Part shown: in pieces, positions 1-64,000 of the stretch
Layout of the letters: every line of letters starts with the position of its first letter
Numbering within the stretch: the stretch's first letter is position 1
Assembly: GCF_014117445.1 (NCBI RefSeq)
Contig: NZ_CP059851.1
Location: 2,480,001-2,544,000 of the forward strand
Length of the DNA: 64,000 nucleotides
Source of the DNA: Sandaracinobacteroides saxicola
GTDB lineage: Bacteria; Pseudomonadota; Alphaproteobacteria; Sphingomonadales; Sphingomonadaceae
Direction: 5' to 3'
The notes under the pieces: generated by a model
What the model was told of the DNA's origin: nothing
Database searches by the model: none
Seen by the model: only the letters and a program-made list of their open reading frames with translations
Made by a program: the position numbers and the translations under genes

Positions 1-189
1 CCGGCGTCGGTGGCGCTGGTGAATTTCCTGGTGATCAAGCTGGTGCTGAGCCTGGAGCAGAACCATTATCTGGCGTTCCTGCTGGTGGGGCTGATCATGG
101 CCATGCACTATCGCCAGACCTTGGTGGATGCCGCGAAGGCGGCGGTGCCGGCCTCAGTGCGATTGCAACCCCTGCGCATGCGCCGATAA
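1..189 (+). CDS. C-terminal fragment of a membrane protein
   Basis: The window opens inside this gene; 62 codons in frame 1 run to the TAA at 187-189. The fragment has a hydrophobic stretch, then SLEQNHYLAF, then a second hydrophobic stretch and a basic tail ending LRMRR, so it is the last one or two membrane segments of an inner-membrane protein. The pattern is reminiscent of O-antigen ligase or polymerase-like proteins, but the piece is too short to assign a family. The next gene starts 14 bases downstream on the same strand. Confidence 0.6.
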   Translation, partial: PASVALVNFLVIKLVLSLEQNHYLAFLLVGLIMAMHYRQTLVDAAKAAVPASVRLQPLRMRR

Positions 190-202
190 GGCGCTTGGGG
201 GG

Positions 203-1612
203 ATGACCCAGCGCGTCGGTTTCTGGGGCGGTCTCGCGCTGTTCGCGCTGCTGTGGCTGCTGCCGGCGCCGGCGGGGCTGTCGGCGGCGGCTTGGGCGGT
301 GGCGGCGGTCGCGGTGCTGATGGCGGCCTGGTGGTTCACGGAAGCCGTGCCGATCGCCGCGACGGCGCTGCTGCCCTTCCTGCTGTTCCCGCTGCTGGGG
401 ATCGCCAGCGCGGGGGATGCGGCGCAAAGCTATTACTCGCCGATCATCTTCCTGGTGCTGGGCGGCGCGCTGGTGGCGCTCGCGGTCGAAAAGGCCGGGC
501 TGCACCGGCGGCTGGCGCTGGCCATCGCCCGGCGCGGCGGCACCAGTCCGCGCGGGCTGGTGACGGCGTTCATGCTGGCGACGGCGATCGTTTCCATGGG
601 GGTATCGAACACCGCCACCGCCCTTATCATGATGCCGATCGCGCTGGCGCTGGTGGCGGCGAGCCATGACGCGATTGCCGAGGCCGACCGGGAGCGCTTC
701 GCCGCGGCGCTGGTGCTGGGGGTGGCCTATGCCGCCAGCATCGGCGGGCTGGGGACGCTGGTGGGGTCGCCGACCAACGCGATCGCTGCCGGGCTGATCA
801 ACAAGACGCTGGGGACGGAGATCGATTTCCTGACCTGGGCGATGTTCGGGCTGCCGCTGGTGCTGCTGGGGGTGCCGCTGACCGCCTTCGTGCTGAACCG
901 ATATCTTCGGGTGCCGGTGGGCGCCATCGACCGCGCCGCCGTGCTGGCGGCGGTGGGGGAGACAGGGGCATACAGCGTGTTCGAGCGGCGGCTGATCCCG
1001 GTGCTGCTGCTGCTGCTGTTCGGCTGGACGGTGCTGCCCTTCATCAAGGAGGCGATTGCGCTGCCGCGGGCGGACGATGGCGTGGTGGCGGTGGGCATCG
1101 GCCTGCTGCTGTTCCTGCTGCGCAAGGGGCCGGGTGAGGCGCCGATGCTGGAGGGGCCGGACCTGGCGAAGGTGCCGTGGGATGTGATCCTGCTGTTCGG
1201 TGGCGGGCTGGCGCTGGCGGACGGCATCACGGGAAGCGGCCTGGCGGCCTGGCTGGGGCAGCAGCTGACGGTGGCGGGCACCTTGCCGCCGGTATTGCTG
1301 GCGGCGCTGATCGTGCTGCTGGTGATCGTGGTGACGGAGTTCGCGAGCAATGTGGCGACGGCGAGCGGCTTCATTCCGGTGGTCGCCGGGCTGGTGCTGG
1401 CGACCGGCGCCGATCCGCAGCTGCTGGCGATTCCGGCCGCGATGGCGGCGAGCTGGGGCTTCATGATGCCGGCGGGGACGGGACCGAACGCCATCGCCTA
1501 TGCCACCGGTCGCGTCAGCGTGGCGACGATGGTGAAGGCCGGCGCGCTGGTGGACATGATCGGCGTGCCGCTGATCGTGGGGGTGTGCTTCGCGGTTGCC
1601 GCATGGGTGTGA
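203..1612 (+). CDS. SLC13/DASS-family anion:Na+ symporter
   Basis: A 469-residue polytopic inner-membrane protein. Two repeated signatures identify the divalent anion:Na+ symporter (SLC13/CitT) family: [16 protein letters not shown] in the first half and [16 protein letters not shown] in the second. These SNT-type hairpins bind sodium and the carboxylate or sulfate substrate in the family. Early helices carry the usual [16 protein letters not shown] segment. The ATG at 203 is preceded by a G-rich stretch and lies just after the upstream stop; an earlier in-frame ATG at 128 would overlap the upstream gene and add a Cys/Arg-rich non-conserved leader. Substrate (dicarboxylate, sulfate or other) cannot be read from sequence. 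Confidence 0.9.
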
Positions 1613-1652
1613 GGCGGGTAAGCCGCCACGAAACAATGTCGGGGACAGGCGC

Positions 1653-2594
1653 ATGAAACTTCTGGCGGGCAACAGCAATCCGGCGCTGGCGCGCGACATC
1701 GCGAGCTATCTGGAAATCCCGCTGACCAGCGCCAGCGTGCGGCGCTTCGCCGACGAGGAGATTTTCGTGGAAATCCACGAGAATGTCCGCGGCGAGGATG
1801 TGTTCGTGATCCAGTCGACCGGCGCGCCGGCGAACGACAATCTGATGGAATTGCTGATCTGCATCGATGCGCTGCGGCGGGCGAGCGCCAAGCGCATCAC
1901 CGCGGTGCTGCCCTATTTCGGCTATGCCCGGCAGGACCGGAAGCCGGGGCCGAGGACGCCGATCTCGGCGAAGCTGGTGGCGAACCTGATCACGGTGGCC
2001 GGCGCCAACCGGGTGCTGTCGGTGGACCTGCACGCCGGGCAGATCCAGGGTTTTTTCGACATCCCGACCGACAATCTCTATGCCGCACCGGTGATGAGCG
2101 CCGATATCGAATCGCGCTTCCCGCAGCATCGCGGCCGGCTGATGGTGGTGTCGCCCGACGTGGGCGGCGTGGTGCGGGCGCGGGCGCTGGCGCGGCGCCT
2201 GGACAATGCGCCGCTGTCGATCGTGGACAAAAGGCGGGAACGGCCCGGCGAATCGGAGGTGATGAACATCATCGGCGACGTGAAGGGGCGCTTCTGCGTG
2301 CTGGTGGATGACATCGTCGACAGCGCGGGGACGCTGTGCAACGCGGCGAAGGCACTGATGGAGGCCGGCGCGGAGGGGGTGGTGGCCTATGTCAGCCATG
2401 GCGTGCTCTCTGGCGGGGCGGTGGCACGGGTGGAGGGCAGCCTGCTGACCGAGCTGGTGGTGACTGACAGCATCGCGGCATGCGAGGCGGTGGCGGGCGC
2501 GGCGAAAATCCGCCGGCTGCCGATCGCGCCGCTGGTGGGCGAAGCGATGCGGCGCATCAGTGACGAAGCGAGTGTGAGTAGTTTGTTCGATTAA
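1653..2594 (+). CDS. prs: Ribose-phosphate pyrophosphokinase (PRPP synthetase)
   Basis: Makes PRPP from ribose 5-phosphate and ATP for nucleotide, histidine and tryptophan synthesis; cytosolic. The 313-residue protein has the family N-terminus ([17 protein letters not shown]), the [10 protein letters not shown] segment, [11 protein letters not shown], the flexible-loop region [14 protein letters not shown], and the PRPP-binding loop [13 protein letters not shown]. Length is normal. ATG 1653 follows GGGGACA; an in-frame ATG at 1596 would overlap the upstream transporter and is not supported by family alignment. Its last bases overlap the 3' end of the convergent halogenase gene by 4 bp. Confidence 0.96.
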
Positions 2595-4087
2595 CCCGCG
2601 GCGCAGTTGGCGGCGATGAAGGCTTCGTGGGTGGGCATGGCGCGGGCGGCTTCTTCCGTCACGCGGCGCAGGCCGGCGAGGCGGGCCTTGGCATCGACAT
2701 GGCCGCGGGCGTGTACAAGGGGGTCCCAGCCCGCGGGTTCGACATGCTGGCCGATATAGACGGCGAGCCAGCTGACGTTGAGGAACAACTCCTCGCCGGG
2801 GGAGACCAAGCGGGCGTCTCGGCGGAAATGCGCCATGCGTGTGGCCAGGCTGTCGGGCGGTGCCGTGGCGGCGCAATCGCGCCACAGGGCGGAATCGGTG
2901 CGGCCGGTGGCGTGATAGTGGAGGATGAGGAAATCGCGGATGCGTTCCCATTCCTGCGCCGTGACGCGGTTGAACTCGTCCGCCAGCAGCGGATCGAAAG
3001 CGCGGTCCGGGAACAGGCCAAGGAGGCGCATCAGGCCGGACTGGATGAGGTGGATGCTGGTGCTCTCCAGCGGCTCCATGAAGCCGGCGGCCAGCCCGAT
3101 GGCGACGACATTCTTCACCCACGCCCGGGTGCGCCGGCCGGTGGTGAAGCGCAGCGGGCGGGGATCGGCCAAGGCTTTGCCGTCGAGGCGGGAGGCGAGC
3201 AGGCGGGCGGCGTCGTCGTCCGACAGGTGGGCGCTCGAATAGACATAGCCGTTGCCAGTGCGGTGTTGCAGCGGGATGCGCCACTGCCAGCCGGCCTCGC
3301 GCGCGGTGGAGCGGGTGAAGGGGGTGAGCGGCGCGGCATTCTCGCAGGGCATCGCCATGGCGCGGTCGCAGGGCAGCCAGCGGGTCCAGTCCTGATAGCC
3401 GGCCTTCAGCGCGCCCTCCACCAACAGCCCGCGGAAGCCGGAGCAGTCGATGAACAGGTCGGCGGACAGGACGCGGCCGTCTTCGAGCGTGACGCTTTCG
3501 ACGAAGCCGGTTTCGCCATTCTGGGTAACGGTGCCGACCTTGCCTTCGTGGCGGGCAACGCCGCGGGCTTCGGCGTAGCGGCGCAGGTAAGCGGCGTAGA
3601 GGCCGGCGTCGAAATGATAGGCATAGTCGAAGGTGGATTGCACCATCCGGCGATCGGACGACGGCGGGCTGAAGCGGTTGTGGACGGCCATGCGCCAGGC
3701 GAGCGAATAGTCCCACAGCGGCGTCGGGTCGCCCCGCCCACGTTCGCGCAGCCACCAGTGGTGCAGCGGCACGCGGTCGAAATCGGCGCCGAAGCTGCCG
3801 AAGGGGTGGAAATAGCGGTTGCCGAGACTGCCCCAGTCGACGAACTCGATGCCGAGCTTGAAGGTGCCCTGGGTGGCGCGGACGAAGTCGGCTTCCGCGA
3901 TCCCCAGCATCGCGTTGAACAGCTTGATCGGCGGGATGGTGGCCTCGCCGACGCCGACGGTGCCGATCTCCTCGCTCTCCACCAGCATGATTTGCGTGGA
4001 GGTTCCGAGCGCGCTGGCCAGCGCGGCGGCGGCCATCCAGCCGGCGGAACCCCCGCCGGCGATCAGGATGGAGCGGATGGGGTTCAT
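2591..4087 (-). CDS. Flavin-dependent tryptophan-halogenase family protein
   Basis: A 498-residue member of the FADH2-dependent halogenase family (PF04820). Visible marks are the N-terminal dinucleotide fold GGGSAGW (11-17), [12 protein letters not shown], the family lysine (K77, in [11 protein letters not shown]) that in characterised enzymes carries the chlorinating species, the diagnostic WxWxIP motif (WQWRIP), and the [10 protein letters not shown] segment with the conserved glutamate. It is the last gene of the minus-strand glucan operon and overlaps the antiporter gene by ATGA. Such halogenase homologues recur beside TonB receptors and glycosidases in Caulobacter- and Xanthomonas-like genomes, where their substrate is not known; whether it halogenates anything here is open. 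Confidence 0.9.
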
Positions 4088-5364
4088 GCGTCCACGCCCT
4101 GCGGAATGACGTGGCCGGTTTTCGGCAGCAGCCAGCGCAGCAGCGGCCCGGTCATCAGGGTGGTGGTGATCGCCATGATGACCAGCATGGTGAAGACGTC
4201 CTGCGGAATGAAGCCCATGTCGCGGCCGACGTTGAGCACGATCAGCTCCATCAGCGCGCGGGTGTTCATCAGGCTGCCGAGCACGCCCGATTGCGCCGGC
4301 GTGAACCCGGAGAGGCGGGCGGCGGCATAGACGGGCAAGATCTTCCCCAGGATCGAGGCAGCCAGGAAGGCGAGGCACCAGCCGATGTCGGTGGCGCTGT
4401 CCAGCCCGAGGACGTTGGTTCTAAGGCCGGTGAAGGTGAAGAAGATGGGGAGGAAGAAAACCAGGACGAAGACACCGATCTTGTCACGCCAGAGCGCGGC
4501 GAAGGCCTGGTGCCGGTGCACGGTGATGCCGACGGCGAAGCCGCCGAAGATGGCGAAGATGCCCAGGCTGGAGGTGACAATGGCGGCGCCGAAGCAGAGC
4601 GCGAGGATGAGGGCGATGAGGTCGGGGCCGAGGGGCTTCTCGCCGCGCTCCACCGGGCCGATCAGCCGGTCGAGCAGGGGTTTGACCACGAGCATCAGGA
4701 CGGCCCCCAAGGCTGCAAGGCCGAGCAGTTTCAGGCCGAAGCCGCCGGGGTCGAAGGCGGCGGCACCGATGGCGGCGATGGCGGCGAGCAGCAGCCAGCC
4801 GATGACATCGTTCACTGCCGCGGCGCTGATGGCGATCACGCCGAGCGGGTGCGCGGTCAGCCCGAACTGCCGGAGGATGCGGCCGAGGATGGGGACCGCG
4901 GTGATGGCGAGCGCGACGCCGCAGAACAGGGAATAGACCACCGGGTTGATGGCGGGCGCGAGGGTGGCGGCGCTGGCGAGGCCGAGCGCGAGGCCGAGTG
5001 CAAAGGGCACGAGGATGGAGGCCGCGGCGACGCCGAGCATGGTGCGGCGGGTCGCGGGGTCCTTCAGCAGGTTGAAATGGAACTCGCTGCCGATCTGGAA
5101 CATCAGCAGGATGAGGCCGACCTGGCTGAGCACCGCGATCTCGTCGCCGGGTTTGCTGCCGAATACCCACAGGGACGCCTCGGGAAAGAGCGCGCCGAAC
5201 AGCGAGGGGCCGAGCAGCAGGCCGGCGACGATCTCGCCGGTGGCGCCGGGCTGCCCCAGCCGCAGCGCGAGGCCGTGGAACAGCCGGGCAGCCGCGATCA
5301 TGATGATCAGCTGCACCAGCACATGCAGCAGCAATTGTTCGAGATGATGGACCGATGCCGTCAT
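4084..5364 (-). CDS. CPA2-family cation:proton antiporter
   Basis: A 426-residue polytopic membrane protein of the KefB/NapA-like monovalent cation:proton antiporter-2 family. [20 protein letters not shown] near the N-terminus is the typical first repeat signature, followed by [28 protein letters not shown] with the ND pair of the transport core, and [20 protein letters not shown] near the end. It has no C-terminal TrkA-N nucleotide-binding domain, so it resembles the short NapA-type members. Seven bases separate it from the GH97 gene upstream and it overlaps the halogenase downstream, so it is transcribed with the sugar genes. The role in that operon may be ion homeostasis; this is inference. 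Confidence 0.9.
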
Positions 5365-5371
5365 CGCGCCG

Positions 5372-7363
5372 TCATAGCGGGGTGAAGCGCGCCGCCATGC
5401 CGCCTCCGGCCAGCAGGCTGACGGGCAGGCTGTCGGCGGCGGTGACGGTACGGGTTTCCATGCGCGCGTCGGCCGTGCCGTCGCCGCTGTCCTGCCACAG
5501 GGTGGCGCGATAGCGGACGCCCGGCGTCAGGAAGCCGAGCGGCACGGTGAGGCTGCGCGCTTCCTCGTTGGTGAGCGCGCCGAGCCACCAGTCTTTCGAT
5601 TTCCGGTCCTGCCGCGCCTGCACCACGAAGCGGCCGATGGCGCCATCGAGCATGATGCTGCGTTCCCAGTCGGTCGGCGTCGCCTTGATGAGGGCGAAGC
5701 CGTTGGGGAAGCGGGCGTAATTCTCGATGAAGTCCGCCGCCATGACGATCGGCGAGTGGATGACGATGTAGAGCGACAATTGCCGGCCGACGGTGCCCAG
5801 GATGCGGCTGCCGTCCTGCCCGGTCAGGCTGAGCACGCCGGGGGTGAAGTCCATCGGGCCGGCGAGCAGCCGCGTGAAGGCCAGCGTCGGCTCGTGGCTG
5901 AGCGGGTTCTTCTGGCCCCAGGCGTTGTATTCCATGCCGCGCGCGCCTTCGCGGCTGATCCAGTTGGGGTAGGTGCGCCTGAGGCCGCTGTCCTTCACCG
6001 GCTCGTGCGTATTGATGGCGATGCGGCGCTTGGCGGCTTCGGTCACGACCTTCAGCTCGTGCACCACCTTGGCCTGGCCTTCGTGCCATTCGAAGCTGAG
6101 GCTGCCATCCGGTTGCAGCGCCTTGGCGCCGCCGAGGTCGCTGACATAGCCCGTTTTCACGCTGTCGATGCCGAGGCGCTGGTAGAGGTCGAACCCCGCG
6201 CCCATCTGCGCCTCGTAATGCGCCATCTGGCCGCTGGTCTCGTGGTGGCCGATGATGTGCACGCCCTTTTTGCGGGCATAGGCGGCGACGCGCTCCAGGT
6301 CGAAATCGGGATAGGGCTGGGTGAAGCTGAAGGCCTCGCCGTTGCCGAACCAGTCGCCGTCCCAGCCGATGTTCCAGCCCTCGATCAGCAGACCGGGGAT
6401 GCCGTTCCTCGCGGCGAAATCGATATATTGCAGCGCGCGGGCGGTGGTGGCGCCGTGCCGGGGCCCGCTGGCCCAGGTCCAGTCGCCGCGGATCATGCCC
6501 CACCAGATGCCGATATATTTGCGGGGGGTCACCCAGGAGACGTCGCCGAGCCTGTTGGGTTCGTTGAGGTTCAGCGTCAGCCGGCTGTTGGCGAGGCCGG
6601 CGGCGCTGTCGGCGACGATAAGCGTGCGCCAGGGGGTGACGAAAGGCGCGGTGCGCAGGACCTTCGGGCCGACGCCGGCGGGGGTCAGCATGGCTTTCAG
6701 CAGGCCGCGCTCCACCTTCTGCACCTGCATGCCGCTGTAATCCACCAGCGCCGCCTCGTGCAGCGACAGGTGCAGGCCGTCACGGTACCGGAAGCTGATC
6801 GGGGTCTGCGCCAGGCCGATCTCGGCGACCGGCGTTTCGTTGTAGAGATATTCCTCCCGGTTCCACTCGCCGGCGGGGATCCACCAGGCGGTCGCGGGCT
6901 GGGCAAGCGCGAATTCGGTCAGTTCCTCGGTGATGCGCACCGTCTTCCAGGCCTCGGGGAATTCATAGCGGAAGGCGAAGCCGTCATCGAACAGGCGCAG
7001 GCGCAGGAAGAGCGTGCGCTTGCGCCCGTCGGTTTCGGTGAGCGCCACCAGCAGCTCGCGGTGATGGTCGCGGATGTCGCGGTCCTCGCCCCAGGGCTGC
7101 TGCCAGCGGTTGTCGGCGTCGGCGCGGCTGACTTCGGTGATGCTCAGCTTGCGGTGGATTTTGGGCGCGTCGGCGAACAGGAAGCCGAGCTGCGAGGGCG
7201 CGAGGATCGCCTTGCCGTCACGGGCGAGGCTGTAGCTGGCGCGACCGTCATTGTCGGTGCCGAGCGTCGCCACCAGCCGGCCATCGGGCGAGGCGACGGT
7301 GATCGGGGCCGCGCCGGCGAGGCTGGCGAACAGCAGGGCGAACAGGGTGATGAGCGTGCGCAT
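5372..7363 (-). CDS. GH97 alpha-glucosidase (SusB-like), exported
   Basis: A 663-residue glycoside hydrolase family 97 protein with a cleavable signal peptide (about 1-18, ending LAGAA), so probably periplasmic. The N-terminal beta-sandwich begins SPDGRLVATLG; the TIM barrel contains KYIGIWWGMIRGDWTW, LLIEGWNIGWDGDW, GHHETSGQ and INTHEPVKDSGLRRTYPNW, and the C-terminal beta domain follows. These match the inverting alpha-glucosidases of the Bacteroides SusB type that trim maltooligosaccharides. It is fused by a one-base TGATG overlap to the upstream GH13 glucosidase gene. Inverting or retaining chemistry cannot be decided with confidence by eye. Confidence 0.93.
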   Translation of the reverse strand: MRTLITLFALLFASLAGAAPITVASPDGRLVATLGTDNDGRASYSLARDGKAILAPSQLGFLFADAPKIHRKLSITEVSRADADNRWQQPWGEDRDIRDHHRELLVALTETDGRKRTLFLRLRLFDDGFAFRYEFPEAWKTVRITEELTEFALAQPATAWWIPAGEWNREEYLYNETPVAEIGLAQTPISFRYRDGLHLSLHEAALVDYSGMQVQKVERGLLKAMLTPAGVGPKVLRTAPFVTPWRTLIVADSAAGLANSRLTLNLNEPNRLGDVSWVTPRKYIGIWWGMIRGDWTWASGPRHGATTARALQYIDFAARNGIPGLLIEGWNIGWDGDWFGNGEAFSFTQPYPDFDLERVAAYARKKGVHIIGHHETSGQMAHYEAQMGAGFDLYQRLGIDSVKTGYVSDLGGAKALQPDGSLSFEWHEGQAKVVHELKVVTEAAKRRIAINTHEPVKDSGLRRTYPNWISREGARGMEYNAWGQKNPLSHEPTLAFTRLLAGPMDFTPGVLSLTGQDGSRILGTVGRQLSLYIVIHSPIVMAADFIENYARFPNGFALIKATPTDWERSIMLDGAIGRFVVQARQDRKSKDWWLGALTNEEARSLTVPLGFLTPGVRYRATLWQDSGDGTADARMETRTVTAADSLPVSLLAGGGMAARFTPL

Positions 7364-8997
7364 CAGGCTTTCCTTGCGATCCAGGCCCCGAGCGGCGGCA
7401 GGCTGGCGCTGTCCACCTCCGCGCCGTTGAGCGTGAGCAGCGGCTGCCAGCCGGGTTCGTGGGCGAGCGCCACGGTCACATCGCCCAGGTTGAAGGCGGC
7501 GCGCAGCGTTTCGCCGTCATGCCGGCGTTCGAGGATGAGCAGCGTGCCGCGCGCGGCGACCACGCCCAGGCTGCCGCGGCGCAGCGCGGGATGGCCGCCA
7601 CGCAGCGCGATGGCGGCGCGGGCGAAATTCAGCACCGACTGCGGGTCGGCGTCCTGCGCGTCCACCGCCAGCGCGGCATGGCGCGGGTCGAGCGGCAGCC
7701 AGGGCGTGCCGCTGCTGAAGCCGGCGTTGGTTGCGTGCACCTGCCAGGGCATCGGCGTGCGCGCGCCGTCGCGGCCCAGCGTCAGCGGCCAGTTGGCGAT
7801 GGCTTCGGGGTCGCGCAGATGGTCATAGGCGACCTCCCCTTGCGGCAGGCCGAGTTCCTCGCCCTGGTAGAGGAAAGCGTTGCCGCGCAGGCTGAGCAGC
7901 AACAGCAGGCAGAGTTTGGCGAAGGCCGCGCTGTCGTTGCCGGCATACCAGCGGGTCAGGTGGCGCGGCGCGTCATGGTTGCTGAACGCCCAGCTCGGCC
8001 AGCCTTCGGCCGCGTCGCCCGGCCAGTCGGCGAGCGCGTTCACCACCCGTTCGGGCGACAGGTCCTGCGCATAGAGGAAGGCGAAATTATAGGCGGTGTT
8101 GAGCCGGGCATCGCCGTGCGTGAAGGCCTTCATCTCCGCCACCGGGTTGGCGCCGCCGATTTCGGCGACGGTGAAGGTGGCGCCATAGCTGTCCATCACG
8201 GCGCGGATGCGTTCCAGGAAGGGCAGGATCTGCGGCTGCGACTGGTTGTACTTGTGCTGCTGGAAATCGAAGCTGCGGCTGCGGCGGCGGTTGCCGGGGG
8301 GCGCCGGCGGATTGTCGCGCAGCGCCGGATCGAACATGGCGAAGTTCAGCGCGTCCAGCCGGAAGCCGTCGACGCCGCGGTCCAGCCAGAAGCGCGCGGC
8401 GTCGAGCAGCGCGTCCTGCACGGCGAGGTTGTGCACGTTCAGCTGCGGCTGCGAGTTGAGGAAATTGTGCATGTAATATTGGCCGCGCCGCGCGTCCCAG
8501 GTCCAGGCCGGGCCGCCGAAGACGGACTGCCAGTTGTTCGGCGGGGTGCCGTCCGCCTTGGGATCGGCCCAGACATACCAGTCGGCGCGGGGGTTGTTGC
8601 GGCTGGTCCGGCTTTGCGCGAACCAGGCATGGTCCCAGCTGGTGTGGGCATAGACTTGGTCGATGATCACCCGGAGGCCGAGGCCGTGCGCCTTTGTCAG
8701 CAGCGCGTCGAAATCGGCGAGCGTGCCGAACTCCGGCGCGACATCGCAGTAATCGGCGACGTCATAGCCATAATCGTGCATCGGCGAGGGGTAGAAGGGC
8801 GAGATCCAGACCGCATCGACCCCCAGCGAGGCGATATGGTCGAGCCGGGCGGTGATGCCGGGCAGGTCGCCGATGCCGTCGCCGTTCGAATCGGCGAAGC
8901 TGCGCGGATAGACCTGATAGATGGTGGCGCCATGCCACCAGGGCGATTGGGACGCGGGATACAGGGCAGGCGCGGCCTGCCGGGAGAGGGCATTCAT
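7363..8997 (-). CDS. GH13 alpha-glucosidase (oligosaccharide hydrolase)
   Basis: A 544-residue GH13 enzyme without a signal peptide, so probably cytosolic. It begins with the classical WWHGATIYQVYPRSFADSNG. The catalytic triad is visible: nucleophile D215 (GFRLDALNF), acid/base E279 (TVAEIGG) and D342 (SNHDAPR). GDLPGITARLDHIASLGVDA is typical of the oligo-1,6-glucosidase/alpha-glucosidase subgroup. It probably splits imported maltose or maltooligosaccharides to glucose, which glk can then phosphorylate. ATG 8997 overlaps the amylase stop by ATGA; a second ATG four bases downstream is out of frame. Confidence 0.94.
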   Translation of the reverse strand: MNALSRQAAPALYPASQSPWWHGATIYQVYPRSFADSNGDGIGDLPGITARLDHIASLGVDAVWISPFYPSPMHDYGYDVADYCDVAPEFGTLADFDALLTKAHGLGLRVIIDQVYAHTSWDHAWFAQSRTSRNNPRADWYVWADPKADGTPPNNWQSVFGGPAWTWDARRGQYYMHNFLNSQPQLNVHNLAVQDALLDAARFWLDRGVDGFRLDALNFAMFDPALRDNPPAPPGNRRRSRSFDFQQHKYNQSQPQILPFLERIRAVMDSYGATFTVAEIGGANPVAEMKAFTHGDARLNTAYNFAFLYAQDLSPERVVNALADWPGDAAEGWPSWAFSNHDAPRHLTRWYAGNDSAAFAKLCLLLLLSLRGNAFLYQGEELGLPQGEVAYDHLRDPEAIANWPLTLGRDGARTPMPWQVHATNAGFSSGTPWLPLDPRHAALAVDAQDADPQSVLNFARAAIALRGGHPALRRGSLGVVAARGTLLILERRHDGETLRAAFNLGDVTVALAHEPGWQPLLTLNGAEVDSASLPPLGAWIARKA

Positions 8998-10814
8998 TTG
9001 ACGGACTCACACAGGGCAAAGGCGAAGGGCGGCAGGGTCAGCGTGACGCTGCCGGGGGCGTTGGAGCTGGCGGGGCAGGCGCCCGCAAGGCTGCGCCAGC
9101 GCAGCGAGGCGGGGGTGGATTCCATGTTGACGGTGACGGGTTTGGCGCTGGCGTTGAAGACCGCGAGCAGTTCCGGTTCGCCGTCCATCAGCCGGCTGAA
9201 GCCGGTGACGCCGGGGGTGGTGGAAAGGCGCGCGACCTGGCGGCCGTGGCGCAGCGCGGCATGGCCGGCGCGGAGTTTCGAGAGCGCGGCGATGGCGCGG
9301 TAGAGCGGCGCGTCCGGGTTGAAATTATCCTGCGCGCCGGTGCGGCCCGTGCCGGGCAGGCGTTCGGCGGCGTAGCTCGGGACCTTGCTGGCGAACAGGG
9401 TCTGGCGGGCGGCCTGGTCGTTGCCCAGGCCGGCGAAACCCTGTTCGTCGGCATAATAGACGGTGGGAACGCCGCGCGCCAGGAACAGCATGGCGTGGGC
9501 GAGAGTGGCGCGGGCGAGCGCCTCGCCGTCCGTCATGCGCGGGTTGGCGGCGCGGGCGAACATCAGGAAGCGCCCGGCGTCGTGGTTGCTGATAAAGGTG
9601 GGCAGCTGGTTGGCCACCTGCCAGCCCGGCGTCGCGGCGTTGCCATAGAGCGCGTCATCGTCGGGCAGGCGCTCCATCAGGCGCATGTCGGCCCGCCCGG
9701 CGGCGGCGATGACGGCGAGCTGCAGGTTGAAATCGAGCACCGCGGGGTAGCCATCGACCTGCACATAGCGGGCAAGCAGCGCCGGGTCGTAATCGCCGGT
9801 CGCGACCTCCCCGAAGATGTGGAAATTGGGGATGCCGCGCGCCTTCGCGCGGGCGAGCATGGCGGGAACGAAGGCCTGCCAGAATTCGCTGTTCACATGC
9901 TTCGCCGTGTCCACCCGGAAGCCGTCGATGCCGAACTCGTCGATCCAGCGGCCGTAGATGTCGATCATCCCCTGAACGACGCGCGGATGGTCGGTGAACA
10001 GGTCGTCGAGGCCGACGAAATCGCCCATCTGGCTGTTCTCGCCGCTGAAGGTCGTGTCACCGCGGTTGTGGTAGAAAATCGGATCGTTGAGCCAGGCCGG
10101 GACCTTCACCGATTTCTCGGCGTCGGGCACCACCGGTGTCCAGGCATAGTCCGGCCGGGTCAGGCGGGCGAAGTTTTCGGCGGTCCGGACCGTTTCACCC
10201 ATGAAGCCATCGTTTATCTCTGCACCGTTGACGCCCTTCAGCCGCGTCCAGGGATAATCGGCGCGGGAGCGGTAGGGGCAGGCGCTGGTCGGGCATTCGC
10301 GATACTGGATGACGTCCGCGGTGTGGTTGGCGATGATGTCCATATAGACCTTCATGCCGCGCGCGTGGGCGGCGTCGACGAAGGCCTTGAACTCGGCATT
10401 GGTGCCGAAATGCGGGTCGACCCGGGTGAAGTCGGTGACCCAATAGCCATGGTAGCCGGCGCTGTGGGTGCCGGGGCCGCCCTGGACGGGCTTGTTCTTG
10501 AAGATCGGCGCGAACCAGATGGCGGTGGCGCCCAGGCCCTGGATATAGTCGAGGCGGTCGGTGAGGCCCTTCAGGTCGCCGCCGTTGAAGAAGCCCTTGT
10601 GGGTGGGATCGAAGCCGTGCCGCAGCCGGTCGCCGGGAATGCCGCCGCTGTCGTTCGACGGGTCGCCGTTGGCGAAGCGGTCGGGAAGGACGAAATAGAT
10701 GATCTCGTCCGACGGTGGCCGGGCGCGGACCTTGTCCTGCGCGGCGAGCGGTGCCGCGAGCAGCAGGGCGAGGAGCGGCGCCAGAAGCGTCATGCGGGGG
10801 ATGTTGCGCGCCAT
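8994..10814 (-). CDS. GH13 alpha-amylase, exported
   Basis: A 606-residue secreted GH13 enzyme: basic start, hydrophobic core LLAPLLALLLAAPLAA, cleavage near residue 25, so periplasmic or outer-membrane facing. The barrel motifs are YMDIIANHTADV (region I), GIDGFRVDTAKH with the nucleophile Asp, FHIFGEVATGD with the acid/base Glu, and TFISNHDAGR. A beta-sandwich C-terminal domain ends with LTLPPFAFALCESVK. It probably opens starch or glycogen outside the cytoplasm, ahead of GH97 and GH13 glucosidases. An ATG at codon 8 would also leave a full signal peptide, so the start is uncertain by seven residues. It starts 10 bases after the symporter stop. Confidence 0.93.
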   Translation of the reverse strand: MARNIPRMTLLAPLLALLLAAPLAAQDKVRARPPSDEIIYFVLPDRFANGDPSNDSGGIPGDRLRHGFDPTHKGFFNGGDLKGLTDRLDYIQGLGATAIWFAPIFKNKPVQGGPGTHSAGYHGYWVTDFTRVDPHFGTNAEFKAFVDAAHARGMKVYMDIIANHTADVIQYRECPTSACPYRSRADYPWTRLKGVNGAEINDGFMGETVRTAENFARLTRPDYAWTPVVPDAEKSVKVPAWLNDPIFYHNRGDTTFSGENSQMGDFVGLDDLFTDHPRVVQGMIDIYGRWIDEFGIDGFRVDTAKHVNSEFWQAFVPAMLARAKARGIPNFHIFGEVATGDYDPALLARYVQVDGYPAVLDFNLQLAVIAAAGRADMRLMERLPDDDALYGNAATPGWQVANQLPTFISNHDAGRFLMFARAANPRMTDGEALARATLAHAMLFLARGVPTVYYADEQGFAGLGNDQAARQTLFASKVPSYAAERLPGTGRTGAQDNFNPDAPLYRAIAALSKLRAGHAALRHGRQVARLSTTPGVTGFSRLMDGEPELLAVFNASAKPVTVNMESTPASLRWRSLAGACPASSNAPGSVTLTLPPFAFALCESVK

Positions 10815-10824
10815 GGCAGGCCCC

Positions 10825-12417
10825 TTACCAGAACCAGATCACGATGACGGCGGTCATCGCCAGCAGGATCGCCGATTGCACGCGGTAATTGGCCCAGGCC
10901 GGCGTGTTCGCCAGGCTGGCACTTTCCGCCTGCCAGTGGGCGCGCGTCCACATCAGGCCGCTGGTCTGCTGTGCCGACGGGCCTGCGCCGGTCAGGCTGC
11001 CATAGACCAGCGCGACGGCGCAGATGGCGAGCAGGATCGGCGCGACATAGAGGAAGTTCAGCGTGAACAGGTTGAGCACATTCACCTGCACGAACAGCGT
11101 GATGCCGACCGCCAGGCCCGCGACGATGGCGAAACCGGCGCCCCGCGCGTTGGCGCGTTTCCAGAAGAGGCCGGCCAGGAACACCGCCACGATCGGCGGC
11201 GAGGTGTAGCTGAGCATCGATTGCAGGTAGGTCCAGACGCTGCCGAACTTCTCGATCATCGGCGCCACCACCACTGCGACCGCCACCATGGCAAGGGTGG
11301 CGAGGCGGCCGACGCGCACCAGCGCCTTGCCGTCGAGCGCCGGGAAGGCGGGCTTGATGAAGTCCATGGTGGCGAGCGTCGCGGCGCTGTTGAAGGTGCT
11401 GGCGGTGGCCGACATGATGGCGGCGAGGAAGCCGGCAACGACCAGCCCGAGCAGGCCGGTGGGCAGCAGGTCGAACATCAGCGTCGGATAGACCAGGTCC
11501 GGATTGGGCAGGTTCGGGTAGAGCAGGACCGCGGCGCTGCCCGGCAGCACCATCAGGAACAGCACGGGGAGTTTCAGCAGCCCGGCGAACAGGCTGCCCC
11601 AGCGGCCGTGGTCCACATTCTTCGCGCTCATCACGCGCTGCACCATGAACTGGTTGGTGCACCAGAAATAGAAGCCGAGGATCGGCACGCCGGTCAGCAG
11701 CCCGAGCCAGGGCATGTGCGGGTCGGAGAGCGGCATGATCAGGCTCATGCGTTCCTCGGGAATGTTCGCCATCACGTTCGCCCAGCCGCCGGCTTTCGCA
11801 AAGGCGAACCAGCTGAGCACGGCCGACGCCGACAGCAGGATGACCGCCTGCACCACCTCGGTATAGAGCACCGCCTTCAGCCCGCCGACGATGGTGTAGA
11901 TGCCGGAGAGCGCGGCGACGACCAGCACCATGACGGGAAGCGGAATGGTCGGCAGGATCAGCGTGAGCATCAGCGCGCCGCCATAGAGCGTCGCGGCCTT
12001 GTCCACCACGACCGACAGGAAGATCGTCAGCGCGCTGAAATATTTGCGCACGCCGGGGCTGTAGCGGCGTTCCAGGAACTCCGGCATGGTATAGACTTGG
12101 CTGCGCAGGATGAAGGGCAGGAAAAACAGGCAGAAGAACACCAGGACGACGGTGGCCATCCATTCATAATTATAGACCGCGATGCCGTTGGCGTAGGCGT
12201 TGCCGGCCAGCCCGATCAGCGTCGCCGAGCTGATGTTGGAAGCGAGCAGCGCGAAGCCGATCACCGGCCAGGTCGAATCGCGCGAGGCGAGGAAGAAATC
12301 GGTGCCGGTTGCCTGTTTGCGGCCGGCCCACAGGCCAAGGCCGATGACGACCAGCGCGTAGAGGGTGATGACGACGAGGTCGGGCGGTGCCAGCCCCCGT
12401 GCAAAGACATCCTGCAT
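10825..12417 (-). CDS. SSS-family Na+/sugar symporter
   Basis: A 530-residue sodium:solute symporter (SLC5-like) in the inner membrane and first gene of the glucan operon. The signature region runs LYALVVIGLGLWAGRK, TDFFLASRDSTWPVIGFALL, ASNISSATLIGLAGNAY, VYTMPEFLERRYS, and GFYFWCTNQFMVQRVMSAK, the last typical of the SglT/sugar branch. It probably imports glucose, maltose or a short oligosaccharide with sodium. ATG 12417 is preceded on the minus strand by GGGGAG at good spacing; an upstream in-frame ATG at 12489 adds an unrelated Arg/Pro-rich leader and was not chosen. Transcription diverges from zwf across about 200 bp. Confidence 0.93.
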   Translation of the reverse strand: MQDVFARGLAPPDLVVITLYALVVIGLGLWAGRKQATGTDFFLASRDSTWPVIGFALLASNISSATLIGLAGNAYANGIAVYNYEWMATVVLVFFCLFFLPFILRSQVYTMPEFLERRYSPGVRKYFSALTIFLSVVVDKAATLYGGALMLTLILPTIPLPVMVLVVAALSGIYTIVGGLKAVLYTEVVQAVILLSASAVLSWFAFAKAGGWANVMANIPEERMSLIMPLSDPHMPWLGLLTGVPILGFYFWCTNQFMVQRVMSAKNVDHGRWGSLFAGLLKLPVLFLMVLPGSAAVLLYPNLPNPDLVYPTLMFDLLPTGLLGLVVAGFLAAIMSATASTFNSAATLATMDFIKPAFPALDGKALVRVGRLATLAMVAVAVVVAPMIEKFGSVWTYLQSMLSYTSPPIVAVFLAGLFWKRANARGAGFAIVAGLAVGITLFVQVNVLNLFTLNFLYVAPILLAICAVALVYGSLTGAGPSAQQTSGLMWTRAHWQAESASLANTPAWANYRVQSAILLAMTAVIVIWFW

Positions 12418-12614
12418 GCTCACTCCCCTGGGCTTTGCCCATGTCGGGAGTCTGTCGCTCCCTCGCCTGTCCGGCGGGCATCGTGGCACGTGGGCGGCGG
12501 CGCCTCAATCGGCGCGGGCGTTCGGGGGGCGCCATGTATTCGTATGCCGGGCCAAAGCGCTTGCCTTTTCGGGCGTGGCAGGGCTTTTTCGCAGGCGACC
12601 GCAAAGGATGCCGC
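12418..12614. promoter_or_regulatory. Divergent control region, glucan operon / zwf operon
   Basis: About 200 bp lie between the start of the sugar-symporter operon (minus) and zwf (plus). The zwf Shine-Dalgarno AAAGGA is at about 12604-12609. A perfect 8-bp palindrome AAGCGCTT sits at 12555-12562 inside CCAAAGCGCTTGCC, the core shape of a LacI/GalR-family operator. No convincing sigma-70 hexamer pair could be picked by eye. One shared region would allow sugar uptake and the Entner-Doudoroff enzymes to be co-regulated; this is inference. Confidence 0.5.
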
Positions 12615-14060
12615 ATGACCGTTCGCGCCAACACCGTCCTGCTGTTCGGCGCGACCGGCGACCTGGCGCAGCGCATGCTGCTGCCCAGCCTTGCCGCGCT
12701 GCACGCCGATGGCCTGGTTGCGCGCGACATCCGCATCGTGGGGACGGCGCGCAGCGGGCTGGACGATGCCGGCTATCGCGATTTCGCGGCGGCGGCGCTG
12801 GCGAAATTCCTGCCCGCGGACCGCCAAGACAAGGCCGCGCTGGAGGCCTTCCTGGGCCGGTTGAGCTACCAGCCGCTCGATGCGACCGACCCGGCGGGCT
12901 TCGCGGCGCTGGCAGCGAAGGTGGGGGCGTTCGAGGGCGCGGTCGCGACCTTCCTGTCGACCGCGCCCAGCCTGTTCGAGCCGACCATCGCCGGGCTGGG
13001 CGCGCACGGCCTCGCCTGCGGCCAGTGCCGCATCGGGCTGGAAAAGCCGCTGGGCAGCGACCTGGCCAGCAGCCGGGCGATCAACGATGCCGTTGCCAGC
13101 GTGTTTCCGGAAAGCCGCACCTTCCGCATCGACCATTATCTGGGCAAGGAGACGGTGCAGAATTTGCTGGCGCTGCGCTTCGGCAACATCCTGTTCGAGC
13201 CGCTGTGGAACGCCCAGCATATCGAGCATGTGCAGATCACGGTGGCCGAGACCGTCGGGCTGGAAGGCCGCGTGGGATTCTATGATGGCGCCGGGGCGCT
13301 GCGCGACATGGTGCAGAACCATATGCTGCAACTGCTGGCGCTGGTGGCGATGGAGCCGCCGGCGCGGTTCGACGCGACGGCGATCCGCGACGAGAAGGTG
13401 AAGGTGCTGCGCAGCCTGCGGCCGCTGACGGCGGCGGACAGCGTGACCGGGCAATATGTGGCGGGTGCGGTCGATGGCGCCGCGGTGCCGGGCTATGCCG
13501 AGGAGCTGGGCAAGCCGTCGGACACGGAGACCTTCGTGGCGCTGAAGGCGCATGTCGACAACTGGCGCTGGAAGGGCGTGCCCTTTTTCCTGCGGACCGG
13601 GAAGCGCCTGCCGCAGCGGCGCACGGAGATCGTCATCCAGTTCCGCGCCGTGCCGCACAGCATCTTTGCCGAGCGCGGCGCGGTGGCCAAACCCAACCGG
13701 CTGATCATCGGCATCCAGCCCGACGAGAATGTCGGGCTGACGGTGATGGCGAAGGTGCCGGGCCTGGACCGGGAGGGCCTGCGGCTGCGGGAGGTACAGC
13801 TGGATATCACCACCCCGAACGCCTTTGCCGGGGCGCGGCGGCGGATCGCCTATGAACGCCTGCTGCTCGACCTGATCGAGGGCGATCCCACCTTGTTCGT
13901 GCGGCGCGACGAGGTGGAGGCACAGTGGAGCTGGGTGGACGCGATCCGGCGCGGCTGGGCCAGCGAAGGCCTGACGCCGCGAAGCTATACGGCGGGAAGC
14001 TGGGGGCCATCGGCGGCCATCGGCCTTGCTGAACGGGCGAATGTGAGCTGGCATGACTGA
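12615..14060 (+). CDS. zwf: Glucose-6-phosphate 1-dehydrogenase
   Basis: Oxidises glucose 6-phosphate to 6-phosphogluconolactone with NAD(P)+, the entry to the Entner-Doudoroff and oxidative pentose phosphate routes. The 481-residue protein has the nucleotide-binding GATGDLAQR (12-20), the EKPLG motif and the active-site signature [13 protein letters not shown]. It ends with a normal C-terminal domain. ATG 12615 follows AAAGGA. It overlaps edd by 8 bp. No pgl gene adjoins it; the lactonase step could fall to a distant gene or occur spontaneously. Confidence 0.97.
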
Positions 14061-15864
14061 GATGAACGCAACCGTGGCGCGGGTGACCGCGCGGATCGTC
14101 GAACGCTCGGCGCAGCGGCGCGGGCGTTATCTGGATTTCATCGCGCGGGAGCGGGACGCGGGGATCAACCGCAGCCGGCTGTCGTGCGGCAACCTGGCCC
14201 ATGCCTTTGCCGCCAGCGGCGAGGATAAGGCGGTGATCAGCGCCGCCCATGCGCCCAACCTGGGGATCGTGAGCGCTTTCAACGACATGCTGTCGGCGCA
14301 CCAGCCCTATGGGCGGTATCCGGAGGCGATGAAGCTGTTCGCGCGGGAAGTGGGGGCGACGGCGCAGGTGGCGGGCGGCGTGCCGGCGATGTGCGACGGC
14401 GTCACGCAGGGCCAGGTGGGGATGGAGCTTTCGCTGTTCAGCCGCGACGCCATCGCGATGGCGGCGGCGGTTAGCCTTTCCCACGCCATGTTCGAGGGCG
14501 TGGCGATGCTGGGCATCTGCGACAAGATCGTGCCGGGGCTGGTGATGGCGGCGCTGCGCTTTGGCCATCTGCCGACGATCTTTGTCCCCGCCGGGCCGAT
14601 GCCGAGCGGGCTGCCCAACAAGGAGAAGGCCCGCGTGCGGCAGTTGTTCGCGGAAGGGAAAGCGAGCCGCGCCGAGCTGCTGAAAGCGGAAGCGGCGAGC
14701 TATCACTCGCCGGGGACCTGCACCTTCTATGGCACGGCGAACAGCAACCAGATGATGATGGAGGTGATGGGCCTGCATGTGCCCGGCGCCGCGTTCGTCA
14801 ATCCCGGCAACAGCCTTCGCACCGAACTGACGCGGGCGGCGGTGCACCGGCTGGCGGCGATCAGCCTGGGCGGGTCCGATCCGCGACCCATCGGCGAGAT
14901 CATCGACGAGCGCGCGATCGTGAACGCCGCCGTGGGCCTGCTGGCGACCGGCGGCAGCACCAACCATGCCATCCACCTGCCGGCGATGGCGCGGGCGGCG
15001 GGGATCATCATCGACTGGGCCGATCTGGACGAGCTGTCAGGCGCGGTGCCGATGCTGGCGCGCATCTATCCCAACGGGCAGGGCGATGTGAACCATTTCC
15101 ACGCGGCGGGCGGCATGGGGTTCGTGATCCGCGAGCTGCTGGGCGCGGGGCTGCTGCATGATGTGAAGACGGTGTGGGAGGGCGGCCTGCATCCATATGC
15201 AGAGGAGCCGGGGATGGCGGGTGACGCGCTGCGCTGGGCCGCCGCGCCGGCGGCGAGCGGCGATGAGGCGATGCTGCGGCCGGTGGCGGCGCCGTTCATG
15301 GCGGATGGCGGCATGCGGCTGGTGACGGGCAATCTGGGTCGGGCGATCTTCAAGACCAGCGCAGTGGATGCCAGCCGCTGGACGGTGGAGGCGCCGGCGC
15401 GGGTGTTCCACGACCAGAATGAGGTGCTGAGCGCGTTCAAGGCCGGCGAACTGGACCGCGATGTGGTGGTGGTGGTGCGCTTCCAGGGGCCGCGCGCCAA
15501 CGGCATGCCGGAGCTGCATAAGCTGACGCCGGCGCTGGGGGTGTTGCAGGACAAGGGGTATAAGGTCGCGCTGGTCACCGATGGCCGGATGTCCGGCGCC
15601 AGCGGCAAGGTGCCGGCAGCGATCCACTGCACGCCGGAGGCCTGGGGCGGGGGGCCGCTGGCACGGCTGCGGGACGGCGATCCGGTGCGGCTGTGCGGCC
15701 ATGACGGCATGCTGACCACCAGCGCCGATCTGGCGGCGCGGGAGGCGGTGGCGAACCCCGCGGTGCATGACGGCACGGGCCGCGAACTGTTCGCGATGAT
15801 GCGCATGGGCGCCGATGGGGCGGAGCTTGGCGCCTCGGCGATGCTGGCGGCGGCGGGGCTGTGA
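14053..15864 (+). CDS. edd: 6-phosphogluconate dehydratase
   Basis: Dehydrates 6-phosphogluconate to 2-keto-3-deoxy-6-phosphogluconate, the first committed Entner-Doudoroff step. The 603-residue protein belongs to the IlvD/Edd family of Fe-S dehydratases: [58 protein letters not shown] and [18 protein letters not shown] are all present, including the cysteines expected to hold the cluster. It starts inside the end of zwf and its stop overlaps the GTG of glk as GTGA, so translation is coupled. Confidence 0.97.
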
Positions 15865-16829
15865 CGGGAATCGTCGCCGTCGATATCGGCGGCACGCATG
15901 CGCGCTTCGCGCTGGCGACGGTGGAGGGCGGCCGGGTGGTGGCGATGGCGCCGCCGGTGACGCTGAAGACCGCCGAGCATGCCAGTTTCCAGACCGCTTG
16001 GGAGGCGTTCGGCGCGATGCAGGCGGGGCCTTTGCCGCGCCTCGCCAGCATCGCGGTCGCCTGCCCGACGCAGGGCGAGGTGCTGAAGCTGACCAACAAC
16101 CCCTGGGTGATCCGGCCGGCGCTGATCCCGGAGAAGCTGCACCTCGACCGGTTCACGCTGGTGAATGATTTCGAGGCGATCGCCCATGCGGTCGCGCAGG
16201 CGCCGGCGGACGCCTTCGGCCCCCTGGCCGGGCCGGATGCGCCGCTGCCGGCGCGGGGCACGATCACCATATTGGGGCCGGGCACCGGGCTGGGCGTCGC
16301 CTCCCTGCTGAGGCAGGAGGGGCGTTATCATGTGCTGCCGTCCGAAGGCGGGCATGTGGATTTCGCGCCGCTGGACACGATCGAGGATGCCATCCTGGCG
16401 CATCTGCGGCGCGCCTTCCGGCGGGTGTCGGTGGAGCGGCTGCTCTCTGGCCCCGGGCTGGAGAATATCTATACAGCGCTGGCCGCGCTGGAGGGACGGG
16501 CGGTGCCGTCGCGCGACAACAGGGCATTGTGGACGGCGGCGATGGACGGCAGCGACAGCCTGGCGGCAGCCGCGCTGGACCGCTTCATGCTGACGCTGGG
16601 CAGCGTGGCGGGCGACCTGGCGCTGGCGCACGGCGCGGCCGGCGTGGTGGTGGCGGGCGGACTGGGGCAGCGGCTGGCGGGGCGCCTGCCGGGGTCGGGC
16701 TTTGCCGAGCGGTTCGCGGCGAAGGGCCGGTTCGAGAGCCGGATGGCGCAAATCCCGGTGCGGACGATCATGCTGGCGGAACCGGGGCTTTATGGCGCGG
16801 CGGCGGCGTTCGCGGTGGAGGCGGTATGA
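15861..16829 (+). CDS. glk: Glucokinase
   Basis: Phosphorylates free glucose with ATP. The 322-residue protein is of the bacterial Glk family (PF02685): [12 protein letters not shown] at the N-terminus (phosphate-binding), [23 protein letters not shown] and [10 protein letters not shown] near the active site. It starts with GTG, overlapping the edd stop as GTGA, and its own stop overlaps the ATG of eda as ATGA. Placement in the operon matches an organism that takes glucose in by symport, as the neighbouring SSS transporter suggests. Confidence 0.96.
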
Positions 16830-17446
16830 CGATCGACGAGATCATGATGGTGGCGCCGGTGATTCCGGTGCTGGTGATCGATGACGCGGCGCATGCGCGG
16901 CCGGTGGCCGAAGCCTTGGTGGCGGGCGGGCTGCCGGTGCTGGAGGTGACGCTGCGGACGCCGGCGGCGCTCGACGCGATGCGGGAAATGGCGCGCGTGC
17001 CGGGCGCCATCGTGGGCGCCGGCACGGTGCTGAACGCGCGCGACGTGGCGGCCTGTGCCGATGCGGGCGCGCGTTTCATCGTGTCGCCGGGGCTGACGGC
17101 GCCGCTGGTGGCGGCGGTGACGGAGAGCGGCATCCCCTTCCTGCCGGGGATCGCCACGGCGGGCGACATCATGCGCGGGCTGGACGCGGGCCTGACCCGA
17201 TTCAAATTCTTTCCGGCGGAGACCAGCGGCGGGTTGCCGGCGCTGAGGGCGCTGGCGGCGCCCTTCGGCATGGCGCGCTTCTGCCCGACGGGCGGCATCA
17301 CGGCGGCGAGCGCACCGGCCTGGCTGGCGGAACCTCACGTGAAATGCGTGGGCGGCAGCTGGATCGTGCCGCGCGGCGCGCCGGATGGGGCGGCGATCGA
17401 GGCGGCGGCGCGGGCGGCGAGTGCCCTCAGGCCAGCCGCGCCCTGA
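16826..17446 (+). CDS. eda: 2-keto-3-deoxy-6-phosphogluconate aldolase
   Basis: Class I aldolase that cleaves KDPG to pyruvate and glyceraldehyde 3-phosphate. The 206-residue protein has the catalytic pair expected for the family: E40 in VLEVTLRTP and the Schiff-base K127 in TRFKFFPAE. The phosphate-binding FCPTGGI and the C-terminal KCVGGSWIVP are also present. It is the last gene of the zwf-edd-glk-eda operon and its 3' end overlaps the convergent SMP-30 gene by 20 bp, leaving no room for a separate terminator. Confidence 0.97.
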   Translation: MTIDEIMMVAPVIPVLVIDDAAHARPVAEALVAGGLPVLEVTLRTPAALDAMREMARVPGAIVGAGTVLNARDVAACADAGARFIVSPGLTAPLVAAVTESGIPFLPGIATAGDIMRGLDAGLTRFKFFPAETSGGLPALRALAAPFGMARFCPTGGITAASAPAWLAEPHVKCVGGSWIVPRGAPDGAAIEAAARAASALRPAAP

Positions 17447-18248
17447 ATACGCCGCCGGCGTGGGGGTCATCGTCGTTTCGGCGGAGTGAGGTGAGGTAGA
17501 CGAAGCCGTCGGTACCGAAGGCGGGCATGGTGGGGGCGGGGGTGGGGGCGGGGTGGCGTTCCAACAGCGTGCCGTCCGATGTGTATATGTTCAGGCAGGC
17601 GGCGGAGACGCCGGCGCTCCAATAATGTCCCTGTGCATCGACCTGCGCGCCGTCGGGGCGGCCCTGGGCATCGGTGGGGGTGGCGATGCGCCGGCGGTTT
17701 GTCGTTTCACTGGTGAAACGGTCAAAATCCCAGGCATCGATCCAGACGCCGCGCGAGTCCGCGGCGTACAGCGTGCGGCCATCCGGTGCGAAGGCGATGC
17801 CGTTGCCGGTGACGATCCCGGTCGCGCGGGCCTGGGGCGCGGTGCCATCCAGCGGCACGCGCCACAGGCTGCCGATGGGGGCTTTCGCCGGGCTTTCGTC
17901 CATGCTGGCGACCCAGAAGGCGCCGTCCGGACCGAGGCGGCCGTCGTTGAGGCGGGAGGTCGCAAGATCGTCTTCCAGCCGGGCGATGTGCCAGCGCAAC
18001 GCCGTTTCAGGGTTGAAACGACAGATGTCCTTGGTGCCGGCGACGATCCAGTCGCCATCGGGCAGCGGCGCGAAGCAGGCGACGAGGTCGTCGAACCGCC
18101 ATTCGCGGGCGATGCCGCCGTCCGCCGCGAGCCGCAGGATGCGGCCGCCGCGCACGTCGGCGAGGTGCAGCGCGCCATCGTGCCAGACCGGACATTCGGC
18201 GAGCGGCAGGCGCAGGTCGGCGAACAGGGCGAAGGGTTCGGCAAGCAT
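17427..18248 (-). CDS. SMP-30/gluconolactonase-family protein
   Basis: A 273-residue six-bladed beta-propeller lactonase of the SMP-30/regucalcin family. Metal-site features are visible: the glutamate in PLAECPVWH, SRLNDGRLGPDGAFW, GNGIAFAPDGRTLY and the aspartate in YAADSRGV. Members hydrolyse sugar lactones such as gluconolactone in the cytosol. Next to the Entner-Doudoroff genes a sugar-lactone role is reasonable, but it is convergent to them, not in their operon, and no phosphogluconolactonase role can be claimed. ATG 18248 was chosen because it begins the conserved blade; a longer reading to 18518 would run into the divergent caspase gene. Confidence 0.9.
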   Translation of the reverse strand: MLAEPFALFADLRLPLAECPVWHDGALHLADVRGGRILRLAADGGIAREWRFDDLVACFAPLPDGDWIVAGTKDICRFNPETALRWHIARLEDDLATSRLNDGRLGPDGAFWVASMDESPAKAPIGSLWRVPLDGTAPQARATGIVTGNGIAFAPDGRTLYAADSRGVWIDAWDFDRFTSETTNRRRIATPTDAQGRPDGAQVDAQGHYWSAGVSAACLNIYTSDGTLLERHPAPTPAPTMPAFGTDGFVYLTSLRRNDDDPHAGGVFRARLA

Positions 18249-18325
18249 GGGCGCCGCTTGCCATGCGGCGGCGATGATTGACAGATGCAACCCTTGTCCT
18301 AGTCTGTGACAGGGGAGGAAGGCGG

Positions 18326-21300
18326 ATGCGGGCGCTGTCGTTGGCGGTTCTGGCGCTGGTCGGCATGGCCGCGGGTTGCGTGACGGCTGCCGTGCCCGCC
18401 GCCACCTCTGGCGTCCGCGCCAACCTGGCGGCGGATGTGCCCAAGGTGGTGCTGCAATTCGGTCATCCTTTCCGGGTGGACGCGGCACTGTGGGTGCCCG
18501 CCGAGCCGGGGAAGGCAAGCGACGACTGGAACGACTGGTTCGTGCTGACGGCGGACGCCAGCGACGGTTCGCTGATCCTGTGGGACCCGACCTGGACGCT
18601 GGTCTATGACCATCTGCGCCTGCCGCCGCTGGACCGGCAAGCGAATTTCACGCTGGACGCGGTCACCGCGATGACCCTGGCGCCGGGCGGGCGGCAGGTG
18701 ACGATCAGCGCGATCGGCAGCGGCACAGAGGGCGACAACCCCACTTTCGCGCGGCGCTTCACCTTTCGGCTGAACCTGGACACGCGGGTGGTGACGCGGG
18801 AGGCCGCCTCGGTGCCGCTGCCGGGGCTGGATGTGGACACGCTGAAGCCCGCGGCGCTGCCGGTCGGCCCCGGGGGCACGCGGCTGGAGCGCGACGGGAC
18901 GGGCGTGAAGATGTTGCCCGTGAAGGGCGATCCGGTGCTGTTGAAGGGCGTGGCGCGGGGCAAATATGCCGATGCCGCGCTGTCGCCCGATGGCACGCGG
19001 CTGGCGCGGGTGCTGTGGCTTTATGCCGGCAACACCACGCAGGTGGAGGTGTGGGACCTGGCGAGCGGCGAGGCGCTGCCGACCTTCATCAAGAAGGGCC
19101 GCTATGATGCGATCCGCTGGGTGAACGCCGACACCTATGTGCTGTTGGCCGATACTGATCCGAAGACCGGCGTGCCGCCGCTGCCGACGCTGCTCGTGGA
19201 TGCGGCCAGCGCCGGCAACCCCAAGGGCATCGCCGCCGGGACGGTGCCGGGGCGCTGCATGACGACGGTGATCCGCTTCAACGACGGCCAAACGATGGAC
19301 TATCAGCTGGCGGCGACCAACCCGGCGGCCTGTGGCGGGCCGGCGGGCGAGCCCGATGACATGTGGATGCTCGATTTCGACGGCAAGGGGGGCGCGACCT
19401 GGCGCCGGACGGAATTGCAGGGGATGCAGGACCGGCGCATCACCTCGATCACCGGCACGCCGGATGGCCGGGGCGTGGTGATTTCCACCCGGCCTCTGCG
19501 CCCGGTGAAGGGCGGTTTCGCGCCGCAGGTGGTGATGATCGACCTGAAGAGTGGCAAGGTGACCGACAGTTTCGACTTCGGTGACGCGGACGCATCGGTG
19601 ACACAACTGTTCGCCACCGCCGACAGCGCGATCCAGAAGAGCAGCCTGTCCTCCGACGGCAAATATCTGTTCTGGCATGCCCCGGGCGGGGTGCTGATGG
19701 TCGAGCTGGCGACGCGGGAGGTGCGGGGGATGGATACCGGCACCGACAATCCGCAGGTGATGGTGAGCGACGGCAAGACCTTGCTGGTGGGCGGGGTGGG
19801 GTATCGCAACCTCTATCGTTTCGACGTGGCGACGGTGCAGCCGGTGCTGCCGCCGATCCTGCTGACCGGCACGATCAGCGCCGATTACCTGCCCGACCGG
19901 CAGCTGTTCTGGGCGGTTTCGGACGATGGCGCGCTGAGAATGTGGGACCGGCGCGACGGATCGAAGCGGTTGAGCCTGTTCACCTTTCCCAACAATGGCT
20001 TCTTCGCGTCCATGCCCGACGGCCGTTATGACACCAACCTGACACCCGATACCGACTGGGTGCGCTGGATGCAGGCCGACCAGCCCTGGGTGTCGCTGCC
20101 GGCGAGCGCCTTCATGCGCAGCCATTATGATCCGGGGCTGGTGCGCAAGCTGTTCGACTGCAACGCCGGCGGCTGTGGCGCGGCGCTGCCGCCGATCCCG
20201 CCGGCGCCGGGGGTGACGCGGCTGTTTCCGTGGGTGACCATCACCGACGTGGCGAGCGGCGGGCCGGGGGTGGCGCGGGTGAGCCTGGAGTTCGCCGAGA
20301 ATGTCGATGGCGCGACGCGGTCGGGCGCGCATGACCTGCGGCTGTTCGTGGACGACCGGATGGTGCGCCGCGACCCCGATCCGGGCAGCGCCCCCGACGT
20401 GACCGACATCGAGGCCTGGCGGCGGGCGACGGCGCTGGCGGACGCCATGCCCGCCACGCTGCCGGCCGACGGGGAGGCGCCGACGGTGACGCGGACGATC
20501 GACGTGCCGATCCCGACCGATGGCCGCGAGGTGGCGCTGTCGGCCTATCTGTTCAACAGGGACCGCATCAAGGGCGAGACCGACCGCAAGGGCTGGAAAC
20601 CGCCGGCGGCGACACCGCGCCCGCGACGGCTGGTGGTGCTGGCGATCGGCGTGGACGCGACGCAGAACCGCGACTGGCGGCTGAGCTATGCCGCCGCCGA
20701 TGCCAAGGCGATCACCGGGCTGTTCGCGGGCGCGCCGGCGCAGGCCAAGCTGATGACGGTGATCACCAGCACCGACGCCCGCGACGCGGCGACGAAGGCC
20801 GTCATCCGCGCGGCGCTGCTGTCGCTGGCCGGGGCGGCGGGGGATGCCGAGCGCGCGGCGCTGGCGGCCGCCGGGGTGGACAGTGCCGGGCTGCCCGCCC
20901 TGACGCCCGACGACAGCCTGGTGATCAGCTGGTCGGGGCATGGCGACACCATCGGCGGACAATTTTATCTGGTGCCCTCTGACGGGGCGGTGGACGCGGC
21001 CGGCAGGCCACGGGCGGCGAGCTTCATCAGCAGCGCCGAGCTGACGGCCTGGCTGCGCGGGGTGCAGGCGGCGAATGTCGCCATCGTCATCGATGCCTGC
21101 CACAGCGCGGCGAGCGTGGCGGCGCAAGGGTTCAAGCCGGGGCCGATGGGGGATCCGGGGCTGGGGCAGCTCGCCTATGACAAGGGGTTCCGCATCCTGG
21201 CGGCGACGCAGGCGGACAATGTGGCGATGGAGGATGGCGCGCTGGGGCACGGCCTGCTGACCTGGGCGCTGACGCGCGATGCGCTGGTCATGGTGACGGC

Positions 21301-21577
21301 GGAGGACCGGCTGGACGCCAAGGAGCCGAAGACGGTCTATGGCGACCTGGACCGCGACGGCGCGCTCGACCTGGATGAATGGCTGCGTTTTGCCGTGCAG
21401 CGGCTGCCGACGCTGGCGCAGGAGGTGAAATCGGGGAAGCTGGCACTGAAAGCCAACAGCGCGGCGCGGCAGATCGTCAACCTGGGGGCGGCGGTGGCGC
21501 CGGTGGCGGCGCGGCCGATCCAGAAGCCATCGCTGTTCGATTTCACCCAGACCATGAGCGAGGTGCGGGTGCGGTGA
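18326..21577 (+). CDS. Beta-propeller/caspase-family lipoprotein with EF-hand loop
   Basis: A 1083-residue exported protein. The N-terminus has a short hydrophobic signal ending MAAGC, with Cys18 a possible lipidation site (the lipobox is weak, with Ala at -3). Residues about 40-640 read as WD40-like propeller repeats (for example DAALSPDGTRLARVLW and DGALRMWDRRDGSKRL). After a linker, a C14/caspase domain starts near 766: IGVDATQNRDWRLSYAAADA, catalytic His872 in SWSGHGDT and Cys925 in IDACHSAAS. Residues 1007-1018 form a textbook EF-hand loop, DLDRDGALDLDE. A strong AGGGGAGGAAGG precedes ATG 18326. It overlaps the next caspase gene as GTGA. Substrate unknown. Confidence 0.88.
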   Translation: MRALSLAVLALVGMAAGCVTAAVPAATSGVRANLAADVPKVVLQFGHPFRVDAALWVPAEPGKASDDWNDWFVLTADASDGSLILWDPTWTLVYDHLRLPPLDRQANFTLDAVTAMTLAPGGRQVTISAIGSGTEGDNPTFARRFTFRLNLDTRVVTREAASVPLPGLDVDTLKPAALPVGPGGTRLERDGTGVKMLPVKGDPVLLKGVARGKYADAALSPDGTRLARVLWLYAGNTTQVEVWDLASGEALPTFIKKGRYDAIRWVNADTYVLLADTDPKTGVPPLPTLLVDAASAGNPKGIAAGTVPGRCMTTVIRFNDGQTMDYQLAATNPAACGGPAGEPDDMWMLDFDGKGGATWRRTELQGMQDRRITSITGTPDGRGVVISTRPLRPVKGGFAPQVVMIDLKSGKVTDSFDFGDADASVTQLFATADSAIQKSSLSSDGKYLFWHAPGGVLMVELATREVRGMDTGTDNPQVMVSDGKTLLVGGVGYRNLYRFDVATVQPVLPPILLTGTISADYLPDRQLFWAVSDDGALRMWDRRDGSKRLSLFTFPNNGFFASMPDGRYDTNLTPDTDWVRWMQADQPWVSLPASAFMRSHYDPGLVRKLFDCNAGGCGAALPPIPPAPGVTRLFPWVTITDVASGGPGVARVSLEFAENVDGATRSGAHDLRLFVDDRMVRRDPDPGSAPDVTDIEAWRRATALADAMPATLPADGEAPTVTRTIDVPIPTDGREVALSAYLFNRDRIKGETDRKGWKPPAATPRPRRLVVLAIGVDATQNRDWRLSYAAADAKAITGLFAGAPAQAKLMTVITSTDARDAATKAVIRAALLSLAGAAGDAERAALAAAGVDSAGLPALTPDDSLVISWSGHGDTIGGQFYLVPSDGAVDAAGRPRAASFISSAELTAWLRGVQAANVAIVIDACHSAASVAAQGFKPGPMGDPGLGQLAYDKGFRILAATQADNVAMEDGALGHGLLTWALTRDALVMVTAEDRLDAKEPKTVYGDLDRDGALDLDEWLRFAVQRLPTLAQEVKSGKLALKANSAARQIVNLGAAVAPVAARPIQKPSLFDFTQTMSEVRVR

Positions 21578-23547
21578 GGCGGGCGGCGCTCCTTTCGCTG
21601 CTGTTGGCCGCCGTTCTGGCGGGGGGCGCGCGGGCGGCGACGGTGCGCAGCCTGTTCATCGGCATCGACGAGTATCGCTATTCCGCCGGCAAGCCGGGCA
21701 ACCAGGATCCGGGGTTCCGCGATCTGGCGGGCGCGGTCAACGACGTGCGGCTGGTGCGCGACGCGCTGGCGGGGCCGCGGTTCCGGCTGCCGCTGCCGCC
21801 GTTCGATCCGGCGGCGGGGTGCCTGGCGGAGAATGCGACCTCGATCACGCTGGTGAACGGCTGCGCGACGCGCGACGGCATTTTGCAGGCGTTGGCGCGG
21901 CAGATCAACGCGGCGGCGCCGGGGGATACGCTGCTCCTCTATTTCTCCGGGCATGGCAGCCAGACGCTGGACCGCACGCGGACGCAGCGCGGCGGCAAGA
22001 GCAGCACCATGCTGACGACCGACGCGCGCGGCGGCGGGGTGTGGGACATCATCGATACCGACCTGGGCCAGCTGATCGATGCGGCGACGGCGCGCGGCGT
22101 GAATGTGACCAGCCTGTTCGACAGCTGCAATTCCGGCACCGCGACGCGCGACCTGGCAGGGGGCGCGCTGCGCTCCGTCCCGGCGCTGGGGACGGGGGTC
22201 ACGGCGACGCCCGACCTGGCGCGCCGGCTGGGGATCGTGCCGGTGGCCGCGGCACCGGGGCGGCGGGTGCACCTGTCGGCGGCGGCGGATGGCGAGGCGG
22301 CGCGGGAGAATACGCTGGACGGTACGCGGCACGGCGCCTTCACGCGGGCGCTGGTGGCGGCGCTGGCCGAGCTGGACCGGCCGAGCCATGGCGAGCTGGC
22401 GGCGGACGTGCGGCGGCGGATGCTGCTGGCGGGGGACACGCAGACGCCGGGCGCGGAGGGCGCGCTGGGGGCGCTGTTCCTGGGCGGCGCGGCGCCGCGC
22501 GAGCGCGTGTTCGCGGTGACTCCGGCGGCGGGCGCGTCGCTGGAGATGCAGGGCGGCTCCCTGATGGGGGTGACCGAGGGCTCGCGCTTCGCGCTCTATC
22601 CGTCGCGGGCGGAGGCGGAAGCGGGCGGGGCGGCGCTGGGCGGGGGCGTGGTGCGCGCGGTGGGGGCGGCGACGGCGACGCTGCTTCTGGACAGGGCGCT
22701 GGCGGCGGCGCCGCCGCGGCTGGCGGCGCGGGAGGTGCGGCATGTGCCGGCGAGCCCGCCGATCCGGCTGCGGATCGATGGCGGCGAGGCCGGGGAGCGG
22801 GCGGCGATCGCGGCGGCGGTGGCGACGCTGGACAGTTTCACGCTGGCGGATCCGCCGGCCTGGGTGCTGGCGGCGGAGGGTGGCGGCTGGCAGCTGCGGG
22901 CGAGCGATGGCCGGGCGGTGGGCGGGCCGGTGCCGGCGGCGGCGGCGGCGGCGACGCTGGTGAAACTGTCGCGGCACCTGCTGCTGAGCGCGCTGGGCAC
23001 GCCGGATGGTGGCGATCCGGCGATCCTGACCTTCAACTATGCCTGTCGCGCGGACGATGGCAGTTTCACGCCGCTGCGCGATGCCGAGGGCAACATCCGC
23101 CGGCTGCCGCTGGTGGACAATATGGTGCAGGGGGCGCCGGGCGACCTGGTGCAGATCCGCTTCCAGAACAATGGCGACGCGCCGCGCTACCCCTCTCTGC
23201 TGGCGCTGGGGGAGGACCTGTCGGTGACGCCGCTGCGGCAGGAGGAACCCATCGCGCCGGGCAGCGCGCTGGTGCATCCGATCGCGCTGGCGGGCGAAGG
23301 GCGCGATGCCATCCTGTTCCTGTTGACCGAGGCGCCCATCGACCTCAGCGCCCTGCAGCAGGACCCGGTGCCGGGCGCGCCGAGCCAGGCGCGCGACCTC
23401 GGCTCGCCGCTGGAGCGGCTGCTGGCGGCGGCCAACCGTGGCGCGCGCGCGCTGGAGGTGCCGCGCACCGGCGGCTGGACCGCGCGCGTGCAGCCGATCG
23501 CCACCCGACCCCCGACGAAGGACCGACCGACATGCCCAAGTTCCTGA
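21574..23547 (+). CDS. Second caspase-family (C14) exported protein
   Basis: A 657-residue protein starting with GTG inside the stop of the preceding gene. A signal peptide (RRAALLSLLLAAVLAGG then ARAA) predicts export. The caspase fold follows at once: SLFIGIDEYRYS, DLAGAVNDVRLVRDAL, His127 in LYFSGHGSQT and Cys185 in FDSCNSGTATRD, the usual His/Cys dyad. About residues 245-290 resemble the family tail in which HGAFTRAL closes the fold. The second half (about 300-657) is Ala/Gly-rich and ends in a beta-rich module with TFNYACRADDGSFTPLRD and IAPGSALVHPI; such modules occur after caspase domains in proteobacteria, function unknown. It overlaps the trypsin gene by 16 bp. Confidence 0.88.
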   Translation: MRRAALLSLLLAAVLAGGARAATVRSLFIGIDEYRYSAGKPGNQDPGFRDLAGAVNDVRLVRDALAGPRFRLPLPPFDPAAGCLAENATSITLVNGCATRDGILQALARQINAAAPGDTLLLYFSGHGSQTLDRTRTQRGGKSSTMLTTDARGGGVWDIIDTDLGQLIDAATARGVNVTSLFDSCNSGTATRDLAGGALRSVPALGTGVTATPDLARRLGIVPVAAAPGRRVHLSAAADGEAARENTLDGTRHGAFTRALVAALAELDRPSHGELAADVRRRMLLAGDTQTPGAEGALGALFLGGAAPRERVFAVTPAAGASLEMQGGSLMGVTEGSRFALYPSRAEAEAGGAALGGGVVRAVGAATATLLLDRALAAAPPRLAAREVRHVPASPPIRLRIDGGEAGERAAIAAAVATLDSFTLADPPAWVLAAEGGGWQLRASDGRAVGGPVPAAAAAATLVKLSRHLLLSALGTPDGGDPAILTFNYACRADDGSFTPLRDAEGNIRRLPLVDNMVQGAPGDLVQIRFQNNGDAPRYPSLLALGEDLSVTPLRQEEPIAPGSALVHPIALAGEGRDAILFLLTEAPIDLSALQQDPVPGAPSQARDLGSPLERLLAAANRGARALEVPRTGGWTARVQPIATRPPTKDRPTCPSS

Positions 23548-24446
23548 GCCTGCCGCTGCTGGCATTGCTGTTGACGGCGGCCGGCGATCCGCCGCTCACC
23601 CCGCCCGCGCCCTGCCCGGCGCCGGCGGCGGCCGAGGAGGAGGATGCCAGCCGCATCGTGGGCGGCGATCCGGCGAAATGGGGGGATGCGCCGTGGCAGG
23701 TCTCGGTGGGCTATGCCGGCCCGCTGATCAACGCGCGGGTGGCGCCGGGGGCGCGCGCGGCGCCGATGGGGCAGCGGGCGCATTTCTGCGGCGGCAGCCT
23801 GATCGCGCCGAACTGGGTGCTGACCGCCGGGCATTGCGTGGTGGTGGACGGGCGGGTGGTGGTGGCGCCGGGGCTGCTGCTGGTACGCTATGGCGGGTTG
23901 CGGACCGGCGAGCCGATGCCGGAGGCGCGGGTGAAGCGGGTGGTGCTGCATCCGGACTATCTCACCTCGCCGTCGCAGAACGACGTGGCGCTGCTTGAGC
24001 TGGCGACGCCGGTGAAGCCGGTGACGGTGGCGGGGGTGAAGCGGGTGGCGTTCGTGGGGCTGGCGGGGGATCCCGGCGCGCCGGTGCTGCCGCCGGTGAT
24101 GGCGGGGCTGCGGGTGAGCGGCTGGGGCAAGCTGGCGAGCAGTGACCGGGCGATGGCGCCCGATCTGCAGATCATCAGCATCGACGGCCTGTCGCAGGGG
24201 GCGTGCCGGGCGAAATGGCCGGACCTGCTGGACGTGGAGCTGTGCGCCGGCGGCGGCGACAAGGACAGCTGCCAGGGCGACAGCGGCGGGCCGATGGTGT
24301 GGCAGGACGCCGACGACCGCTGGTGGCAGGTGGGCGTGGTGAGCCGTGGCGGCAAGTGCGGCACCAAGGGTCTGCCGGGCATCTATGCGCGGGTGAGCAG
24401 CTTCCAGCCGTGGATCAGGGCGCAGACGGGGCCGGCGGTGCGGTAG
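23532..24446 (+). CDS. Trypsin-like serine protease zymogen (S1 family)
   Basis: A 304-residue S1 peptidase with a signal peptide (about 1-17). A short pro-region ends DASR and the mature enzyme begins IVGG at residue 42, so cleavage after Arg41 should activate it as in animal trypsin. The triad is His101 (LTAGHC), Asp151 (SQNDVALLEL) and Ser251 (GDSGGP). Asp245, six residues before Ser251, is the S1-pocket aspartate that gives Arg/Lys specificity. Cysteine pairs in FCGGS...AGHC and DSCQGDSGG fit the fold. Translation starts inside the preceding caspase gene. A 12-bp hairpin follows the stop by one base. Confidence 0.93.
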   Translation: MPKFLSLPLLALLLTAAGDPPLTPPAPCPAPAAAEEEDASRIVGGDPAKWGDAPWQVSVGYAGPLINARVAPGARAAPMGQRAHFCGGSLIAPNWVLTAGHCVVVDGRVVVAPGLLLVRYGGLRTGEPMPEARVKRVVLHPDYLTSPSQNDVALLELATPVKPVTVAGVKRVAFVGLAGDPGAPVLPPVMAGLRVSGWGKLASSDRAMAPDLQIISIDGLSQGACRAKWPDLLDVELCAGGGDKDSCQGDSGGPMVWQDADDRWWQVGVVSRGGKCGTKGLPGIYARVSSFQPWIRAQTGPAVR

Positions 24447-24475
24447 GACCCGGGGGGCGGGCGGCCCCCCGGGTC
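24447..24475. terminator. Perfect 12-bp hairpin between convergent genes
   Basis: GACCCGGGGGGC (24447-24458) pairs perfectly with GCCCCCCGGGTC (24464-24475) around a 5-base loop. It starts one base after the trypsin stop and ends 8 bases before the end of the convergent lipoprotein gene. There is no T-run on either side, so it is a GC-rich bidirectional hairpin rather than a textbook intrinsic terminator. Confidence 0.7.
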
Positions 24476-24483
24476 GCCGGCGC

Positions 24484-24765
24484 TTATTTGGTGTTGGCGT
24501 CCTTGCGGTCGTCGCTGGCGTCCATCGTGGTGTTGGCGTCCTTGCGGTCGCCCGAGGCCTCGGCGGGCGCGGCGCCGGCGGCATCGGCCGCGGGGGTCTC
24601 GGCGGCGGGCATGGCGTCGGTGGCGGGCGCGTCGGCAGCGACCACATCGGTCGGCGCGGCGGCGGAGGCGTCAGCGGCGGGCGCGGCGGCTTCCTCTTTC
24701 TTCTGGCCGCAGGCGGCGAGCGCGAGGGTGGCGGAGGCGAGCAGCAGCATCGAGAAACGGGTCAT
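24484..24765 (-). CDS. Small Ala-rich lipoprotein with 13-residue repeat
   Basis: A 93-residue protein with a lipoprotein signal: MTRFSMLLLASATLALAAC, Cys19 in a good LAAC lipobox, then GQKKEE. The mature part is almost only Ala, Asp, Pro, Glu and Thr and is likely disordered. The end carries a 13-residue repeat, seen twice as DRKDANT; at DNA level a perfect 22-bp direct repeat lies at 24490-24511 and 24529-24550. An ATG at 24843 would add a non-conserved leader before the signal, so 24765 is preferred; GGGGGA lies upstream. Function is not recognisable. Confidence 0.75.
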   Translation of the reverse strand: MTRFSMLLLASATLALAACGQKKEEAAAPAADASAAAPTDVVAADAPATDAMPAAETPAADAAGAAPAEASGDRKDANTTMDASDDRKDANTK

Positions 24766-24860
24766 TGGTGGATCCCCCAAATTGATCGCCGGCGCCCTGT
24801 GCGACGGCGGATCATGGTTACCACGCGGCACAGCGGCTGCCAATTGGCAAGATTTGACGG

Positions 24861-26678
24861 TCAGGCGGGCGAGAGCTGGCGCAGCAGGGCGCGGAAGCGC
24901 GGTTCGGCGCGCAGCGGATCGAGCAGGGGATCGTTGCGCAGGTTGAGGATGCCGGGGTCGCGCGCGGCGTAGGCGGCCTCCAGCCGGGTGAGCGCGCCGG
25001 CGCGGTCGCCGCGCTGCGCCAGCACCTGCGCCACCTGATAGCCGGTGGTGTCGTCCTGGCGGAGTGCCGCGAAGGCGGCGTCCGACGCCGCGGCATTGCC
25101 CAGGCGGGCTTCGACGATGGCGAGGCCGGTGAGGCGCGCCCAGCCGGTGGTTTCGGCGGCATAGGCGGCGCGCGCCTGGGGCAGGCGGCCGAGCATGAGG
25201 AGCGCGTCGCCGCGATAGGCATGGCCGGAGGCGAGTTTCGGCGACAGGCGCAGCGCCTCGTCGAGCCGGGGCAGCGCGTCGGCATAGCGCCGGGCCTGGT
25301 AGAGCGCGGTGCCGAGCGCGCGCCAGGCACGCGGGTTGACGGGGTCGAGCGCGACGGCGCGGTTGAGCGCCGCCAGGCCCTTGCTGAGGTCGCCGACGCG
25401 GACGTTGAAGATGCCGTAGCGGATGAGGACATCGGCGTCCGGCCCGGCGCGATAGGCGCGTTCATAGGCGGCGGCGGCACCGCGCACGTCGAGGCGCCCG
25501 CGTTCGAGGACATAGGCGAGCGCCGCCTGGGTGTCCGCCTGGTCGGGCTTCAGGCTGACCGCCTTCAGCGCCGCGGCCAGCGCCGCCTCGTTGGTGCGCG
25601 CGGCCTGGACGGCGGTTTCGAACTGGCCGGCGATGGCGCTGAGCGTCGCGGCGCGGCCGGCGTGGGCGGCGGCATAGGCCGGATCGGCGGCGATGGCGGC
25701 ATCATATTGCGCCAGCGCGGCGCGGAAGGTGGCCTCGTCGCCGGACTGGGCGAACAGCTGCGCGCCGCGCAGCAGCGCGTCATGCGCCGCGATGGAGGCG
25801 GTGCCGCGGGCGGCCAGGCGGGCGGCGTCGGCGGGGAGCAGCGTGACCTTCAGCGCTTCGGTGACGATCTTCGCGATGTCGGTCTGGACGGCAAACACAT
25901 CCTTCAGCTCGCGGTCGTAGGTCTGCGACCAGCGTTCATAGCCCGTCTTCGCCTCCACGAGCTGCGCGCTGATGCGCACGACGTTGCCGGCGCGGCGGAC
26001 GCTGCCTTCGAGGATGAAGGCGACGCCGAGTTTGCCGCCGATGTCGGCGGCATTGGCGTTGCCGGTGCGGAAGGCGTTGGAGGAGGTGCGCGCCGCGACC
26101 TGGAGGCCCGACACGGCGGCGAGCGCGCTGCGCAGCTCCTCCGCCATGCCATCCGAGAAGAAAGCCTGCCCGGGGTCGCCGGACAGGTTTTCAAAGGGCA
26201 GGACGGCGACGCTGTTGGGTGGCGCGGTGCGGGCGGCAACGGGGGCGGCCGCGGCGCTCGCCGCCGGCGGGGCGGCCTCTTTCGCCGCATGCTTTTCATC
26301 CTTGGGGACGAAGATGTAGAGCAGCAGCGCGCCCAATGCGAGGATGCCGACGATCAGCGGCAGGGGATCGAAGCCGCCGACGGCGCCATGGCCGCCATGG
26401 CCGCCGTGGTGCGCGTTCTCTGACGTCGAGGCCGGCTCGCTGTCGGGCAGGTGCGGGAACCAGCCGTCGGAGGTGAAGCGGAACTTCCAGCTGAGCGCCA
26501 GCACCAGCGGGAAGCCGGCGACCAGCGCCATGAACAGGAATTTCGCGGCGCTGTGCGGCAGTTCGAGGATGAGGGTGAGGACGTGCCCGACTTCGAGCAC
26601 CAGCCAGCCGACCACCAGATAGGTGGCGGCGGCGCGCCACACGCCGCGCCGTCTTGCCTCTGCCAGCAGGCTTGCCAA
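24861..26678 (-). CDS. TolB-like/TPR membrane protein
   Basis: A 605-residue inner-membrane protein of a family often found in sphingomonads and xanthomonads and often labelled adenylate-cyclase-like. The N-terminus (SLLAEARRRGVWRAAATYLV) is characteristic. Membrane segments are predicted at about 16-38, 46-64 and 105-124, with a His/Gly-rich loop at 89-98. A TolB-amino-terminal/FlgO-like domain starts at SVAVLPFENLSGDPGQAFF (156 onward) and continues through FILEGSVRRAGNVVRISAQL. The rest, about 330-605, is tetratricopeptide-like helices. No cyclase catalytic domain is present. The start is TTG, chosen because the family N-terminus begins there. Probably a scaffold or sensor; role unknown. 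Confidence 0.82.
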   Translation of the reverse strand: MASLLAEARRRGVWRAAATYLVVGWLVLEVGHVLTLILELPHSAAKFLFMALVAGFPLVLALSWKFRFTSDGWFPHLPDSEPASTSENAHHGGHGGHGAVGGFDPLPLIVGILALGALLLYIFVPKDEKHAAKEAAPPAASAAAAPVAARTAPPNSVAVLPFENLSGDPGQAFFSDGMAEELRSALAAVSGLQVAARTSSNAFRTGNANAADIGGKLGVAFILEGSVRRAGNVVRISAQLVEAKTGYERWSQTYDRELKDVFAVQTDIAKIVTEALKVTLLPADAARLAARGTASIAAHDALLRGAQLFAQSGDEATFRAALAQYDAAIAADPAYAAAHAGRAATLSAIAGQFETAVQAARTNEAALAAALKAVSLKPDQADTQAALAYVLERGRLDVRGAAAAYERAYRAGPDADVLIRYGIFNVRVGDLSKGLAALNRAVALDPVNPRAWRALGTALYQARRYADALPRLDEALRLSPKLASGHAYRGDALLMLGRLPQARAAYAAETTGWARLTGLAIVEARLGNAAASDAAFAALRQDDTTGYQVAQVLAQRGDRAGALTRLEAAYAARDPGILNLRNDPLLDPLRAEPRFRALLRQLSPA

Positions 26679-26699
26679 GGCCGACCCCCGCAGCCCGCG

Positions 26700-27527
26700 T
26701 CAGGCGGCTTGTCGCAGCGGTTCGTCGCCGCTGAGAAACTCTTCGATGATCGGGACCACGGTTTCCGCCATCGACAGCAGGAACAGGTGGCCGCCGCCCT
26801 CGATGATCTCCAGCCGGGCATGCGGGATCAGCAGTTTCAGGAAGCGCCCGTTGATGACCGGCACGATGTTGTCGGCGTCGCCCATCAGGATCAGCGTGTC
26901 GGTGCGCATGAAGGGCAGGCAGGGCGCGCTGGTCCAGCCGAGCATGGCGACCATCTGCATCATGTAGCCCATGCGGGTGGGCGGCTTGGTGCGCAGCGCA
27001 TGCGCGGCCGCGCCGGCGTTGGAGGCGCCGCCGTAGAGGGTTTCGAAATTGCGCAGCATGTAATCCGGGTCGCTGTAGCGTTTCGGGTCGAACATCTTGC
27101 TCAAGGACGCGACCTTGCCGGGGATCATCAGCATGCCGGCGGTGGTGGCGACCAGGATCAGCCTGCCGATGCGCGAGCCATATTGCAGCGCGAACTGCTG
27201 CGCCATGGCGCCGCCCCAGCTGACGCCCATGACGTCAGTCTGTTTGTGGCCATGTTCGTCCAGGATGGCGGCGGCGACGCGCGCCATCATCCAGGGGCGA
27301 TAGGGGAAGGCGGGTGCCGGCGAGCCGCCGATGCCGGGCATGTCGAAGGTGAGGATCTCGCGGTCGGGCAGATGGTCGGCGAGCGGGGCCATCAGCTCGA
27401 TATTGGCGCCGATGCCGTTGAAGAAGAACAGCGGCAGGCCGCCGCCCGCCGGCGCGGGCCAGTGGGCGACGCGGACGGTATGGCCTTCGATGGTCATCAT
27501 GCGGAAGGTAGGGGATCGGCTGGTCAT
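26700..27527 (-). CDS. phaZ: Intracellular PHA depolymerase (mcl type)
   Basis: A 275-residue alpha/beta hydrolase closely resembling the intracellular medium-chain-length polyhydroxyalkanoate depolymerase of Pseudomonas. Shared features are LFFFNGIGANIEL, FDMPGIGGSPAP, the lipase box GVSWGG with Ser103, ATTAGMLMIPGK, the acid in MGDADNIVPVIN and the histidine in GGGHLFLLS. It would degrade stored PHA on the granule surface. It lies 185 bp downstream of phaC on the same strand, the gap being filled by a palindromic element. ATG 27527 was taken; ATGs at codons 10-11 are alternatives. Confidence 0.9.
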   Translation of the reverse strand: MTSRSPTFRMMTIEGHTVRVAHWPAPAGGGLPLFFFNGIGANIELMAPLADHLPDREILTFDMPGIGGSPAPAFPYRPWMMARVAAAILDEHGHKQTDVMGVSWGGAMAQQFALQYGSRIGRLILVATTAGMLMIPGKVASLSKMFDPKRYSDPDYMLRNFETLYGGASNAGAAAHALRTKPPTRMGYMMQMVAMLGWTSAPCLPFMRTDTLILMGDADNIVPVINGRFLKLLIPHARLEIIEGGGHLFLLSMAETVVPIIEEFLSGDEPLRQAA

Positions 27528-27568
27528 TCGGTCACCTTACATAGAAAACTGTGCTTTTGGCACGAATC

Positions 27569-27713
27569 AAATGCTGTCCGAGAAATTGTTCAGGCCGTGG
27601 CGAAAATGACGATGTGCGAGCACCGGAGCGCAGCGTGCTTGAGGCACGTGAGCACCGGAGTGCAGCACATCGGCATTTGCAGCCCGGGCTGGGCGATTTA
27701 TCGGACAGCATTT
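27569..27713. repeat. Long imperfect palindromic element between phaC and phaZ
   Basis: The ends are a perfect 13-bp inverted repeat, AAATGCTGTCCGA (27569-27581) and TCGGACAGCATTT (27701-27713), and similarity between the two arms continues inward for about 60-70 bases with mismatches. The core has two direct copies of GAGCACCGGAGNGCAG (27618-27633 and 27650-27665) flanking a small hairpin CGTGC-TTGAG-GCACG (27634-27648). The last base of the element is the first base of the phaC stop codon as read on the plus strand. No protein reading in it is convincing. It could fold as a large RNA stem in the phaC-phaZ transcript or be a copy of a dispersed palindromic repeat. Confidence 0.75.
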
Positions 27714-29404
27714 CAGCCAAACACATATTCGCCGGGGGCGGGGCCAACGGGCTTGAAGGCCTTGTTGCCGATGGTCTTGGGCGCGGGTTTTTCGGCGCCG
27801 GCGCGGGCCTTCAGCCATTCGATCCAGAGCGGCCACCAGCTGCCGGCGACTTCCTTTGCGGTCTTCAGCCAGGCGTCGGGCGTGGGTGGGGGGAAACCGT
27901 CGGCGCGGTAATATTTGGCTTTCGGATTGCCCGGCGGGTTGAGGATGGCCTGGATGTGGCCGGATTGGGAGAGGATGAACTCGACATTCTTCGAGCCGAA
28001 CAGCTGCGTGGTGCGGTAGCAGGCCTTCCACGGAGTGATATGGTCGGTGACGCCGCCCAGGATGAACAGGTCGCAGGTGACGTTGCGGCCATCGAGCTTG
28101 TGGCCGGCGACGGTGACTTCGCCCTGATGCTCGAACGGCTGGGTTTCGTAGAGGCTGAGATAGTCGCCGTGCAGCGCGCCCGTAAGGTTGGTGGCGTCGT
28201 TGTTCCAGAACAGGATGTCGAACGCCGGCGGATCCTCGCCGTGGAGATAATTGTTGACGACATAGTTCCAGACGAGGTCGTTCGGGCGCAGCCAGGCGAA
28301 GGTGCGGGCGAGCGACGAGCCCTCCAATATGCCTTTTTCCGCCGAGCGCTTGCGGGCGAGCGCCAGGCCATGTTCGCTGACGAGGGCGCCGGCGTCGCTG
28401 TCGTCGTTCTTCGGGTTGAGCACGCAGACCATGAAGGTGGCGCTGTTGACGCGGGTGTCGCCGCGGGCGGCGAGTTTCGACAGGAGCGTGGCGGTGGTGA
28501 TGCCGCCGGAGCAGGCGCCCGACACATTGACCTTGTCGCTGCCGGTGACGGCGCAGACGGTGTCGATCGCCTGGATGATGGCATCGACATAGGTTTCGAG
28601 GCCCCAGTCGCGGTGTTCGATCGTGGGGTTGCGCCAGCTGATCAGGAAGGTCTGCATGCCGTTCATGACCTGGAAGCGCATCATGCTTTTTTCCGGCGTC
28701 AGGTCGTTGATGTAGGCCTTGTTGATCTGCGGCGGGATGATGAGGAGGGGGATTTCGTGCACCTTTTCGGTGGCGGGGTGGTATTGGATCAGCTCCATGA
28801 TCGGCTCGCGCAGGATGACGCTGCCCGGCGTGGTGGCGAGGTTTTCGCCGACCTTGAAGGGCCGCTTGTCCACCTGGGAGACGATGCCGTCATTCTGGGT
28901 CAGGTCGACATAGGCGTTCTGCAGGCCGCGCAGCAGCGATTGCCCGCCGGTTTCCATCGCTTTCTTGATGGCGGAGGGGTTGCCGATCAGGGTGTTGGTG
29001 GGGGCCAGCGAATCGACGATCATGCCGGCGATGAAGCGGACGCGGGTGCGTTCCAGCTCGTCCATCTCGACCGCGTCGAGCCATTGTTTCACGCCGCGTT
29101 CGGCGGCGAGATAATATTGCATCGACCATTTGTAGAGCGGGTTCTGCTGCCAGGCCGGGTCGCCGAAGCGCTTGTCCTTCGCGTCCGGGCGAAGCTCGGA
29201 CTGGTTGGTGAGGATGTTGCCGACTTCGGAGGCGAAATCGGAGGCGACCTTCAGGGTGACGCCGGGCTGGGTCATGGTGGTGCGCAGCATCATGCCGACG
29301 GTGCCGAGGAAATCCTCCCGCGCGAGGCCGACGAGCGGGTTGAGGGCGACGGACGCCTCGCCCTGGAGCTCGACGCCTTTTGCCGAATCCGCCTTTTTCG
29401 CCAT
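27713..29404 (-). CDS. phaC: Class II poly(3-hydroxyalkanoate) synthase
   Basis: A 563-residue PHA polymerase that joins (R)-3-hydroxyacyl-CoA into storage polyester. The lipase-like box is SGACSGGITT with catalytic Cys298; the acid lies in LGGVTDHITPWK and the histidine in SQSGHIQAILNPPGNPK. WLRPNDLVWNYVVNNYL and FDILFWNNDATNL match the Pseudomonas class II (medium-chain-length) enzymes better than the class I alphaproteobacterial type. ATG 29404 is preceded by GGGGGAGAGGA. It is transcribed toward phaZ. The mcl-type pair is noteworthy in this background and could be horizontally acquired. Confidence 0.94.
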   Translation of the reverse strand: MAKKADSAKGVELQGEASVALNPLVGLAREDFLGTVGMMLRTTMTQPGVTLKVASDFASEVGNILTNQSELRPDAKDKRFGDPAWQQNPLYKWSMQYYLAAERGVKQWLDAVEMDELERTRVRFIAGMIVDSLAPTNTLIGNPSAIKKAMETGGQSLLRGLQNAYVDLTQNDGIVSQVDKRPFKVGENLATTPGSVILREPIMELIQYHPATEKVHEIPLLIIPPQINKAYINDLTPEKSMMRFQVMNGMQTFLISWRNPTIEHRDWGLETYVDAIIQAIDTVCAVTGSDKVNVSGACSGGITTATLLSKLAARGDTRVNSATFMVCVLNPKNDDSDAGALVSEHGLALARKRSAEKGILEGSSLARTFAWLRPNDLVWNYVVNNYLHGEDPPAFDILFWNNDATNLTGALHGDYLSLYETQPFEHQGEVTVAGHKLDGRNVTCDLFILGGVTDHITPWKACYRTTQLFGSKNVEFILSQSGHIQAILNPPGNPKAKYYRADGFPPPTPDAWLKTAKEVAGSWWPLWIEWLKARAGAEKPAPKTIGNKAFKPVGPAPGEYVFG

Positions 29405-29512
29405 TCGATCCTCTCCCCCGTTTCTTTGTTGGCGGAGGGCATAGCATGGCGGCTTGCCGACGCCAATCGGCGCGGGGTTGCAACCGACGGCGTCTCGGCT
29501 AGTTGAACGTCC
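29405..29512. promoter_or_regulatory. Divergent promoter region phaC / terC
   Basis: This 108-bp gap separates phaC (minus) from terC (plus), so it must hold both promoters. The phaC Shine-Dalgarno lies at its left edge. No clear sigma-70 elements or operator palindromes were picked out by eye. Confidence 0.35.
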
Positions 29513-30160
29513 ATGGATTTCTCCTTTCTTTCGGACCCCGCGGCCTGGACCGCGCTGGGCAAGGTGGTGTTGATCGACATCGCGCTCGCCGGTGACAATG
29601 CGATCGTGGTGGGGGCGCTGGCGGCGGGGCTGCCGCCGGAGCAGCGCCGAAAGGTGATCCTGATCGGGGTGATCGCTGCGCTGGTGCTGCGGGTGGCGTT
29701 CGCGCTGGTGGTGACGCAGCTGCTGGGCATCGTGGGCCTGCAGCTGGCGGGCGGGCTGCTGCTGCTGTGGGTGGCGTGGAAGATGTACCGCGAGGTGGCG
29801 ACGGGGGCGACGCACGCGCATGCCGAGGATGGGGTCAGCGTGCTGGCGGGTGGCGTGGCGGAAGGGGGGCCGAAGCCGGCGAAGAGTTTCTGGAGCGCGG
29901 CCTGGGCGGTGGCGATCGCTGATGTTTCCATGAGCCTGGACAATGTGCTGGCGGTGGCGGGCGCGGCGCGGGATCATCCGGAGGTGATGGTGTTCGGCCT
30001 GATCCTGTCGATCGCGCTGATGGGTTTGGCGGCGAATGTGATCGCGCGCTATATCGAGAAATATCGCTGGATCGCCTGGGTGGGGGTGGCGGTGATCGTT
30101 TATGTGGCGATCGACATGATCATCAGCGGTGGCGGCGAGGTGGTGCCGCTGCTTGGTTAA
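29513..30160 (+). CDS. TerC/YjbE-family integral membrane protein
   Basis: A 215-residue polytopic protein of the TerC family. Two internal repeats each carry an acidic membrane motif: LIDIALAGDNAIVVGALAAG in the first half and IADVSMSLDNVLAVAGAA in the second, the DN pairs being typical metal-ion ligands. Family members are linked to tellurite resistance and to manganese export into the exported-protein pathway. A hydrophilic loop with HAHAED sits between the halves. It is divergent from phaC; a weak hairpin follows at 30162-30181. Confidence 0.9.
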   Translation: MDFSFLSDPAAWTALGKVVLIDIALAGDNAIVVGALAAGLPPEQRRKVILIGVIAALVLRVAFALVVTQLLGIVGLQLAGGLLLLWVAWKMYREVATGATHAHAEDGVSVLAGGVAEGGPKPAKSFWSAAWAVAIADVSMSLDNVLAVAGAARDHPEVMVFGLILSIALMGLAANVIARYIEKYRWIAWVGVAVIVYVAIDMIISGGGEVVPLLG

Positions 30161-30161
30161 C

Positions 30162-30181
30162 CTGTGGCGGGAAGGCCACAG
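30162..30181. terminator. Weak hairpin after terC
   Basis: CTGTGGC (30162-30168) pairs with GCCACAG (30175-30181) around a 6-base loop, just after the terC stop. There is no T-tract, so termination is only plausible. Confidence 0.4.
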
Positions 30182-30278
30182 ATGTAGCTGATTCGGCAAC
30201 AGGAATCGCCGGGTCCCCTTGTGGGATTCACGGCGCTGTGATGGATTCCCGCCATAACCAGAACAAGCGGGAGGCTTC

Positions 30279-32681
30279 ATGACGATCTTCTTCACCCACC
30301 GGGCGGCGCTGCGCGTTGCCGTTTCGACGCTGGCGCTGTCTGCCGGTGCGCCGCTGCTGGCGCAGGCCGCCGCGGCGGCCGACGAGACGCAGGAGATCAT
30401 CGTTACCGCCACCAAGCGCGCCTCGACGTTGCAGGAGGTGCCCTTCTCGATCAACGCGCTGACCGCGGCCGACCTGCAGCGCAGCGGCGCGAGCACGATC
30501 GAGGATGTGGCGCGCAACGTCGCCGGCCTGACCATCCAGAATTTGGGGCCGGGGCAGAGCCAGGTGTCGGTGCGCGGGGTTTCGGCCGGGCAGATCGTGC
30601 GCGACCAGCCGGGCGTGAAGGAGCAGGTGGGCATCTATCTGGACGAGAGCGCGGTGTCGCTGTCCTTGTTCACGCCCGACCTCGACTTTTATGATCTGAA
30701 CCGGGTGGAGACGCTGCGCGGGCCGCAGGGGACGCTGTTCGGCTCCGGCTCGGTGGGCGGCACGCTGCGCTACATCACCAATGCGCCGACGACGCGCGGG
30801 GTCGAGGGCTCGGTTGAGGGCAATATCAACATGGTGGCGGAGGATGCCATCGGCGGATCGGTGAAGGGCGCGGTCAACGCACCGCTGGGCGATGCCGCCG
30901 CGGTGCGGGCGGTCGGATACTGGACGCGCTATGGCGGGTTCATCGATGCCTATCGGCCGGGCGGCACCATCGACAAGAATGTCAATTCCGGCGAGCGCTA
31001 TGGCGGGCGGCTGGCGGTCCTGCTGCAACCGTCGGAGGCGATCAGCCTGACGCCGCGCATCGTCTATCAGAAGGTGAAGGCGAACGGGTTCAACCGGCAG
31101 GAGGTGTTCAACCTCTATGGCAACCCCTTCACCACGACGCGCCCGGCGATCACCTTCAAGGAGCGCGAGCAGTATCTGCTGCTGCGGGAAGCGTTCGAGG
31201 ACAAGTTCCTGCTGGCCGACCTGAATGCCAGCGTCGACCTGGGGGGCGTGAGCCTGACGTCGGTCAGCAGCTATGTCGATCGGGACATATTGGTGAGCCG
31301 GGATGCGTCGGCGCTGACGGGGTCGGTGACGATCGACCTTGCCTATCAGGCGCCGGCGGCGCTGATCCCATCCAACCTGAACGACAGCACCAAGCTGAAG
31401 CAGTTCACGCAGGAGGTGCGGCTGTCCTCCACCGGCGAGGGCCCGTTCCAGTGGGTGATCGGGGGGTTCTACAGCGACATCAAGCGCGACTACGCGCAAC
31501 GGCTGCCGACGCCCGGCTATGATGTGTTCACCGACATCCGCTTCGGCGCGGGGACATCGGCGGCGGTGGCGAACGGCTTCCCGCTGAATTCGCCCTACAA
31601 CGCTGACATCAACTACAAGTTCAAGCAGAAGGCGGTGTTTGGCGAGGCCACCTACAAGTTCGACAATGGCCTGAAACTGACGGCGGGCGGCCGCTATTAT
31701 GATTTCAACGAGAAGCGGACGTTCAAGTCGGGCGGGATCTTCTCCAACAGCGACAGTTTCACCGATTTCAACGCGCCGAACAACCGCACCAAATCGGACG
31801 GCTTCACGCCACGCTTCATCGCCAGCTATGAGGCGTCGCGCGATTTCTCGATCAACCTGCAGGCGGCCAAGGGGTTCCGCCTGGGCGGCGTAAACGATCC
31901 GCTGAACGCCAATTTGTGCACCGCGCAGGACCGGGCGATCTTCGGCGGCTATCAGCGTTATGACGACGAGACGCTGTGGAACTATGAGGCCAATGTGAAG
32001 GCGCGGGGCAATGGCTTCACCTTCAACGGCGGCGTTTTCTACAATGACATCAAGAACCTCCAGGTGACGCTGGATGCCGGCTCCTGCTCCAGCCGGGTGG
32101 TGTTCAATGTGCCCAAGGCGCATAGCGTGGGGGTGGAGTTCGAGCTCACCGCGTCGCCGATGGAGGGCCTGGACCTGGGGATTTCCGGCACGATCCTGGA
32201 GGCCAAGCTGGATTCGACGGTGGTGGATGGCACCGGCGCGGTCATTGGCGGTATCCGCAAGGGCAACCGGCTGCCGACGGTGCCGAACTTCCAGATCTCG
32301 CTGAATGCCACCTATACCGCGCAGCTGACGGCGAGCACGAAGGGGGTGTTCAATGCTTCGTTCCAGCATGTCGGCAACCGCTATACCCAGCCGAGCGACC
32401 AGGAGAACAACCCGCGCAGCTTCCGTTCCGGGCTGGCGTTCGGCGGGGCGACGGGGACCAATCCGACGGTCGTGGACCTGCTGCTGCCGTCCTACAATCT
32501 CGTCAACCTGAGCGCGACGGCGGAATATGCCGGCGATGTCTCGGCGACGCTCTATGTCACCAACCTGTTCGATACCAACCCGCTGCTGTCCTTCGACCGG
32601 GAGCGGGGCGGGCGCGCGCGGCTGGGCTTCAATGTGGGGCAACCGCGGGTGATCGGGTTGACGGTGCGCAAGAAGTTCTGA
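30279..32681 (+). CDS. TonB-dependent outer-membrane receptor
   Basis: An 800-residue TonB-dependent receptor. A signal peptide (cleaved near residue 29-34) is followed by a TonB box, ETQEIIVTA (about 36-44), a plug domain with VPFSINALTAADLQRSGAST, VSVRGVSAGQ and VETLRGPQGTLFGSGSVGGT, and a beta-barrel ending in the aromatic terminal residue of LTVRKKF. It is of the type common in sphingomonads for uptake of complex organic substrates; the ligand cannot be read. GGGAGG lies 6 bases before ATG 30279. It is not in an obvious operon. A 10-bp hairpin separates it from the convergent qor gene. Confidence 0.95.
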   Translation: MTIFFTHRAALRVAVSTLALSAGAPLLAQAAAAADETQEIIVTATKRASTLQEVPFSINALTAADLQRSGASTIEDVARNVAGLTIQNLGPGQSQVSVRGVSAGQIVRDQPGVKEQVGIYLDESAVSLSLFTPDLDFYDLNRVETLRGPQGTLFGSGSVGGTLRYITNAPTTRGVEGSVEGNINMVAEDAIGGSVKGAVNAPLGDAAAVRAVGYWTRYGGFIDAYRPGGTIDKNVNSGERYGGRLAVLLQPSEAISLTPRIVYQKVKANGFNRQEVFNLYGNPFTTTRPAITFKEREQYLLLREAFEDKFLLADLNASVDLGGVSLTSVSSYVDRDILVSRDASALTGSVTIDLAYQAPAALIPSNLNDSTKLKQFTQEVRLSSTGEGPFQWVIGGFYSDIKRDYAQRLPTPGYDVFTDIRFGAGTSAAVANGFPLNSPYNADINYKFKQKAVFGEATYKFDNGLKLTAGGRYYDFNEKRTFKSGGIFSNSDSFTDFNAPNNRTKSDGFTPRFIASYEASRDFSINLQAAKGFRLGGVNDPLNANLCTAQDRAIFGGYQRYDDETLWNYEANVKARGNGFTFNGGVFYNDIKNLQVTLDAGSCSSRVVFNVPKAHSVGVEFELTASPMEGLDLGISGTILEAKLDSTVVDGTGAVIGGIRKGNRLPTVPNFQISLNATYTAQLTASTKGVFNASFQHVGNRYTQPSDQENNPRSFRSGLAFGGATGTNPTVVDLLLPSYNLVNLSATAEYAGDVSATLYVTNLFDTNPLLSFDRERGGRARLGFNVGQPRVIGLTVRKKF

Positions 32682-32688
32682 TGGTTCG

Positions 32689-32713
32689 GCCCGCCCGGTT
32701 GCGCCGGGCGGGC
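32689..32713. terminator. Bidirectional hairpin terminator
   Basis: GCCCGCCCGG (32689-32698) pairs perfectly with CCGGGCGGGC (32704-32713) around loop TTGCG. It lies between the convergent ends of the TonB receptor and the quinone oxidoreductase. No strong T-run follows. Confidence 0.7.
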
Positions 32714-32718
32714 AGCTC

Positions 32719-33690
32719 TTACGGCAGCAGGATGCTGCTGCCTGTGGTCTTGCGGGCTTCGAGGTCGATGTGCGCCTGGGCGGCGTCGGCCAGCGCATAG
32801 CGCTGGTCGATGCGGACGCTGAGCGCGCCGGTCTTCATCAGGTCGAACACGCGGGCGGCACCGGATTCCAGTTCGGCGCGGGTGGCGTAATAGTCGAACA
32901 GGGTGGGCCGCGTGGTGTAGAGCGAGCCCTTGCGCGCGAGGATGCCGAAATCGACGGCGCCGATCGGGCCGGAGGCGTTGCCGTAGCTGATGTGCAGCCC
33001 GCGGCGGCGCAGGCTGTCGATGCTGCCCTCCCAGGTCGCCTTGCCGACGCCGTCGAACACCACGGCGACGCCCTCGCCGCCGGTCAGCGCGCGGACGGCG
33101 GGGGCGACGGCATCGGTCGAATAGTTGATGACATGGTCGGCACCGGCTTCCTTCGCCAGCGCGATCTTGGCGTCGCTGCCGACGGTGCCGATGACGGTGG
33201 CGCCGACATGCTTCAGCCATTGGCAGAGCAGCAGCCCGACGCCGCCGGCGGCCGCCTGCACCAGCGCGACATCGCCAGGTTGCACACGGGCGCAGCGTTC
33301 GACCAGGAATTCGGTGGTGCAGGCCTTCAGGAAGGCGGCGGCGGCCTGCTCATCGCTGACGCCGTCGGGGATGCGCACCAGGAAGCGTGCCTCGATATTG
33401 CGGTGGGTGGCGTAGCCGGCGGGGCCGCCCCAGCAATAGACGACGCGGTCGCCGACGGCGACGTCGGTGACTCCTTCGCCGATGGCCTCGACAATGCCGG
33501 CAGCCTCCAGCCCCAGCCCGCTGGGCAGCGGCAGGGGGTAGAGGCCGGTGCGGTGGTAGGTGTCGATGAAGTTGACGCCGATGGCGGTGTGGCGAAGCCG
33601 CGCCTCGCCGGGGGCGGGGTCGGGCAGCGACAGGTCGACGAACTGAAGGACTTCCGGCCCGCCGGGCGCGTTGAACCGAATCGCTTTCAT
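32719..33690 (-). CDS. NADPH:quinone oxidoreductase (MDR family)
   Basis: A 323-residue medium-chain dehydrogenase/reductase of the zeta-crystallin/QOR type. It starts MKAIRFNAPGGPEVLQ, has GVNFIDTYHRTGLYPLPLP, and the nucleotide-binding VQAAAGGVGLLLCQW. The catalytic zinc ligands of alcohol dehydrogenases are absent, as expected for QOR. It reduces quinones or reactive enones with NADPH. ATG 33690 begins the conserved N-terminus and is preceded on the minus strand by GGAGAT at suitable distance. It diverges from the GMC oxidoreductase gene across 114 bp. Confidence 0.92.
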   Translation of the reverse strand: MKAIRFNAPGGPEVLQFVDLSLPDPAPGEARLRHTAIGVNFIDTYHRTGLYPLPLPSGLGLEAAGIVEAIGEGVTDVAVGDRVVYCWGGPAGYATHRNIEARFLVRIPDGVSDEQAAAAFLKACTTEFLVERCARVQPGDVALVQAAAGGVGLLLCQWLKHVGATVIGTVGSDAKIALAKEAGADHVINYSTDAVAPAVRALTGGEGVAVVFDGVGKATWEGSIDSLRRRGLHISYGNASGPIGAVDFGILARKGSLYTTRPTLFDYYATRAELESGAARVFDLMKTGALSVRIDQRYALADAAQAHIDLEARKTTGSSILLP

Positions 33691-33804
33691 GACAATCTCC
33701 AACCAGTTGGCACGCCTGTATCGGCGCGTCGCTGCTGCTGCAAATAGGGGTTTTCGTGGGGTCGCCCTGCGGTTAGCGTCCGCCCCGGGGATGGGAGACG
33801 GGCA

Positions 33805-35424
33805 GTGAACGACCCTTATGATTTCGTGGTGGTGGGCGCCGGTTCCGCCGGCTGCGTGATGGCGGCGCGGCTGAGCGAGGATCCGGCGACCCGCGTGGCG
33901 CTGCTGGAAGCGGGCGGCAACGACAACAGCATGCTGATCAACATGCCGGCGGGGATCGCGCAGATCCTGCCGCAGGACAAACCCAGCCCGCTGAACTGGG
34001 GGTATAAGACGGTGCCGCAGCGGCACCTGAACAACCGGCAATTGTGGTGGCCGCGCGGCAAGGCGCTGGGCGGCAGCAGCAGCATCAACGGCATGGTCTA
34101 TATCCGCGGCGCGGCATCGGATTACGACCGCTGGGCGCAGGTCGGGTGCACCGGCTGGGGCTGGGCCGACGTGCGGCCCTGGTTCCTGTCCAGCGAGAAC
34201 AGCGACCGGGCGGGGGACGCGCATCACGGCCAGGACGGCCCGCTGCACACCACCACCCGGATGCTGCCGCATGTGCTGAACGAGGCCTTCCTGAAGGCGG
34301 GTGTGGAGGCGGGTCATGCCCGCACGGACGATTTCAACGGCGCGCAACAGGAGGGTGTGGGGGTTTATGACACCACCACGCACAAGGGGCAGCGCTGGAG
34401 CGCGGCGCGCGCCTATCTGACGGAGGCGGTGCGGCGGCGGCCGAACCTGACCATCATCACCGGGGCGCAGGCGGAGCGGGTGCTGTTCCAGGGCCGGACG
34501 GCGACCGGCGTGCAATACCGTCGTGGCGGCGCGGGCGAGAGCGTGCGGGCGCGGCAGGTGATCCTGTGCGGCGGGGCGATCAACTCGCCGCAACTGCTGC
34601 TGCTGTCCGGCGTGGGCCCGGGTGCACATCTGGCGGACATGGGGATCGGCGTGGTGGCGGATCGCGGCGCGGTGGGGATGAACCTTCAGGATCATCTGGA
34701 CGTGATGGTGCAGTGGCGCTGCACCCAGCCGATCACGCTGAATGGCAACAGCCGGTTCCTGACCAAGATGAGCGCGGCGCTGAAATGGATCCTGCTGAAG
34801 GACGGCAACGCCAGCTATGTGCCGACCGCGACCGGCGCGTTCCTGTCGACGCGGGAGGGGCTGGCGGCGCCGGACATCCAGCTGCATTTCATGCCGGTGA
34901 AGGGCATGGCGCACGGCACCGGCGGGGTGCAGCCGGAGCATGGATACAGCGTGCATGTCTGCCAGCTGCGGCCGGAAAGCCGGGGCAGCATCAGCCTCGC
35001 CAGCCCCGACCCGCTGGCGCATCCGCGCATCGATCCCGATTATCTGAGCGCGCCCGAGGATGTGGCGACGATGCTGAAGGGCATCGAGATGGCGCGCCAT
35101 ATCGGGCGGCAGCCGGCACTGGCGGCCTATAATGGCGGGGAGGCCTGGCCCGGCGACGGGGTGGAGGGCGAGGCGCTGGTGGCGGCGCTCAAGGAGTGGG
35201 CGGAGACCATCTATCACCCCGTTGGCACCTGCCGCATGGGGGCGGATGCCGACGCGGTGTGCACGCCCGACCTGGCGGTGAACGGCGTTGCCGGGCTGCA
35301 GGTGGTCGATGCCTCGATCATGCCCTTCCTGGTCAGCGGCAACACCAATGCGCCGACGATCATGATCGCCGAGAAGACGGCGGCGGCCCTGAAAGGGCGC
35401 ACGAAGCAGGCGCTGGCGGCATGA
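33805..35424 (+). CDS. GMC-family FAD-dependent oxidoreductase
   Basis: A 539-residue glucose-methanol-choline oxidoreductase, of the choline/alcohol dehydrogenase branch. The FAD fold is at 7-16 (FVVVGAGSAG); the GMC signatures WWPRGKALGGSSSINGMVY and ILCGGAINSPQLLLLSGVG are clear; the catalytic His region is IYHPVGTCRMG and the terminal FAD motif is SGNTNAPTIMIAEK. It starts with GTG after GGGAGA. The stop overlaps the ATG of an epoxide hydrolase (ATGA), so the two probably act on one pathway of alcohol or epoxide breakdown. Substrate unknown. Confidence 0.93.
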   Translation: MNDPYDFVVVGAGSAGCVMAARLSEDPATRVALLEAGGNDNSMLINMPAGIAQILPQDKPSPLNWGYKTVPQRHLNNRQLWWPRGKALGGSSSINGMVYIRGAASDYDRWAQVGCTGWGWADVRPWFLSSENSDRAGDAHHGQDGPLHTTTRMLPHVLNEAFLKAGVEAGHARTDDFNGAQQEGVGVYDTTTHKGQRWSAARAYLTEAVRRRPNLTIITGAQAERVLFQGRTATGVQYRRGGAGESVRARQVILCGGAINSPQLLLLSGVGPGAHLADMGIGVVADRGAVGMNLQDHLDVMVQWRCTQPITLNGNSRFLTKMSAALKWILLKDGNASYVPTATGAFLSTREGLAAPDIQLHFMPVKGMAHGTGGVQPEHGYSVHVCQLRPESRGSISLASPDPLAHPRIDPDYLSAPEDVATMLKGIEMARHIGRQPALAAYNGGEAWPGDGVEGEALVAALKEWAETIYHPVGTCRMGADADAVCTPDLAVNGVAGLQVVDASIMPFLVSGNTNAPTIMIAEKTAAALKGRTKQALAA

Positions 35425-36542
35425 CCGCCTTCACCATCCCCGCCAACGAGCTGGAAGTGGCGTGGATCATGGAGCGGGTGCGCGCCTATCGCTTCTTCGA
35501 GGAGCCCGAGGGGGCGGGCTGGGCGCACGGCGCCAACCGCGATTACATGATGCGGCTGCGGCAGCACTGGATGCGCGATTATGACTGGGCCGGGGCGGTC
35601 GCGCACCTGAACCGGCTGCCGCATGTGCGGGTGCCGGTGGGGGAGCTGACGCTGCATGCGGTCCACAAGCGCTCGCCGCGCGCCGACGCGATTCCCCTGC
35701 TGATCGCGCATGGCTGGCCGGGCAGCGTGCTGGAGTTCGACGCGCTCTATGAGCGGCTGACGCACCCCGAGGATCCGGCGGCGCCGGCGTTCCATGTGGT
35801 GGCGCCGTCGCTGCCCGGCTATGCCTGGAGCGACAAGCCGGCGGCGCCGATGGGGCCGCGGGCGATCGCCGGCCTGTATGACGCGCTGATGCCGGCGCTG
35901 GGCTATGAGCGCTACCTCTATCAGGGGGGCGACTGGGGCTGCGTGATCGGCGGCTGGCTGGGGCTGGACAGCGCGCGGCTGATTGGGCTGCATCTGAATG
36001 GCTATGGGCTGCGCAATGCCGACATGAGCCCGCAGAGCGAGGAGGAGCGCGCCTGGCTGGTGAAGGCGCGGGCCATTCGCGCGGCGGAGACCGGCTATCT
36101 GATGCTGCAGGCGACCAAGCCCCAGAGCCTGGGCTTTGCCATGATGGATTCGCCGATGGGCGTGGCGGCCTGGTTCGCCGAGAAATATTGCGCGTGGAGC
36201 GATGTCGAGACGAAGGTGGTGGAGCCGCCCTTTCCCATGGACGTGTTGCTGACGACGATCATGATCTATCTGACGACGCGAAGCTTTCTGTCGGCGAGCT
36301 GGCTGTATCGCGGCATGGTTCTGGAGGGGGGCTATGGCATTCCGCGGGGGCGGCGGATCGAGGTGCCGACGGCAGTGGCGGCCTTCCCGCACGACCTGCT
36401 GGCCTTTCCGCCGCGGACGATGGTGGAGCGGGGGTATCATGTGGCGCGCTGGACGACGATGCCGCGCGGCGGGCATTTCGCCGGGCTGGAGGAGCCGGAG
36501 CTGCTGCTGGGGGATCTACGGGGGTTTGCCGCGGCGCTCTGA
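35421..36542 (+). CDS. Epoxide hydrolase (EHN-type, alpha/beta fold)
   Basis: A 373-residue hydrolase with the N-terminal EHN domain seen in microsomal-type epoxide hydrolases (IPANELEVAWIMERVRAYRF is an atypical version; YDWAGAVAHLNRLPH is typical). The oxyanion loop is HGWPGS (97-102), the nucleophile Asp171 sits in QGGDWGCVIG, and the histidine in PRGGHFAGLEEPE. It opens epoxides to diols. It is translationally coupled to the GMC oxidoreductase upstream. The first 25 or so residues match the family less well than the rest. Confidence 0.88.
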   Translation: MTAFTIPANELEVAWIMERVRAYRFFEEPEGAGWAHGANRDYMMRLRQHWMRDYDWAGAVAHLNRLPHVRVPVGELTLHAVHKRSPRADAIPLLIAHGWPGSVLEFDALYERLTHPEDPAAPAFHVVAPSLPGYAWSDKPAAPMGPRAIAGLYDALMPALGYERYLYQGGDWGCVIGGWLGLDSARLIGLHLNGYGLRNADMSPQSEEERAWLVKARAIRAAETGYLMLQATKPQSLGFAMMDSPMGVAAWFAEKYCAWSDVETKVVEPPFPMDVLLTTIMIYLTTRSFLSASWLYRGMVLEGGYGIPRGRRIEVPTAVAAFPHDLLAFPPRTMVERGYHVARWTTMPRGGHFAGLEEPELLLGDLRGFAAAL

Positions 36543-36605
36543 TGGCTTGCTCCGTGCAAGCTGTCCTGCCATCCATGGCTTGTTTCATCAGTGAAGGGGT
36601 CGTTC

Positions 36606-37220
36606 ATGCTTAAAACATTGTTTCTTGCCACGGTCGCGGTTGCCATGCCCGCGGCGGCCACGGTCTCGGTCACCTTCGATGACCTGATCAACAGCGGGCC
36701 TTTTCTGGTGGTCAGCAATCCCTACACCAGCCCGCAAGGTGTCGTGTTCACCAATGATTCGCCCAATGCCGAAGCGTTGATCGCCTGGGGCAGCAGCGAT
36801 TCGGCCAATGCCGACCCCGGCGGCGCGACGCTGGTGAACAATTACAGCTTCACCTCGACGACGATCAGCGGCCCGAGCCGCTTCACCCTGACGGCGATCG
36901 ATTTCGCCGATCCCTTCGCGGGGGCGGTGGGGGGCGACATCCTGCTGCGCTTCCTGTTCACCGATTCGACCACGGCGGACCTGACGCTCAGCCTGTCGGG
37001 CGATGCCGGGCTGACGCGCTTCACGCTGGGCATCGGCAACCTGTCCGCGGTCACCTACACCCCGCTGACGACGCGCGGACCCTGGGTGCAGGTGGACAAT
37101 GTCGTGCTGGATGACGTGGTGTTCGGCGGCGTGGTGCCGGAGCCGGCGAGCTGGGCGCTGATGATCGCCGGCTTCGGGCTGGTCGGCGCCGCCGCGCGCC
37201 GGCGGGTGGTCGTGGCCTGA
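36606..37220 (+). CDS. PEP-CTERM sorting-domain protein
   Basis: A 204-residue exported protein. The signal peptide is about 1-18 (LKTLFLATVAVAMPAAA). The middle is beta-rich and polar. The C-terminus is a standard PEP-CTERM tripartite tag: VVPEPASWALMIAGFGLVGA, then an Arg-rich end, recognised by the exosortase/EpsH system that sorts proteins linked with exopolysaccharide. ATG 36606 follows AAGGGG; a GTG at 36591 would add MKGSF but is less well placed. No exosortase gene is in the window. Confidence 0.85.
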   Translation: MLKTLFLATVAVAMPAAATVSVTFDDLINSGPFLVVSNPYTSPQGVVFTNDSPNAEALIAWGSSDSANADPGGATLVNNYSFTSTTISGPSRFTLTAIDFADPFAGAVGGDILLRFLFTDSTTADLTLSLSGDAGLTRFTLGIGNLSAVTYTPLTTRGPWVQVDNVVLDDVVFGGVVPEPASWALMIAGFGLVGAAARRRVVVA

Positions 37221-37223
37221 CGC

Positions 37224-37349
37224 TCAGAAACCGCGCCGCAGCCGGCGCTGACGGCGGAGCATCAGGCCGAGCAGGCCGAAGCCGGCGATCATCATGCTCC
37301 AGCTGCTGATGCCGGGCACGCGGGACTGCGGATAGGGCGGGCCGGACAT
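37224..37349 (-). pseudogene. Degenerate PEP-CTERM tail, probable gene remnant
   Basis: Read on the minus strand, 41 codons end with VPGISSWSMMIAGFGLLGLM and an Arg-rich end. This is the transmembrane and basic part of a PEP-CTERM tag, but the PEP motif itself has become PGIS. There is no usable start giving a signal peptide; the frame continues upstream for about 30 codons with no plausible start. Its end meets the end of the intact PEP-CTERM gene three bases away, tail to tail. It is most likely the surviving 3' end of a second gene. Confidence 0.5.
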
Positions 37350-37481
37350 GGCGAGCGCGGCACCGGCGGCTGCCTGGGTGGAGAGGGCGAGGCTGCCGGC
37401 GGGCGCGCCGCTAGGGGTCAGCGGGCGGCGAGCCCGTCGGTTGCAGGCCTTTAATGCCCCGGCCGGAGCGGTTATGCGAAG

Positions 37482-38381
37482 ATGATGAACGGTCCTTCCC
37501 TTGAGCGCCGGGCGTTCGCGGCGCTGCTGTGCGGGTCGGCGCTTCTTGCCTTCGGGCCGCTGCTGGTGCGGCTGGCGGATGTCTCGCCGTCGGCCTCGGC
37601 TTTCTGGCGGATGGCGCTGGCAACGCCGGTCCTGCTGTGGCTGTTCCTGCTGGCGCGCGCTTGGGGCTGGGGGCTGGCGCGGGCGGAGGGCGGCGGGCTG
37701 GCGCCGCGCGCGCTGCTGGGGCTGGGTGTCGCCGCCGGGGCCTTCTTCGCCGCCGACCTGGCCGCCTGGCACGCCGGCATCGTGCGCACCACCACGGCCA
37801 ATGCCACGCTGTTCGCCAACAGCACGGCCTTCATCCTGGCGGGCTGGGCCATCGTCGTGCAGCGGCGCCGGCCGTCCGCCACCACGCTCCGGGCATTGCT
37901 GCTGGCGCTGGCGGGCACATTGCTGCTGCTGGGCCTGTCCGCGCGGGTGGCGCCGCAGAACCTGCTGGGGGATGCGCTCAGCCTGCTCGCCGCGCTGTTC
38001 TACACCGGCTATCTGCTGGTGGTGGCGCGGCTGCGCGGCGGCGTGTCGCCGCTGGGCAGCGTGGCGCTGGTGACGCTGGCGGGCGCGCTGTGGCTGGCGC
38101 CGGTGGCGGCCATCGACCCCGGGGCCTTCTGGCCGGGCGACTGGACGCCGCTCATCGGCCTGGCGCTGTCCAGCCAGGTGGCGGGCCAGGGGCTGATGGT
38201 GTTTGCGACCGGGCGGCTGTCTGCCACCACGGTCGGCATCGGCCTGCTGGTGCAGCCGATCATTTCGACGGCGGCGGGCTGGCTGGCGTTCGGCGAGACG
38301 TTGAGCGCGGCGGAACTGGCGGGGGCCGCGATGATTGCCGCGGCGCTGGTCTTGATACGGCGGCCGGAAACGTCCACCTGA
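37482..38381 (+). CDS. EamA/DMT-family transporter
   Basis: A 299-residue inner-membrane protein with ten predicted hydrophobic helices in two five-helix EamA repeats. ALLCGSALLAFGPLLVRLAD, SAFWRMALATPVLL and the second-repeat QPIISTAAGWLAFGETLS are typical of drug/metabolite transporters. Substrate unknown. Two ATGs in tandem (37482, 37485) are both possible starts. Six bases separate it from the oligopeptidase gene downstream on the same strand. Confidence 0.9.
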   Translation: MMNGPSLERRAFAALLCGSALLAFGPLLVRLADVSPSASAFWRMALATPVLLWLFLLARAWGWGLARAEGGGLAPRALLGLGVAAGAFFAADLAAWHAGIVRTTTANATLFANSTAFILAGWAIVVQRRRPSATTLRALLLALAGTLLLLGLSARVAPQNLLGDALSLLAALFYTGYLLVVARLRGGVSPLGSVALVTLAGALWLAPVAAIDPGAFWPGDWTPLIGLALSSQVAGQGLMVFATGRLSATTVGIGLLVQPIISTAAGWLAFGETLSAAELAGAAMIAAALVLIRRPETST

Positions 38382-38387
38382 GGCGTC

Positions 38388-40529
38388 ATGCAACGCCGCA
38401 CCTTCCTCGCCGCCTCGAGCGCCGCCGCCGCCCTTTCCCATCCCCTGCTTGCAAAGGCCGCCATGCCGATCAAAGGCCCGCCCGTCGCCCGCGCGACCGA
38501 CTTCAGCTTCACGCTCCACGGCACGGTGGTGAAGGATCCCTACAAATGGTTGAAGGACGAGGGCTATCCCAAGGTCGATGATGCCGAGGTGCTGGCCTAT
38601 CTGAACGCCGAGAATGCCTGGTTCGAGCAGGAGATGAAGCCGCAGTCGATGCTGGTGGAGGCGCTGTTCGAACAGATGAAGGCGCGCATCAAGGAAGATG
38701 ACGCGAGCGTTCCCTATCCGGACGGTGACTGGGCCTATTTCAACCGGTTCGATCCGGCGATGAAGGGCGGCAGCCAGTATCGCAACTGGTATCGCATGCC
38801 CCGCAACGGGGGTCCGGAAACGCTGATCCTTTCGGAACCCGCGCTGGCCGATGGCAAGAAATATTTCCGGCTGGGGGCGTTCGCGGTGTCGCCCGATGCA
38901 AGACTGCTCGCCTATTCGATGGATGACGATGGCAGCGAGCGCTTCAAGCTGATCGTGCGCGACCTGGGGACGGGCAAGGACATCGTCACCATCGCCAGCA
39001 ACAGCCTGGGCCAGCCGGCGTGGAGCAGCGACGGCAAGAGCCTGCTGTGGGTGGAGGCGAGCGAGCAATGGCGGCCGTTCCGGGTGCGCCGGCATGTACT
39101 GGGCGGGGCGACGGGGAACGACCCGACCCTTTATGAGGAGAAGGACAGCAGCTTCTTCGTGGGGCTGGACCTGTCGCAGGACCGGCGCTGGTTCCTGGTG
39201 AGCGCCGCCGACCATGTGACGAGCGAGATCCGGCTGATCCCCGCGGGCGATCCCGGTGCCACGCCGCTGGTGGTCAGCCCGCGCAAGACCGGCCGCGAAT
39301 ATGCGGTGGACGTGCGCGGCGACACGCTGTTCATCCGGACGAACGACACACACCGCAATTTTCGCGTGGCGACGGCGAGCATCGCCAACCCGGGCGAATG
39401 GGCCGATCTGATCCCCGGCAGCGACCGGCATTATATCCGGGGCATCACCGCCTTTGCCTCCTACCTCGCCATCACCGAGCGGCTGGACGGGCTGGACCAG
39501 ATCCGGCTGCGGATGCCGGACAACAGCGACCGCTATGTCAAGCTGCCCGAGGCGAGCTATACCGTCAGCCTCAGCACCAATGCGGAGGCCGACGCGCCGC
39601 TGCTGCGCCTGTCCTACAGCAGCATGGTGACGCCGACGACGGTCTATGACTATGACGTGGCGAAGGACGCCCTGGTCACCCGCAAGGTGCAGGAAATCCC
39701 CAGCGGCTATAACGCGGCGGATTATGCCACCGAGCGGCTGATGGCCCGCGCCCGTGATGGCGTGATGGTGCCGGTCAGCGTGGTGTACAAGAAGGGCTAT
39801 CGGAAGGACGGCAGCCAGCCGCTGCACGTCTATGGCTATGGCGCCTATGGTCTTGCGGTGCCGCCGTCCTTCTCGACCTCGGTGCTCAGCCTGCTGGATC
39901 GCGGTTTCGCCTATGCCATCGCGCATATCCGCGGGGGCGATGACCTGGGATACCAATGGTATCTGGACGGCAAGCTGATGAAGCGCACCAACACGTTCAA
40001 CGATTTCGTCGACGTGACGCGGTTTTTGAACAGCCAGGGTTTTTCGCGGGAGGGGCGCAACAGCGCCAGCGGCGGCAGCGCCGGCGGCAGCCTGATGGGA
40101 GCGATCGTCAACAGCGATCCCGGCCTGTGGCGGGCGATCGCGGCGCATGTGCCGTTCGTCGACGTGCTGAACACGATGCTGGACACCAGCCTGCCGCTGA
40201 CGCCGATCGAATGGCCGGAATGGGGCAACCCGAAGACCGACGAGGCAGCCTTCCGCACTATCCTGAGCTACTCGCCCTATGACAATCTTAAGCGCCAGGC
40301 CTATCCGGCGATGCTGGTGACGGCGGGGTTGAACGATCCGCGCGTTACCTATTGGGAGCCGGCGAAATGGGTGGCGCGGCTGCGCGCGACCAAGACCGAC
40401 CGCAACCCGCTGCTGCTGAAGACCAACATGGGCGCCGGCCATGGCGGCAAGAGTGGCCGGTTCGAGCGGCTGCGCGAGACGGCGGAGGAATATGCCTTCA
40501 TCCTGGCGCAGTTCGACACGGCCCGATGA
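38388..40529 (+). CDS. Prolyl-oligopeptidase-family (S9) peptidase, Tat-exported
   Basis: A 713-residue S9 serine peptidase close to oligopeptidase B. The N-terminus MQRRTFLAASSAAAALS with twin arginines predicts Tat export to the periplasm. The propeller domain occupies about 70-420. The catalytic domain has GGSAGGSLMGAIVN (Ser), LNDPRVTYWEPAKW (Asp) and GAGHGGKSGR (His). HVYGYGAYG and FAYAIAHIRGGDDLGYQWY are family signatures. It would cleave short peptides, after basic residues if it is a true oligopeptidase B. It overlaps the thioesterase gene by ATGA. Confidence 0.92.
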   Translation: MQRRTFLAASSAAAALSHPLLAKAAMPIKGPPVARATDFSFTLHGTVVKDPYKWLKDEGYPKVDDAEVLAYLNAENAWFEQEMKPQSMLVEALFEQMKARIKEDDASVPYPDGDWAYFNRFDPAMKGGSQYRNWYRMPRNGGPETLILSEPALADGKKYFRLGAFAVSPDARLLAYSMDDDGSERFKLIVRDLGTGKDIVTIASNSLGQPAWSSDGKSLLWVEASEQWRPFRVRRHVLGGATGNDPTLYEEKDSSFFVGLDLSQDRRWFLVSAADHVTSEIRLIPAGDPGATPLVVSPRKTGREYAVDVRGDTLFIRTNDTHRNFRVATASIANPGEWADLIPGSDRHYIRGITAFASYLAITERLDGLDQIRLRMPDNSDRYVKLPEASYTVSLSTNAEADAPLLRLSYSSMVTPTTVYDYDVAKDALVTRKVQEIPSGYNAADYATERLMARARDGVMVPVSVVYKKGYRKDGSQPLHVYGYGAYGLAVPPSFSTSVLSLLDRGFAYAIAHIRGGDDLGYQWYLDGKLMKRTNTFNDFVDVTRFLNSQGFSREGRNSASGGSAGGSLMGAIVNSDPGLWRAIAAHVPFVDVLNTMLDTSLPLTPIEWPEWGNPKTDEAAFRTILSYSPYDNLKRQAYPAMLVTAGLNDPRVTYWEPAKWVARLRATKTDRNPLLLKTNMGAGHGGKSGRFERLRETAEEYAFILAQFDTAR

Positions 40530-40918
40530 CCTTCACGCTTTCGTTGACGCCCACCGCCGACGACATCGACGAGCTGGGGCATGTCAACAACATCGTCTAT
40601 GTCCGCTGGTTGCAGGAGGTGGGGACGGCGCACTGGTTCGCCATCGCCACCCGCGAGGAGATCGACAGCCTGCTGTGGATCGTGGTGCGGCATGAGATCG
40701 ACTATCGCCGCTATGTGATGCCGGGCGAGACGCTGACGGCGGAGACCTGGGTGGGGGTGCAGACGGGCGCGAAGTTCGACCGGCATGTGACACTGACCGG
40801 TGCCGATGGCCTGCTGCGGGCGGAGGCGAAGACCACTTGGGCGCTGCTGGAAAAGGAGAGCCTGCGGCCGATGCGGGTGCCCAAGGGGCTGGTGACGCGG
40901 TTTCGCGGCGAAGGTTAG
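40526..40918 (+). CDS. Acyl-CoA thioesterase (4HBT hot-dog fold)
   Basis: A 130-residue hot-dog thioesterase of the YbgC/4-hydroxybenzoyl-CoA thioesterase type. The key stretch is [20 protein letters not shown] with the usual DELGHVNN core, followed by [18 protein letters not shown]. It releases fatty or hydroxy acids from CoA. It is coupled to the upstream peptidase gene by ATGA and overlaps the convergent ruvB by 4 bp. Confidence 0.9.
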
Positions 40919-41934
40919 TCGTCCAGCGGCAGTTCCGGCGTCAGCGTCGCAGGCGGTTTCAGCCCGAGATGCGCCCAGCCGGCCTTGCCCAGCATGCGGC
41001 CGCGCGCGGTGCGGGCGATGAGCGCGGTCTGGATGAGATAGGGTTCGACGACATCCTCCAGCGTGTCACGCGCCTCTGACAGCCCGGCGGCGAGTGTTTC
41101 CACCCCCACCGGGCCGCCGCCATATTGGTCTGCGATCATCCACAGATAGCGGCGGTCCTGCGCATCGAGGCCGAGGCGGTCGACCTCCAGCCGGGTGAGG
41201 GCGCTGTCGGCGAAGGCGGCATCGACGGGAGCCGTGCGCCCGGCGGCGAAATCGCGGACGCGGCGCAGCAGGCGGCCGGCGATGCGCGGCGTGCCGCGGC
41301 TGCGGGCGGCGATCTCGCGGGCGCCCTCGTCGGTCAGCGCCAGGCCGAGCAGGCCGGCGGCGCGGGTGACGACGCGGAACAATTCCTCCACCGTGTAGAA
41401 AATGAGGCGCAGCGGGATGCCGAAGCGGTCACGCAAGGGCTGGGTGACGAGGCCGGCGCGGGTGGTGGCGCCCACCAGGGTGAAAGGCGGCAGGTCGATG
41501 CGGACGCTGCGCGCCGACGGGCCTTCACCGATCATCAGGTCGAGCGCGCGGTCTTCCATCGCCGGATAGAGGATCTCCTCGACGGCCGGTGCCAGGCGGT
41601 GGATCTCGTCGATGAACAGCACGTCGTGCGGGTCGAGGTTGGTGAGCAGTGCGGCGAGGTCGCCGGCCTTGGCGATGACGGGCCCGGAAGTGGCGCGGAA
41701 GCCGACGCCCAGTTCGCGCGCGACGATCTGGGCGAGCGTGGTCTTGCCGAGGCCGGGGGGGCCGTGGAACAGCACATGGTCGAGCGCCTCGCCGCGGCTG
41801 CGGGCGGCATCGATGAAGACGCGGAGGTTGTCCCGCGCGGCGGCCTGGCCGACGAATTCGTCTAGCGCGCGCGGTCGCAGCGCGGCGTCGGGGTCGTCGG
41901 GCTGGCAACGAGGGTTGATGGCCGCGCTCGTCAT
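40915..41934 (-). CDS. ruvB: Holliday junction branch-migration helicase RuvB
   Basis: A 339-residue AAA+ ATPase that with RuvA drives branch migration at Holliday junctions. Walker A is GPPGLGKTT, Walker B is [10 protein letters not shown], followed by [24 protein letters not shown] (sensor 1) and the C-terminal winged helix with [25 protein letters not shown] (sequences shown in part). ATG 41934 comes two bases after the hicA stop. It is separated from ruvA by about 1.2 kb of accessory genes (hicBA and an unknown gene), which is unusual since ruvA and ruvB normally adjoin. Confidence 0.96.
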
Positions 41935-41935
41935 G

Positions 41936-42154
41936 TCAGTGGCGCTTTGCCAGAAGGTCGTCGGCGGACATGCCAATGGATCGCAGGATGCCCATCAAGG
42001 TTCCAGCCTTCAGTTCGCGATGCAACGGCACCGAACAGCCAGTGGCGCCGCGGCGAAGGTTCACATGGCTGCCGCGCTGTCGGATGACGTCGAAGCCGTG
42101 CCGTTCCAGCAGGGTCACCAGTTCCCGCCCTGACAGCACAGGCAGCTTAGGCAT
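41936..42154 (-). CDS. hicA: HicA-family mRNA interferase toxin
   Basis: A 72-residue double-stranded-RNA-binding-fold toxin. [20 protein letters not shown] and RGSHVNLRR with catalytic His30 are the HicA hallmarks, then [20 protein letters not shown]. It cleaves mRNA and is held inactive by HicB. The gene overlaps hicB by 8 bp and its stop lies one base from the ruvB start, so the toxin is in the ruv transcription unit or at least reads into ruvB. Confidence 0.93.
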
Positions 42155-42353
42155 TTGCCGAGATCGTCACCATCGTCATCAAGGACGGGCCATGGTTTGG
42201 CAGCGGAAAATCCTCAAGGTAAAGTTCGACCGCCTCCTTGATGTTGGCAATGGCCTCGTCCACCGTTTCTCCCTGCGTCGTGACCCCGGTTTCGGGGTTA
42301 TAAACGACGTAGCCGCCCTCTTCGGCGGGTGTCAGCACAGCCGTGATCTGCAT
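42147..42353 (-). CDS. hicB: HicB-family antitoxin
   Basis: A 68-residue antitoxin with the HicB partial RNase H-like fold: AVLTPAEEGGYVVYNPETG, GETVDEAIANIKEAVELYLE. It lacks a C-terminal DNA-binding domain, so it is the short HicB type and autoregulation would need another factor. Order is hicB then hicA, the reverse of the E. coli arrangement but common. ATG 42353 starts the conserved fold; a start at 42395 adds an unrelated leader. Confidence 0.92.
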   Translation of the reverse strand: MQITAVLTPAEEGGYVVYNPETGVTTQGETVDEAIANIKEAVELYLEDFPLPNHGPSLMTMVTISANA

Positions 42354-42451
42354 GGGCGGTCTCCTCAGGCGTCCCTTAAACCATAGGTTCCACAATTGCC
42401 ACGAACGGCTTTCCGAAGGCGACCATCGGAGCGGAGCATGTGGATGGACGG
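42354..42451. other. Spacer between unknown gene and hicB
   Basis: This 98-bp gap is the only real spacer in the ruvA-to-ruvB interval and is the likely place for a promoter that serves hicBA. No clear operator or promoter hexamers were found by eye. Confidence 0.3.
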
Positions 42452-43150
42452 CTATTCGTCATCGACTGGCAGCCCATAGATTCTGCCACCGGCCATGAAT
42501 GGGCCATTGGCCTCGGCCCACCAACACTCGACGGTCCTCTCATCGCCGATGTGCAGGAATGCAACAAGGACAGCGCCATTTTCAAAAAGCTGGATCATGT
42601 GACAATTCAACAGGCTGACAATACTTTGATGCCAGCCTTTAAGTTCCGTCAGTTCAAATGGATCAAGCTTGTTTTTCAGTATTTTTCTTAATTCTCTGAC
42701 ATGCAGTCGGGATCCGATCCGTCCATATATTTCAGAGAAATCCTTGAAAGACAGCGCCTCATCGATCGGCGCAAGATGCCGGCACCCAGTATCGGCGTCG
42801 GGCTCAAATCTCACGGCTATGGGAAAACAACCTGGTCTGTCGCGCAAAAGAGCTTTCAGTATGTTCTTTGCATGCCATTCTGATTCCAATGTCTGCACAT
42901 TTTCCTGCATCAGATGACGATGGCAAGTCAATGTTGCCAGCGCGACGCACTCACATATTTTCCGCAACTGCAAATAGCAGAACTCAAAGTTTTTCCAGAT
43001 GTCCGGATGTTGTGGGTTCGATTCAAGTTCATTGATCGAATCAGAAAATGCAGTCAGTCGCATCTTCACATGAAGCATAAACGCGTTATATTCTTCCAGT
43101 ACATTGTCGTGGTTCCGTTCATGGTCATCAGCTTTGCCGGTAAATGTCAC
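42452..43150 (-). CDS. Unknown protein of low G+C inserted in the ruv operon
   Basis: A 232-residue protein of no recognised family. It looks soluble and mostly helical: EEYNAFMLHVKMRLTAFSDS, DIWKNFEFCYLQLRKICECV, then a C-terminal half with WWAEANGPFMAGG. Base composition is clearly poorer in G+C than any neighbour (many AAA, AAT, TTT codons), which points to recent transfer. The start is a GTG whose last two bases are the first two of the ruvA stop (GTGA), so it is translationally coupled to ruvA despite its foreign make-up. Length, helicity and a toxin-antitoxin neighbour would fit a defence or stress gene, but nothing in the sequence proves that. Confidence 0.75.
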   Translation of the reverse strand: MTFTGKADDHERNHDNVLEEYNAFMLHVKMRLTAFSDSINELESNPQHPDIWKNFEFCYLQLRKICECVALATLTCHRHLMQENVQTLESEWHAKNILKALLRDRPGCFPIAVRFEPDADTGCRHLAPIDEALSFKDFSEIYGRIGSRLHVRELRKILKNKLDPFELTELKGWHQSIVSLLNCHMIQLFENGAVLVAFLHIGDERTVECWWAEANGPFMAGGRIYGLPVDDE

Positions 43151-43773
43151 CGCGCCGCCTTTTTCAGCGCCACCCGGATAAGGTCGCCGACCGCCGCCGC
43201 TTCCCCCACCTCTGCCTGCGCGGCTGCCACCGCGCGCGCGGCCTCGGGCGGGCGGAAGCCGAGGTTGGCGAGGGCGGACAGGGCGTCCGCTGCCGCGCCT
43301 TGCGTGACGGTGGTGAGCGGCACGGCGCTGTCGGCGGACGGCAGCTCCTTGCCGCGCAATTCGGTGATGATGCGGGTGGCAAGGCGCGGCCCGACGCCGT
43401 TGGCGCGGGAGACGGTAGCGCGGTCCTCCAGCGTGATGGCGCGGGTGAGTTCGTCCGGCGCCAGCGCGCCGAGCAGCGACAGCGCCACCTTGCCGCCCAC
43501 CCCCTGCACCGCGAAGAGCCGGCGGAACCAGTCGCGCTCGGCCTCGGTCGCGAAGCCGAACAGCGTGATGGCGTCCTCCCGCACCTGGGTTTCCACGAAC
43601 AGGAAGACCGGTGCCGGGGCGGCCGCGACGGCGACATTCAGCGCGCGCTGCGAATCGCGCAGGAAGGACGCGGTGCGGGCGGAAACCTGGACCAGATAGC
43701 CGACGCCGTTCACATCGATCACCGCGCTGTCCGCGCCGATGGATTGCAACAGGCCACGCAGGCTGGCGATCAT
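43147..43773 (-). CDS. ruvA: Holliday junction-binding protein RuvA
   Basis: A 208-residue DNA-binding subunit that holds the Holliday junction for RuvB. The N-terminal OB domain is MIASLRGLLQSIGADSAVID; the HhH region contains FAVQGVGGKVALSLLGALAP and ANGVGPRLATRIITELRGK; the C-terminal domain III (DALSALANLGFRPPEAARAV) binds RuvB. Its ATG overlaps the stop of the DUF559 gene as ATGA, and its stop overlaps the unknown gene's GTG. Confidence 0.96.
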   Translation of the reverse strand: MIASLRGLLQSIGADSAVIDVNGVGYLVQVSARTASFLRDSQRALNVAVAAAPAPVFLFVETQVREDAITLFGFATEAERDWFRRLFAVQGVGGKVALSLLGALAPDELTRAITLEDRATVSRANGVGPRLATRIITELRGKELPSADSAVPLTTVTQGAAADALSALANLGFRPPEAARAVAAAQAEVGEAAAVGDLIRVALKKAAR

Positions 43774-44249
43774 TGGCCCCCTCCGTCATCGCTTCGCGAT
43801 GCCACCTCCCCCAGCTTCGCTAGGGGAGGATCAGACGGCGATCCTCCCCTACGAAGTGGGGGAGGTGGCAGCCCGCAGGGCTGACGGAGGGGGCAACGCG
43901 TGACGGCGAGACGAAGGATATCGTTCGCAGTGCCAACCGGGTCGCTTAGTACCTGTTTCGCCGGCAATCGGACAACGTCGGCACCATTTGCCGCGAAATA
44001 GTCGTCACGTACGCGATCACGTTGCCACGCGTCAGCGCTGTCATGAGCAGCGCCATCGATCTCAATCGCCAAATTGGCCGCGGGACAGTAGAAATCAGCG
44101 ACAAAGGGACCGAATGGATGCTGGCGACGGAATTTCACACCGTCTGACCCGTGTCTGAGTATCCGCCAAAGCAAAACTTCGGGCAAGGACATTTCCCGGC
44201 GCAGACGCTTGGCACGAGCGATTGTGCCGGCAGTTTTTTGCGGAGTCAC
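43770..44249 (-). CDS. DUF559 PD-(D/E)XK nuclease-like protein
   Basis: A 159-residue protein of the DUF559 family, related to very-short-patch-repair endonucleases. The core runs AKRLRREMSLPEVLLWRILR, KFRRQHPFGPFVADFYCPAA and LAIEIDGAAHD, with the D..ExD acidic residues of a PD-(D/E)XK site. After about residue 118 the protein is encoded by two facing palindromic repeat units and becomes Pro/Gly/Asp-rich, so the tail is repeat-derived. It starts with GTG inside the ruvC stop and ends in the ruvA start. Such genes are often found beside these repeats; whether the nuclease moves them is unknown. Confidence 0.88.
   Translation of the reverse strand: MTPQKTAGTIARAKRLRREMSLPEVLLWRILRHGSDGVKFRRQHPFGPFVADFYCPAANLAIEIDGAAHDSADAWQRDRVRDDYFAANGADVVRLPAKQVLSDPVGTANDILRLAVTRCPLRQPCGLPPPPLRRGGSPSDPPLAKLGEVASRSDDGGGQ
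43775..43894. repeat. Palindromic repeat pair (inverted units A and B)
   Basis: Unit A (43775-43832) reads GGCCCCCTCCGTCATCGC... and unit B (43840-43894) is its inverted partner ending ...GACGGAGGGGGC. Each unit has its own inner hairpin, for example CATCGCTTCGCGATG, and CCTCCCC/GGGGAGG blocks. The pair forms a larger imperfect palindrome of about 120 bp that codes the last 40 residues of the DUF559 protein. The same unit occurs twice more at 44251-44363. Confidence 0.88.
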
Positions 44250-44845
44250 AGGCCCCCTCCGTCAGCCTTCGGCTGCCACCTCCCCCGCTGCGCAGGGGAG
44301 GATGGGCCCCCTCCGTCATCGCCTTGCGATGCCACCTCTCCGAGCTTTGCTAAGGGATGATCGCCGATAGCGCATCGTTTCACAGCGGAGCATCGAAGAT
44401 GCGCATGCGTGATCGCGACCGCCAGTGCGTCGGCGGCGTCCTCGCCTTTGGGCGGGGTGCCCAGCAGGCGGGTGATCATGGCGTGGATCTGTGCCTTGTC
44501 CGCGCCGCCGGTGCCGACGATGGCTTTCTTCACCAGCCGCGTCGCATATTCGGCGACCGGCAGGTGCGCGACCGACAGCAGCACCACGCCGCGGGCCTGG
44601 CCCAGCTTCAGCGTCGATTGCGGGTTGCTGTTGACGAACACCTCCTCCACCGCCGCCTCCACCGGCGCATGGTCGGCAAGCATGGCGCGCAAGCCATCGT
44701 GCAGCAGGGCAAGCCGGACGGGCAGGGGCAGCGCGGCATCGGTGACCACGGTGCCATGCGCCACATGCCGCAGCCGGTTGCCGGCCGCCTCGATCACGCC
44801 CCAGCCGGTGCGGGCAAGGCCGGGGTCGAGGCCGACCAGGATCAC
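44246..44845 (-). CDS. ruvC: Holliday junction resolvase RuvC, with repeat-derived C-terminus
   Basis: A 199-residue nuclease that resolves Holliday junctions. Catalytic carboxylates are visible: Asp in GLDPGLARTGWG, Glu in EEVFVNSNPQSTLKLGQARG, and the pair in EDAADALAVAITH. The normal protein should end near residue 160 (AHLRCSAVKR); the last 39 residues come from two palindromic repeat units read in frame. It starts with GTG and its stop overlaps the DUF559 GTG (GTGA). The tail lies beyond the active site so function is probably kept. Confidence 0.94.
   Translation of the reverse strand: MILVGLDPGLARTGWGVIEAAGNRLRHVAHGTVVTDAALPLPVRLALLHDGLRAMLADHAPVEAAVEEVFVNSNPQSTLKLGQARGVVLLSVAHLPVAEYATRLVKKAIVGTGGADKAQIHAMITRLLGTPPKGEDAADALAVAITHAHLRCSAVKRCAIGDHPLAKLGEVASQGDDGGGPSSPAQRGRWQPKADGGGL
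44251..44363. repeat. Palindromic repeat pair (tandem units C and D)
   Basis: Two units in the same orientation, C (44251-44303) and D (44305-44363), each begin GGCCCCCTCCGTCA or a close variant and contain GCCACCTC plus an inner hairpin such as CAGCCTTCGGCTG. D is more diverged (CACCTCTCCGAGCTTTGC). They match units A and B at 43775-43894 and together bracket the unique part of the DUF559 gene (about 43895-44250). Confidence 0.88.
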
Positions 44846-44884
44846 AGCGCCGCCATCACAGCGCCGCCGTCACAGCGCAGCCAT
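44841..44884. repeat. Three tandem 14-bp units at the yebC/ruvC junction
   Basis: On the minus strand the end of yebC and start of ruvC contain TCATGGCTGCGCTG, TGACGGCGGCGCTG and TGATGGCGGCGCTG in tandem. The first includes the last yebC codons, the second begins with the yebC stop, and the third runs straight into the GTG of ruvC. Slippage here could change yebC-ruvC spacing. Confidence 0.7.
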
Positions 44885-45610
44885 GACATCGTCCGGCACA
44901 TCATGATTGCCATAGACGGCCTGTACATCGTCGCTGTCCTCCAGCGCGTCGATCATCTTCATCAGGCTGGCGGCGGCGCTGGCGTCCACCACCGTCCACT
45001 CCTTGGGCCGCCAGGCGAGCTTCGCGCCTTCCGGCGCGCCCAGCGCCTTTTCCAGGGCCCGCGCCACCTCGTGCAGCGCGTCGGACGCGGTCCAGATGAC
45101 ATGGCCGTCCTCGTCGCTCTCGACATCCTCGGCGCCGGCGTCCAGCGCCGCCTCGAACACCGCGTCGGCGCTGCCGGCGCTGGCGGGATAGACGATCTGG
45201 CCCATCCGCTCGAAGCCGTGGCTGACGCTGCCGCTGCTGCCGACATTGCCGCCATTCTTGCTGAAGGCGGTGCGCACGTCGGTCGCGGTGCGGTTGCGGT
45301 TGTCGGTCAGCGCCTCGACGATCACGGAAACGCCGCCGGGGCCGAAGCCTTCGTAGCGCACTTCCTCGTAATTCTCGCCGTCATTGCCCTCGGCCTTTTT
45401 CAGCGCGCGTTCGATATTGTCCTTGGGCATGGAGGCGGCTTTCGCCGTCAGGATCACCGCCCGGAGCCGCGGGTTGAACGCCGGATCGGCGTTGCCGATC
45501 TTGGCGGCGACGGTGATTTCCCGCGCCAGCTTGCTGAACATGCGGCTGCGCTTCGCGTCCTGCGCGCCCTTGCGGTGCATGATGTTCTTGAACTTGCTGT
45601 GGCCTGCCAT
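44870..45610 (-). CDS. yebC: YebC/PmpR-family protein
   Basis: A 246-residue member of the YebC/TACO1 family, which act as translation factors easing ribosome stalling and have also been described as DNA-binding regulators. [20 protein letters not shown] is the near-invariant N-terminus; [15 protein letters not shown] and [19 protein letters not shown] follow. The gene precedes ruvC in many bacteria, as here. Length is normal. Confidence 0.95.
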
Positions 45611-45675
45611 GGTCTCGCTGCTGTCCCGCCTTTGTTTGTGACAGCGGCTTTACCCAGCCGGACGCGTGCGCGCAA

Positions 45676-46917
45676 TCAGTCGGGCGCCATGGTGGCCAGT
45701 TGCGCCAGCAGGGCCGCCATGCGCGCGCTTCCCTGCTCGGCGGCGCCGACGCCGATGAAGCCCACTTCGACAAAGCCGGCGCCCAGCGTCGCCGCGAGGC
45801 TGCCGGGCCGCACCGTGAAATCCCCCGCCGTCAGGGGTGCCACCGCCGGATCGCCCGTCACCTGGCTGTTCACGCCCGGTCCGCCGGGGTTGGAGCGGTT
45901 GGCGAGCGTGACGCTGTTCGCCGCGGCGCCGGGCGTGTTGATGAACAGGTGCCAGGGCGCGATGTTGCGTTCCATCACGATGTCGATCGAATCGCGCGCC
46001 GTCAGCGCCGGCTCCAGCACCCAGCCCGGCGCCGCCAGCAGCGTGTTGCCGGCGATCAGCCCGCCCTCCAGCCCGATGACCGTGACGCCGTTGCGCACCT
46101 GCCCGACATAGGCGTTGTTCAGGATGGCGAAGTTGCGAAAGGCGTTGGCGGCGAGCCCGCTTTCGTTGCGCACGAAGATTCCCTGCGACACCGTATCGTG
46201 CAGCAGCATCGCATTGTTGCTGATCGTCACGCCGCTGCTGCCGCTGCCGGCGCCGACGAAGAACTGGATGGCATCGGCATGGTCGCCCGCGTCCAGGTTC
46301 GGCCGGATCGCGGTGAAGCGGTTGCGGTCCACCAGCACCGATTGCACGGTGGAGAAATTGAATCCCTCCCGCGCGATGCTGACCTCGGATGACGCGACGA
46401 TGACGCCGCGCGAGCGTTCGACGAACAGCGCCGCGCGCGCCTCGGCAAAGCGGCAGTTCAGCACCAGCGCGCGGGTGACGTTCAGCAGACGCAGCAGCAG
46501 GCCGTCATTGTTGGGGTTGTCATCGGGAGAGCCGGAAAAGCCCATGTCCACCAGGCTGATGTCGCGGCTGTTGCGCACCAGCATGCCGGCCGTCGTCACC
46601 CCCTCGTTCGCGCCGAGCCGCAAGGCGATGTCGATGCCCGACACCGTGACCGCCGCGCTGTCGCTGATCCACAGCCGGTCGAATGTCGCGCGCGCGGCCG
46701 GATTGGCCGAGCGCAGGGTGACCCTGGCCGTGACGCCGGTCAGCCGCACCTCGCCATAGTTACCGGGGGAAAGCTGGACCTCGGCGGGTTGCGTCAGGGT
46801 GCGCAGCAGCGCGGTCAGTTCGGCCGCGCTGGAGACGGTGAAGATGGCGGTGGCCTGCACCGCGCCAGTCCATGTGGCGCACAGCACCGCCAGGGCACGC
46901 AAAACGCAACCGATCAT
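45676..46917 (-). CDS. Secreted right-handed beta-helix protein
   Basis: A 413-residue exported protein with a signal peptide (about 1-23, ending AVQATA). The mature part is a run of short beta-strands with recurring patterns such as VTLRSANPAARATF, ISLVDMGFSGSP and FAILNNAYVGQVRNG, typical of parallel beta-helix/pectate-lyase-like folds. Conserved lyase catalytic residues could not be picked out, so carbohydrate binding or lyase activity is only possible. It stands alone, 65 bp upstream of yebC. Confidence 0.75.
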   Translation of the reverse strand: MIGCVLRALAVLCATWTGAVQATAIFTVSSAAELTALLRTLTQPAEVQLSPGNYGEVRLTGVTARVTLRSANPAARATFDRLWISDSAAVTVSGIDIALRLGANEGVTTAGMLVRNSRDISLVDMGFSGSPDDNPNNDGLLLRLLNVTRALVLNCRFAEARAALFVERSRGVIVASSEVSIAREGFNFSTVQSVLVDRNRFTAIRPNLDAGDHADAIQFFVGAGSGSSGVTISNNAMLLHDTVSQGIFVRNESGLAANAFRNFAILNNAYVGQVRNGVTVIGLEGGLIAGNTLLAAPGWVLEPALTARDSIDIVMERNIAPWHLFINTPGAAANSVTLANRSNPGGPGVNSQVTGDPAVAPLTAGDFTVRPGSLAATLGAGFVEVGFIGVGAAEQGSARMAALLAQLATMAPD

Positions 46918-46977
46918 GTCCGACTTTCCGACCGTTCGTCCAGGGAACGGCCAGGGGCGGGCGGCCTTAAATGCGGC

Positions 46978-47298
46978 TCAGTACAGCTTCACCGCGGTCC
47001 CCGTCGCGCTGACCATCAGCATCGAATCGCTGGCGCCGACGGCGTTGCTGGACAGCTGGATGCCGATCACCGCATCGGCGCCCATCGCCTTCGCTTCTTC
47101 CGCCAGTTCGCGCAGCGCCTCGGCGCGGGCATCGCGGAACACGGTTTCATAGCTACCGGAGCGGCCACCGACGATGTCGCGGATGCCGGCGAACATGTCG
47201 CGGAAGATATTGGCGCCCATGATCGCCTCTCCGGCGACGATACCCAGATAGGATTTCACGGGCTTGCCTTCGAGGGTGGGCGTGGTGGTCAGGATCAT
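46978..47298 (-). CDS. YbjQ/UPF0145 family protein
   Basis: A 106-residue cytosolic protein of the YbjQ (UPF0145) family. [51 protein letters not shown] and [11 protein letters not shown] are family signatures; members form pentamers and have been called putative heavy-metal-binding. ATG 47298 starts the conserved sequence; the reading from 47367 adds an unrelated leader that overlaps the next gene. The true function is not known. Confidence 0.88.
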
Positions 47299-47321
47299 GC
47301 GGGCATCTCCCCAGGGTGAGG

Positions 47322-48096
47322 TCACGCCGTCAGCTCCGCCATCGCCTGCCGCAGCATCACGCCGCACAGGTGCGCGCGGTATTCGGCGCTGGCGTGCATG
47401 TCGCTGTTGAGGTCATCGCTTTCAAGGGTCAGGCCGGCGACCGCCGCGGGCGAAAAGTCCGCCGCGAGCGCGGCTTCGGCGGCGGCCCAGCGGGTGACGG
47501 CATAGCAGGCGCCGGTGACCGCCACCCGCACCGCGCCGCCGAGGGTGGCGACATAGACGCCGGCAAGGGCATAGCGCGACGCGGGGTGACGGAACTTGGC
47601 GTAGGCGCTTTTGGTCGGGATGCGGAAGCCCACGCGGGTGATCAGCTCGCCGTCCGCCAACGCGGTCGTGAACATGCCCTGGAAGAAATCGTCCGCGGCA
47701 TGGCGGCCACGGTCGGTTTCCACGACCGCATCCAGCGCCAGCAGCGCCGCCGGATAGTCCGCCGACGGGTCATTGTTGGCGACCGAGCCGCCGATGGTGC
47801 CGCGGTTGCGCACGGCGGGATCACCGATCAGCGATGCCAGCGTGGCGAGACCCGGGATGGCGTTGCGCACGGTGTCGGACGCGGCCACCTCGGCATGGGT
47901 GGTGGTGGCACCGATCCACAGTCGTTCCCGGTCGGCCTCGATCCCCGACAGCCCGGCGCGGCTCAGGTCCACCAGCCGCTCCGGCGCGCGCAGCCGGGCC
48001 TTCATCGCCGGCAGCAGCGTGTGGCCGCCGGCGAGGTAGGCGGCATCGCCGCTGGCCTTGGCGACCGCGTCGGCGGCGCTGCCGGCGCGCGCGAAT

Positions 48097-48110
<14 letters not shown>
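47322..48110 (-). CDS. FAD-binding subunit of a molybdenum hydroxylase (CoxM-like)
   Basis: A 262-residue medium subunit of the xanthine dehydrogenase/CO dehydrogenase family. FAD contacts are [14 protein letters not shown] near the N-terminus and [20 protein letters not shown], the latter closing with [10 protein letters not shown]. It passes electrons between the Fe-S subunit and flavin acceptors. It overlaps the Fe-S subunit gene by 14 bp. The molybdopterin (catalytic) subunit gene is absent on both sides. Confidence 0.92.
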
Positions 48111-48573
<463 letters not shown>

Positions 48574-48611
48574 GCCGTTCCCCTACTCCTGCTGTGGCGT
48601 CCGGGCACCGC

Positions 48612-49238
48612 TTATTTCGAAGGGGCCATGAAGGCTTTCAGCGCCGCGCCCATTTCGGCGAGTGTCGCCGCGCCGATCTCGCTTGCCTTCGCCGCTGCCC
48701 ACCAGGCGGCCAGATGGGGCCGGTCGGCGATCAGGCGGGCGGTGCCCGCGCTGCCGTCCAGCGCCTCGAAAAAGAAGAACAGCGGGATCAGCGAGGCGTC
48801 GATGAGGGTGAAACCCGGCACCGCGCGGCGCGGCAGCAGCGCGTCGAGATAGTCCATGCCCTCCGCCAGCTTCGCCATCGCCGGCGGCAGCGCGTCCGGA
48901 TTCTGCCGGGCGCCGAACAGCGGGCCAAGATTGGCATAAAGATAAAGGTCGGCGAGGCGGGAGATGAGCCGCACATGGGCACGGTCCTGCGGCGTCGCGC
49001 CCAGCACGCTGGGGCCGGACAGCACCTCGTCCAGATATTCCGCGATCACCGCCGATTCGGGCAGCGCCATGTCGCCATCCAGCAGCGTCGGCATCTTCCC
49101 CATCGGGTTCAGCGCCCTATATTCGGGCGACTTGATGCCGCCCGGCGCCGGTTCCAGCGGCAGCGCGACGCCCTTCACCTTCGCCACCAGCAGCACCCGC
49201 TGCACAAAGGGCGACAGCGCCCCGCCATAGAGTTTCAT
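48612..49238 (-). CDS. Glutathione S-transferase-like protein
   Basis: A 208-residue two-domain GST. The thioredoxin-like N-terminal domain starts KLYGGALSPFVQRVLLVAK and contains NPMGKMPTLLDGD and the glutathione-binding LPESAVIAEYLDE. A helical C-terminal domain follows. The Ser in GGALSPF may be the catalytic residue. It detoxifies electrophiles; exact substrate unknown. Twelve bases separate it from gapR upstream, so the two may be co-transcribed. Confidence 0.9.
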   Translation of the reverse strand: MKLYGGALSPFVQRVLLVAKVKGVALPLEPAPGGIKSPEYRALNPMGKMPTLLDGDMALPESAVIAEYLDEVLSGPSVLGATPQDRAHVRLISRLADLYLYANLGPLFGARQNPDALPPAMAKLAEGMDYLDALLPRRAVPGFTLIDASLIPLFFFFEALDGSAGTARLIADRPHLAAWWAAAKASEIGAATLAEMGAALKAFMAPSK

Positions 49239-49249
49239 GCCCGCTCCCC

Positions 49250-49489
49250 TTACAGATTCAAGGCGTTGCGATAGGTTTCCAGCAGCGCCTCGGCTTCCGC
49301 CCGGGCGTTCGATTCCATTTTCCGCAGGCGGACGACGGCGCGCATCGTCTTGGTGTCATAGCCGTTCGCCTTGGCCTCGGCATAGACGTCCTTGATGTCG
49401 TCCGCGGTGGCCTTTTTTTCCTCCTCCAGCCGCTCGATGCGCTCGATGAACAGGCGCAGCTGGTCGGCGGAAACATTCGCGGTGGACAT
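49250..49489 (-). CDS. gapR: GapR-family nucleoid protein (DUF2312)
   Basis: A 79-residue coiled-coil DNA-binding protein. [35 protein letters not shown] and [10 protein letters not shown] match GapR of Caulobacter, which binds overtwisted DNA ahead of replication and transcription forks. The heptad pattern in the N-terminal half forms the dimer coil. It is an alphaproteobacterial hallmark. A 128-bp gap separates it from the divergent tRNA gene. Confidence 0.93.
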
Positions 49490-49617
49490 TGATACTCCCT
49501 TGATGGTGACGGCGCCTGCTACCCCCCGCGCCCGCCGCCCGCAAGCCCGTCCGCAAGACCGGCCACCAACCTTGCCGTGCCGCCGAACCGCTGCTACGCC
49601 GCGCCCCCGAACGGCAT

Positions 49618-49707
49618 GGAAGAGTGTCCGAGTGGTTTAAGGAACTGGTCTTGAAAACCAGCGACGGTGCAAGCCGTCCGTGGGTTCGAATCCCACCTCT
49701 TCCGCCA
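49618..49707 (+). tRNA. tRNA-Ser (anticodon UGA)
   Basis: The 90-base sequence folds as a class II tRNA. Acceptor arms GGAAGAG and CTCTTCC pair; the anticodon stem CTGGT/ACCAG encloses the loop CTTGAAA with anticodon TGA; a long variable arm (GACGG...CCGTC) is as expected for serine; the T-arm is TGGG-TTCGAAT-CCCA in form. The discriminator G and an encoded CCA end it. It reads UCA codons. Confidence 0.97.
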
Positions 49708-49835
49708 CCTCTTTGCGCTCACGGGCGAAGCCCTCCGCGAGGGCGCGGCACTGGCCGCGACGCCCGGTCGGGCTTGCGAACCCTGCCGGGTTCGAACCGG
49801 CTTCCTCCCGGCGCCGGTTGCTTGAGCCAATCCTC
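49708..49835. other. Spacer after tRNA-Ser with an isolated T-arm-like hairpin
   Basis: This gap holds GCCGG-GTTCGAA-CCGGC (49785-49801), a perfect 5-bp stem with a 7-base loop as in a tRNA T-arm. No matching acceptor, D or anticodon arms could be built around it on either strand, so it is not a tRNA gene. It may be a remnant of one or a chance hairpin. Confidence 0.45.
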
Positions 49836-50642
49836 TTACCCGCGGGGGGTGGCGCGCGGGGCGACCAGGCGGTGCAGTTTGCTGTGCACCTCGCTGTTGC
49901 CGGCGATGATCTCGCGGCGGTCCACCATGCGCTCGCCACCGCGGAAGTCGCTGACGAAGCCGCCGGCTTCCTTCACGATGATCAGCCCGGCGGCGATGTC
50001 CCAATAGCTCAGGCCGGCCTCCCAGAAGCCGTCGTATCGCCCGGCCGCCACCCAGGCCAGGTCCAGCGAGGCGGCGCCGAAGCGCCGCACGCCGGCGACC
50101 TCCGGCATCACCGCCGCCAGTTCCTGCCCGAACCGCGCCTGGTCGCCATGGCCCTTGTAGGGGATGCCGGTGGCGATCAGGCAGTCCGCCAGGTCGCGCC
50201 GCGCCGCCACCCGCAGCCGCCGGTCCTGCAACCAGGCGCCCTGGCCACGCTCGGCCCAGAAACTCTCGTCGGTCAGCGGCTGGTAGATCAGGCCGGCGAC
50301 GATCTCGCCTTGGCTCTCCACCCCGATGCTGATGGCGAAATGCGGGATGCCGTGCAGGAAGTTGCTGGTGCCATCCAAGGGATCGATGATGAAGCGCGGC
50401 GCGCCTTCGTCGCCGGCGATCTCGCCGCCCTCCTCCAGCACGAAGCCCCAGCCCGGCCGCGCGTGGCGCAGCGCCTCCACCAGCGTCTCCTCGCACGCCC
50501 GGTCGGCGATGCTGACGAAATCCGCCGGGCCCTTGCGGCTCACCTGGAGCTGCGCCACCTCGTTGAAATCGCGGCGCAGGCGAACGGCGGCCTTGCGGCA
50601 GGCACGCTCCATGACGGTGATGATGGCGGACTGGCCGGGCAT
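49836..50642 (-). CDS. suhB: Inositol monophosphatase-family phosphatase
   Basis: A 268-residue Mg2+-dependent phosphatase. The metal sites are GFVLEEGGEI (a variant of the usual GEE/S), IDPLDGTSNFLHGIPHFAIS and, near the end, LSYWDIAAGLIIVKEAGG with the WD.AAG motif. It hydrolyses inositol monophosphates or related sugar phosphates; SuhB proteins also bind the transcription machinery. It follows efp by 4 bases on the same strand. Confidence 0.92.
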   Translation of the reverse strand: MPGQSAIITVMERACRKAAVRLRRDFNEVAQLQVSRKGPADFVSIADRACEETLVEALRHARPGWGFVLEEGGEIAGDEGAPRFIIDPLDGTSNFLHGIPHFAISIGVESQGEIVAGLIYQPLTDESFWAERGQGAWLQDRRLRVAARRDLADCLIATGIPYKGHGDQARFGQELAAVMPEVAGVRRFGAASLDLAWVAAGRYDGFWEAGLSYWDIAAGLIIVKEAGGFVSDFRGGERMVDRREIIAGNSEVHSKLHRLVAPRATPRG

Positions 50643-50646
50643 GGGC

Positions 50647-51210
50647 TCAATCCGCCCGCTTCACATATTCCTGGTCATAGACATTCACCACGATCCGCGT
50701 GCCGGCGCCGATGTGCGGCGGCACCATGATGCGCACGCCATTGTCCAGGATCGCGGGCTTGTAGCTGGACGACGCCGTCTGACCCTTCACCACGGCGTCG
50801 GCCTCCACGATGGTGGCCTCCACCTGCTCGGGCAGCTGCACGCTGATCGGCCGCTCGTCATAGAGTTCCATGGTCACGTCCATGCCGTCCGCCAGGAAGG
50901 CCGCGGCATCCCCCAGCAGGTCGCGCGGCAGCGTGACCTGGTCGTAGGTTTCCTTGTCCATGAACACCAGATTGTCGTCTTCCGGGTAGAGATACTGGAA
51001 ATCCTTGGTGTCCAGCCGCACCCGCTCCACCGTCTCCGCGCTGCGGAAGCGCACATTGTTCTTGCGGCCGTCGATCAGGTTCTTCAGCTCCACCTGCATG
51101 TAGGCGCCGCCCTTGCCGGGCTGGGTGTGCTGCGTCTTCACCGCGCGCCAGATGCCGTTCTCGAACTCGATGATGTTGCCGGGGCGAATCTCGACGCCGC
51201 TGATCTTCAT
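50647..51210 (-). CDS. efp: Translation elongation factor P
   Basis: A 187-residue three-domain factor that rescues ribosomes stalled on polyproline. [20 protein letters not shown], then the loop [10 protein letters not shown] with Lys33, the site lysinylated in many bacteria, then [19 protein letters not shown] and the domain III end [23 protein letters not shown] 51210 begins the conserved sequence. Several genes here encode Pro-rich runs that could need it. Confidence 0.96.
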
Positions 51211-51372
51211 GGGCCACCTGTTGTTGGAAAGAGCAGCGGCGGCTTTAGCGGCGGGCGCGGCCTTTGTGAAGGCCGCCTGCGCAAACAGGCCCTTCACCAA
51301 ATGACAAGGTCGCTTGACATGGTGGTCACTCATAAGTAAAGGATACTTGTCTTTATGGAAAGGAAGCCAATC
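51211..51372. promoter_or_regulatory. Divergent region efp / membrane-XRE pair with operator-like palindrome
   Basis: A consensus -35 box TTGACA lies at 51314-51319. Downstream, AAGTA-AAGGA-TACTT (51334-51348) is an inverted repeat that would overlap the -10 region and the start of the transcript for the rightward genes. Small XRE regulators commonly bind such AAGTA-type palindromes at their own promoter, so autorepression is likely. No good -10 hexamer at exact spacing was found. Confidence 0.5.
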
Positions 51373-51789
51373 ATGTCCAGTCCACGATCGTCGGCACAGC
51401 GCCGCTATCTCAAGCGTTTTGGCATCAGCACGATCTGCTATGTCCTCACGCTGGCGCTGGCGTCCCGGCTGATCGGGCAGGGCCAGGCGGAGGGGCCGCT
51501 GCTCTGGCTGCTTGCCATGCTGCCGGGCCTGTCCCTCGTGGGCGTTTTCTGGGCGATCGCCCGCCTGCTGCTGGAGGAGACCGACGAATATCAGCGCCTG
51601 CTGCTGGTCCGGCAATCGCTGGTGGCATCCGGCTTTGCACTGTCGATCGCCACCGTCTGGGGTTTCCTCGAAAATTTCCGCCTGGTGCCGCACATCGACA
51701 GCTACTGGGTGGCGATCCTTTGGTTCACGGGGCTGGGCCTCGGCTCGATCTGGAACCGGATGACGCTCGGCCGCGGCGACCGCGCATGA
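51373..51789 (+). CDS. Small membrane protein paired with XRE regulator
   Basis: A 138-residue protein with four predicted membrane helices (about 16-35, 42-62, 82-101, 108-126). The family is not named here, but proteins of this layout with the motif [21 protein letters not shown] between helices two and three commonly precede a tiny HTH regulator. AAAGGAAG precedes ATG 51373; ATG 51355 lacks a good site. The stop overlaps the regulator's start by ATGA. Confidence 0.75.
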
Positions 51790-51977
51790 AAAACCGCCTG
51801 AAAGTCTTGCGGGCGGAGCGCGACTGGAACCAGGCCGATCTCGCCGACCGTCTCGGCATCTCCCGCCAGAGCATCAACGCCATCGAAACCGGCCGCTATG
51901 ACCCGTCGCTGCCGCTGGCCTTCCGCATCGCCGCGCTGTTCGATTGCCCCATCGAAGCCATTTTTTTCGCCGACTGA
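51786..51977 (+). CDS. Small XRE-family transcriptional regulator
   Basis: A 63-residue protein that is only a helix-turn-helix domain: [40 protein letters not shown] and a C-terminal IFF. It belongs to the YozG/PrtR-like small Cro/CI type. It is translated together with the membrane protein upstream and probably binds the palindrome in their promoter. Confidence 0.93.
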
Positions 51978-52050
51978 CGCGGCCTGTCGAATCCGCCGTG
52001 CTTGCCGCGTCTCTGGGGTGGAGGCATCCTGCCTTCGAAGGAGAGCCACG

Positions 52051-52404
52051 ATGCAATATGCCCTGCTGATCTATGAGAATGAAGCCGTCTATGGCGGCGA
52101 CGACACCCCGGCGATGCACGCCGCCATGGCGGCGCACGGCGGCTTCGTCGCGAAACTTGGCGAGCACATGCGCGGTGGCGCCGGGCTGAAAGGGGTGGCC
52201 ACCGCCACCACGCTGCGCGCCGGTGCCCCGGGCGCCGCCCGCACCATCCACGACGGGCCGTATGCGGAGGCGCGCGAACAGCTGGGCGGCTTCTACCTGA
52301 TCGACGTGCCCGATCTCGATGCCGCGATTCGCTACGCCCGCGAGCTGCCGCTCGCCGGGGCCGGCGCGGTGGAAATCCGGCCGCTGCTGGAAGGGCAGGA
52401 TTGA
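52051..52404 (+). CDS. YCII/DGPF-domain protein
   Basis: A 117-residue YCII-like protein with the motif HDGPYAEAREQLGGFYLID that defines the DGPF subfamily. The fold is a ferredoxin-like barrel with a putative catalytic His/Asp pair. These genes sit next to ECF42-type sigma factors, as here, and may be regulated by them. AGGAGAG precedes ATG 52051. Confidence 0.92.
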   Translation: MQYALLIYENEAVYGGDDTPAMHAAMAAHGGFVAKLGEHMRGGAGLKGVATATTLRAGAPGAARTIHDGPYAEAREQLGGFYLIDVPDLDAAIRYARELPLAGAGAVEIRPLLEGQD

Positions 52405-52502
52405 GCCATGCCACGCGCGGTCGGGCACCCCGCCCGAAGGGCGCAAGCGCGACCGCGCGCCGGCGGGAGTCTGCCGTCTTCTCCGGCGCAGCCGGCCAAA
52501 CA

Positions 52503-53702
52503 ATGAACCACTGGCTCGAACCAGCGGTTCGGGCCAGTGGCGGTCGCATTGTTGCCCTGCTCGCCGCGCGCTTCCGCGATCTCGACCTGGCGGAGGAGGC
52601 GTTCGCCGAGGCCTGCGCCCGCGCCGCCCGCCGTGGCGAGGCGCCGGACAACCCCGCCGGCTGGCTGTGGCGCGTGGCGGAGCGCGCCGCGCTGGACCAG
52701 CTGCGCGCCCGCAACCGCCCGCCGCCGCCCCCGGATGACCGCATGACCCTTCCGCAAGACAGCCTGATCCCGGACGAGCGGTTGCGGCTGATGTTCCTTG
52801 CCTGCCATCCCGCGCTGGCAGTGGAGGCTCGCGCCGCCCTGCTGCTGCGCCTGCTGCTGATGCTGCCGGTCGCGCGCATCGCCGCCGCTTTCCTGGTCAG
52901 CGAGCCGACAATGCTGCAACGCCTGACCCGCGCCAAGGCGCGCATTTCGGCGAGCGGCATCGGTTTCGACCTGCCCACGCCCGCCGCCTGGCCCGAGCGG
53001 CTGGAGGCGGTGCTGATCGCGCTCGACGTCGCGCACGCCCATGCCCATGGTGATGCGATCGAAAGCGACCTGTCGCGCGAGGTGCTGGAGCTCAGCGCCA
53101 CGCTGGCGGCGCTGCTGCCCGATGAGCCGGCGGTCGCCGCCCAGGCCGCCAGCCTGCACCTGGCGGAGGCGCGCCGCCCGGCCCGGCTGGATGCCGACGG
53201 TGCCATGGTGCCGCTGTCCGAACAGGACCCCGCGCGCTGGCACCGGCCGCTGATCGCCCGCGCGCTGCCCTGGCTGCGCAGCGCGGTGGCCGGCGCGCCC
53301 GACCATCCCCGCGTGTTGCAGGCGCGCATCCAGGCGCTGTGGTGCGCCCGCGCCAGTCGCGGCGACCCGGCGCCCTGGGCCGAGGTGCTGGCGCTCTACG
53401 ACCGGCTGCTTCTGGCCGCCGAGTCCCCCTTCGTCCGCCTCAACCGCGCGGTCGCGCTGGCCGAGCTCTGCTCGCCCGCCGCCGCGCTCGTGGAGGTCGA
53501 AGCGCTGGCGCTTCCCGACCTGCTGGCCTGGCACGCCGTCCGCGCCGACCTGCTGCGCCGGGTCGGCCGCCACCCGGAGGCCGACGCCGCCTATGGCGCG
53601 GCGCTCGCCCTGTCACCGGCGCCCGCTGAAGCGCGCTTCCTTGCCACCCGTCGCGCCGGGCTTCAGATCAGGCCTCCAAGCGGGCTGGACGGATCGGCAT
53701 AG
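52503..53702 (+). CDS. ECF42-type RNA polymerase sigma factor
   Basis: A 399-residue extracytoplasmic-function sigma factor with a large helical C-terminal extension. Region 2 is [20 protein letters not shown], region 4 is [20 protein letters not shown], and the remainder (about 180-399) is the TPR-like part typical of the ECF42 group, ending [20 protein letters not shown]. There is no anti-sigma gene; the adjacent DGPF protein is the usual companion. ATG 52503 was chosen on family alignment. A TTG at 52401 that overlaps the DGPF stop (TTGA) would add 34 Arg/Pro-rich residues and cannot be excluded. Its 3' end overlaps thiG by 40 bp. Confidence 0.88.
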
Positions 53703-54430
53703 CGCCGCACGCCCATCCGACCGGCGCGATAGGCCTTGCGCCCCGCCACCACGGCGTCGCGCATGGCGGCGGCCATCAGCACCGGATCCTTTGCCTCGGC
53801 GATCGCGGTGTTCATCAGCACGCCATCGCAGCCCAGCTCCATGGCGATCGCCGCATCGCTCGCCGTGCCCACGCCGGCGTCCACCAGCACCGGCACCTTC
53901 GCCGCCTCCACGATCAGGCGGATCGTCACCCGGTTCTGGATGCCCAGTCCGCTGCCGATCGGCGCGCCCAGCGGCATGATCGCCGCCGCACCGGCCTCCT
54001 CCAGCCGCTTTGCCACTACCGGATCGTCGCTGGTATAGACCATCACCTCGAAACCGTCCTTCACCAGCGTTTCGGTGGCGCGGATGGTCTCCACCACATC
54101 GGGGAACAGCGTCTTCTGGTCGGCCAGCACCTCCAGCTTCACCAGGTTCCAGCCGCCCGCCTCGCGCGCCAGCCGCAGCGTGCGCACGGCATCCTCGGCG
54201 GTGAAACAGCCCGCCGTGTTCGGCAGATAGGTGTAGCGTTTCGGGTCGATGAAGTCGGTCAGCATCGGCTGCCCGCGGTCCATCACATTCACCCGCCGCA
54301 CCGCCACCGTCACGATCTCCGCGGCCGACGCTTCGACCGCGGCGGCATTCTGCGCGAAATCCCGGTATTTCCCCGTGCCCACGATCAGCCGGCTGTTGAA
54401 CGTCCGTCCGGCGACACTCCAGCTGTCCAT
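53663..54430 (-). CDS. thiG: Thiazole synthase
   Basis: A 255-residue TIM-barrel enzyme that builds the thiazole of thiamine from deoxyxylulose phosphate, ThiS thiocarboxylate and an iminoglycine. Family marks: [35 protein letters not shown] with the Schiff-base Lys, and [20 protein letters not shown]. It follows thiS with a one-base TGATG overlap. Confidence 0.96.
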
Positions 54431-54633
54431 CAACCACCACCCACAAAATGCACGATTTCCAGCACGTCGCCGTCCGCCAGCAGCGTCTCCTCCCAGCGGC
54501 TGCGGCTGGCGATTTCGCGGTTGCGTTCCACCGCCACCCGGCCCTCGCCCAGCGCCAGCGAGGCGACGAGCGCCGCCACCGTCGTGCCCGCGGGCACGGC
54601 ATGCGGCGCGCCGTTGAGGGTGAGGGAGAGCAT
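54430..54633 (-). CDS. thiS: Sulfur carrier protein ThiS
   Basis: A 67-residue ubiquitin-fold protein that carries sulfur as a C-terminal thiocarboxylate for Thi[30 protein letters not shown] and the required Gly-Gly end (HFVGGG) are present; an extra Gly follows the pair, so trimming or use of the last two glycines is possible. ATG 54633 follows GGTGGGG. No thiF, thiO or TPP riboswitch was seen nearby. Confidence 0.93.
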
Positions 54634-54729
54634 CAGCCCCACCATAGCGCGTGACGCTCCTCACGCAACTGGACGGCGAAGGCGCTTTAGGGCAAAGCGC
54701 CGCATCATCGTTAACGACAGGGTTCAGGG
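54634..54729. promoter_or_regulatory. Divergent thiS / accB region with two hairpins
   Basis: Two perfect inverted repeats lie here: GCGTGA/TCACGC (54649-54654, 54661-54666) and GGCGCTTT/AAAGCGCC (54681-54688, 54694-54701, loop AGGGC). The second could be a leader hairpin or operator for the accBC operon. No thiamine riboswitch core was found toward thiS. Confidence 0.45.
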
Positions 54730-55194
54730 ATGACCGAAACGAAAGCGCCGATGGCCGTCGAGACCAGTCTGGTGAACGAACTGGCGGAGCTGCTGAACAC
54801 ACACAGCCTGTCTGAAATCGAGGTGAAGGACGGCGAGCGGGTGATCCGCATCGCGCGTCAGCTTGGCGGCACGATCATGGCGGCGCCCGCCGCCATGCCG
54901 ATGGCGGCCAGTGCCCCCGCCGTCAGCGCCGCGCCCCCCGAACCCGACGCCAGGACCCATCCCGGCGCGGTCAAGTCGCCGATGGTCGGCACCGCCTATC
55001 TCACCCCCGAACCCGGCGCGCCGGCCTTCGTCAGCAAGGGGCAGGAGGTCGCCGCCGGCGACACGCTCCTCATCATCGAGGCGATGAAGGTGATGAACCC
55101 CATCGCCGCGCCGCGCGGCGGGCGGGTGGTCGCCATTCTCGTCGCCAACGAGCAGCCCGTGGAATATGACCAGCCCCTCGTCGTGATCGAATAA
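54730..55194 (+). CDS. accB: Biotin carboxyl carrier protein of acetyl-CoA carboxylase
   Basis: A 154-residue carrier whose C-terminal domain holds the biotin attachment motif EAMKVMN with Lys120. A Pro/Ala-rich linker (about 50-80) joins a short N-terminal helix region. It supplies carboxybiotin for malonyl-CoA and fatty-acid synthesis. Its stop overlaps the accC start by one base (TAATG). Confidence 0.96.
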
Positions 55195-56537
55195 TGCCGA
55201 TCAGCAAGATCCTCATCGCCAACCGCGGCGAAATCGCGCTCCGCGTCCACCGCGCCTGCCGCGAACTCGGCATCCGCACCGTCGCCGTGCACTCGACCGC
55301 AGATGCCGACGCGATGCACGTCCGCCTCGCCGACGAGGCGATCTGCATCGGGCCGCCGCCGGCGTCCGAAAGCTACCTCAGCATCCCCAACATCATCTCG
55401 GCGGCGGAAATCGCCCAGGCGGACGCGATCCACCCCGGCTATGGCTTCCTCAGCGAAAACGCGCACTTCGCGGAGATCGTCGAGGAGCACCGCATCACCT
55501 GGATCGGTCCCTCGCCCGAGCATATCCGCACCATGGGGGACAAGGTCGAGGCGAAGCGCACGGCGGCCGCGCTCGGCCTGCCGCTGGTGCCCGGCAGCGA
55601 TGGCCCGGTGGCGACAGCCGAGGAAGGCCTGAAGGTGGCGGCCGAGGTCGGCTATCCGGTGCTGGTGAAGGCGGCGTCCGGCGGCGGCGGGCGCGGCATG
55701 AAGGTGGTGCCCGACGCCGCCAGCCTGGCCAGCCTGATGGGCCAGGCGAAGGCGGAAGCCAAGGCCGCCTTCGGCGACGACACCGTCTATATCGAGAAAT
55801 ATCTGGGCAACCCGCGCCATATCGAGTTCCAGATTTTCGGCGACGGCCAGGGCAATGCGGTTCACCTGGGCGAACGCGACTGTTCACTGCAACGCCGCCA
55901 CCAGAAGGTGCTGGAGGAGGCGCCTTCCCCCGCGCTCAGTGCCGCCGAGCGCGCGCGCATGGGCAAGGTCTGCGCCGATGCCATGGCGAAAATGGCCTAT
56001 CGCGGCGCCGGTACCATCGAGTTCCTGTGGGAAAACGGCGAATTCTATTTCATCGAGATGAACACCCGGCTGCAGGTCGAGCATCCGGTCACCGAGATGC
56101 TCACCGGCCTGGACCTGGTGCGCGAACAGATCCGCGTGGCGAACGGCCTGCCGCTCAGCGTCACGCAGGATCAGGTGCGCTTCCAGGGCCATGCCATCGA
56201 ATGCCGCATCAACGCCGAGGATCCGCGCAGCTTCGCCCCCTCGCCCGGCCTGGTCACCGACTATCACGCGCCGGGCGGGCTGCATGTCCGCGTCGACAGC
56301 GCGCTTTACGCCGGCTACCGCATCCCGCCCTATTATGACAGCCTGATCGCCAAGCTGATCGTCTATGGCGACAACCGGGAGGAAGCGTTGATGCGCCTTG
56401 CCCGCGCGCTGGAGGAATATGTCATCGGCGGCCCCCGCACCACCATCCCGCTGCACCAGGCGCTGATCGAGGACCCGCAGTTCCGCGCCGGCGACTACAG
56501 CATCAAATGGCTGGAAAACTGGCTGGCGGATCGCTGA
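55194..56537 (+). CDS. accC: Biotin carboxylase subunit of acetyl-CoA carboxylase
   Basis: A 447-residue ATP-grasp carboxylase. KILIANRGEIALRVHRACRE starts it; GGGGRGMK is the ATP loop; HLGERDCSLQRRHQKVLEEA and FIEMNTRLQVEHPVTEM are catalytic motifs; IECRINAEDP follows. It carboxylates biotin on AccB. Length is normal. Confidence 0.97.
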   Translation: MPISKILIANRGEIALRVHRACRELGIRTVAVHSTADADAMHVRLADEAICIGPPPASESYLSIPNIISAAEIAQADAIHPGYGFLSENAHFAEIVEEHRITWIGPSPEHIRTMGDKVEAKRTAAALGLPLVPGSDGPVATAEEGLKVAAEVGYPVLVKAASGGGGRGMKVVPDAASLASLMGQAKAEAKAAFGDDTVYIEKYLGNPRHIEFQIFGDGQGNAVHLGERDCSLQRRHQKVLEEAPSPALSAAERARMGKVCADAMAKMAYRGAGTIEFLWENGEFYFIEMNTRLQVEHPVTEMLTGLDLVREQIRVANGLPLSVTQDQVRFQGHAIECRINAEDPRSFAPSPGLVTDYHAPGGLHVRVDSALYAGYRIPPYYDSLIAKLIVYGDNREEALMRLARALEEYVIGGPRTTIPLHQALIEDPQFRAGDYSIKWLENWLADR

Positions 56538-56603
56538 TCCCCGCATTGTCGCGGCGGCCACGCCAAGGGCTGGCCCTTGCACAAGCCTGCGTGCTACCCC
56601 ACG

Positions 56604-57707
56604 ATGTCTTCCATGCCACGAAAGCAACCACCGCCGCATTCGCCCTGGGCCGCCTGGCCCACCCCCGCGAAGCCTGTCGAGCGCGTCACCCTGGCCTTCG
56701 ACGCCGGTGACGACGACGCCGTGCCGGACAATGCGTCCGCCGGCACCCGGCTGGATGATACGCTGTTCATCGCCGGCGACGAGCATGGCGTGATCGACCG
56801 CCTGACCTTCGACGGACGGAACTGGGGGCGTCACACCGTTTTCCACCTTGCCGACCTGCTGCCGCTCAAGGATGCCGAGGAGGAGGCCGACCTCGAGGGC
56901 CTCGCCGCCGCCATGATCGACGGCGAGCCCTGGCTGTGGCTGACCGGCAGCCACGCCCGCACCCGGCCGAAACCGGAAAAATTCGCTGGCGAAACCATCG
57001 ACCTCGACAAGCTCGCCGACCTGAAGGACACCCGCGCCCGCTGCCTCATCGCCCGCATCCCCCTGGTGCGCGACGCGCTGGGCTGGGCACCTGTCGCAAA
57101 GGATGATGAGCGCCGCGCCGGCATGCTGAAACAGACCAAGCATGGCAATGCGCTGATGAAGGCGCTCGCCAGAAATCCGCTGATCGCCCCCTTCACCGAG
57201 ATTCCGGCAAAGGAAGGCGGGGTCGACATCGAGGGGATCGCGGTCGCCGGCAACCGCGTCGCGCTCGGCATGCGGGGGCCGGTGGTTGCCACCCATGCCG
57301 TGCTGATCGAGGCTACGGTCGAGGCTGACGAGGAGGGCGCCCTGCATCTGGAGGGCGCGCCCTGCAAACGCCTGCTCGCCATGGAGGGCCTGGGCATCCG
57401 CGACCTGAAGCGCCACGGCGACGACCTGCTCATCCTCGCCGGCCCCACCACCGGCCTCAGCGGGCCGGTCGCCATCTATCGCTGGACCGACTGGGCCAAC
57501 GACCCGCCGCAGGATGCGCGCAAGGTCCGCCTGCATCGGCCGGAACGCCTGATCGACCTGCCCTTCGGCCGCGGCGAGGACCATCCCGAAGGTCTCGCGC
57601 TGTGGGGCGACGACGCCATTCTGGTGATCTGCGACAGCCCGTCGGACACCCGCCTGCACGAGGCCCGCAAGAGCCTCGTTGCGGACGTCTTTGCCCTGCC
57701 GGCCTAA
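56604..57707 (+). CDS. DUF3616-domain protein
   Basis: A 367-residue soluble protein of the DUF3616 family, with beta-propeller-like repeats: TLFIAGDEHGVIDRLTFDGR, EADLEGLAAAMIDGEPWLWL, GGVDIEGIAVAGNRVALGMR and HPEGLALWGDDAILVICDSP. The alternation of acidic GLA/EGIA segments suggests a sugar- or lactone-acting propeller, but function is unknown. Start is uncertain: ATG 56604 or 56613. Confidence 0.82.
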   Translation: MSSMPRKQPPPHSPWAAWPTPAKPVERVTLAFDAGDDDAVPDNASAGTRLDDTLFIAGDEHGVIDRLTFDGRNWGRHTVFHLADLLPLKDAEEEADLEGLAAAMIDGEPWLWLTGSHARTRPKPEKFAGETIDLDKLADLKDTRARCLIARIPLVRDALGWAPVAKDDERRAGMLKQTKHGNALMKALARNPLIAPFTEIPAKEGGVDIEGIAVAGNRVALGMRGPVVATHAVLIEATVEADEEGALHLEGAPCKRLLAMEGLGIRDLKRHGDDLLILAGPTTGLSGPVAIYRWTDWANDPPQDARKVRLHRPERLIDLPFGRGEDHPEGLALWGDDAILVICDSPSDTRLHEARKSLVADVFALPA

Positions 57708-57709
57708 TC

Positions 57710-58264
57710 TCAGCCGATGACCAGTGTCGACTCCACCCCCGGCACCGTCAGCGGCGCCGCAAAAGGCACCACCGCCCGATTGGCATAGCCGCTGTCTTCC
57801 GGCGTGGTCAGCACATGCGTCACCCGTGCGCTGACATCGACCACCCAATAGGTCGGGATGCCCGCCTTGGCATAGCTCATCGCCTTGCTGCCGAGATCGT
57901 CGCTTAACGATGAATCGGCGATCTCGACGGCCAGCACCAGTTCGTTGAACCGGAAGACGCGACCATCGTCACCACGTGGCCGCACACCAATATCCGGTGC
58001 ACGGACATTGTTACCTGGCAGCACCGTGATGATGTCCAGACAGAGATCGAAGCCATTGGGCTTGTACAGCGCCCAGAGCATCGCCGTAAGATCCGCATGC
58101 ATCATGCCATGCGGCGATTGTGCCGGTGCCATCTCCACCAGTTCCCCATCCACCAGATCCACACGGCGCTCGGAAAACAGGCCGGCGTCCGCCATGCGCA
58201 GATAATCCGCCACGTTGAAACGTGCCGGACGAACCGCCGCAAAATCCCGTGCCAGGGCATTCAT
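57710..58264 (-). CDS. Uma2-family restriction-endonuclease-fold protein
   Basis: A 184-residue Uma2 (DUF820) protein with a PD-(D/E)XK fold: NVADYLRMADAGLFSERRVD, LVDGELVEMAPAQSPHG, APDIGVRP with the conserved Asp, and VLAVEIADSSLSDDLGSKA leading to YAKAGIPTYWVVD. Function of the family is unclear although very common in cyanobacteria and scattered in sphingomonads. A second copy begins at 63834. It ends 2 bases from the DUF3616 gene, convergently. Confidence 0.9.
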   Translation of the reverse strand: MNALARDFAAVRPARFNVADYLRMADAGLFSERRVDLVDGELVEMAPAQSPHGMMHADLTAMLWALYKPNGFDLCLDIITVLPGNNVRAPDIGVRPRGDDGRVFRFNELVLAVEIADSSLSDDLGSKAMSYAKAGIPTYWVVDVSARVTHVLTTPEDSGYANRAVVPFAAPLTVPGVESTLVIG

Positions 58265-58276
58265 GCCGTCAGGCTA

Positions 58277-59407
58277 TCACGCCGCCAGCCCCTCGCCAAG
58301 CAGCGCCCCCTCGGTTGCCACCATGAACCCGCCGCCCAGCACCCGGCTGCCATCATAGATCACCGCCGCCTGGCCCGGCGCCACGCCATATTGCGGCACG
58401 TCGAACCGCAGCGAGCGCTCATCCTCCATCCTTGCCTCGACCAGGGGTGCCATGCTGCGCAGTTTCACGGTCACCCGCCGCCCCGCCGGCGCGTCGTCAC
58501 CCAGCCAGTTCAGCGCATCCAGCCGCACCGCCGCCACCGCCAGCGCCGCCCGCGGCCCCACCACCACGCGGTTGGTCGCCGGCTCCAGCCGAAGGACATA
58601 GAGTGGCGCCGCCTGCCCGCCCACATTCACCCCGCGCCGCTGCCCGACGGTGAAGCCGATCAGCCCGTCATGCCGCCCCAGCACGCGGCCATCCGCGTCC
58701 ACAATCTCCCCGGGTGCGTCGGCGTCCGGCCGCAGCTTGCGCACCACGCTGCGATAGTCACCGTTCGGCACGAAGCAGATATCCTGCGAATCGGGCTTGC
58801 CCGCCACGCGCAGGCCGAAATCCGCCGCCAGCGTACGCGTCGCCGCCTTGTCCAGCCCGCCCAGCGGAAAGCGCAGGCGCGCCAGTTGCGCGCGCGTCGT
58901 GGCAAACAGGAAATAGCTCTGGTCCTTCGCCGGATCGACCCCGCGATGCAGCTCATCCCCCAGGCGCTGGACATAGTGGCCGGTCAGCAGCGCCTCGGCC
59001 CCCAGCGCCTCCGCCACCCCCAGCAGGTCGCGGAACTTCACCGTCTGGTTGCACGTTATGCAGGGAACAGGCGTGCGGCCTGCCATATACTGGGCGGCGA
59101 AATCCGCCATCACCTCGGCGCGAAAGGCACTCGCATAATCAAGCACATAATGCGCGATCCCCAGCCGATCGGCCACTGCCCGCGCGTCGGCGATGTCGGT
59201 GCCGGCACAGCAGGCACCGTCCCGCTTGGGCGCATCGTCCGCGTCGGACAGGCGCAGTGTCACCCCGATCGTCTCGCACCCGTGCGCCGCCGCAACCGCA
59301 GCCACCACGGATGAATCGACGCCGCCGGACATCGCCACCACAACGCGGCTTCCCGGCGGCGGCAAGGCGCGCCGGACAGCCGCTGGCAAGGTCGATAATG
59401 TTACCAT
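58277..59407 (-). CDS. mnmA: tRNA-uridine 2-sulfurtransferase MnmA
   Basis: A 376-residue enzyme that puts sulfur on U34 of tRNA for Lys, Glu and Gln. The PP-loop is AMSGGVDSSV; the catalytic cysteines are in PCITCNQTVKF (Cys119) and DSQDICFVPNGDY; FLFATTRAQLARLRFPLGGL follows. ATG 59407 gives a good N-terminus; a TTG nine bases upstream is possible. It diverges from sciP over about 180 bp. Confidence 0.95.
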   Translation of the reverse strand: MVTLSTLPAAVRRALPPPGSRVVVAMSGGVDSSVVAAVAAAHGCETIGVTLRLSDADDAPKRDGACCAGTDIADARAVADRLGIAHYVLDYASAFRAEVMADFAAQYMAGRTPVPCITCNQTVKFRDLLGVAEALGAEALLTGHYVQRLGDELHRGVDPAKDQSYFLFATTRAQLARLRFPLGGLDKAATRTLAADFGLRVAGKPDSQDICFVPNGDYRSVVRKLRPDADAPGEIVDADGRVLGRHDGLIGFTVGQRRGVNVGGQAAPLYVLRLEPATNRVVVGPRAALAVAAVRLDALNWLGDDAPAGRRVTVKLRSMAPLVEARMEDERSLRFDVPQYGVAPGQAAVIYDGSRVLGGGFMVATEGALLGEGLAA

Positions 59408-59584
59408 GGTTTGCAAACTTTTCGTGGTTACTCAGTTATGAAGGCGAACGGCAAACCTCAAGTGAGGGCGAGGTGAGTCGTTAAGGTTGGCAAGGCGGAA
59501 CCAAAAAGACCCTGGCAACGCCCGATGCAACCATTTTTCCCGGTCAGCCGTAACGGCCAAGGGGAGTGTGAAAGGTCGGATCAG
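59408..59584. promoter_or_regulatory. Divergent mnmA / sciP region
   Basis: The gap includes one GANTC site, GAGTC (59475-59479), immediately followed by the TTAA of GTTAAGG (59481-59484). GANTC is the CcrM methylation target and TTAA-N7-TTAA is the CtrA box; only one half-box is present here. The sciP gene of Caulobacter is CtrA-controlled, so a methylation- or CtrA-linked promoter is plausible but unproven. Confidence 0.4.
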
Positions 59585-59899
59585 ATGGCAACTGCATATC
59601 AGATGGGATGGATGAACGCTCCCCAATCGGTGAAGGGGCCGGACGGGCGGCGGCTGACGCTCGCCGACCTGCCGCCGCCGCACACCACGCGCTGGGTTGC
59701 CCGCCGCAAGGCCGAGGTGCTCGCCGCCATCAAGGGCGGGCTGTTGAGCGAGGCGGAGGCCTGCGCCCGCTACAACCTCTCGCCCGAGGAACTGGCGTTG
59801 TGGCAGGACTGCATCGACCGCGCCGGCACGCCGGGGCTGCGCGTTACCCGCATCCAGCATTACCGCGGTTACGACCAGCGGCTGCTGGCCGCGCGTTGA
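59585..59899 (+). CDS. sciP: CtrA inhibitor SciP (DUF1153)
   Basis: A 104-residue DUF1153 protein. [59 protein letters not shown] and [10 protein letters not shown] match SciP of Caulobacter, a small helix-turn-helix protein that binds CtrA and blocks activation of CtrA targets in G1. Its partner gene directly follows: a CtrA-like DNA-binding domain without receiver, 14 bases downstream. Confidence 0.93.
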
Positions 59900-59913
59900 G
59901 CGGAGGACATCCC

Positions 59914-60276
59914 ATGCTCGACCACAGCAATGGCGCGATGCGCGCCGACGACAGCGCCGGCAGCCCGTTCGTGCGTCCGGTGCCGGAAACGGTGATCGGC
60001 AATGTCGGGATCGACCTCGACCGGCGCATTGCCCGCGTCGCCGGCAAGATCGTGCCCCTGACCGCCAAGGAGTTCGATTGCCTGGCGTTCCTGCTGAACC
60101 GTCGCGGCGTCACCCAGACCAAGGAGATGTTCCTGGCGCACCTCTATGAAGGCCGCGAAGAGCCGGAATTGAAGATCATCGACGTCTTCATCTGCAAGAT
60201 CCGCAAGAAGTTCGCCGACCTGGGCGCCCAGCCCTTCATTGAAACGGTCTGGGGCCGGGGTTACGTGGTGCGCTGA
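59914..60276 (+). CDS. CtrA-like winged-helix protein without receiver domain
   Basis: A 120-residue protein that is the CtrA output domain alone. [20 protein letters not shown], then [34 protein letters not shown] and [12 protein letters not shown] match the winged-helix of CtrA closely, but there is no phosphoacceptor receiver domain. The N-terminal 25 residues are unstructured ([14 protein letters not shown]). GGAGGAC precedes ATG 59914. Co-located with sciP, it may occupy CtrA boxes without phosphorylation control. Its end overlaps trmJ by 16 bp. Confidence 0.9.
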
Positions 60277-60998
60277 CGGGCGGCCCGCGCTTCCGACAGT
60301 GCGCGCACGATCCCCCGCATCGTGCGCACCTGCTGGCTGCTCCACCCCGCCTTTGCCAGCATGGCGGCGATCGCCCGTTCCGACGTGGGCCGCCGGTCGG
60401 CGATGTGGAAATAACCGGCCCGCTCCAGCGCCTCCACCAGTTGCGCGACCAGTTCCGCCAGTTCTGCGTGCGGCGCCGGCGGATCCGGCACATCCCGCAA
60501 CGCCGGGGCGTCACCGGCCGCCGTCCCCCACTCATAGGCCAGTGTCAGCACCGCCTGCGCCAGGTTCAGCGACGCGAAGTCGGCCGACGCAGGGATGGTG
60601 ATGAGCGTCTGCACCGCCGCCATGTCATCCTTGCTCATCCCCGCCGCTTCCGGCCCGAACAGGATGCCCGCCTTCACCCTGGCCGCGCGGATCGATGCCA
60701 CCGCATGCCGCGGCGTCGCCACCGGCTTGGGCAGGCCCTTCAGGATCATCGTCGTCGCGAAGCTCAGCCGGCAGTCGTGCAGCGCCGCGTCGACACTGTC
60801 ATACACCCGCACCGAGTCCAACACCCCATCCGCGCCGGCCGCCGCCGGGCCTGCGTCGGGGTTGGGCCAGCCATCGCGCGGGTTCACCAGGCGCAGGTCA
60901 TCCAGCCCGAAATTGGCCATCGCCCGCGCCACCATGCCGATGTTCATCCCCAGCTGCGGCCGCACCAGGATGATCGCGGGCGCGGGATCAGGCGTCAC
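60261..60998 (-). CDS. trmJ: TrmH/SpoU-family tRNA 2'-O-methyltransferase (TrmJ-like)
   Basis: A 245-residue SPOUT methyltransferase. [47 protein letters not shown] and [20 protein letters not shown] are the three SpoU motifs, forming the knotted SAM site. The C-terminal part (about 155-245) resembles TrmJ of E. coli, which methylates position 32 of tRNA. It starts with GTG 11 bases inside the end of nrdR. A longer reading to 61076 lacks family support. Confidence 0.93.
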
Positions 60999-61455
60999 GC
61001 GGCAGCGTCTTCGGCAGGCTCCCCACAAAGGTCTCGAAATCCCGCGCTTCTCGGAAATCCTTGTAGACACTGGCAAATCTTATGTAGGCAACGGGATCCA
61101 GCCGCTCCAGCGCCGCCATCACCAGGCTGCCGATCTGCCCCGCCGTCACCTCATTCTCGCCCAGCGCCTCCAGCTGGCGGACGACGGCGCTGATCAGCCG
61201 GTCGATGCGCTCGCCGTCGACATCGCGCTTGCGGCAGGCGATGTGGATCGAGGTCGCCAGCTTCTCGCGCTCGAACGGCTCGCGCTTGCCGGACTTCTTC
61301 ACCACCGTCAGCTCGCGCAGCTGCACCCGCTCGAAGGTGGTGAAGCGCGCGCCACATTCGGGGCATTGCCGCCGCCGCCGGATGGATGAGCCGTCCTCCG
61401 TCGGCCGGCTGTCCTTCACCTGGCTGTCGTCATGCAGGCAGAAGGGGCAGCGCAT
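60988..61455 (-). CDS. nrdR: Transcriptional repressor NrdR
   Basis: A 155-residue ATP/dATP-sensing repressor of ribonucleotide reductase genes. The zinc finger is [20 protein letters not shown] through [13 protein letters not shown] (C-x2-C...C-x2-C) and the ATP-cone follows ([20 protein letters not shown]). Its ATG overlaps the stop of a 36-residue zinc-ribbon ORF by one base. Confidence 0.96.
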
Positions 61456-61565
61456 CAGCGGCCACGTCCGCGCGGCAGCGCTTCGCCGCAATTCTCGCAA
61501 TTGCGGGCGCCGGGGCGATTGCCCCAGCCGCAGATGCCGCACAACGCCCGCACCAGCTTAGCCAT
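61455..61565 (-). CDS. 36-residue zinc-ribbon microprotein
   Basis: An ORF of 36 codons with C-x2-C-x10-C-x2-C spacing ([20 protein letters not shown]), the layout of a small zinc ribbon. The start (ATGGCTAA) overlaps the glyA stop by 8 bp and its TGA overlaps the nrdR start by one base, so it fits exactly between two genes on the same strand. That exact fit, plus an intact metal motif, argues that it is translated. Function unknown; an RNA, ribosome or NrdR-related role are possible. Confidence 0.7.
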
Positions 61566-62853
61566 AGATCGGAAAGCGCCGGCACAGCGCACGCACCCGG
61601 TCGCGCACCGCCCGCTCGACATCGGCATTGCCCTCGGCGCCATGCGCCGCCAGCCCGTCCAGCACATCGGCGATCATCTCGCCGATGGCGGCGAACTCCG
61701 CCTGGCCGAAGCCGCGCGTCGTTCCCGCCGGCGAGCCGACGCGGATGCCGCTTGTTTTCATCGGCGGCAGCGGATCGAAGGGAATGCCGTTCTTGTTGCA
61801 GGTGATGCCGGCCCGTTCCAGCGCTTCGTCGGCATCCTTGCCGGTGATGCCCTTGGGTGTCAGATCAATGAGCGCCAGGTGCGTGTCCGTGCCGCCGGCC
61901 ACCACCGCGCAGCCGCGATTGACCAGCGTCGATGCCAGCATCTGCGCGTTGGCGATCACCGCGCGCGCATAATCCTTGAATTCGGGCCGCAGCGCCTCAC
62001 CGAACGCCACGGCTTTGGCGGCGATCACATGCATCAGCGGTCCGCCCTGCAATCCCGGAAACACCGCGCTGTTCAGCTTCTTGCCGATCTCCCCGTCATT
62101 GCTCAGGATCATGCCGCCGCGCGGCCCCCGCAGCGTCTTGTGCGTCGTCGTCGTCACCACATGCGCATGCGGCAGTGGTGATGGATGCACGCCCGCCGCC
62201 ACCAGCCCGGCGAAATGCGCCATGTCCACCAGCAGATACGCCCCGACCTTGTCGGCAATGGCGCGCATGCGGGCGAAATCGATATGCCGTGGATAGGCGC
62301 TGCCACCGGCGATCAACAGCTTCGGCTGCACCGCGACCGCCTGGGCTTCCAGGGCGTCATAATCGATCAAATGCGTGTCGGCCTTCACGCCATATTGCAC
62401 CGCGTTGAACCATTTGCCGCTCTGCGCCGCTTTCGCGCCGTGCGTCAGGTGGCCACCGGCGTCCAGGCTCATCCCCAGGATCGTCTCGCCCGGCTTCACC
62501 AGCGCCAGCATCACCGCGCCATTGGCCTGCGCGCCCGAATGCGGCTGCACATTGGCCCAATCGCAATCGAACAGCGCCTTCGCCCGGTCGATGGCCAGCT
62601 GCTCCACCTCATCGGACCAGTGACAACCCTGATAGTAGCGCTTGCCCGGATAGCCTTCTGCATATTTGTTGGTGAAGACCGACCCCTGCGCTTCCAGCAC
62701 CGCCTTCGACACGATGTTTTCAGACGCGATCAGCTCGATCTGCTCCTGCTGCCGCAGCAGCTCACCGCGCACTGCCTTGAACACCGCCGGATCGGCCTCC
62801 CCCAGCGTCTCGCTGAAAAATCCGTCCTCGATCATCTTCGGTCTGCTGCTCAT
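61558..62853 (-). CDS. glyA: Serine hydroxymethyltransferase
   Basis: A 431-residue PLP enzyme interconverting serine and glycine with tetrahydrofolate. [35 protein letters not shown]-like (here [15 protein letters not shown]), [17 protein letters not shown] and [16 protein letters not shown] with the PLP lysine are all present, as is [21 protein letters not shown] 62853 lies 4 bases after the rpiB stop. A longer reading to 62949 would overlap rpiB and is rejected. Confidence 0.97.
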
Positions 62854-62857
62854 CTGC

Positions 62858-63292
62858 CTATCCCAACTTGCCCACGCGGGCGGCATGGCGCCCCCCGCCA
62901 AAATCCGTTTCCAGGAAGGCGCGCAGGGCATCCCGCGCCACTTCCACACCCGTCACCCGCGCGCCAAAGGCGATGATGTTGGCATCATTGTGCTCGCGCG
63001 CCAGCCGCGCCCCCAGATGGTCGTGTACCAGCGCCGCCCGCGCGCCGCCCACCCGGTTCGCAGCAATCGAAATGCCGATGCCCGTCCCGCACACCAGCAC
63101 CCCGAAGCGCGCCGCGCCGCGGACCACCGTCTCGGCGACCGCCCGGCCGAAATCCGGGTAGTCCACCGATGTCACCGCATCCGCGGCCCCCAGGTCCCGC
63201 ACGTCATGTCCGGCCGAGCGCAAATCGTCCGCCAGCACCGCCTTCAGCGGATAGCCGGCATGGTCACTGGCGATGGCGATGGTGATCGGGAT
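62858..63292 (-). CDS. rpiB: Ribose-5-phosphate isomerase B, non-canonical start
   Basis: A 144-residue sugar-phosphate isomerase of the RpiB/LacAB family. The N-terminal [14 protein letters not shown] holds the substrate-binding Asp-His; the catalytic Cys lies in [16 protein letters not shown] and the His in [14 protein letters not shown]. No ATG, GTG or TTG exists between the upstream in-frame stop and residue 19. The first usable codon is ATC at 63292-63290, with AAGGGG seven bases upstream. GTG at 63238 would remove the essential SDHAG motif. So an ATC start or a mutated/misread start codon is proposed. Confidence 0.85.
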
Positions 63293-63387
63293 GGCGCTAC
63301 CCCTTGGGATTGACGCCCCGCCTATGCACCGGATGCGGGGTTTTCTTCAAGCTGTCATGCCGCCTTTTTCCTGCTACCACCCCGCCC

Positions 63388-63837
63388 ATGATGTCACGTT
63401 TCGCGCACGCCCTCGGCGTCCTCGGCCTCGCCCCCGCCTTCGCCGCGCTCGCCGGCTTCATCCTCGCCCCCGATCCCGAGGCGCGCGCCTGGGCCTGGCA
63501 GGCCGGCGCGCTTTACGCCGCGCTGATCTTCAGCTTTCTGGGCGGCAGCTGGTGGGGCTTTGCCGTCCGTGCCGAGCGCGCCATCGCGCCGATGCTCCTC
63601 ACCCTCGCCGTGCTCCCCACGCTGGCCGCGCTCGCGCTCGTCATGGTGATGTCGCCCTGGATGCTGATGCTGCTCGGCGGCCTCATCATCGCGATCCTCC
63701 CCATCGACCGCCTGTTCGAACGCACCCGCCTCGCGCCAGAAGGCTGGTTCGCCCTGCGCCTCCCCCTCAGCCTCGGCCTCGGCACCAGCACCATCGCCTT
63801 GGGTCTCGTCGCCAGTGGTGTTATAAGGGCAGTATGA
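63388..63837 (+). CDS. DUF3429 membrane protein
   Basis: A 149-residue protein with five predicted membrane helices and the DUF3429 signature GALYAALIFSFLGGSWWGFA. APDPEARAWAWQAGALYAAL and LPIDRLFERTRLAPEGWFAL are typical. It may aid membrane or lipid homeostasis; function unknown. The stop overlaps the next gene's ATG (ATGA). Confidence 0.85.
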   Translation: MMSRFAHALGVLGLAPAFAALAGFILAPDPEARAWAWQAGALYAALIFSFLGGSWWGFAVRAERAIAPMLLTLAVLPTLAALALVMVMSPWMLMLLGGLIIAILPIDRLFERTRLAPEGWFALRLPLSLGLGTSTIALGLVASGVIRAV

Positions 63838-64000
63838 ATGTCCACGTCCCCTTGTCCGTTCGCCCGCCCGCCGCGCGCTTCACTGCCACGGACTATCTGC
63901 GCATGCTCGATGCCGGCGCCTTCGAAGACATGAAGGTCGAACTGATCGACGGAGAATTGTGGAAAATGTCACCCGCCCATTCCTTGCATGGCCGCAGGCA
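63834..64000 (+). CDS. Uma2-family protein, N-terminal part (cut by window end)
   Basis: Fifty-five codons remain. FTATDYLRMLDAGAFEDMKV, then ELIDGELWKMSPAHSLHG, match the start of the Uma2 protein at 57710-58264 (DYLRMADAGLF, LVDGELVEMAPAQSPHG). Together the two form paralogues about 5.6 kb apart. The gene continues beyond the window. It is coupled to DUF3429 by ATGA. Confidence 0.85.
   Translation, partial: MNVHVPLSVRPPAARFTATDYLRMLDAGAFEDMKVELIDGELWKMSPAHSLHGRR

What the first reader, a model, noticed from the sequence alone, without database searches (positions are those of the whole stretch)
18326..24446. Operon of two exported caspase-family proteins and a trypsin zymogen
Three genes overlap (GTGA, then 16 bp) and each protein has an export signal. 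Both caspase-like proteins keep the His/Cys dyad and the trypsin keeps the triad, the S1 aspartate and an Arg-IVGG activation site. Caspase-type peptidases of bacteria often cut after basic residues, so one of them could activate the trypsin, giving a periplasmic protease cascade. Two-caspase-plus-trypsin order is not a standard operon known to me and may be a conflict, signalling or cell-lysis system.
Basis: partly seen in the sequence, partly recalled or inferred. Interest (0 to 1): 0.8.

Follow-up and report, generated by a model that had tools for sequence, protein, structure and literature searches.

The report
Envelope caspase-trypsin relay with TIR partner
Some bacteria carry a conserved set of exported protein-cutting enzymes (two caspase relatives and a trypsin), often next to a small lipoprotein and a membrane protein that in most relatives has an immune-type TIR domain; it looks like an alarm relay in the cell envelope, but nothing has been tested at the bench.

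Summary
Three overlapping genes (18326-24446) encode a WD40-type caspase, a second caspase and a trypsin zymogen, with signal-like starts and intact catalytic residues. The order is not a one-off: it recurs in 27 of 46 loci from a named-genome scan, in alpha- and gammaproteobacteria.

In 16 of the 23 trio loci (window included) with at least 2.3 kb downstream, a membrane TPR protein (TIR motifs in 14 of 16) and then a small lipoprotein follow. In the window these are 24861-26678 and 24484-24765, and the window's TPR protein has no TIR domain. Many of the lipoprotein tails are tandem repeats carrying Arg after Asp/Glu.

Two patterns fit a relay from caspase to trypsin to lipoprotein. The trypsin activation residue is Arg in 31 of 31 readable caspase-linked trypsins, three of which lost Asp189, against 11 of 25 readable caspase-less ones (28 more unreadable). 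Tails with two or more Asp/Glu-Arg pairs go with Asp189 (18 of 28 loci against 0 of 27). Both are mostly clade-level and not significant after phylogenetic pairing. Cleavage, activation order and TIR output are inferred.

The parts
18326..21577 (+). ORF1: exported (probable lipoprotein), beta-propeller/WD40-like N-terminal part, then C14 caspase domain (His872, Cys925), EF-hand-like loop and conserved C-terminal PSLFDF motif
   Evidence: propeller models are weak in the window protein and clear in many relatives
21344..21379 (+). EF-hand-like loop of ORF1 (residues 1007-1018)
21574..23547 (+). ORF2: exported C14 caspase (His127, Cys185) with DUF4384-like C-terminal region (DUF4384 detected in 10 of 26 family members, not in the window protein itself)
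23532..24446 (+). TRY: exported trypsin zymogen, triad His101/Asp151/Ser251, S1 Asp245
23652..23654 (+). codon of Arg41, P1 of the trypsin activation site (SR|IVGG)
   Evidence: sequence; position; conservation
24447..24475 (.). GC-rich hairpin between the convergent operons, probable two-way terminator (-36.9 kcal/mol for the 51 nt folded, z -3.2)
   Evidence: the T-run terminator scan did not list it
24484..24765 (-). small lipoprotein (lipobox LAAC) whose tail holds two copies of DRKDANT
24861..26678 (-). membrane TPR protein (three hydrophobic segments, then TPRs); window member of the TIR-TPR family but without the TIR domain

Best explanation
The locus is a conserved envelope protease relay. 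Two exported, Arg/Lys-specific caspase-type peptidases sense a signal (ORF1, with a propeller and an EF-hand-like loop, is the likely sensor) and cut the exported trypsin zymogen after Arg41. The active trypsin then cuts the Arg-containing tail of a partner lipoprotein, and the partner membrane protein, with TPRs predicted on the periplasmic side and in most relatives a cytosolic TIR domain, reads the result and signals inward. Shown by sequence: the operon, conserved catalytic and activation residues, signal-like starts, and linkage to the TPR/TIR protein and lipoprotein. Inferred: the order of cutting, the lipoprotein as substrate, reading by the TPRs, and a TIR (NADase-type) output. In the window species the TIR domain is missing, so the last step there is unknown.
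For: Gene order kept in 27 of 46 fetched loci and in L201. TPR gene beside the trio in 16 of 23 loci with room (window included), convergent in 14, co-directional in 2; a small lipoprotein follows it in 16 of 16 (15, L067). In L201 all five genes lie in a row on one strand; in L204 ORF2, trypsin, TIR-TPR and lipoprotein do. The TIR-TPR gene lies within 4 kb of a trypsin in 40 of 52 further loci, 36 of them without these caspases; rough chance rate 1.5% per locus from the window's genome (loci are related). In 12 of 53 caspase-less trypsins a part matches the C-terminal region of ORF2 at E <= 1e-3 (alignments of six). Activation-site Arg: 31/31 readable caspase-linked against 11/25 readable caspase-less trypsins. 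Three caspase-linked trypsins lost Asp189 (S, T, A) but keep Arg at the activation site. Tails with two or more Asp/Glu-Arg pairs: 18 of 28 Asp189 loci against 0 of 27 others; in the 29 loci added after the criterion was set, 4 of 9 against 0 of 20, p 0.005. Repeats constrained at protein level: in L062 nine TGEDDR units show 111 synonymous and 0 nonsynonymous codon-pair differences.
Against: Both covariations are mostly clade-level: 4 and 2 independent pairs on well-supported branches, sign tests not significant; with the looser criterion (two or more Arg) pairs went the same way in 0.5 and the other way in 1.0 on average. Counter-examples: L206 and L208 (Asp189, NP tail), L045 and L117 (no Asp189, some Arg); L041, L044, L076, L077 and L171 are Asp189 loci without Arg repeats. 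28 of 53 caspase-less trypsins had no readable activation site. 41 of 53 caspase-less trypsins show no ORF2-like part, and Pfam found no DUF4384 in the four tested. 7 trio loci with room lack the TPR gene next door. The window's TPR protein lacks TIR; its genome's only TIR_2 match is elsewhere. An Asp189 trypsin could activate itself at Arg. No structure model could be made. Some TIR-TPR family members have no trypsin or trio protein matched in the DNA held (L114, L123-L129 and L131; 12 of 52 have no trypsin within 4 kb).
Confidence: 0.42

Rival explanations
1. The trypsin activates itself or is activated by another protease; the caspases are parallel effectors of the same stress programme and do not form a cascade with it.
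For: The window trypsin has Asp189 and an Arg activation site, so autoactivation is possible. Caspase-less loci have trypsins with Arg at the site in 11 of 25 readable cases.
Against: Three caspase-linked trypsins without Asp189 keep Arg at the site (L045, L060, L065), while 5 of 9 readable Asp189 trypsins in caspase-less loci have Tyr, Pro or Ser there: the site follows the presence of caspases better than the trypsin's own pocket. Not significant by independent pairs.
Confidence: 0.25
2. The genes form an envelope quality-control or protein-degrading set (a housekeeping role), not an alarm or immune relay.
For: All three proteases have signal-like starts; window neighbours look like ordinary metabolic genes (read by eye).
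Against: Sporadic distribution (ORF1 in 5 of 149 family genomes; 6 of 296 order genomes); linkage to a TIR protein with the SxWxxxE-type motif; in L112 a conflict-type operon (caspase-hydrolase, CHAT, nSTAND1) beside the TIR-TPR gene.
Confidence: 0.18
3. The TPR gene and lipoprotein in the window are neighbours by descent only; with the TIR domain lost, the trio works alone there.
For: Window, L045 and L130 TPR proteins lack TIR. Seven trio loci lack the adjacent TPR gene, though two genomes of that kind, G339 and G341, carry a TIR-TPR gene about 9 and 5 kb beyond the trypsin on the same contig, and G020 carries TIR-TPR plus lipoprotein on another contig.
Against: The window lipoprotein still has two exact DRKDANT repeats, and the synteny is kept.
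Confidence: 0.15

Closest known systems
Trypsin - p20 (QC dyad) - DUF4384 pseudo-orthocaspases of Rhizobiales (PMC6426788; section 13 and passages read)
   Same: Trypsin-like, caspase p20 and DUF4384 domains combined
   Different: There they are one protein and the caspase dyad is Gln-Cys; here they are separate proteins with signal-like starts and His-Cys dyads, plus a WD40-type caspase, a lipoprotein and a TPR/TIR partner
Caspase/trypsin/TIR conflict systems of PMC7159879 and PMC8195603 (passages read)
   Same: Same effector domain kinds, including TIR, caspase and trypsin; some described systems have membrane segments
   Different: The passages read centre on NTPases and effector-associated adaptor domains; a find for 'signal peptide' gave 0 hits in both. 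Here the proteases are exported and I noticed no NTPase among the window neighbours
canu caspase-nuclease and trypsin-nuclease pairs (PMC12799240, passages) and LypABC CARD-NLR (PMC13236601, passages)
   Same: Proteases in one operon with the effector they activate or need
   Different: Effectors are nucleases or NLR-type complexes; 'periplasm' gave 0 hits in both papers; I noticed no nuclease or NLR-type gene beside the trio in the window
Thoeris-type TIR-to-caspase signalling (seen only as a reference title in PMC12799240; otherwise recalled)
   Same: TIR and caspase in one pathway
   Different: There TIR signals to the caspase through a nucleotide (recalled); here the proteases are exported and TIR would act after them, across the membrane
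Metacaspase survey PMC3501461 (passages read)
   Same: Reports probable signal peptides, WD40-linked caspases, operons with more than one caspase, and 23 operons with proteolysis domains
   Different: 'Trypsin' does not occur in its main text. [quoted passage not shown]

Membership tests
Peptidase family C14 (caspase/metacaspase/orthocaspase) | C14 profile match and His-Cys dyad | tested here: met
   ORF1 22.5 and ORF2 48.3 bits against 21.4; dyads
Peptidase family C14 (caspase/metacaspase/orthocaspase) | Acidic S1 residues matching TbMCA2 Asp95 and Asp211 (basic P1 specificity) | tested here: met
   ORF1 Asp792/Asp923, ORF2 Asp57/Asp183, invariant; assigned by motif, no structure; TbMCA2 residues from passages of PMC4357240 and PMC6426788
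Peptidase family C14 (caspase/metacaspase/orthocaspase) | Cleavage after Arg/Lys | not testable with these tools
   needs enzyme assays
Trypsin family S1A | Catalytic triad, Asp189, Arg-IVGG zymogen site | tested here: met
EACC1-type caspase conflict systems | NCBIfam caspase_w_EACC1 over cut-off | tested here: not met
   26.8 and 39.4 bits against cut-off 140
NTPase-centred conflict systems (MoxR-vWA, iSTAND, CARD-NLR) | NTPase gene in the locus | tested here: inconclusive
   none noticed among ORFs of 15-28 kb (by eye); not scanned gene by gene; nSTAND1 lies near the TIR-TPR gene in L112
canu caspase-nuclease systems | MBL-fold nuclease beside the caspase | tested here: inconclusive
   none noticed in 15-28 kb (by eye)
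QC-dyad trypsin-p20-DUF4384 pseudo-orthocaspases | Gln-Cys dyad, domains fused | tested here: not met
   His127 and Cys185 invariant in the 26 aligned ORF2s, separate genes
TIR-TPR partner family | TIR domain and TPRs | tested here: not met
   window protein has TPRs, no TIR; 14 of 16 trio-linked members show TIR motifs, Pfam TIR_2 confirmed in the three tested

The most novel reading that the evidence does not exclude
A new class of bacterial immune or alarm pathway that works outside the cytoplasm: envelope caspases activate a trypsin, which cuts tandem peptide repeats of a dedicated lipoprotein; the freed peptides or the cut lipoprotein engage periplasmic TPRs of a membrane receptor whose TIR domain acts inside the cell. 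Protease pocket and tail sequence co-evolve (Asp189 with Arg repeats, Phe189 with TDQ/NDQ/TDH tails, Gln189 with NPIGP-type tails), giving private protease-substrate codes.
Probability: 0.25. Interest if true: 0.93.

Novelty: new variant of a known kind. Interest (0 to 1): 0.77.

Why it matters
In the passages read here, bacterial caspase, trypsin and TIR immune modules are not described as exported protease sets, though some have membrane segments. A conserved exported set with a built-in repeat substrate and a membrane TIR partner would show how an event at the cell surface could set off a proteolytic cascade and be passed inward, with a layout like animal protease cascades and receptor signalling. 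It makes direct predictions (activation at Arg41, trimming of the lipoprotein repeats) that a simple co-expression gel can test.

Tried and rejected
PADLOC gave the generic 'caspase' model for ORF1, ORF2 and the L112 caspase, very weak Avs1b and LmuA matches for TRY, weak TIR-containing models for the L067 TIR-TPR protein and a weak mad8 match for the L112 NTPase. Plasmids: 71 records match ORF2 but none covers 80% of it, so no sign that the trio moves on known plasmids; phages were not searched. A promoter scan found nothing. A class-wide search for TIR-TPR matched only 2 of 385 genomes at E <= 1e-80, both of the window's own family (at most 3 candidates per genome were scored). Phylogenetically independent tests of the two covariations lacked power. 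The repeat analysis of L045 used a wrong register and is ignored. Considered and rejected: the trio as chance neighbours (conserved order); ORF2 as a pseudo-caspase (dyad intact). Literature: seven searches listed no paper that I recognised as describing this gene set; passages of PMC10907252 and PMC9904509 were also read and do not describe it. Most subscription journals and all bioRxiv preprints are not held, so it may be in print elsewhere.

Choices and dropped rows. The two-pair criterion was fixed after the first 26 loci; tail classes were defined after seeing the tails. Activation residues are pattern-based: 54 of 85 trypsins were readable (29 of 32 caspase-linked, 25 of 53 caspase-less); L060 and L065 were added by hand; L055 (broken frame) is out; L192 repeats L062; L040 is cut by a contig end, so its residue 189 is unknown though it is counted under 'other189'. 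L047 and L056 carry the trio but were missed by the filter. L068 has ORF1 and an ORF2-like gene without a trypsin.

Full report
Observation. Pfam finds a C14 caspase domain in ORF1 (just over its cut-off) and ORF2 and a trypsin domain in TRY. The catalytic dyads and triad, the S1 aspartate and the Arg41-Ile activation site are present. ORF1 begins with a beta-propeller/WD40-like part (propeller models match many relatives; in the window protein they stay weak) and ends with a caspase domain, an EF-hand-like loop and a tail in which Q1066, P1068, F1071 and F1073 are invariant. ORF2 has its caspase first and a C-terminal region that matches DUF4384 in 10 of 26 members, not in the window's.

Conservation. 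In 149 genomes of the family ORF1 is found in 5 at E <= 1e-10; ORF2 matches 10, and the five strong matches are in the same 5 genomes. tblastn and ORF reading of the fetched stretches show ORF1, ORF2 and trypsin in the same order in the other four. A scan of named genomes with an ORF1 alignment gave 46 loci; 27 of them have ORF1-ORF2-trypsin in order (L047 and L056 read). Their record titles name Sphingomonadales (Sandarakinorhabdus, Glacieibacterium, Novosphingobium, Parasphingorhabdus, Sphingomonas and others), Lysobacterales (Lysobacter prati, Arenimonas) or only Alphaproteobacteria or Proteobacteria. Of the other 19, five (L046, L049, L063, L070, L075) have under 0.5 kb left after the last family gene or end inside it; fourteen lack the order in the DNA held. 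Several loci have two ORF1 copies in tandem. Catalytic residues do not vary in the rows where the column is filled: ORF1 His and Cys 32/32, ORF2 His and Cys 25/25, trypsin His 25/25, Asp 26/26, Ser 25/25.

Export. No signal-peptide predictor was on hand. By eye, most of the starts chosen by script for the trio proteins look like signal sequences; in Lysobacterales loci, L047, L058 and L062 many of the ORF1, ORF2 and trypsin starts carry lipoboxes, for example LLAAGC (L042 ORF1), VLLCGC (L079 ORF2) and VVLAGC (L048 trypsin). The window ORF1 has a weak lipobox.

The wider module. Of 28 trio loci (window included), 23 have at least 2.3 kb beyond the trypsin, and 16 of these carry a gene for a TPR protein there: convergent in 14 (the window among them), co-directional in L044 and L076. 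Seven with room lack it next door; five had under 1 kb. Fourteen of the 16 show TIR BB-loop and SxWxxxE-type motifs, with Phe for Trp in L065 and L077; Pfam TIR_2 was confirmed in the three tested. The window protein and L045 have three hydrophobic segments instead. In 16 of 16 a small lipoprotein gene follows on the same strand (15, L067). In the window a strong hairpin separates the two converging operons. In L201 all five genes run in a row on one strand, and in L204 ORF2, trypsin, TIR-TPR and lipoprotein do.

Module variants. The TIR-TPR family occurs in 21 of 149 family genomes at E <= 1e-60 and 65 of 396 order genomes at E <= 1e-80. Of the 20 stretches first fetched, eight without the trio (L115-L122) have a trypsin beside the gene, two (L112, L113) a three-gene operon that in L112 is caspase with a hydrolase-like domain, CHAT protein and nSTAND1 NTPase (Pfam run on L112 only), and ten show neither. 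Of 52 further loci, 40 have a trypsin within 4 kb, four of them with ORF1- or ORF2-type caspases, against a rough chance rate of 1.5% per locus taken from the five trypsin matches of the window's own genome (the loci are related, so no p value is claimed). In 12 of 53 caspase-less trypsins a part matches the C-terminal region of ORF2 at E <= 1e-3, in at least 11 of them ahead of the trypsin domain: a domain fused to the caspase in the trio and to the trypsin in some other loci. Pfam itself found no DUF4384 in the four such trypsins scanned.

Repeat tails. Many of the lipoproteins end in tandem repeats with one Arg each: TGEDDR x9 (L062), TGTVERTGPEEQ-like units (L042, L048, L056, L079), ASTDR and ANTDR units (L043, L067), DERTGP x7 (L120), TGDETR x6 (L201), and two DRKDANT units in the window. 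Synonymous and nonsynonymous codon-pair differences between units are 111 and 0 in L062, 12 and 0 in L067, 22 and 4 in L043, 38 and 12 in L048, 28 and 11 in L050, 32 and 14 in L079, 45 and 28 in L042, 12 and 9 in L056, which suggests constraint on the peptide. The window's two copies are identical in DNA and say nothing on selection.

Who cuts whom. First, the trypsin activation residue is Arg in 31 of 31 readable caspase-linked trypsins (two entered by hand; L192 repeats L062) and in 11 of 25 readable caspase-less ones, with 28 caspase-less ones unreadable (Fisher p 8e-7). Three caspase-linked trypsins have Ser, Thr or Ala in place of Asp189 and should cut poorly after Arg, yet keep Arg at their own activation site (L045, L060, L065); five of nine readable Asp189 trypsins in caspase-less loci have Tyr, Pro or Ser there. 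This fits activation by an Arg-specific partner, the caspases, whose S1 aspartates are conserved. Second, tails with at least two Asp/Glu-Arg pairs occur in 18 of 28 Asp189 loci and 0 of 27 others (Fisher p 1e-7). The criterion was fixed on the first 26 loci; in the 29 added later it gives 4 of 9 against 0 of 20 (p 0.005). By tail class, Gln189 goes with NP[IV]/SPI-type tails in 16 of 16 and Phe189 with TDQ, NDQ or TDH tails in 4 of 4; these classes were drawn after seeing the tails. L206 and L208 (Asp189, NP tail) and L045 (Ser189) and L117 (Gly189), both with some Arg, go against the pattern. On trees only 4 and 2 independent pairs rest on supported branches and the sign tests are not significant; with the looser Arg count the pairs lean the other way, 0.5 against 1.0. 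These are leads, not proof.

Mechanism proposed. An envelope signal activates the caspases (ORF1 the likely sensor); they free the trypsin; the trypsin trims the lipoprotein; the TPR protein, which from hydropathy should have its TPRs outside and its TIR inside, reads this. The last two steps are inference. The window's TPR protein has no TIR, and the genome's only TIR_2 match lies elsewhere, so the output there is open.

Known systems. The closest architecture I found in print is the trypsin-p20-DUF4384 fusion with a Gln-Cys dyad in Rhizobiales (PMC6426788, section read). Caspase, trypsin and TIR effectors are frequent in conflict systems centred on NTPases and adaptor domains (PMC7159879, PMC8195603, passages; also PMC10907252), in canu and trypsin-nuclease pairs (PMC12799240, passages) and in LypABC (PMC13236601, passages). 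None of the passages read describes an exported caspase pair with a trypsin, repeat lipoprotein and TIR-TPR protein. The 2012 survey of metacaspase operons does not use the word trypsin in its main text, but it mentions a protease and protease-inhibition operon in four Rhizobium strains that I could not see in detail. I file the parts as members of known families and the module as a new variant, and keep the stronger claim as the novel case.

Noticed in passing
L112:10624-17758 and L113:3239-10202: TIR-TPR gene convergent with an operon of caspase with hydrolase-like domain, CHAT protein and nSTAND1 NTPase (Pfam run on L112; L113 judged by its similar layout), a likely conflict system.
   Followed up: partly
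L116:4632-6533, L117:4923-6890, L119:10838-12916, L120:11059-13071, L121:13412-15412, L122:6534-8498: A recurrent roughly 650-residue protein with a VTGHR-type start (SLOG-like, recalled) near TIR-TPR/trypsin pairs; weak, below-cut-off DUF4231 matches in the three tested.
   Followed up: partly
L189, L190, L193, L195, L114: Lipoprotein tails with TDQ/NDQ repeats or TDH ends instead of Arg; the neighbouring trypsin has Phe189 in the first four, and in L114 no trypsin was matched.
   Followed up: yes
window 18326-21577 (ORF1 C-terminus): Tail positions Q1066, P1068, F1071 and F1073 are invariant across the 31 aligned ORF1s, a possible docking or sorting signal.
   Followed up: no
L183:9338-12378 and L204:8300-11478: ORF2-trypsin pairs beside TPR genes without ORF1 matched in the DNA held.
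   Followed up: no
window 14053-17446 and 27713-30634: By eye the flanks look like Entner-Doudoroff genes (edd, glucokinase, eda) and a polyhydroxyalkanoate synthase, ordinary chromosome.
   Followed up: no
L130:19-2157 and L021: In G071 the TPR gene and lipoprotein lie at the start of one contig and the trio near the end of another, so they may be neighbours in the real chromosome.
   Followed up: no
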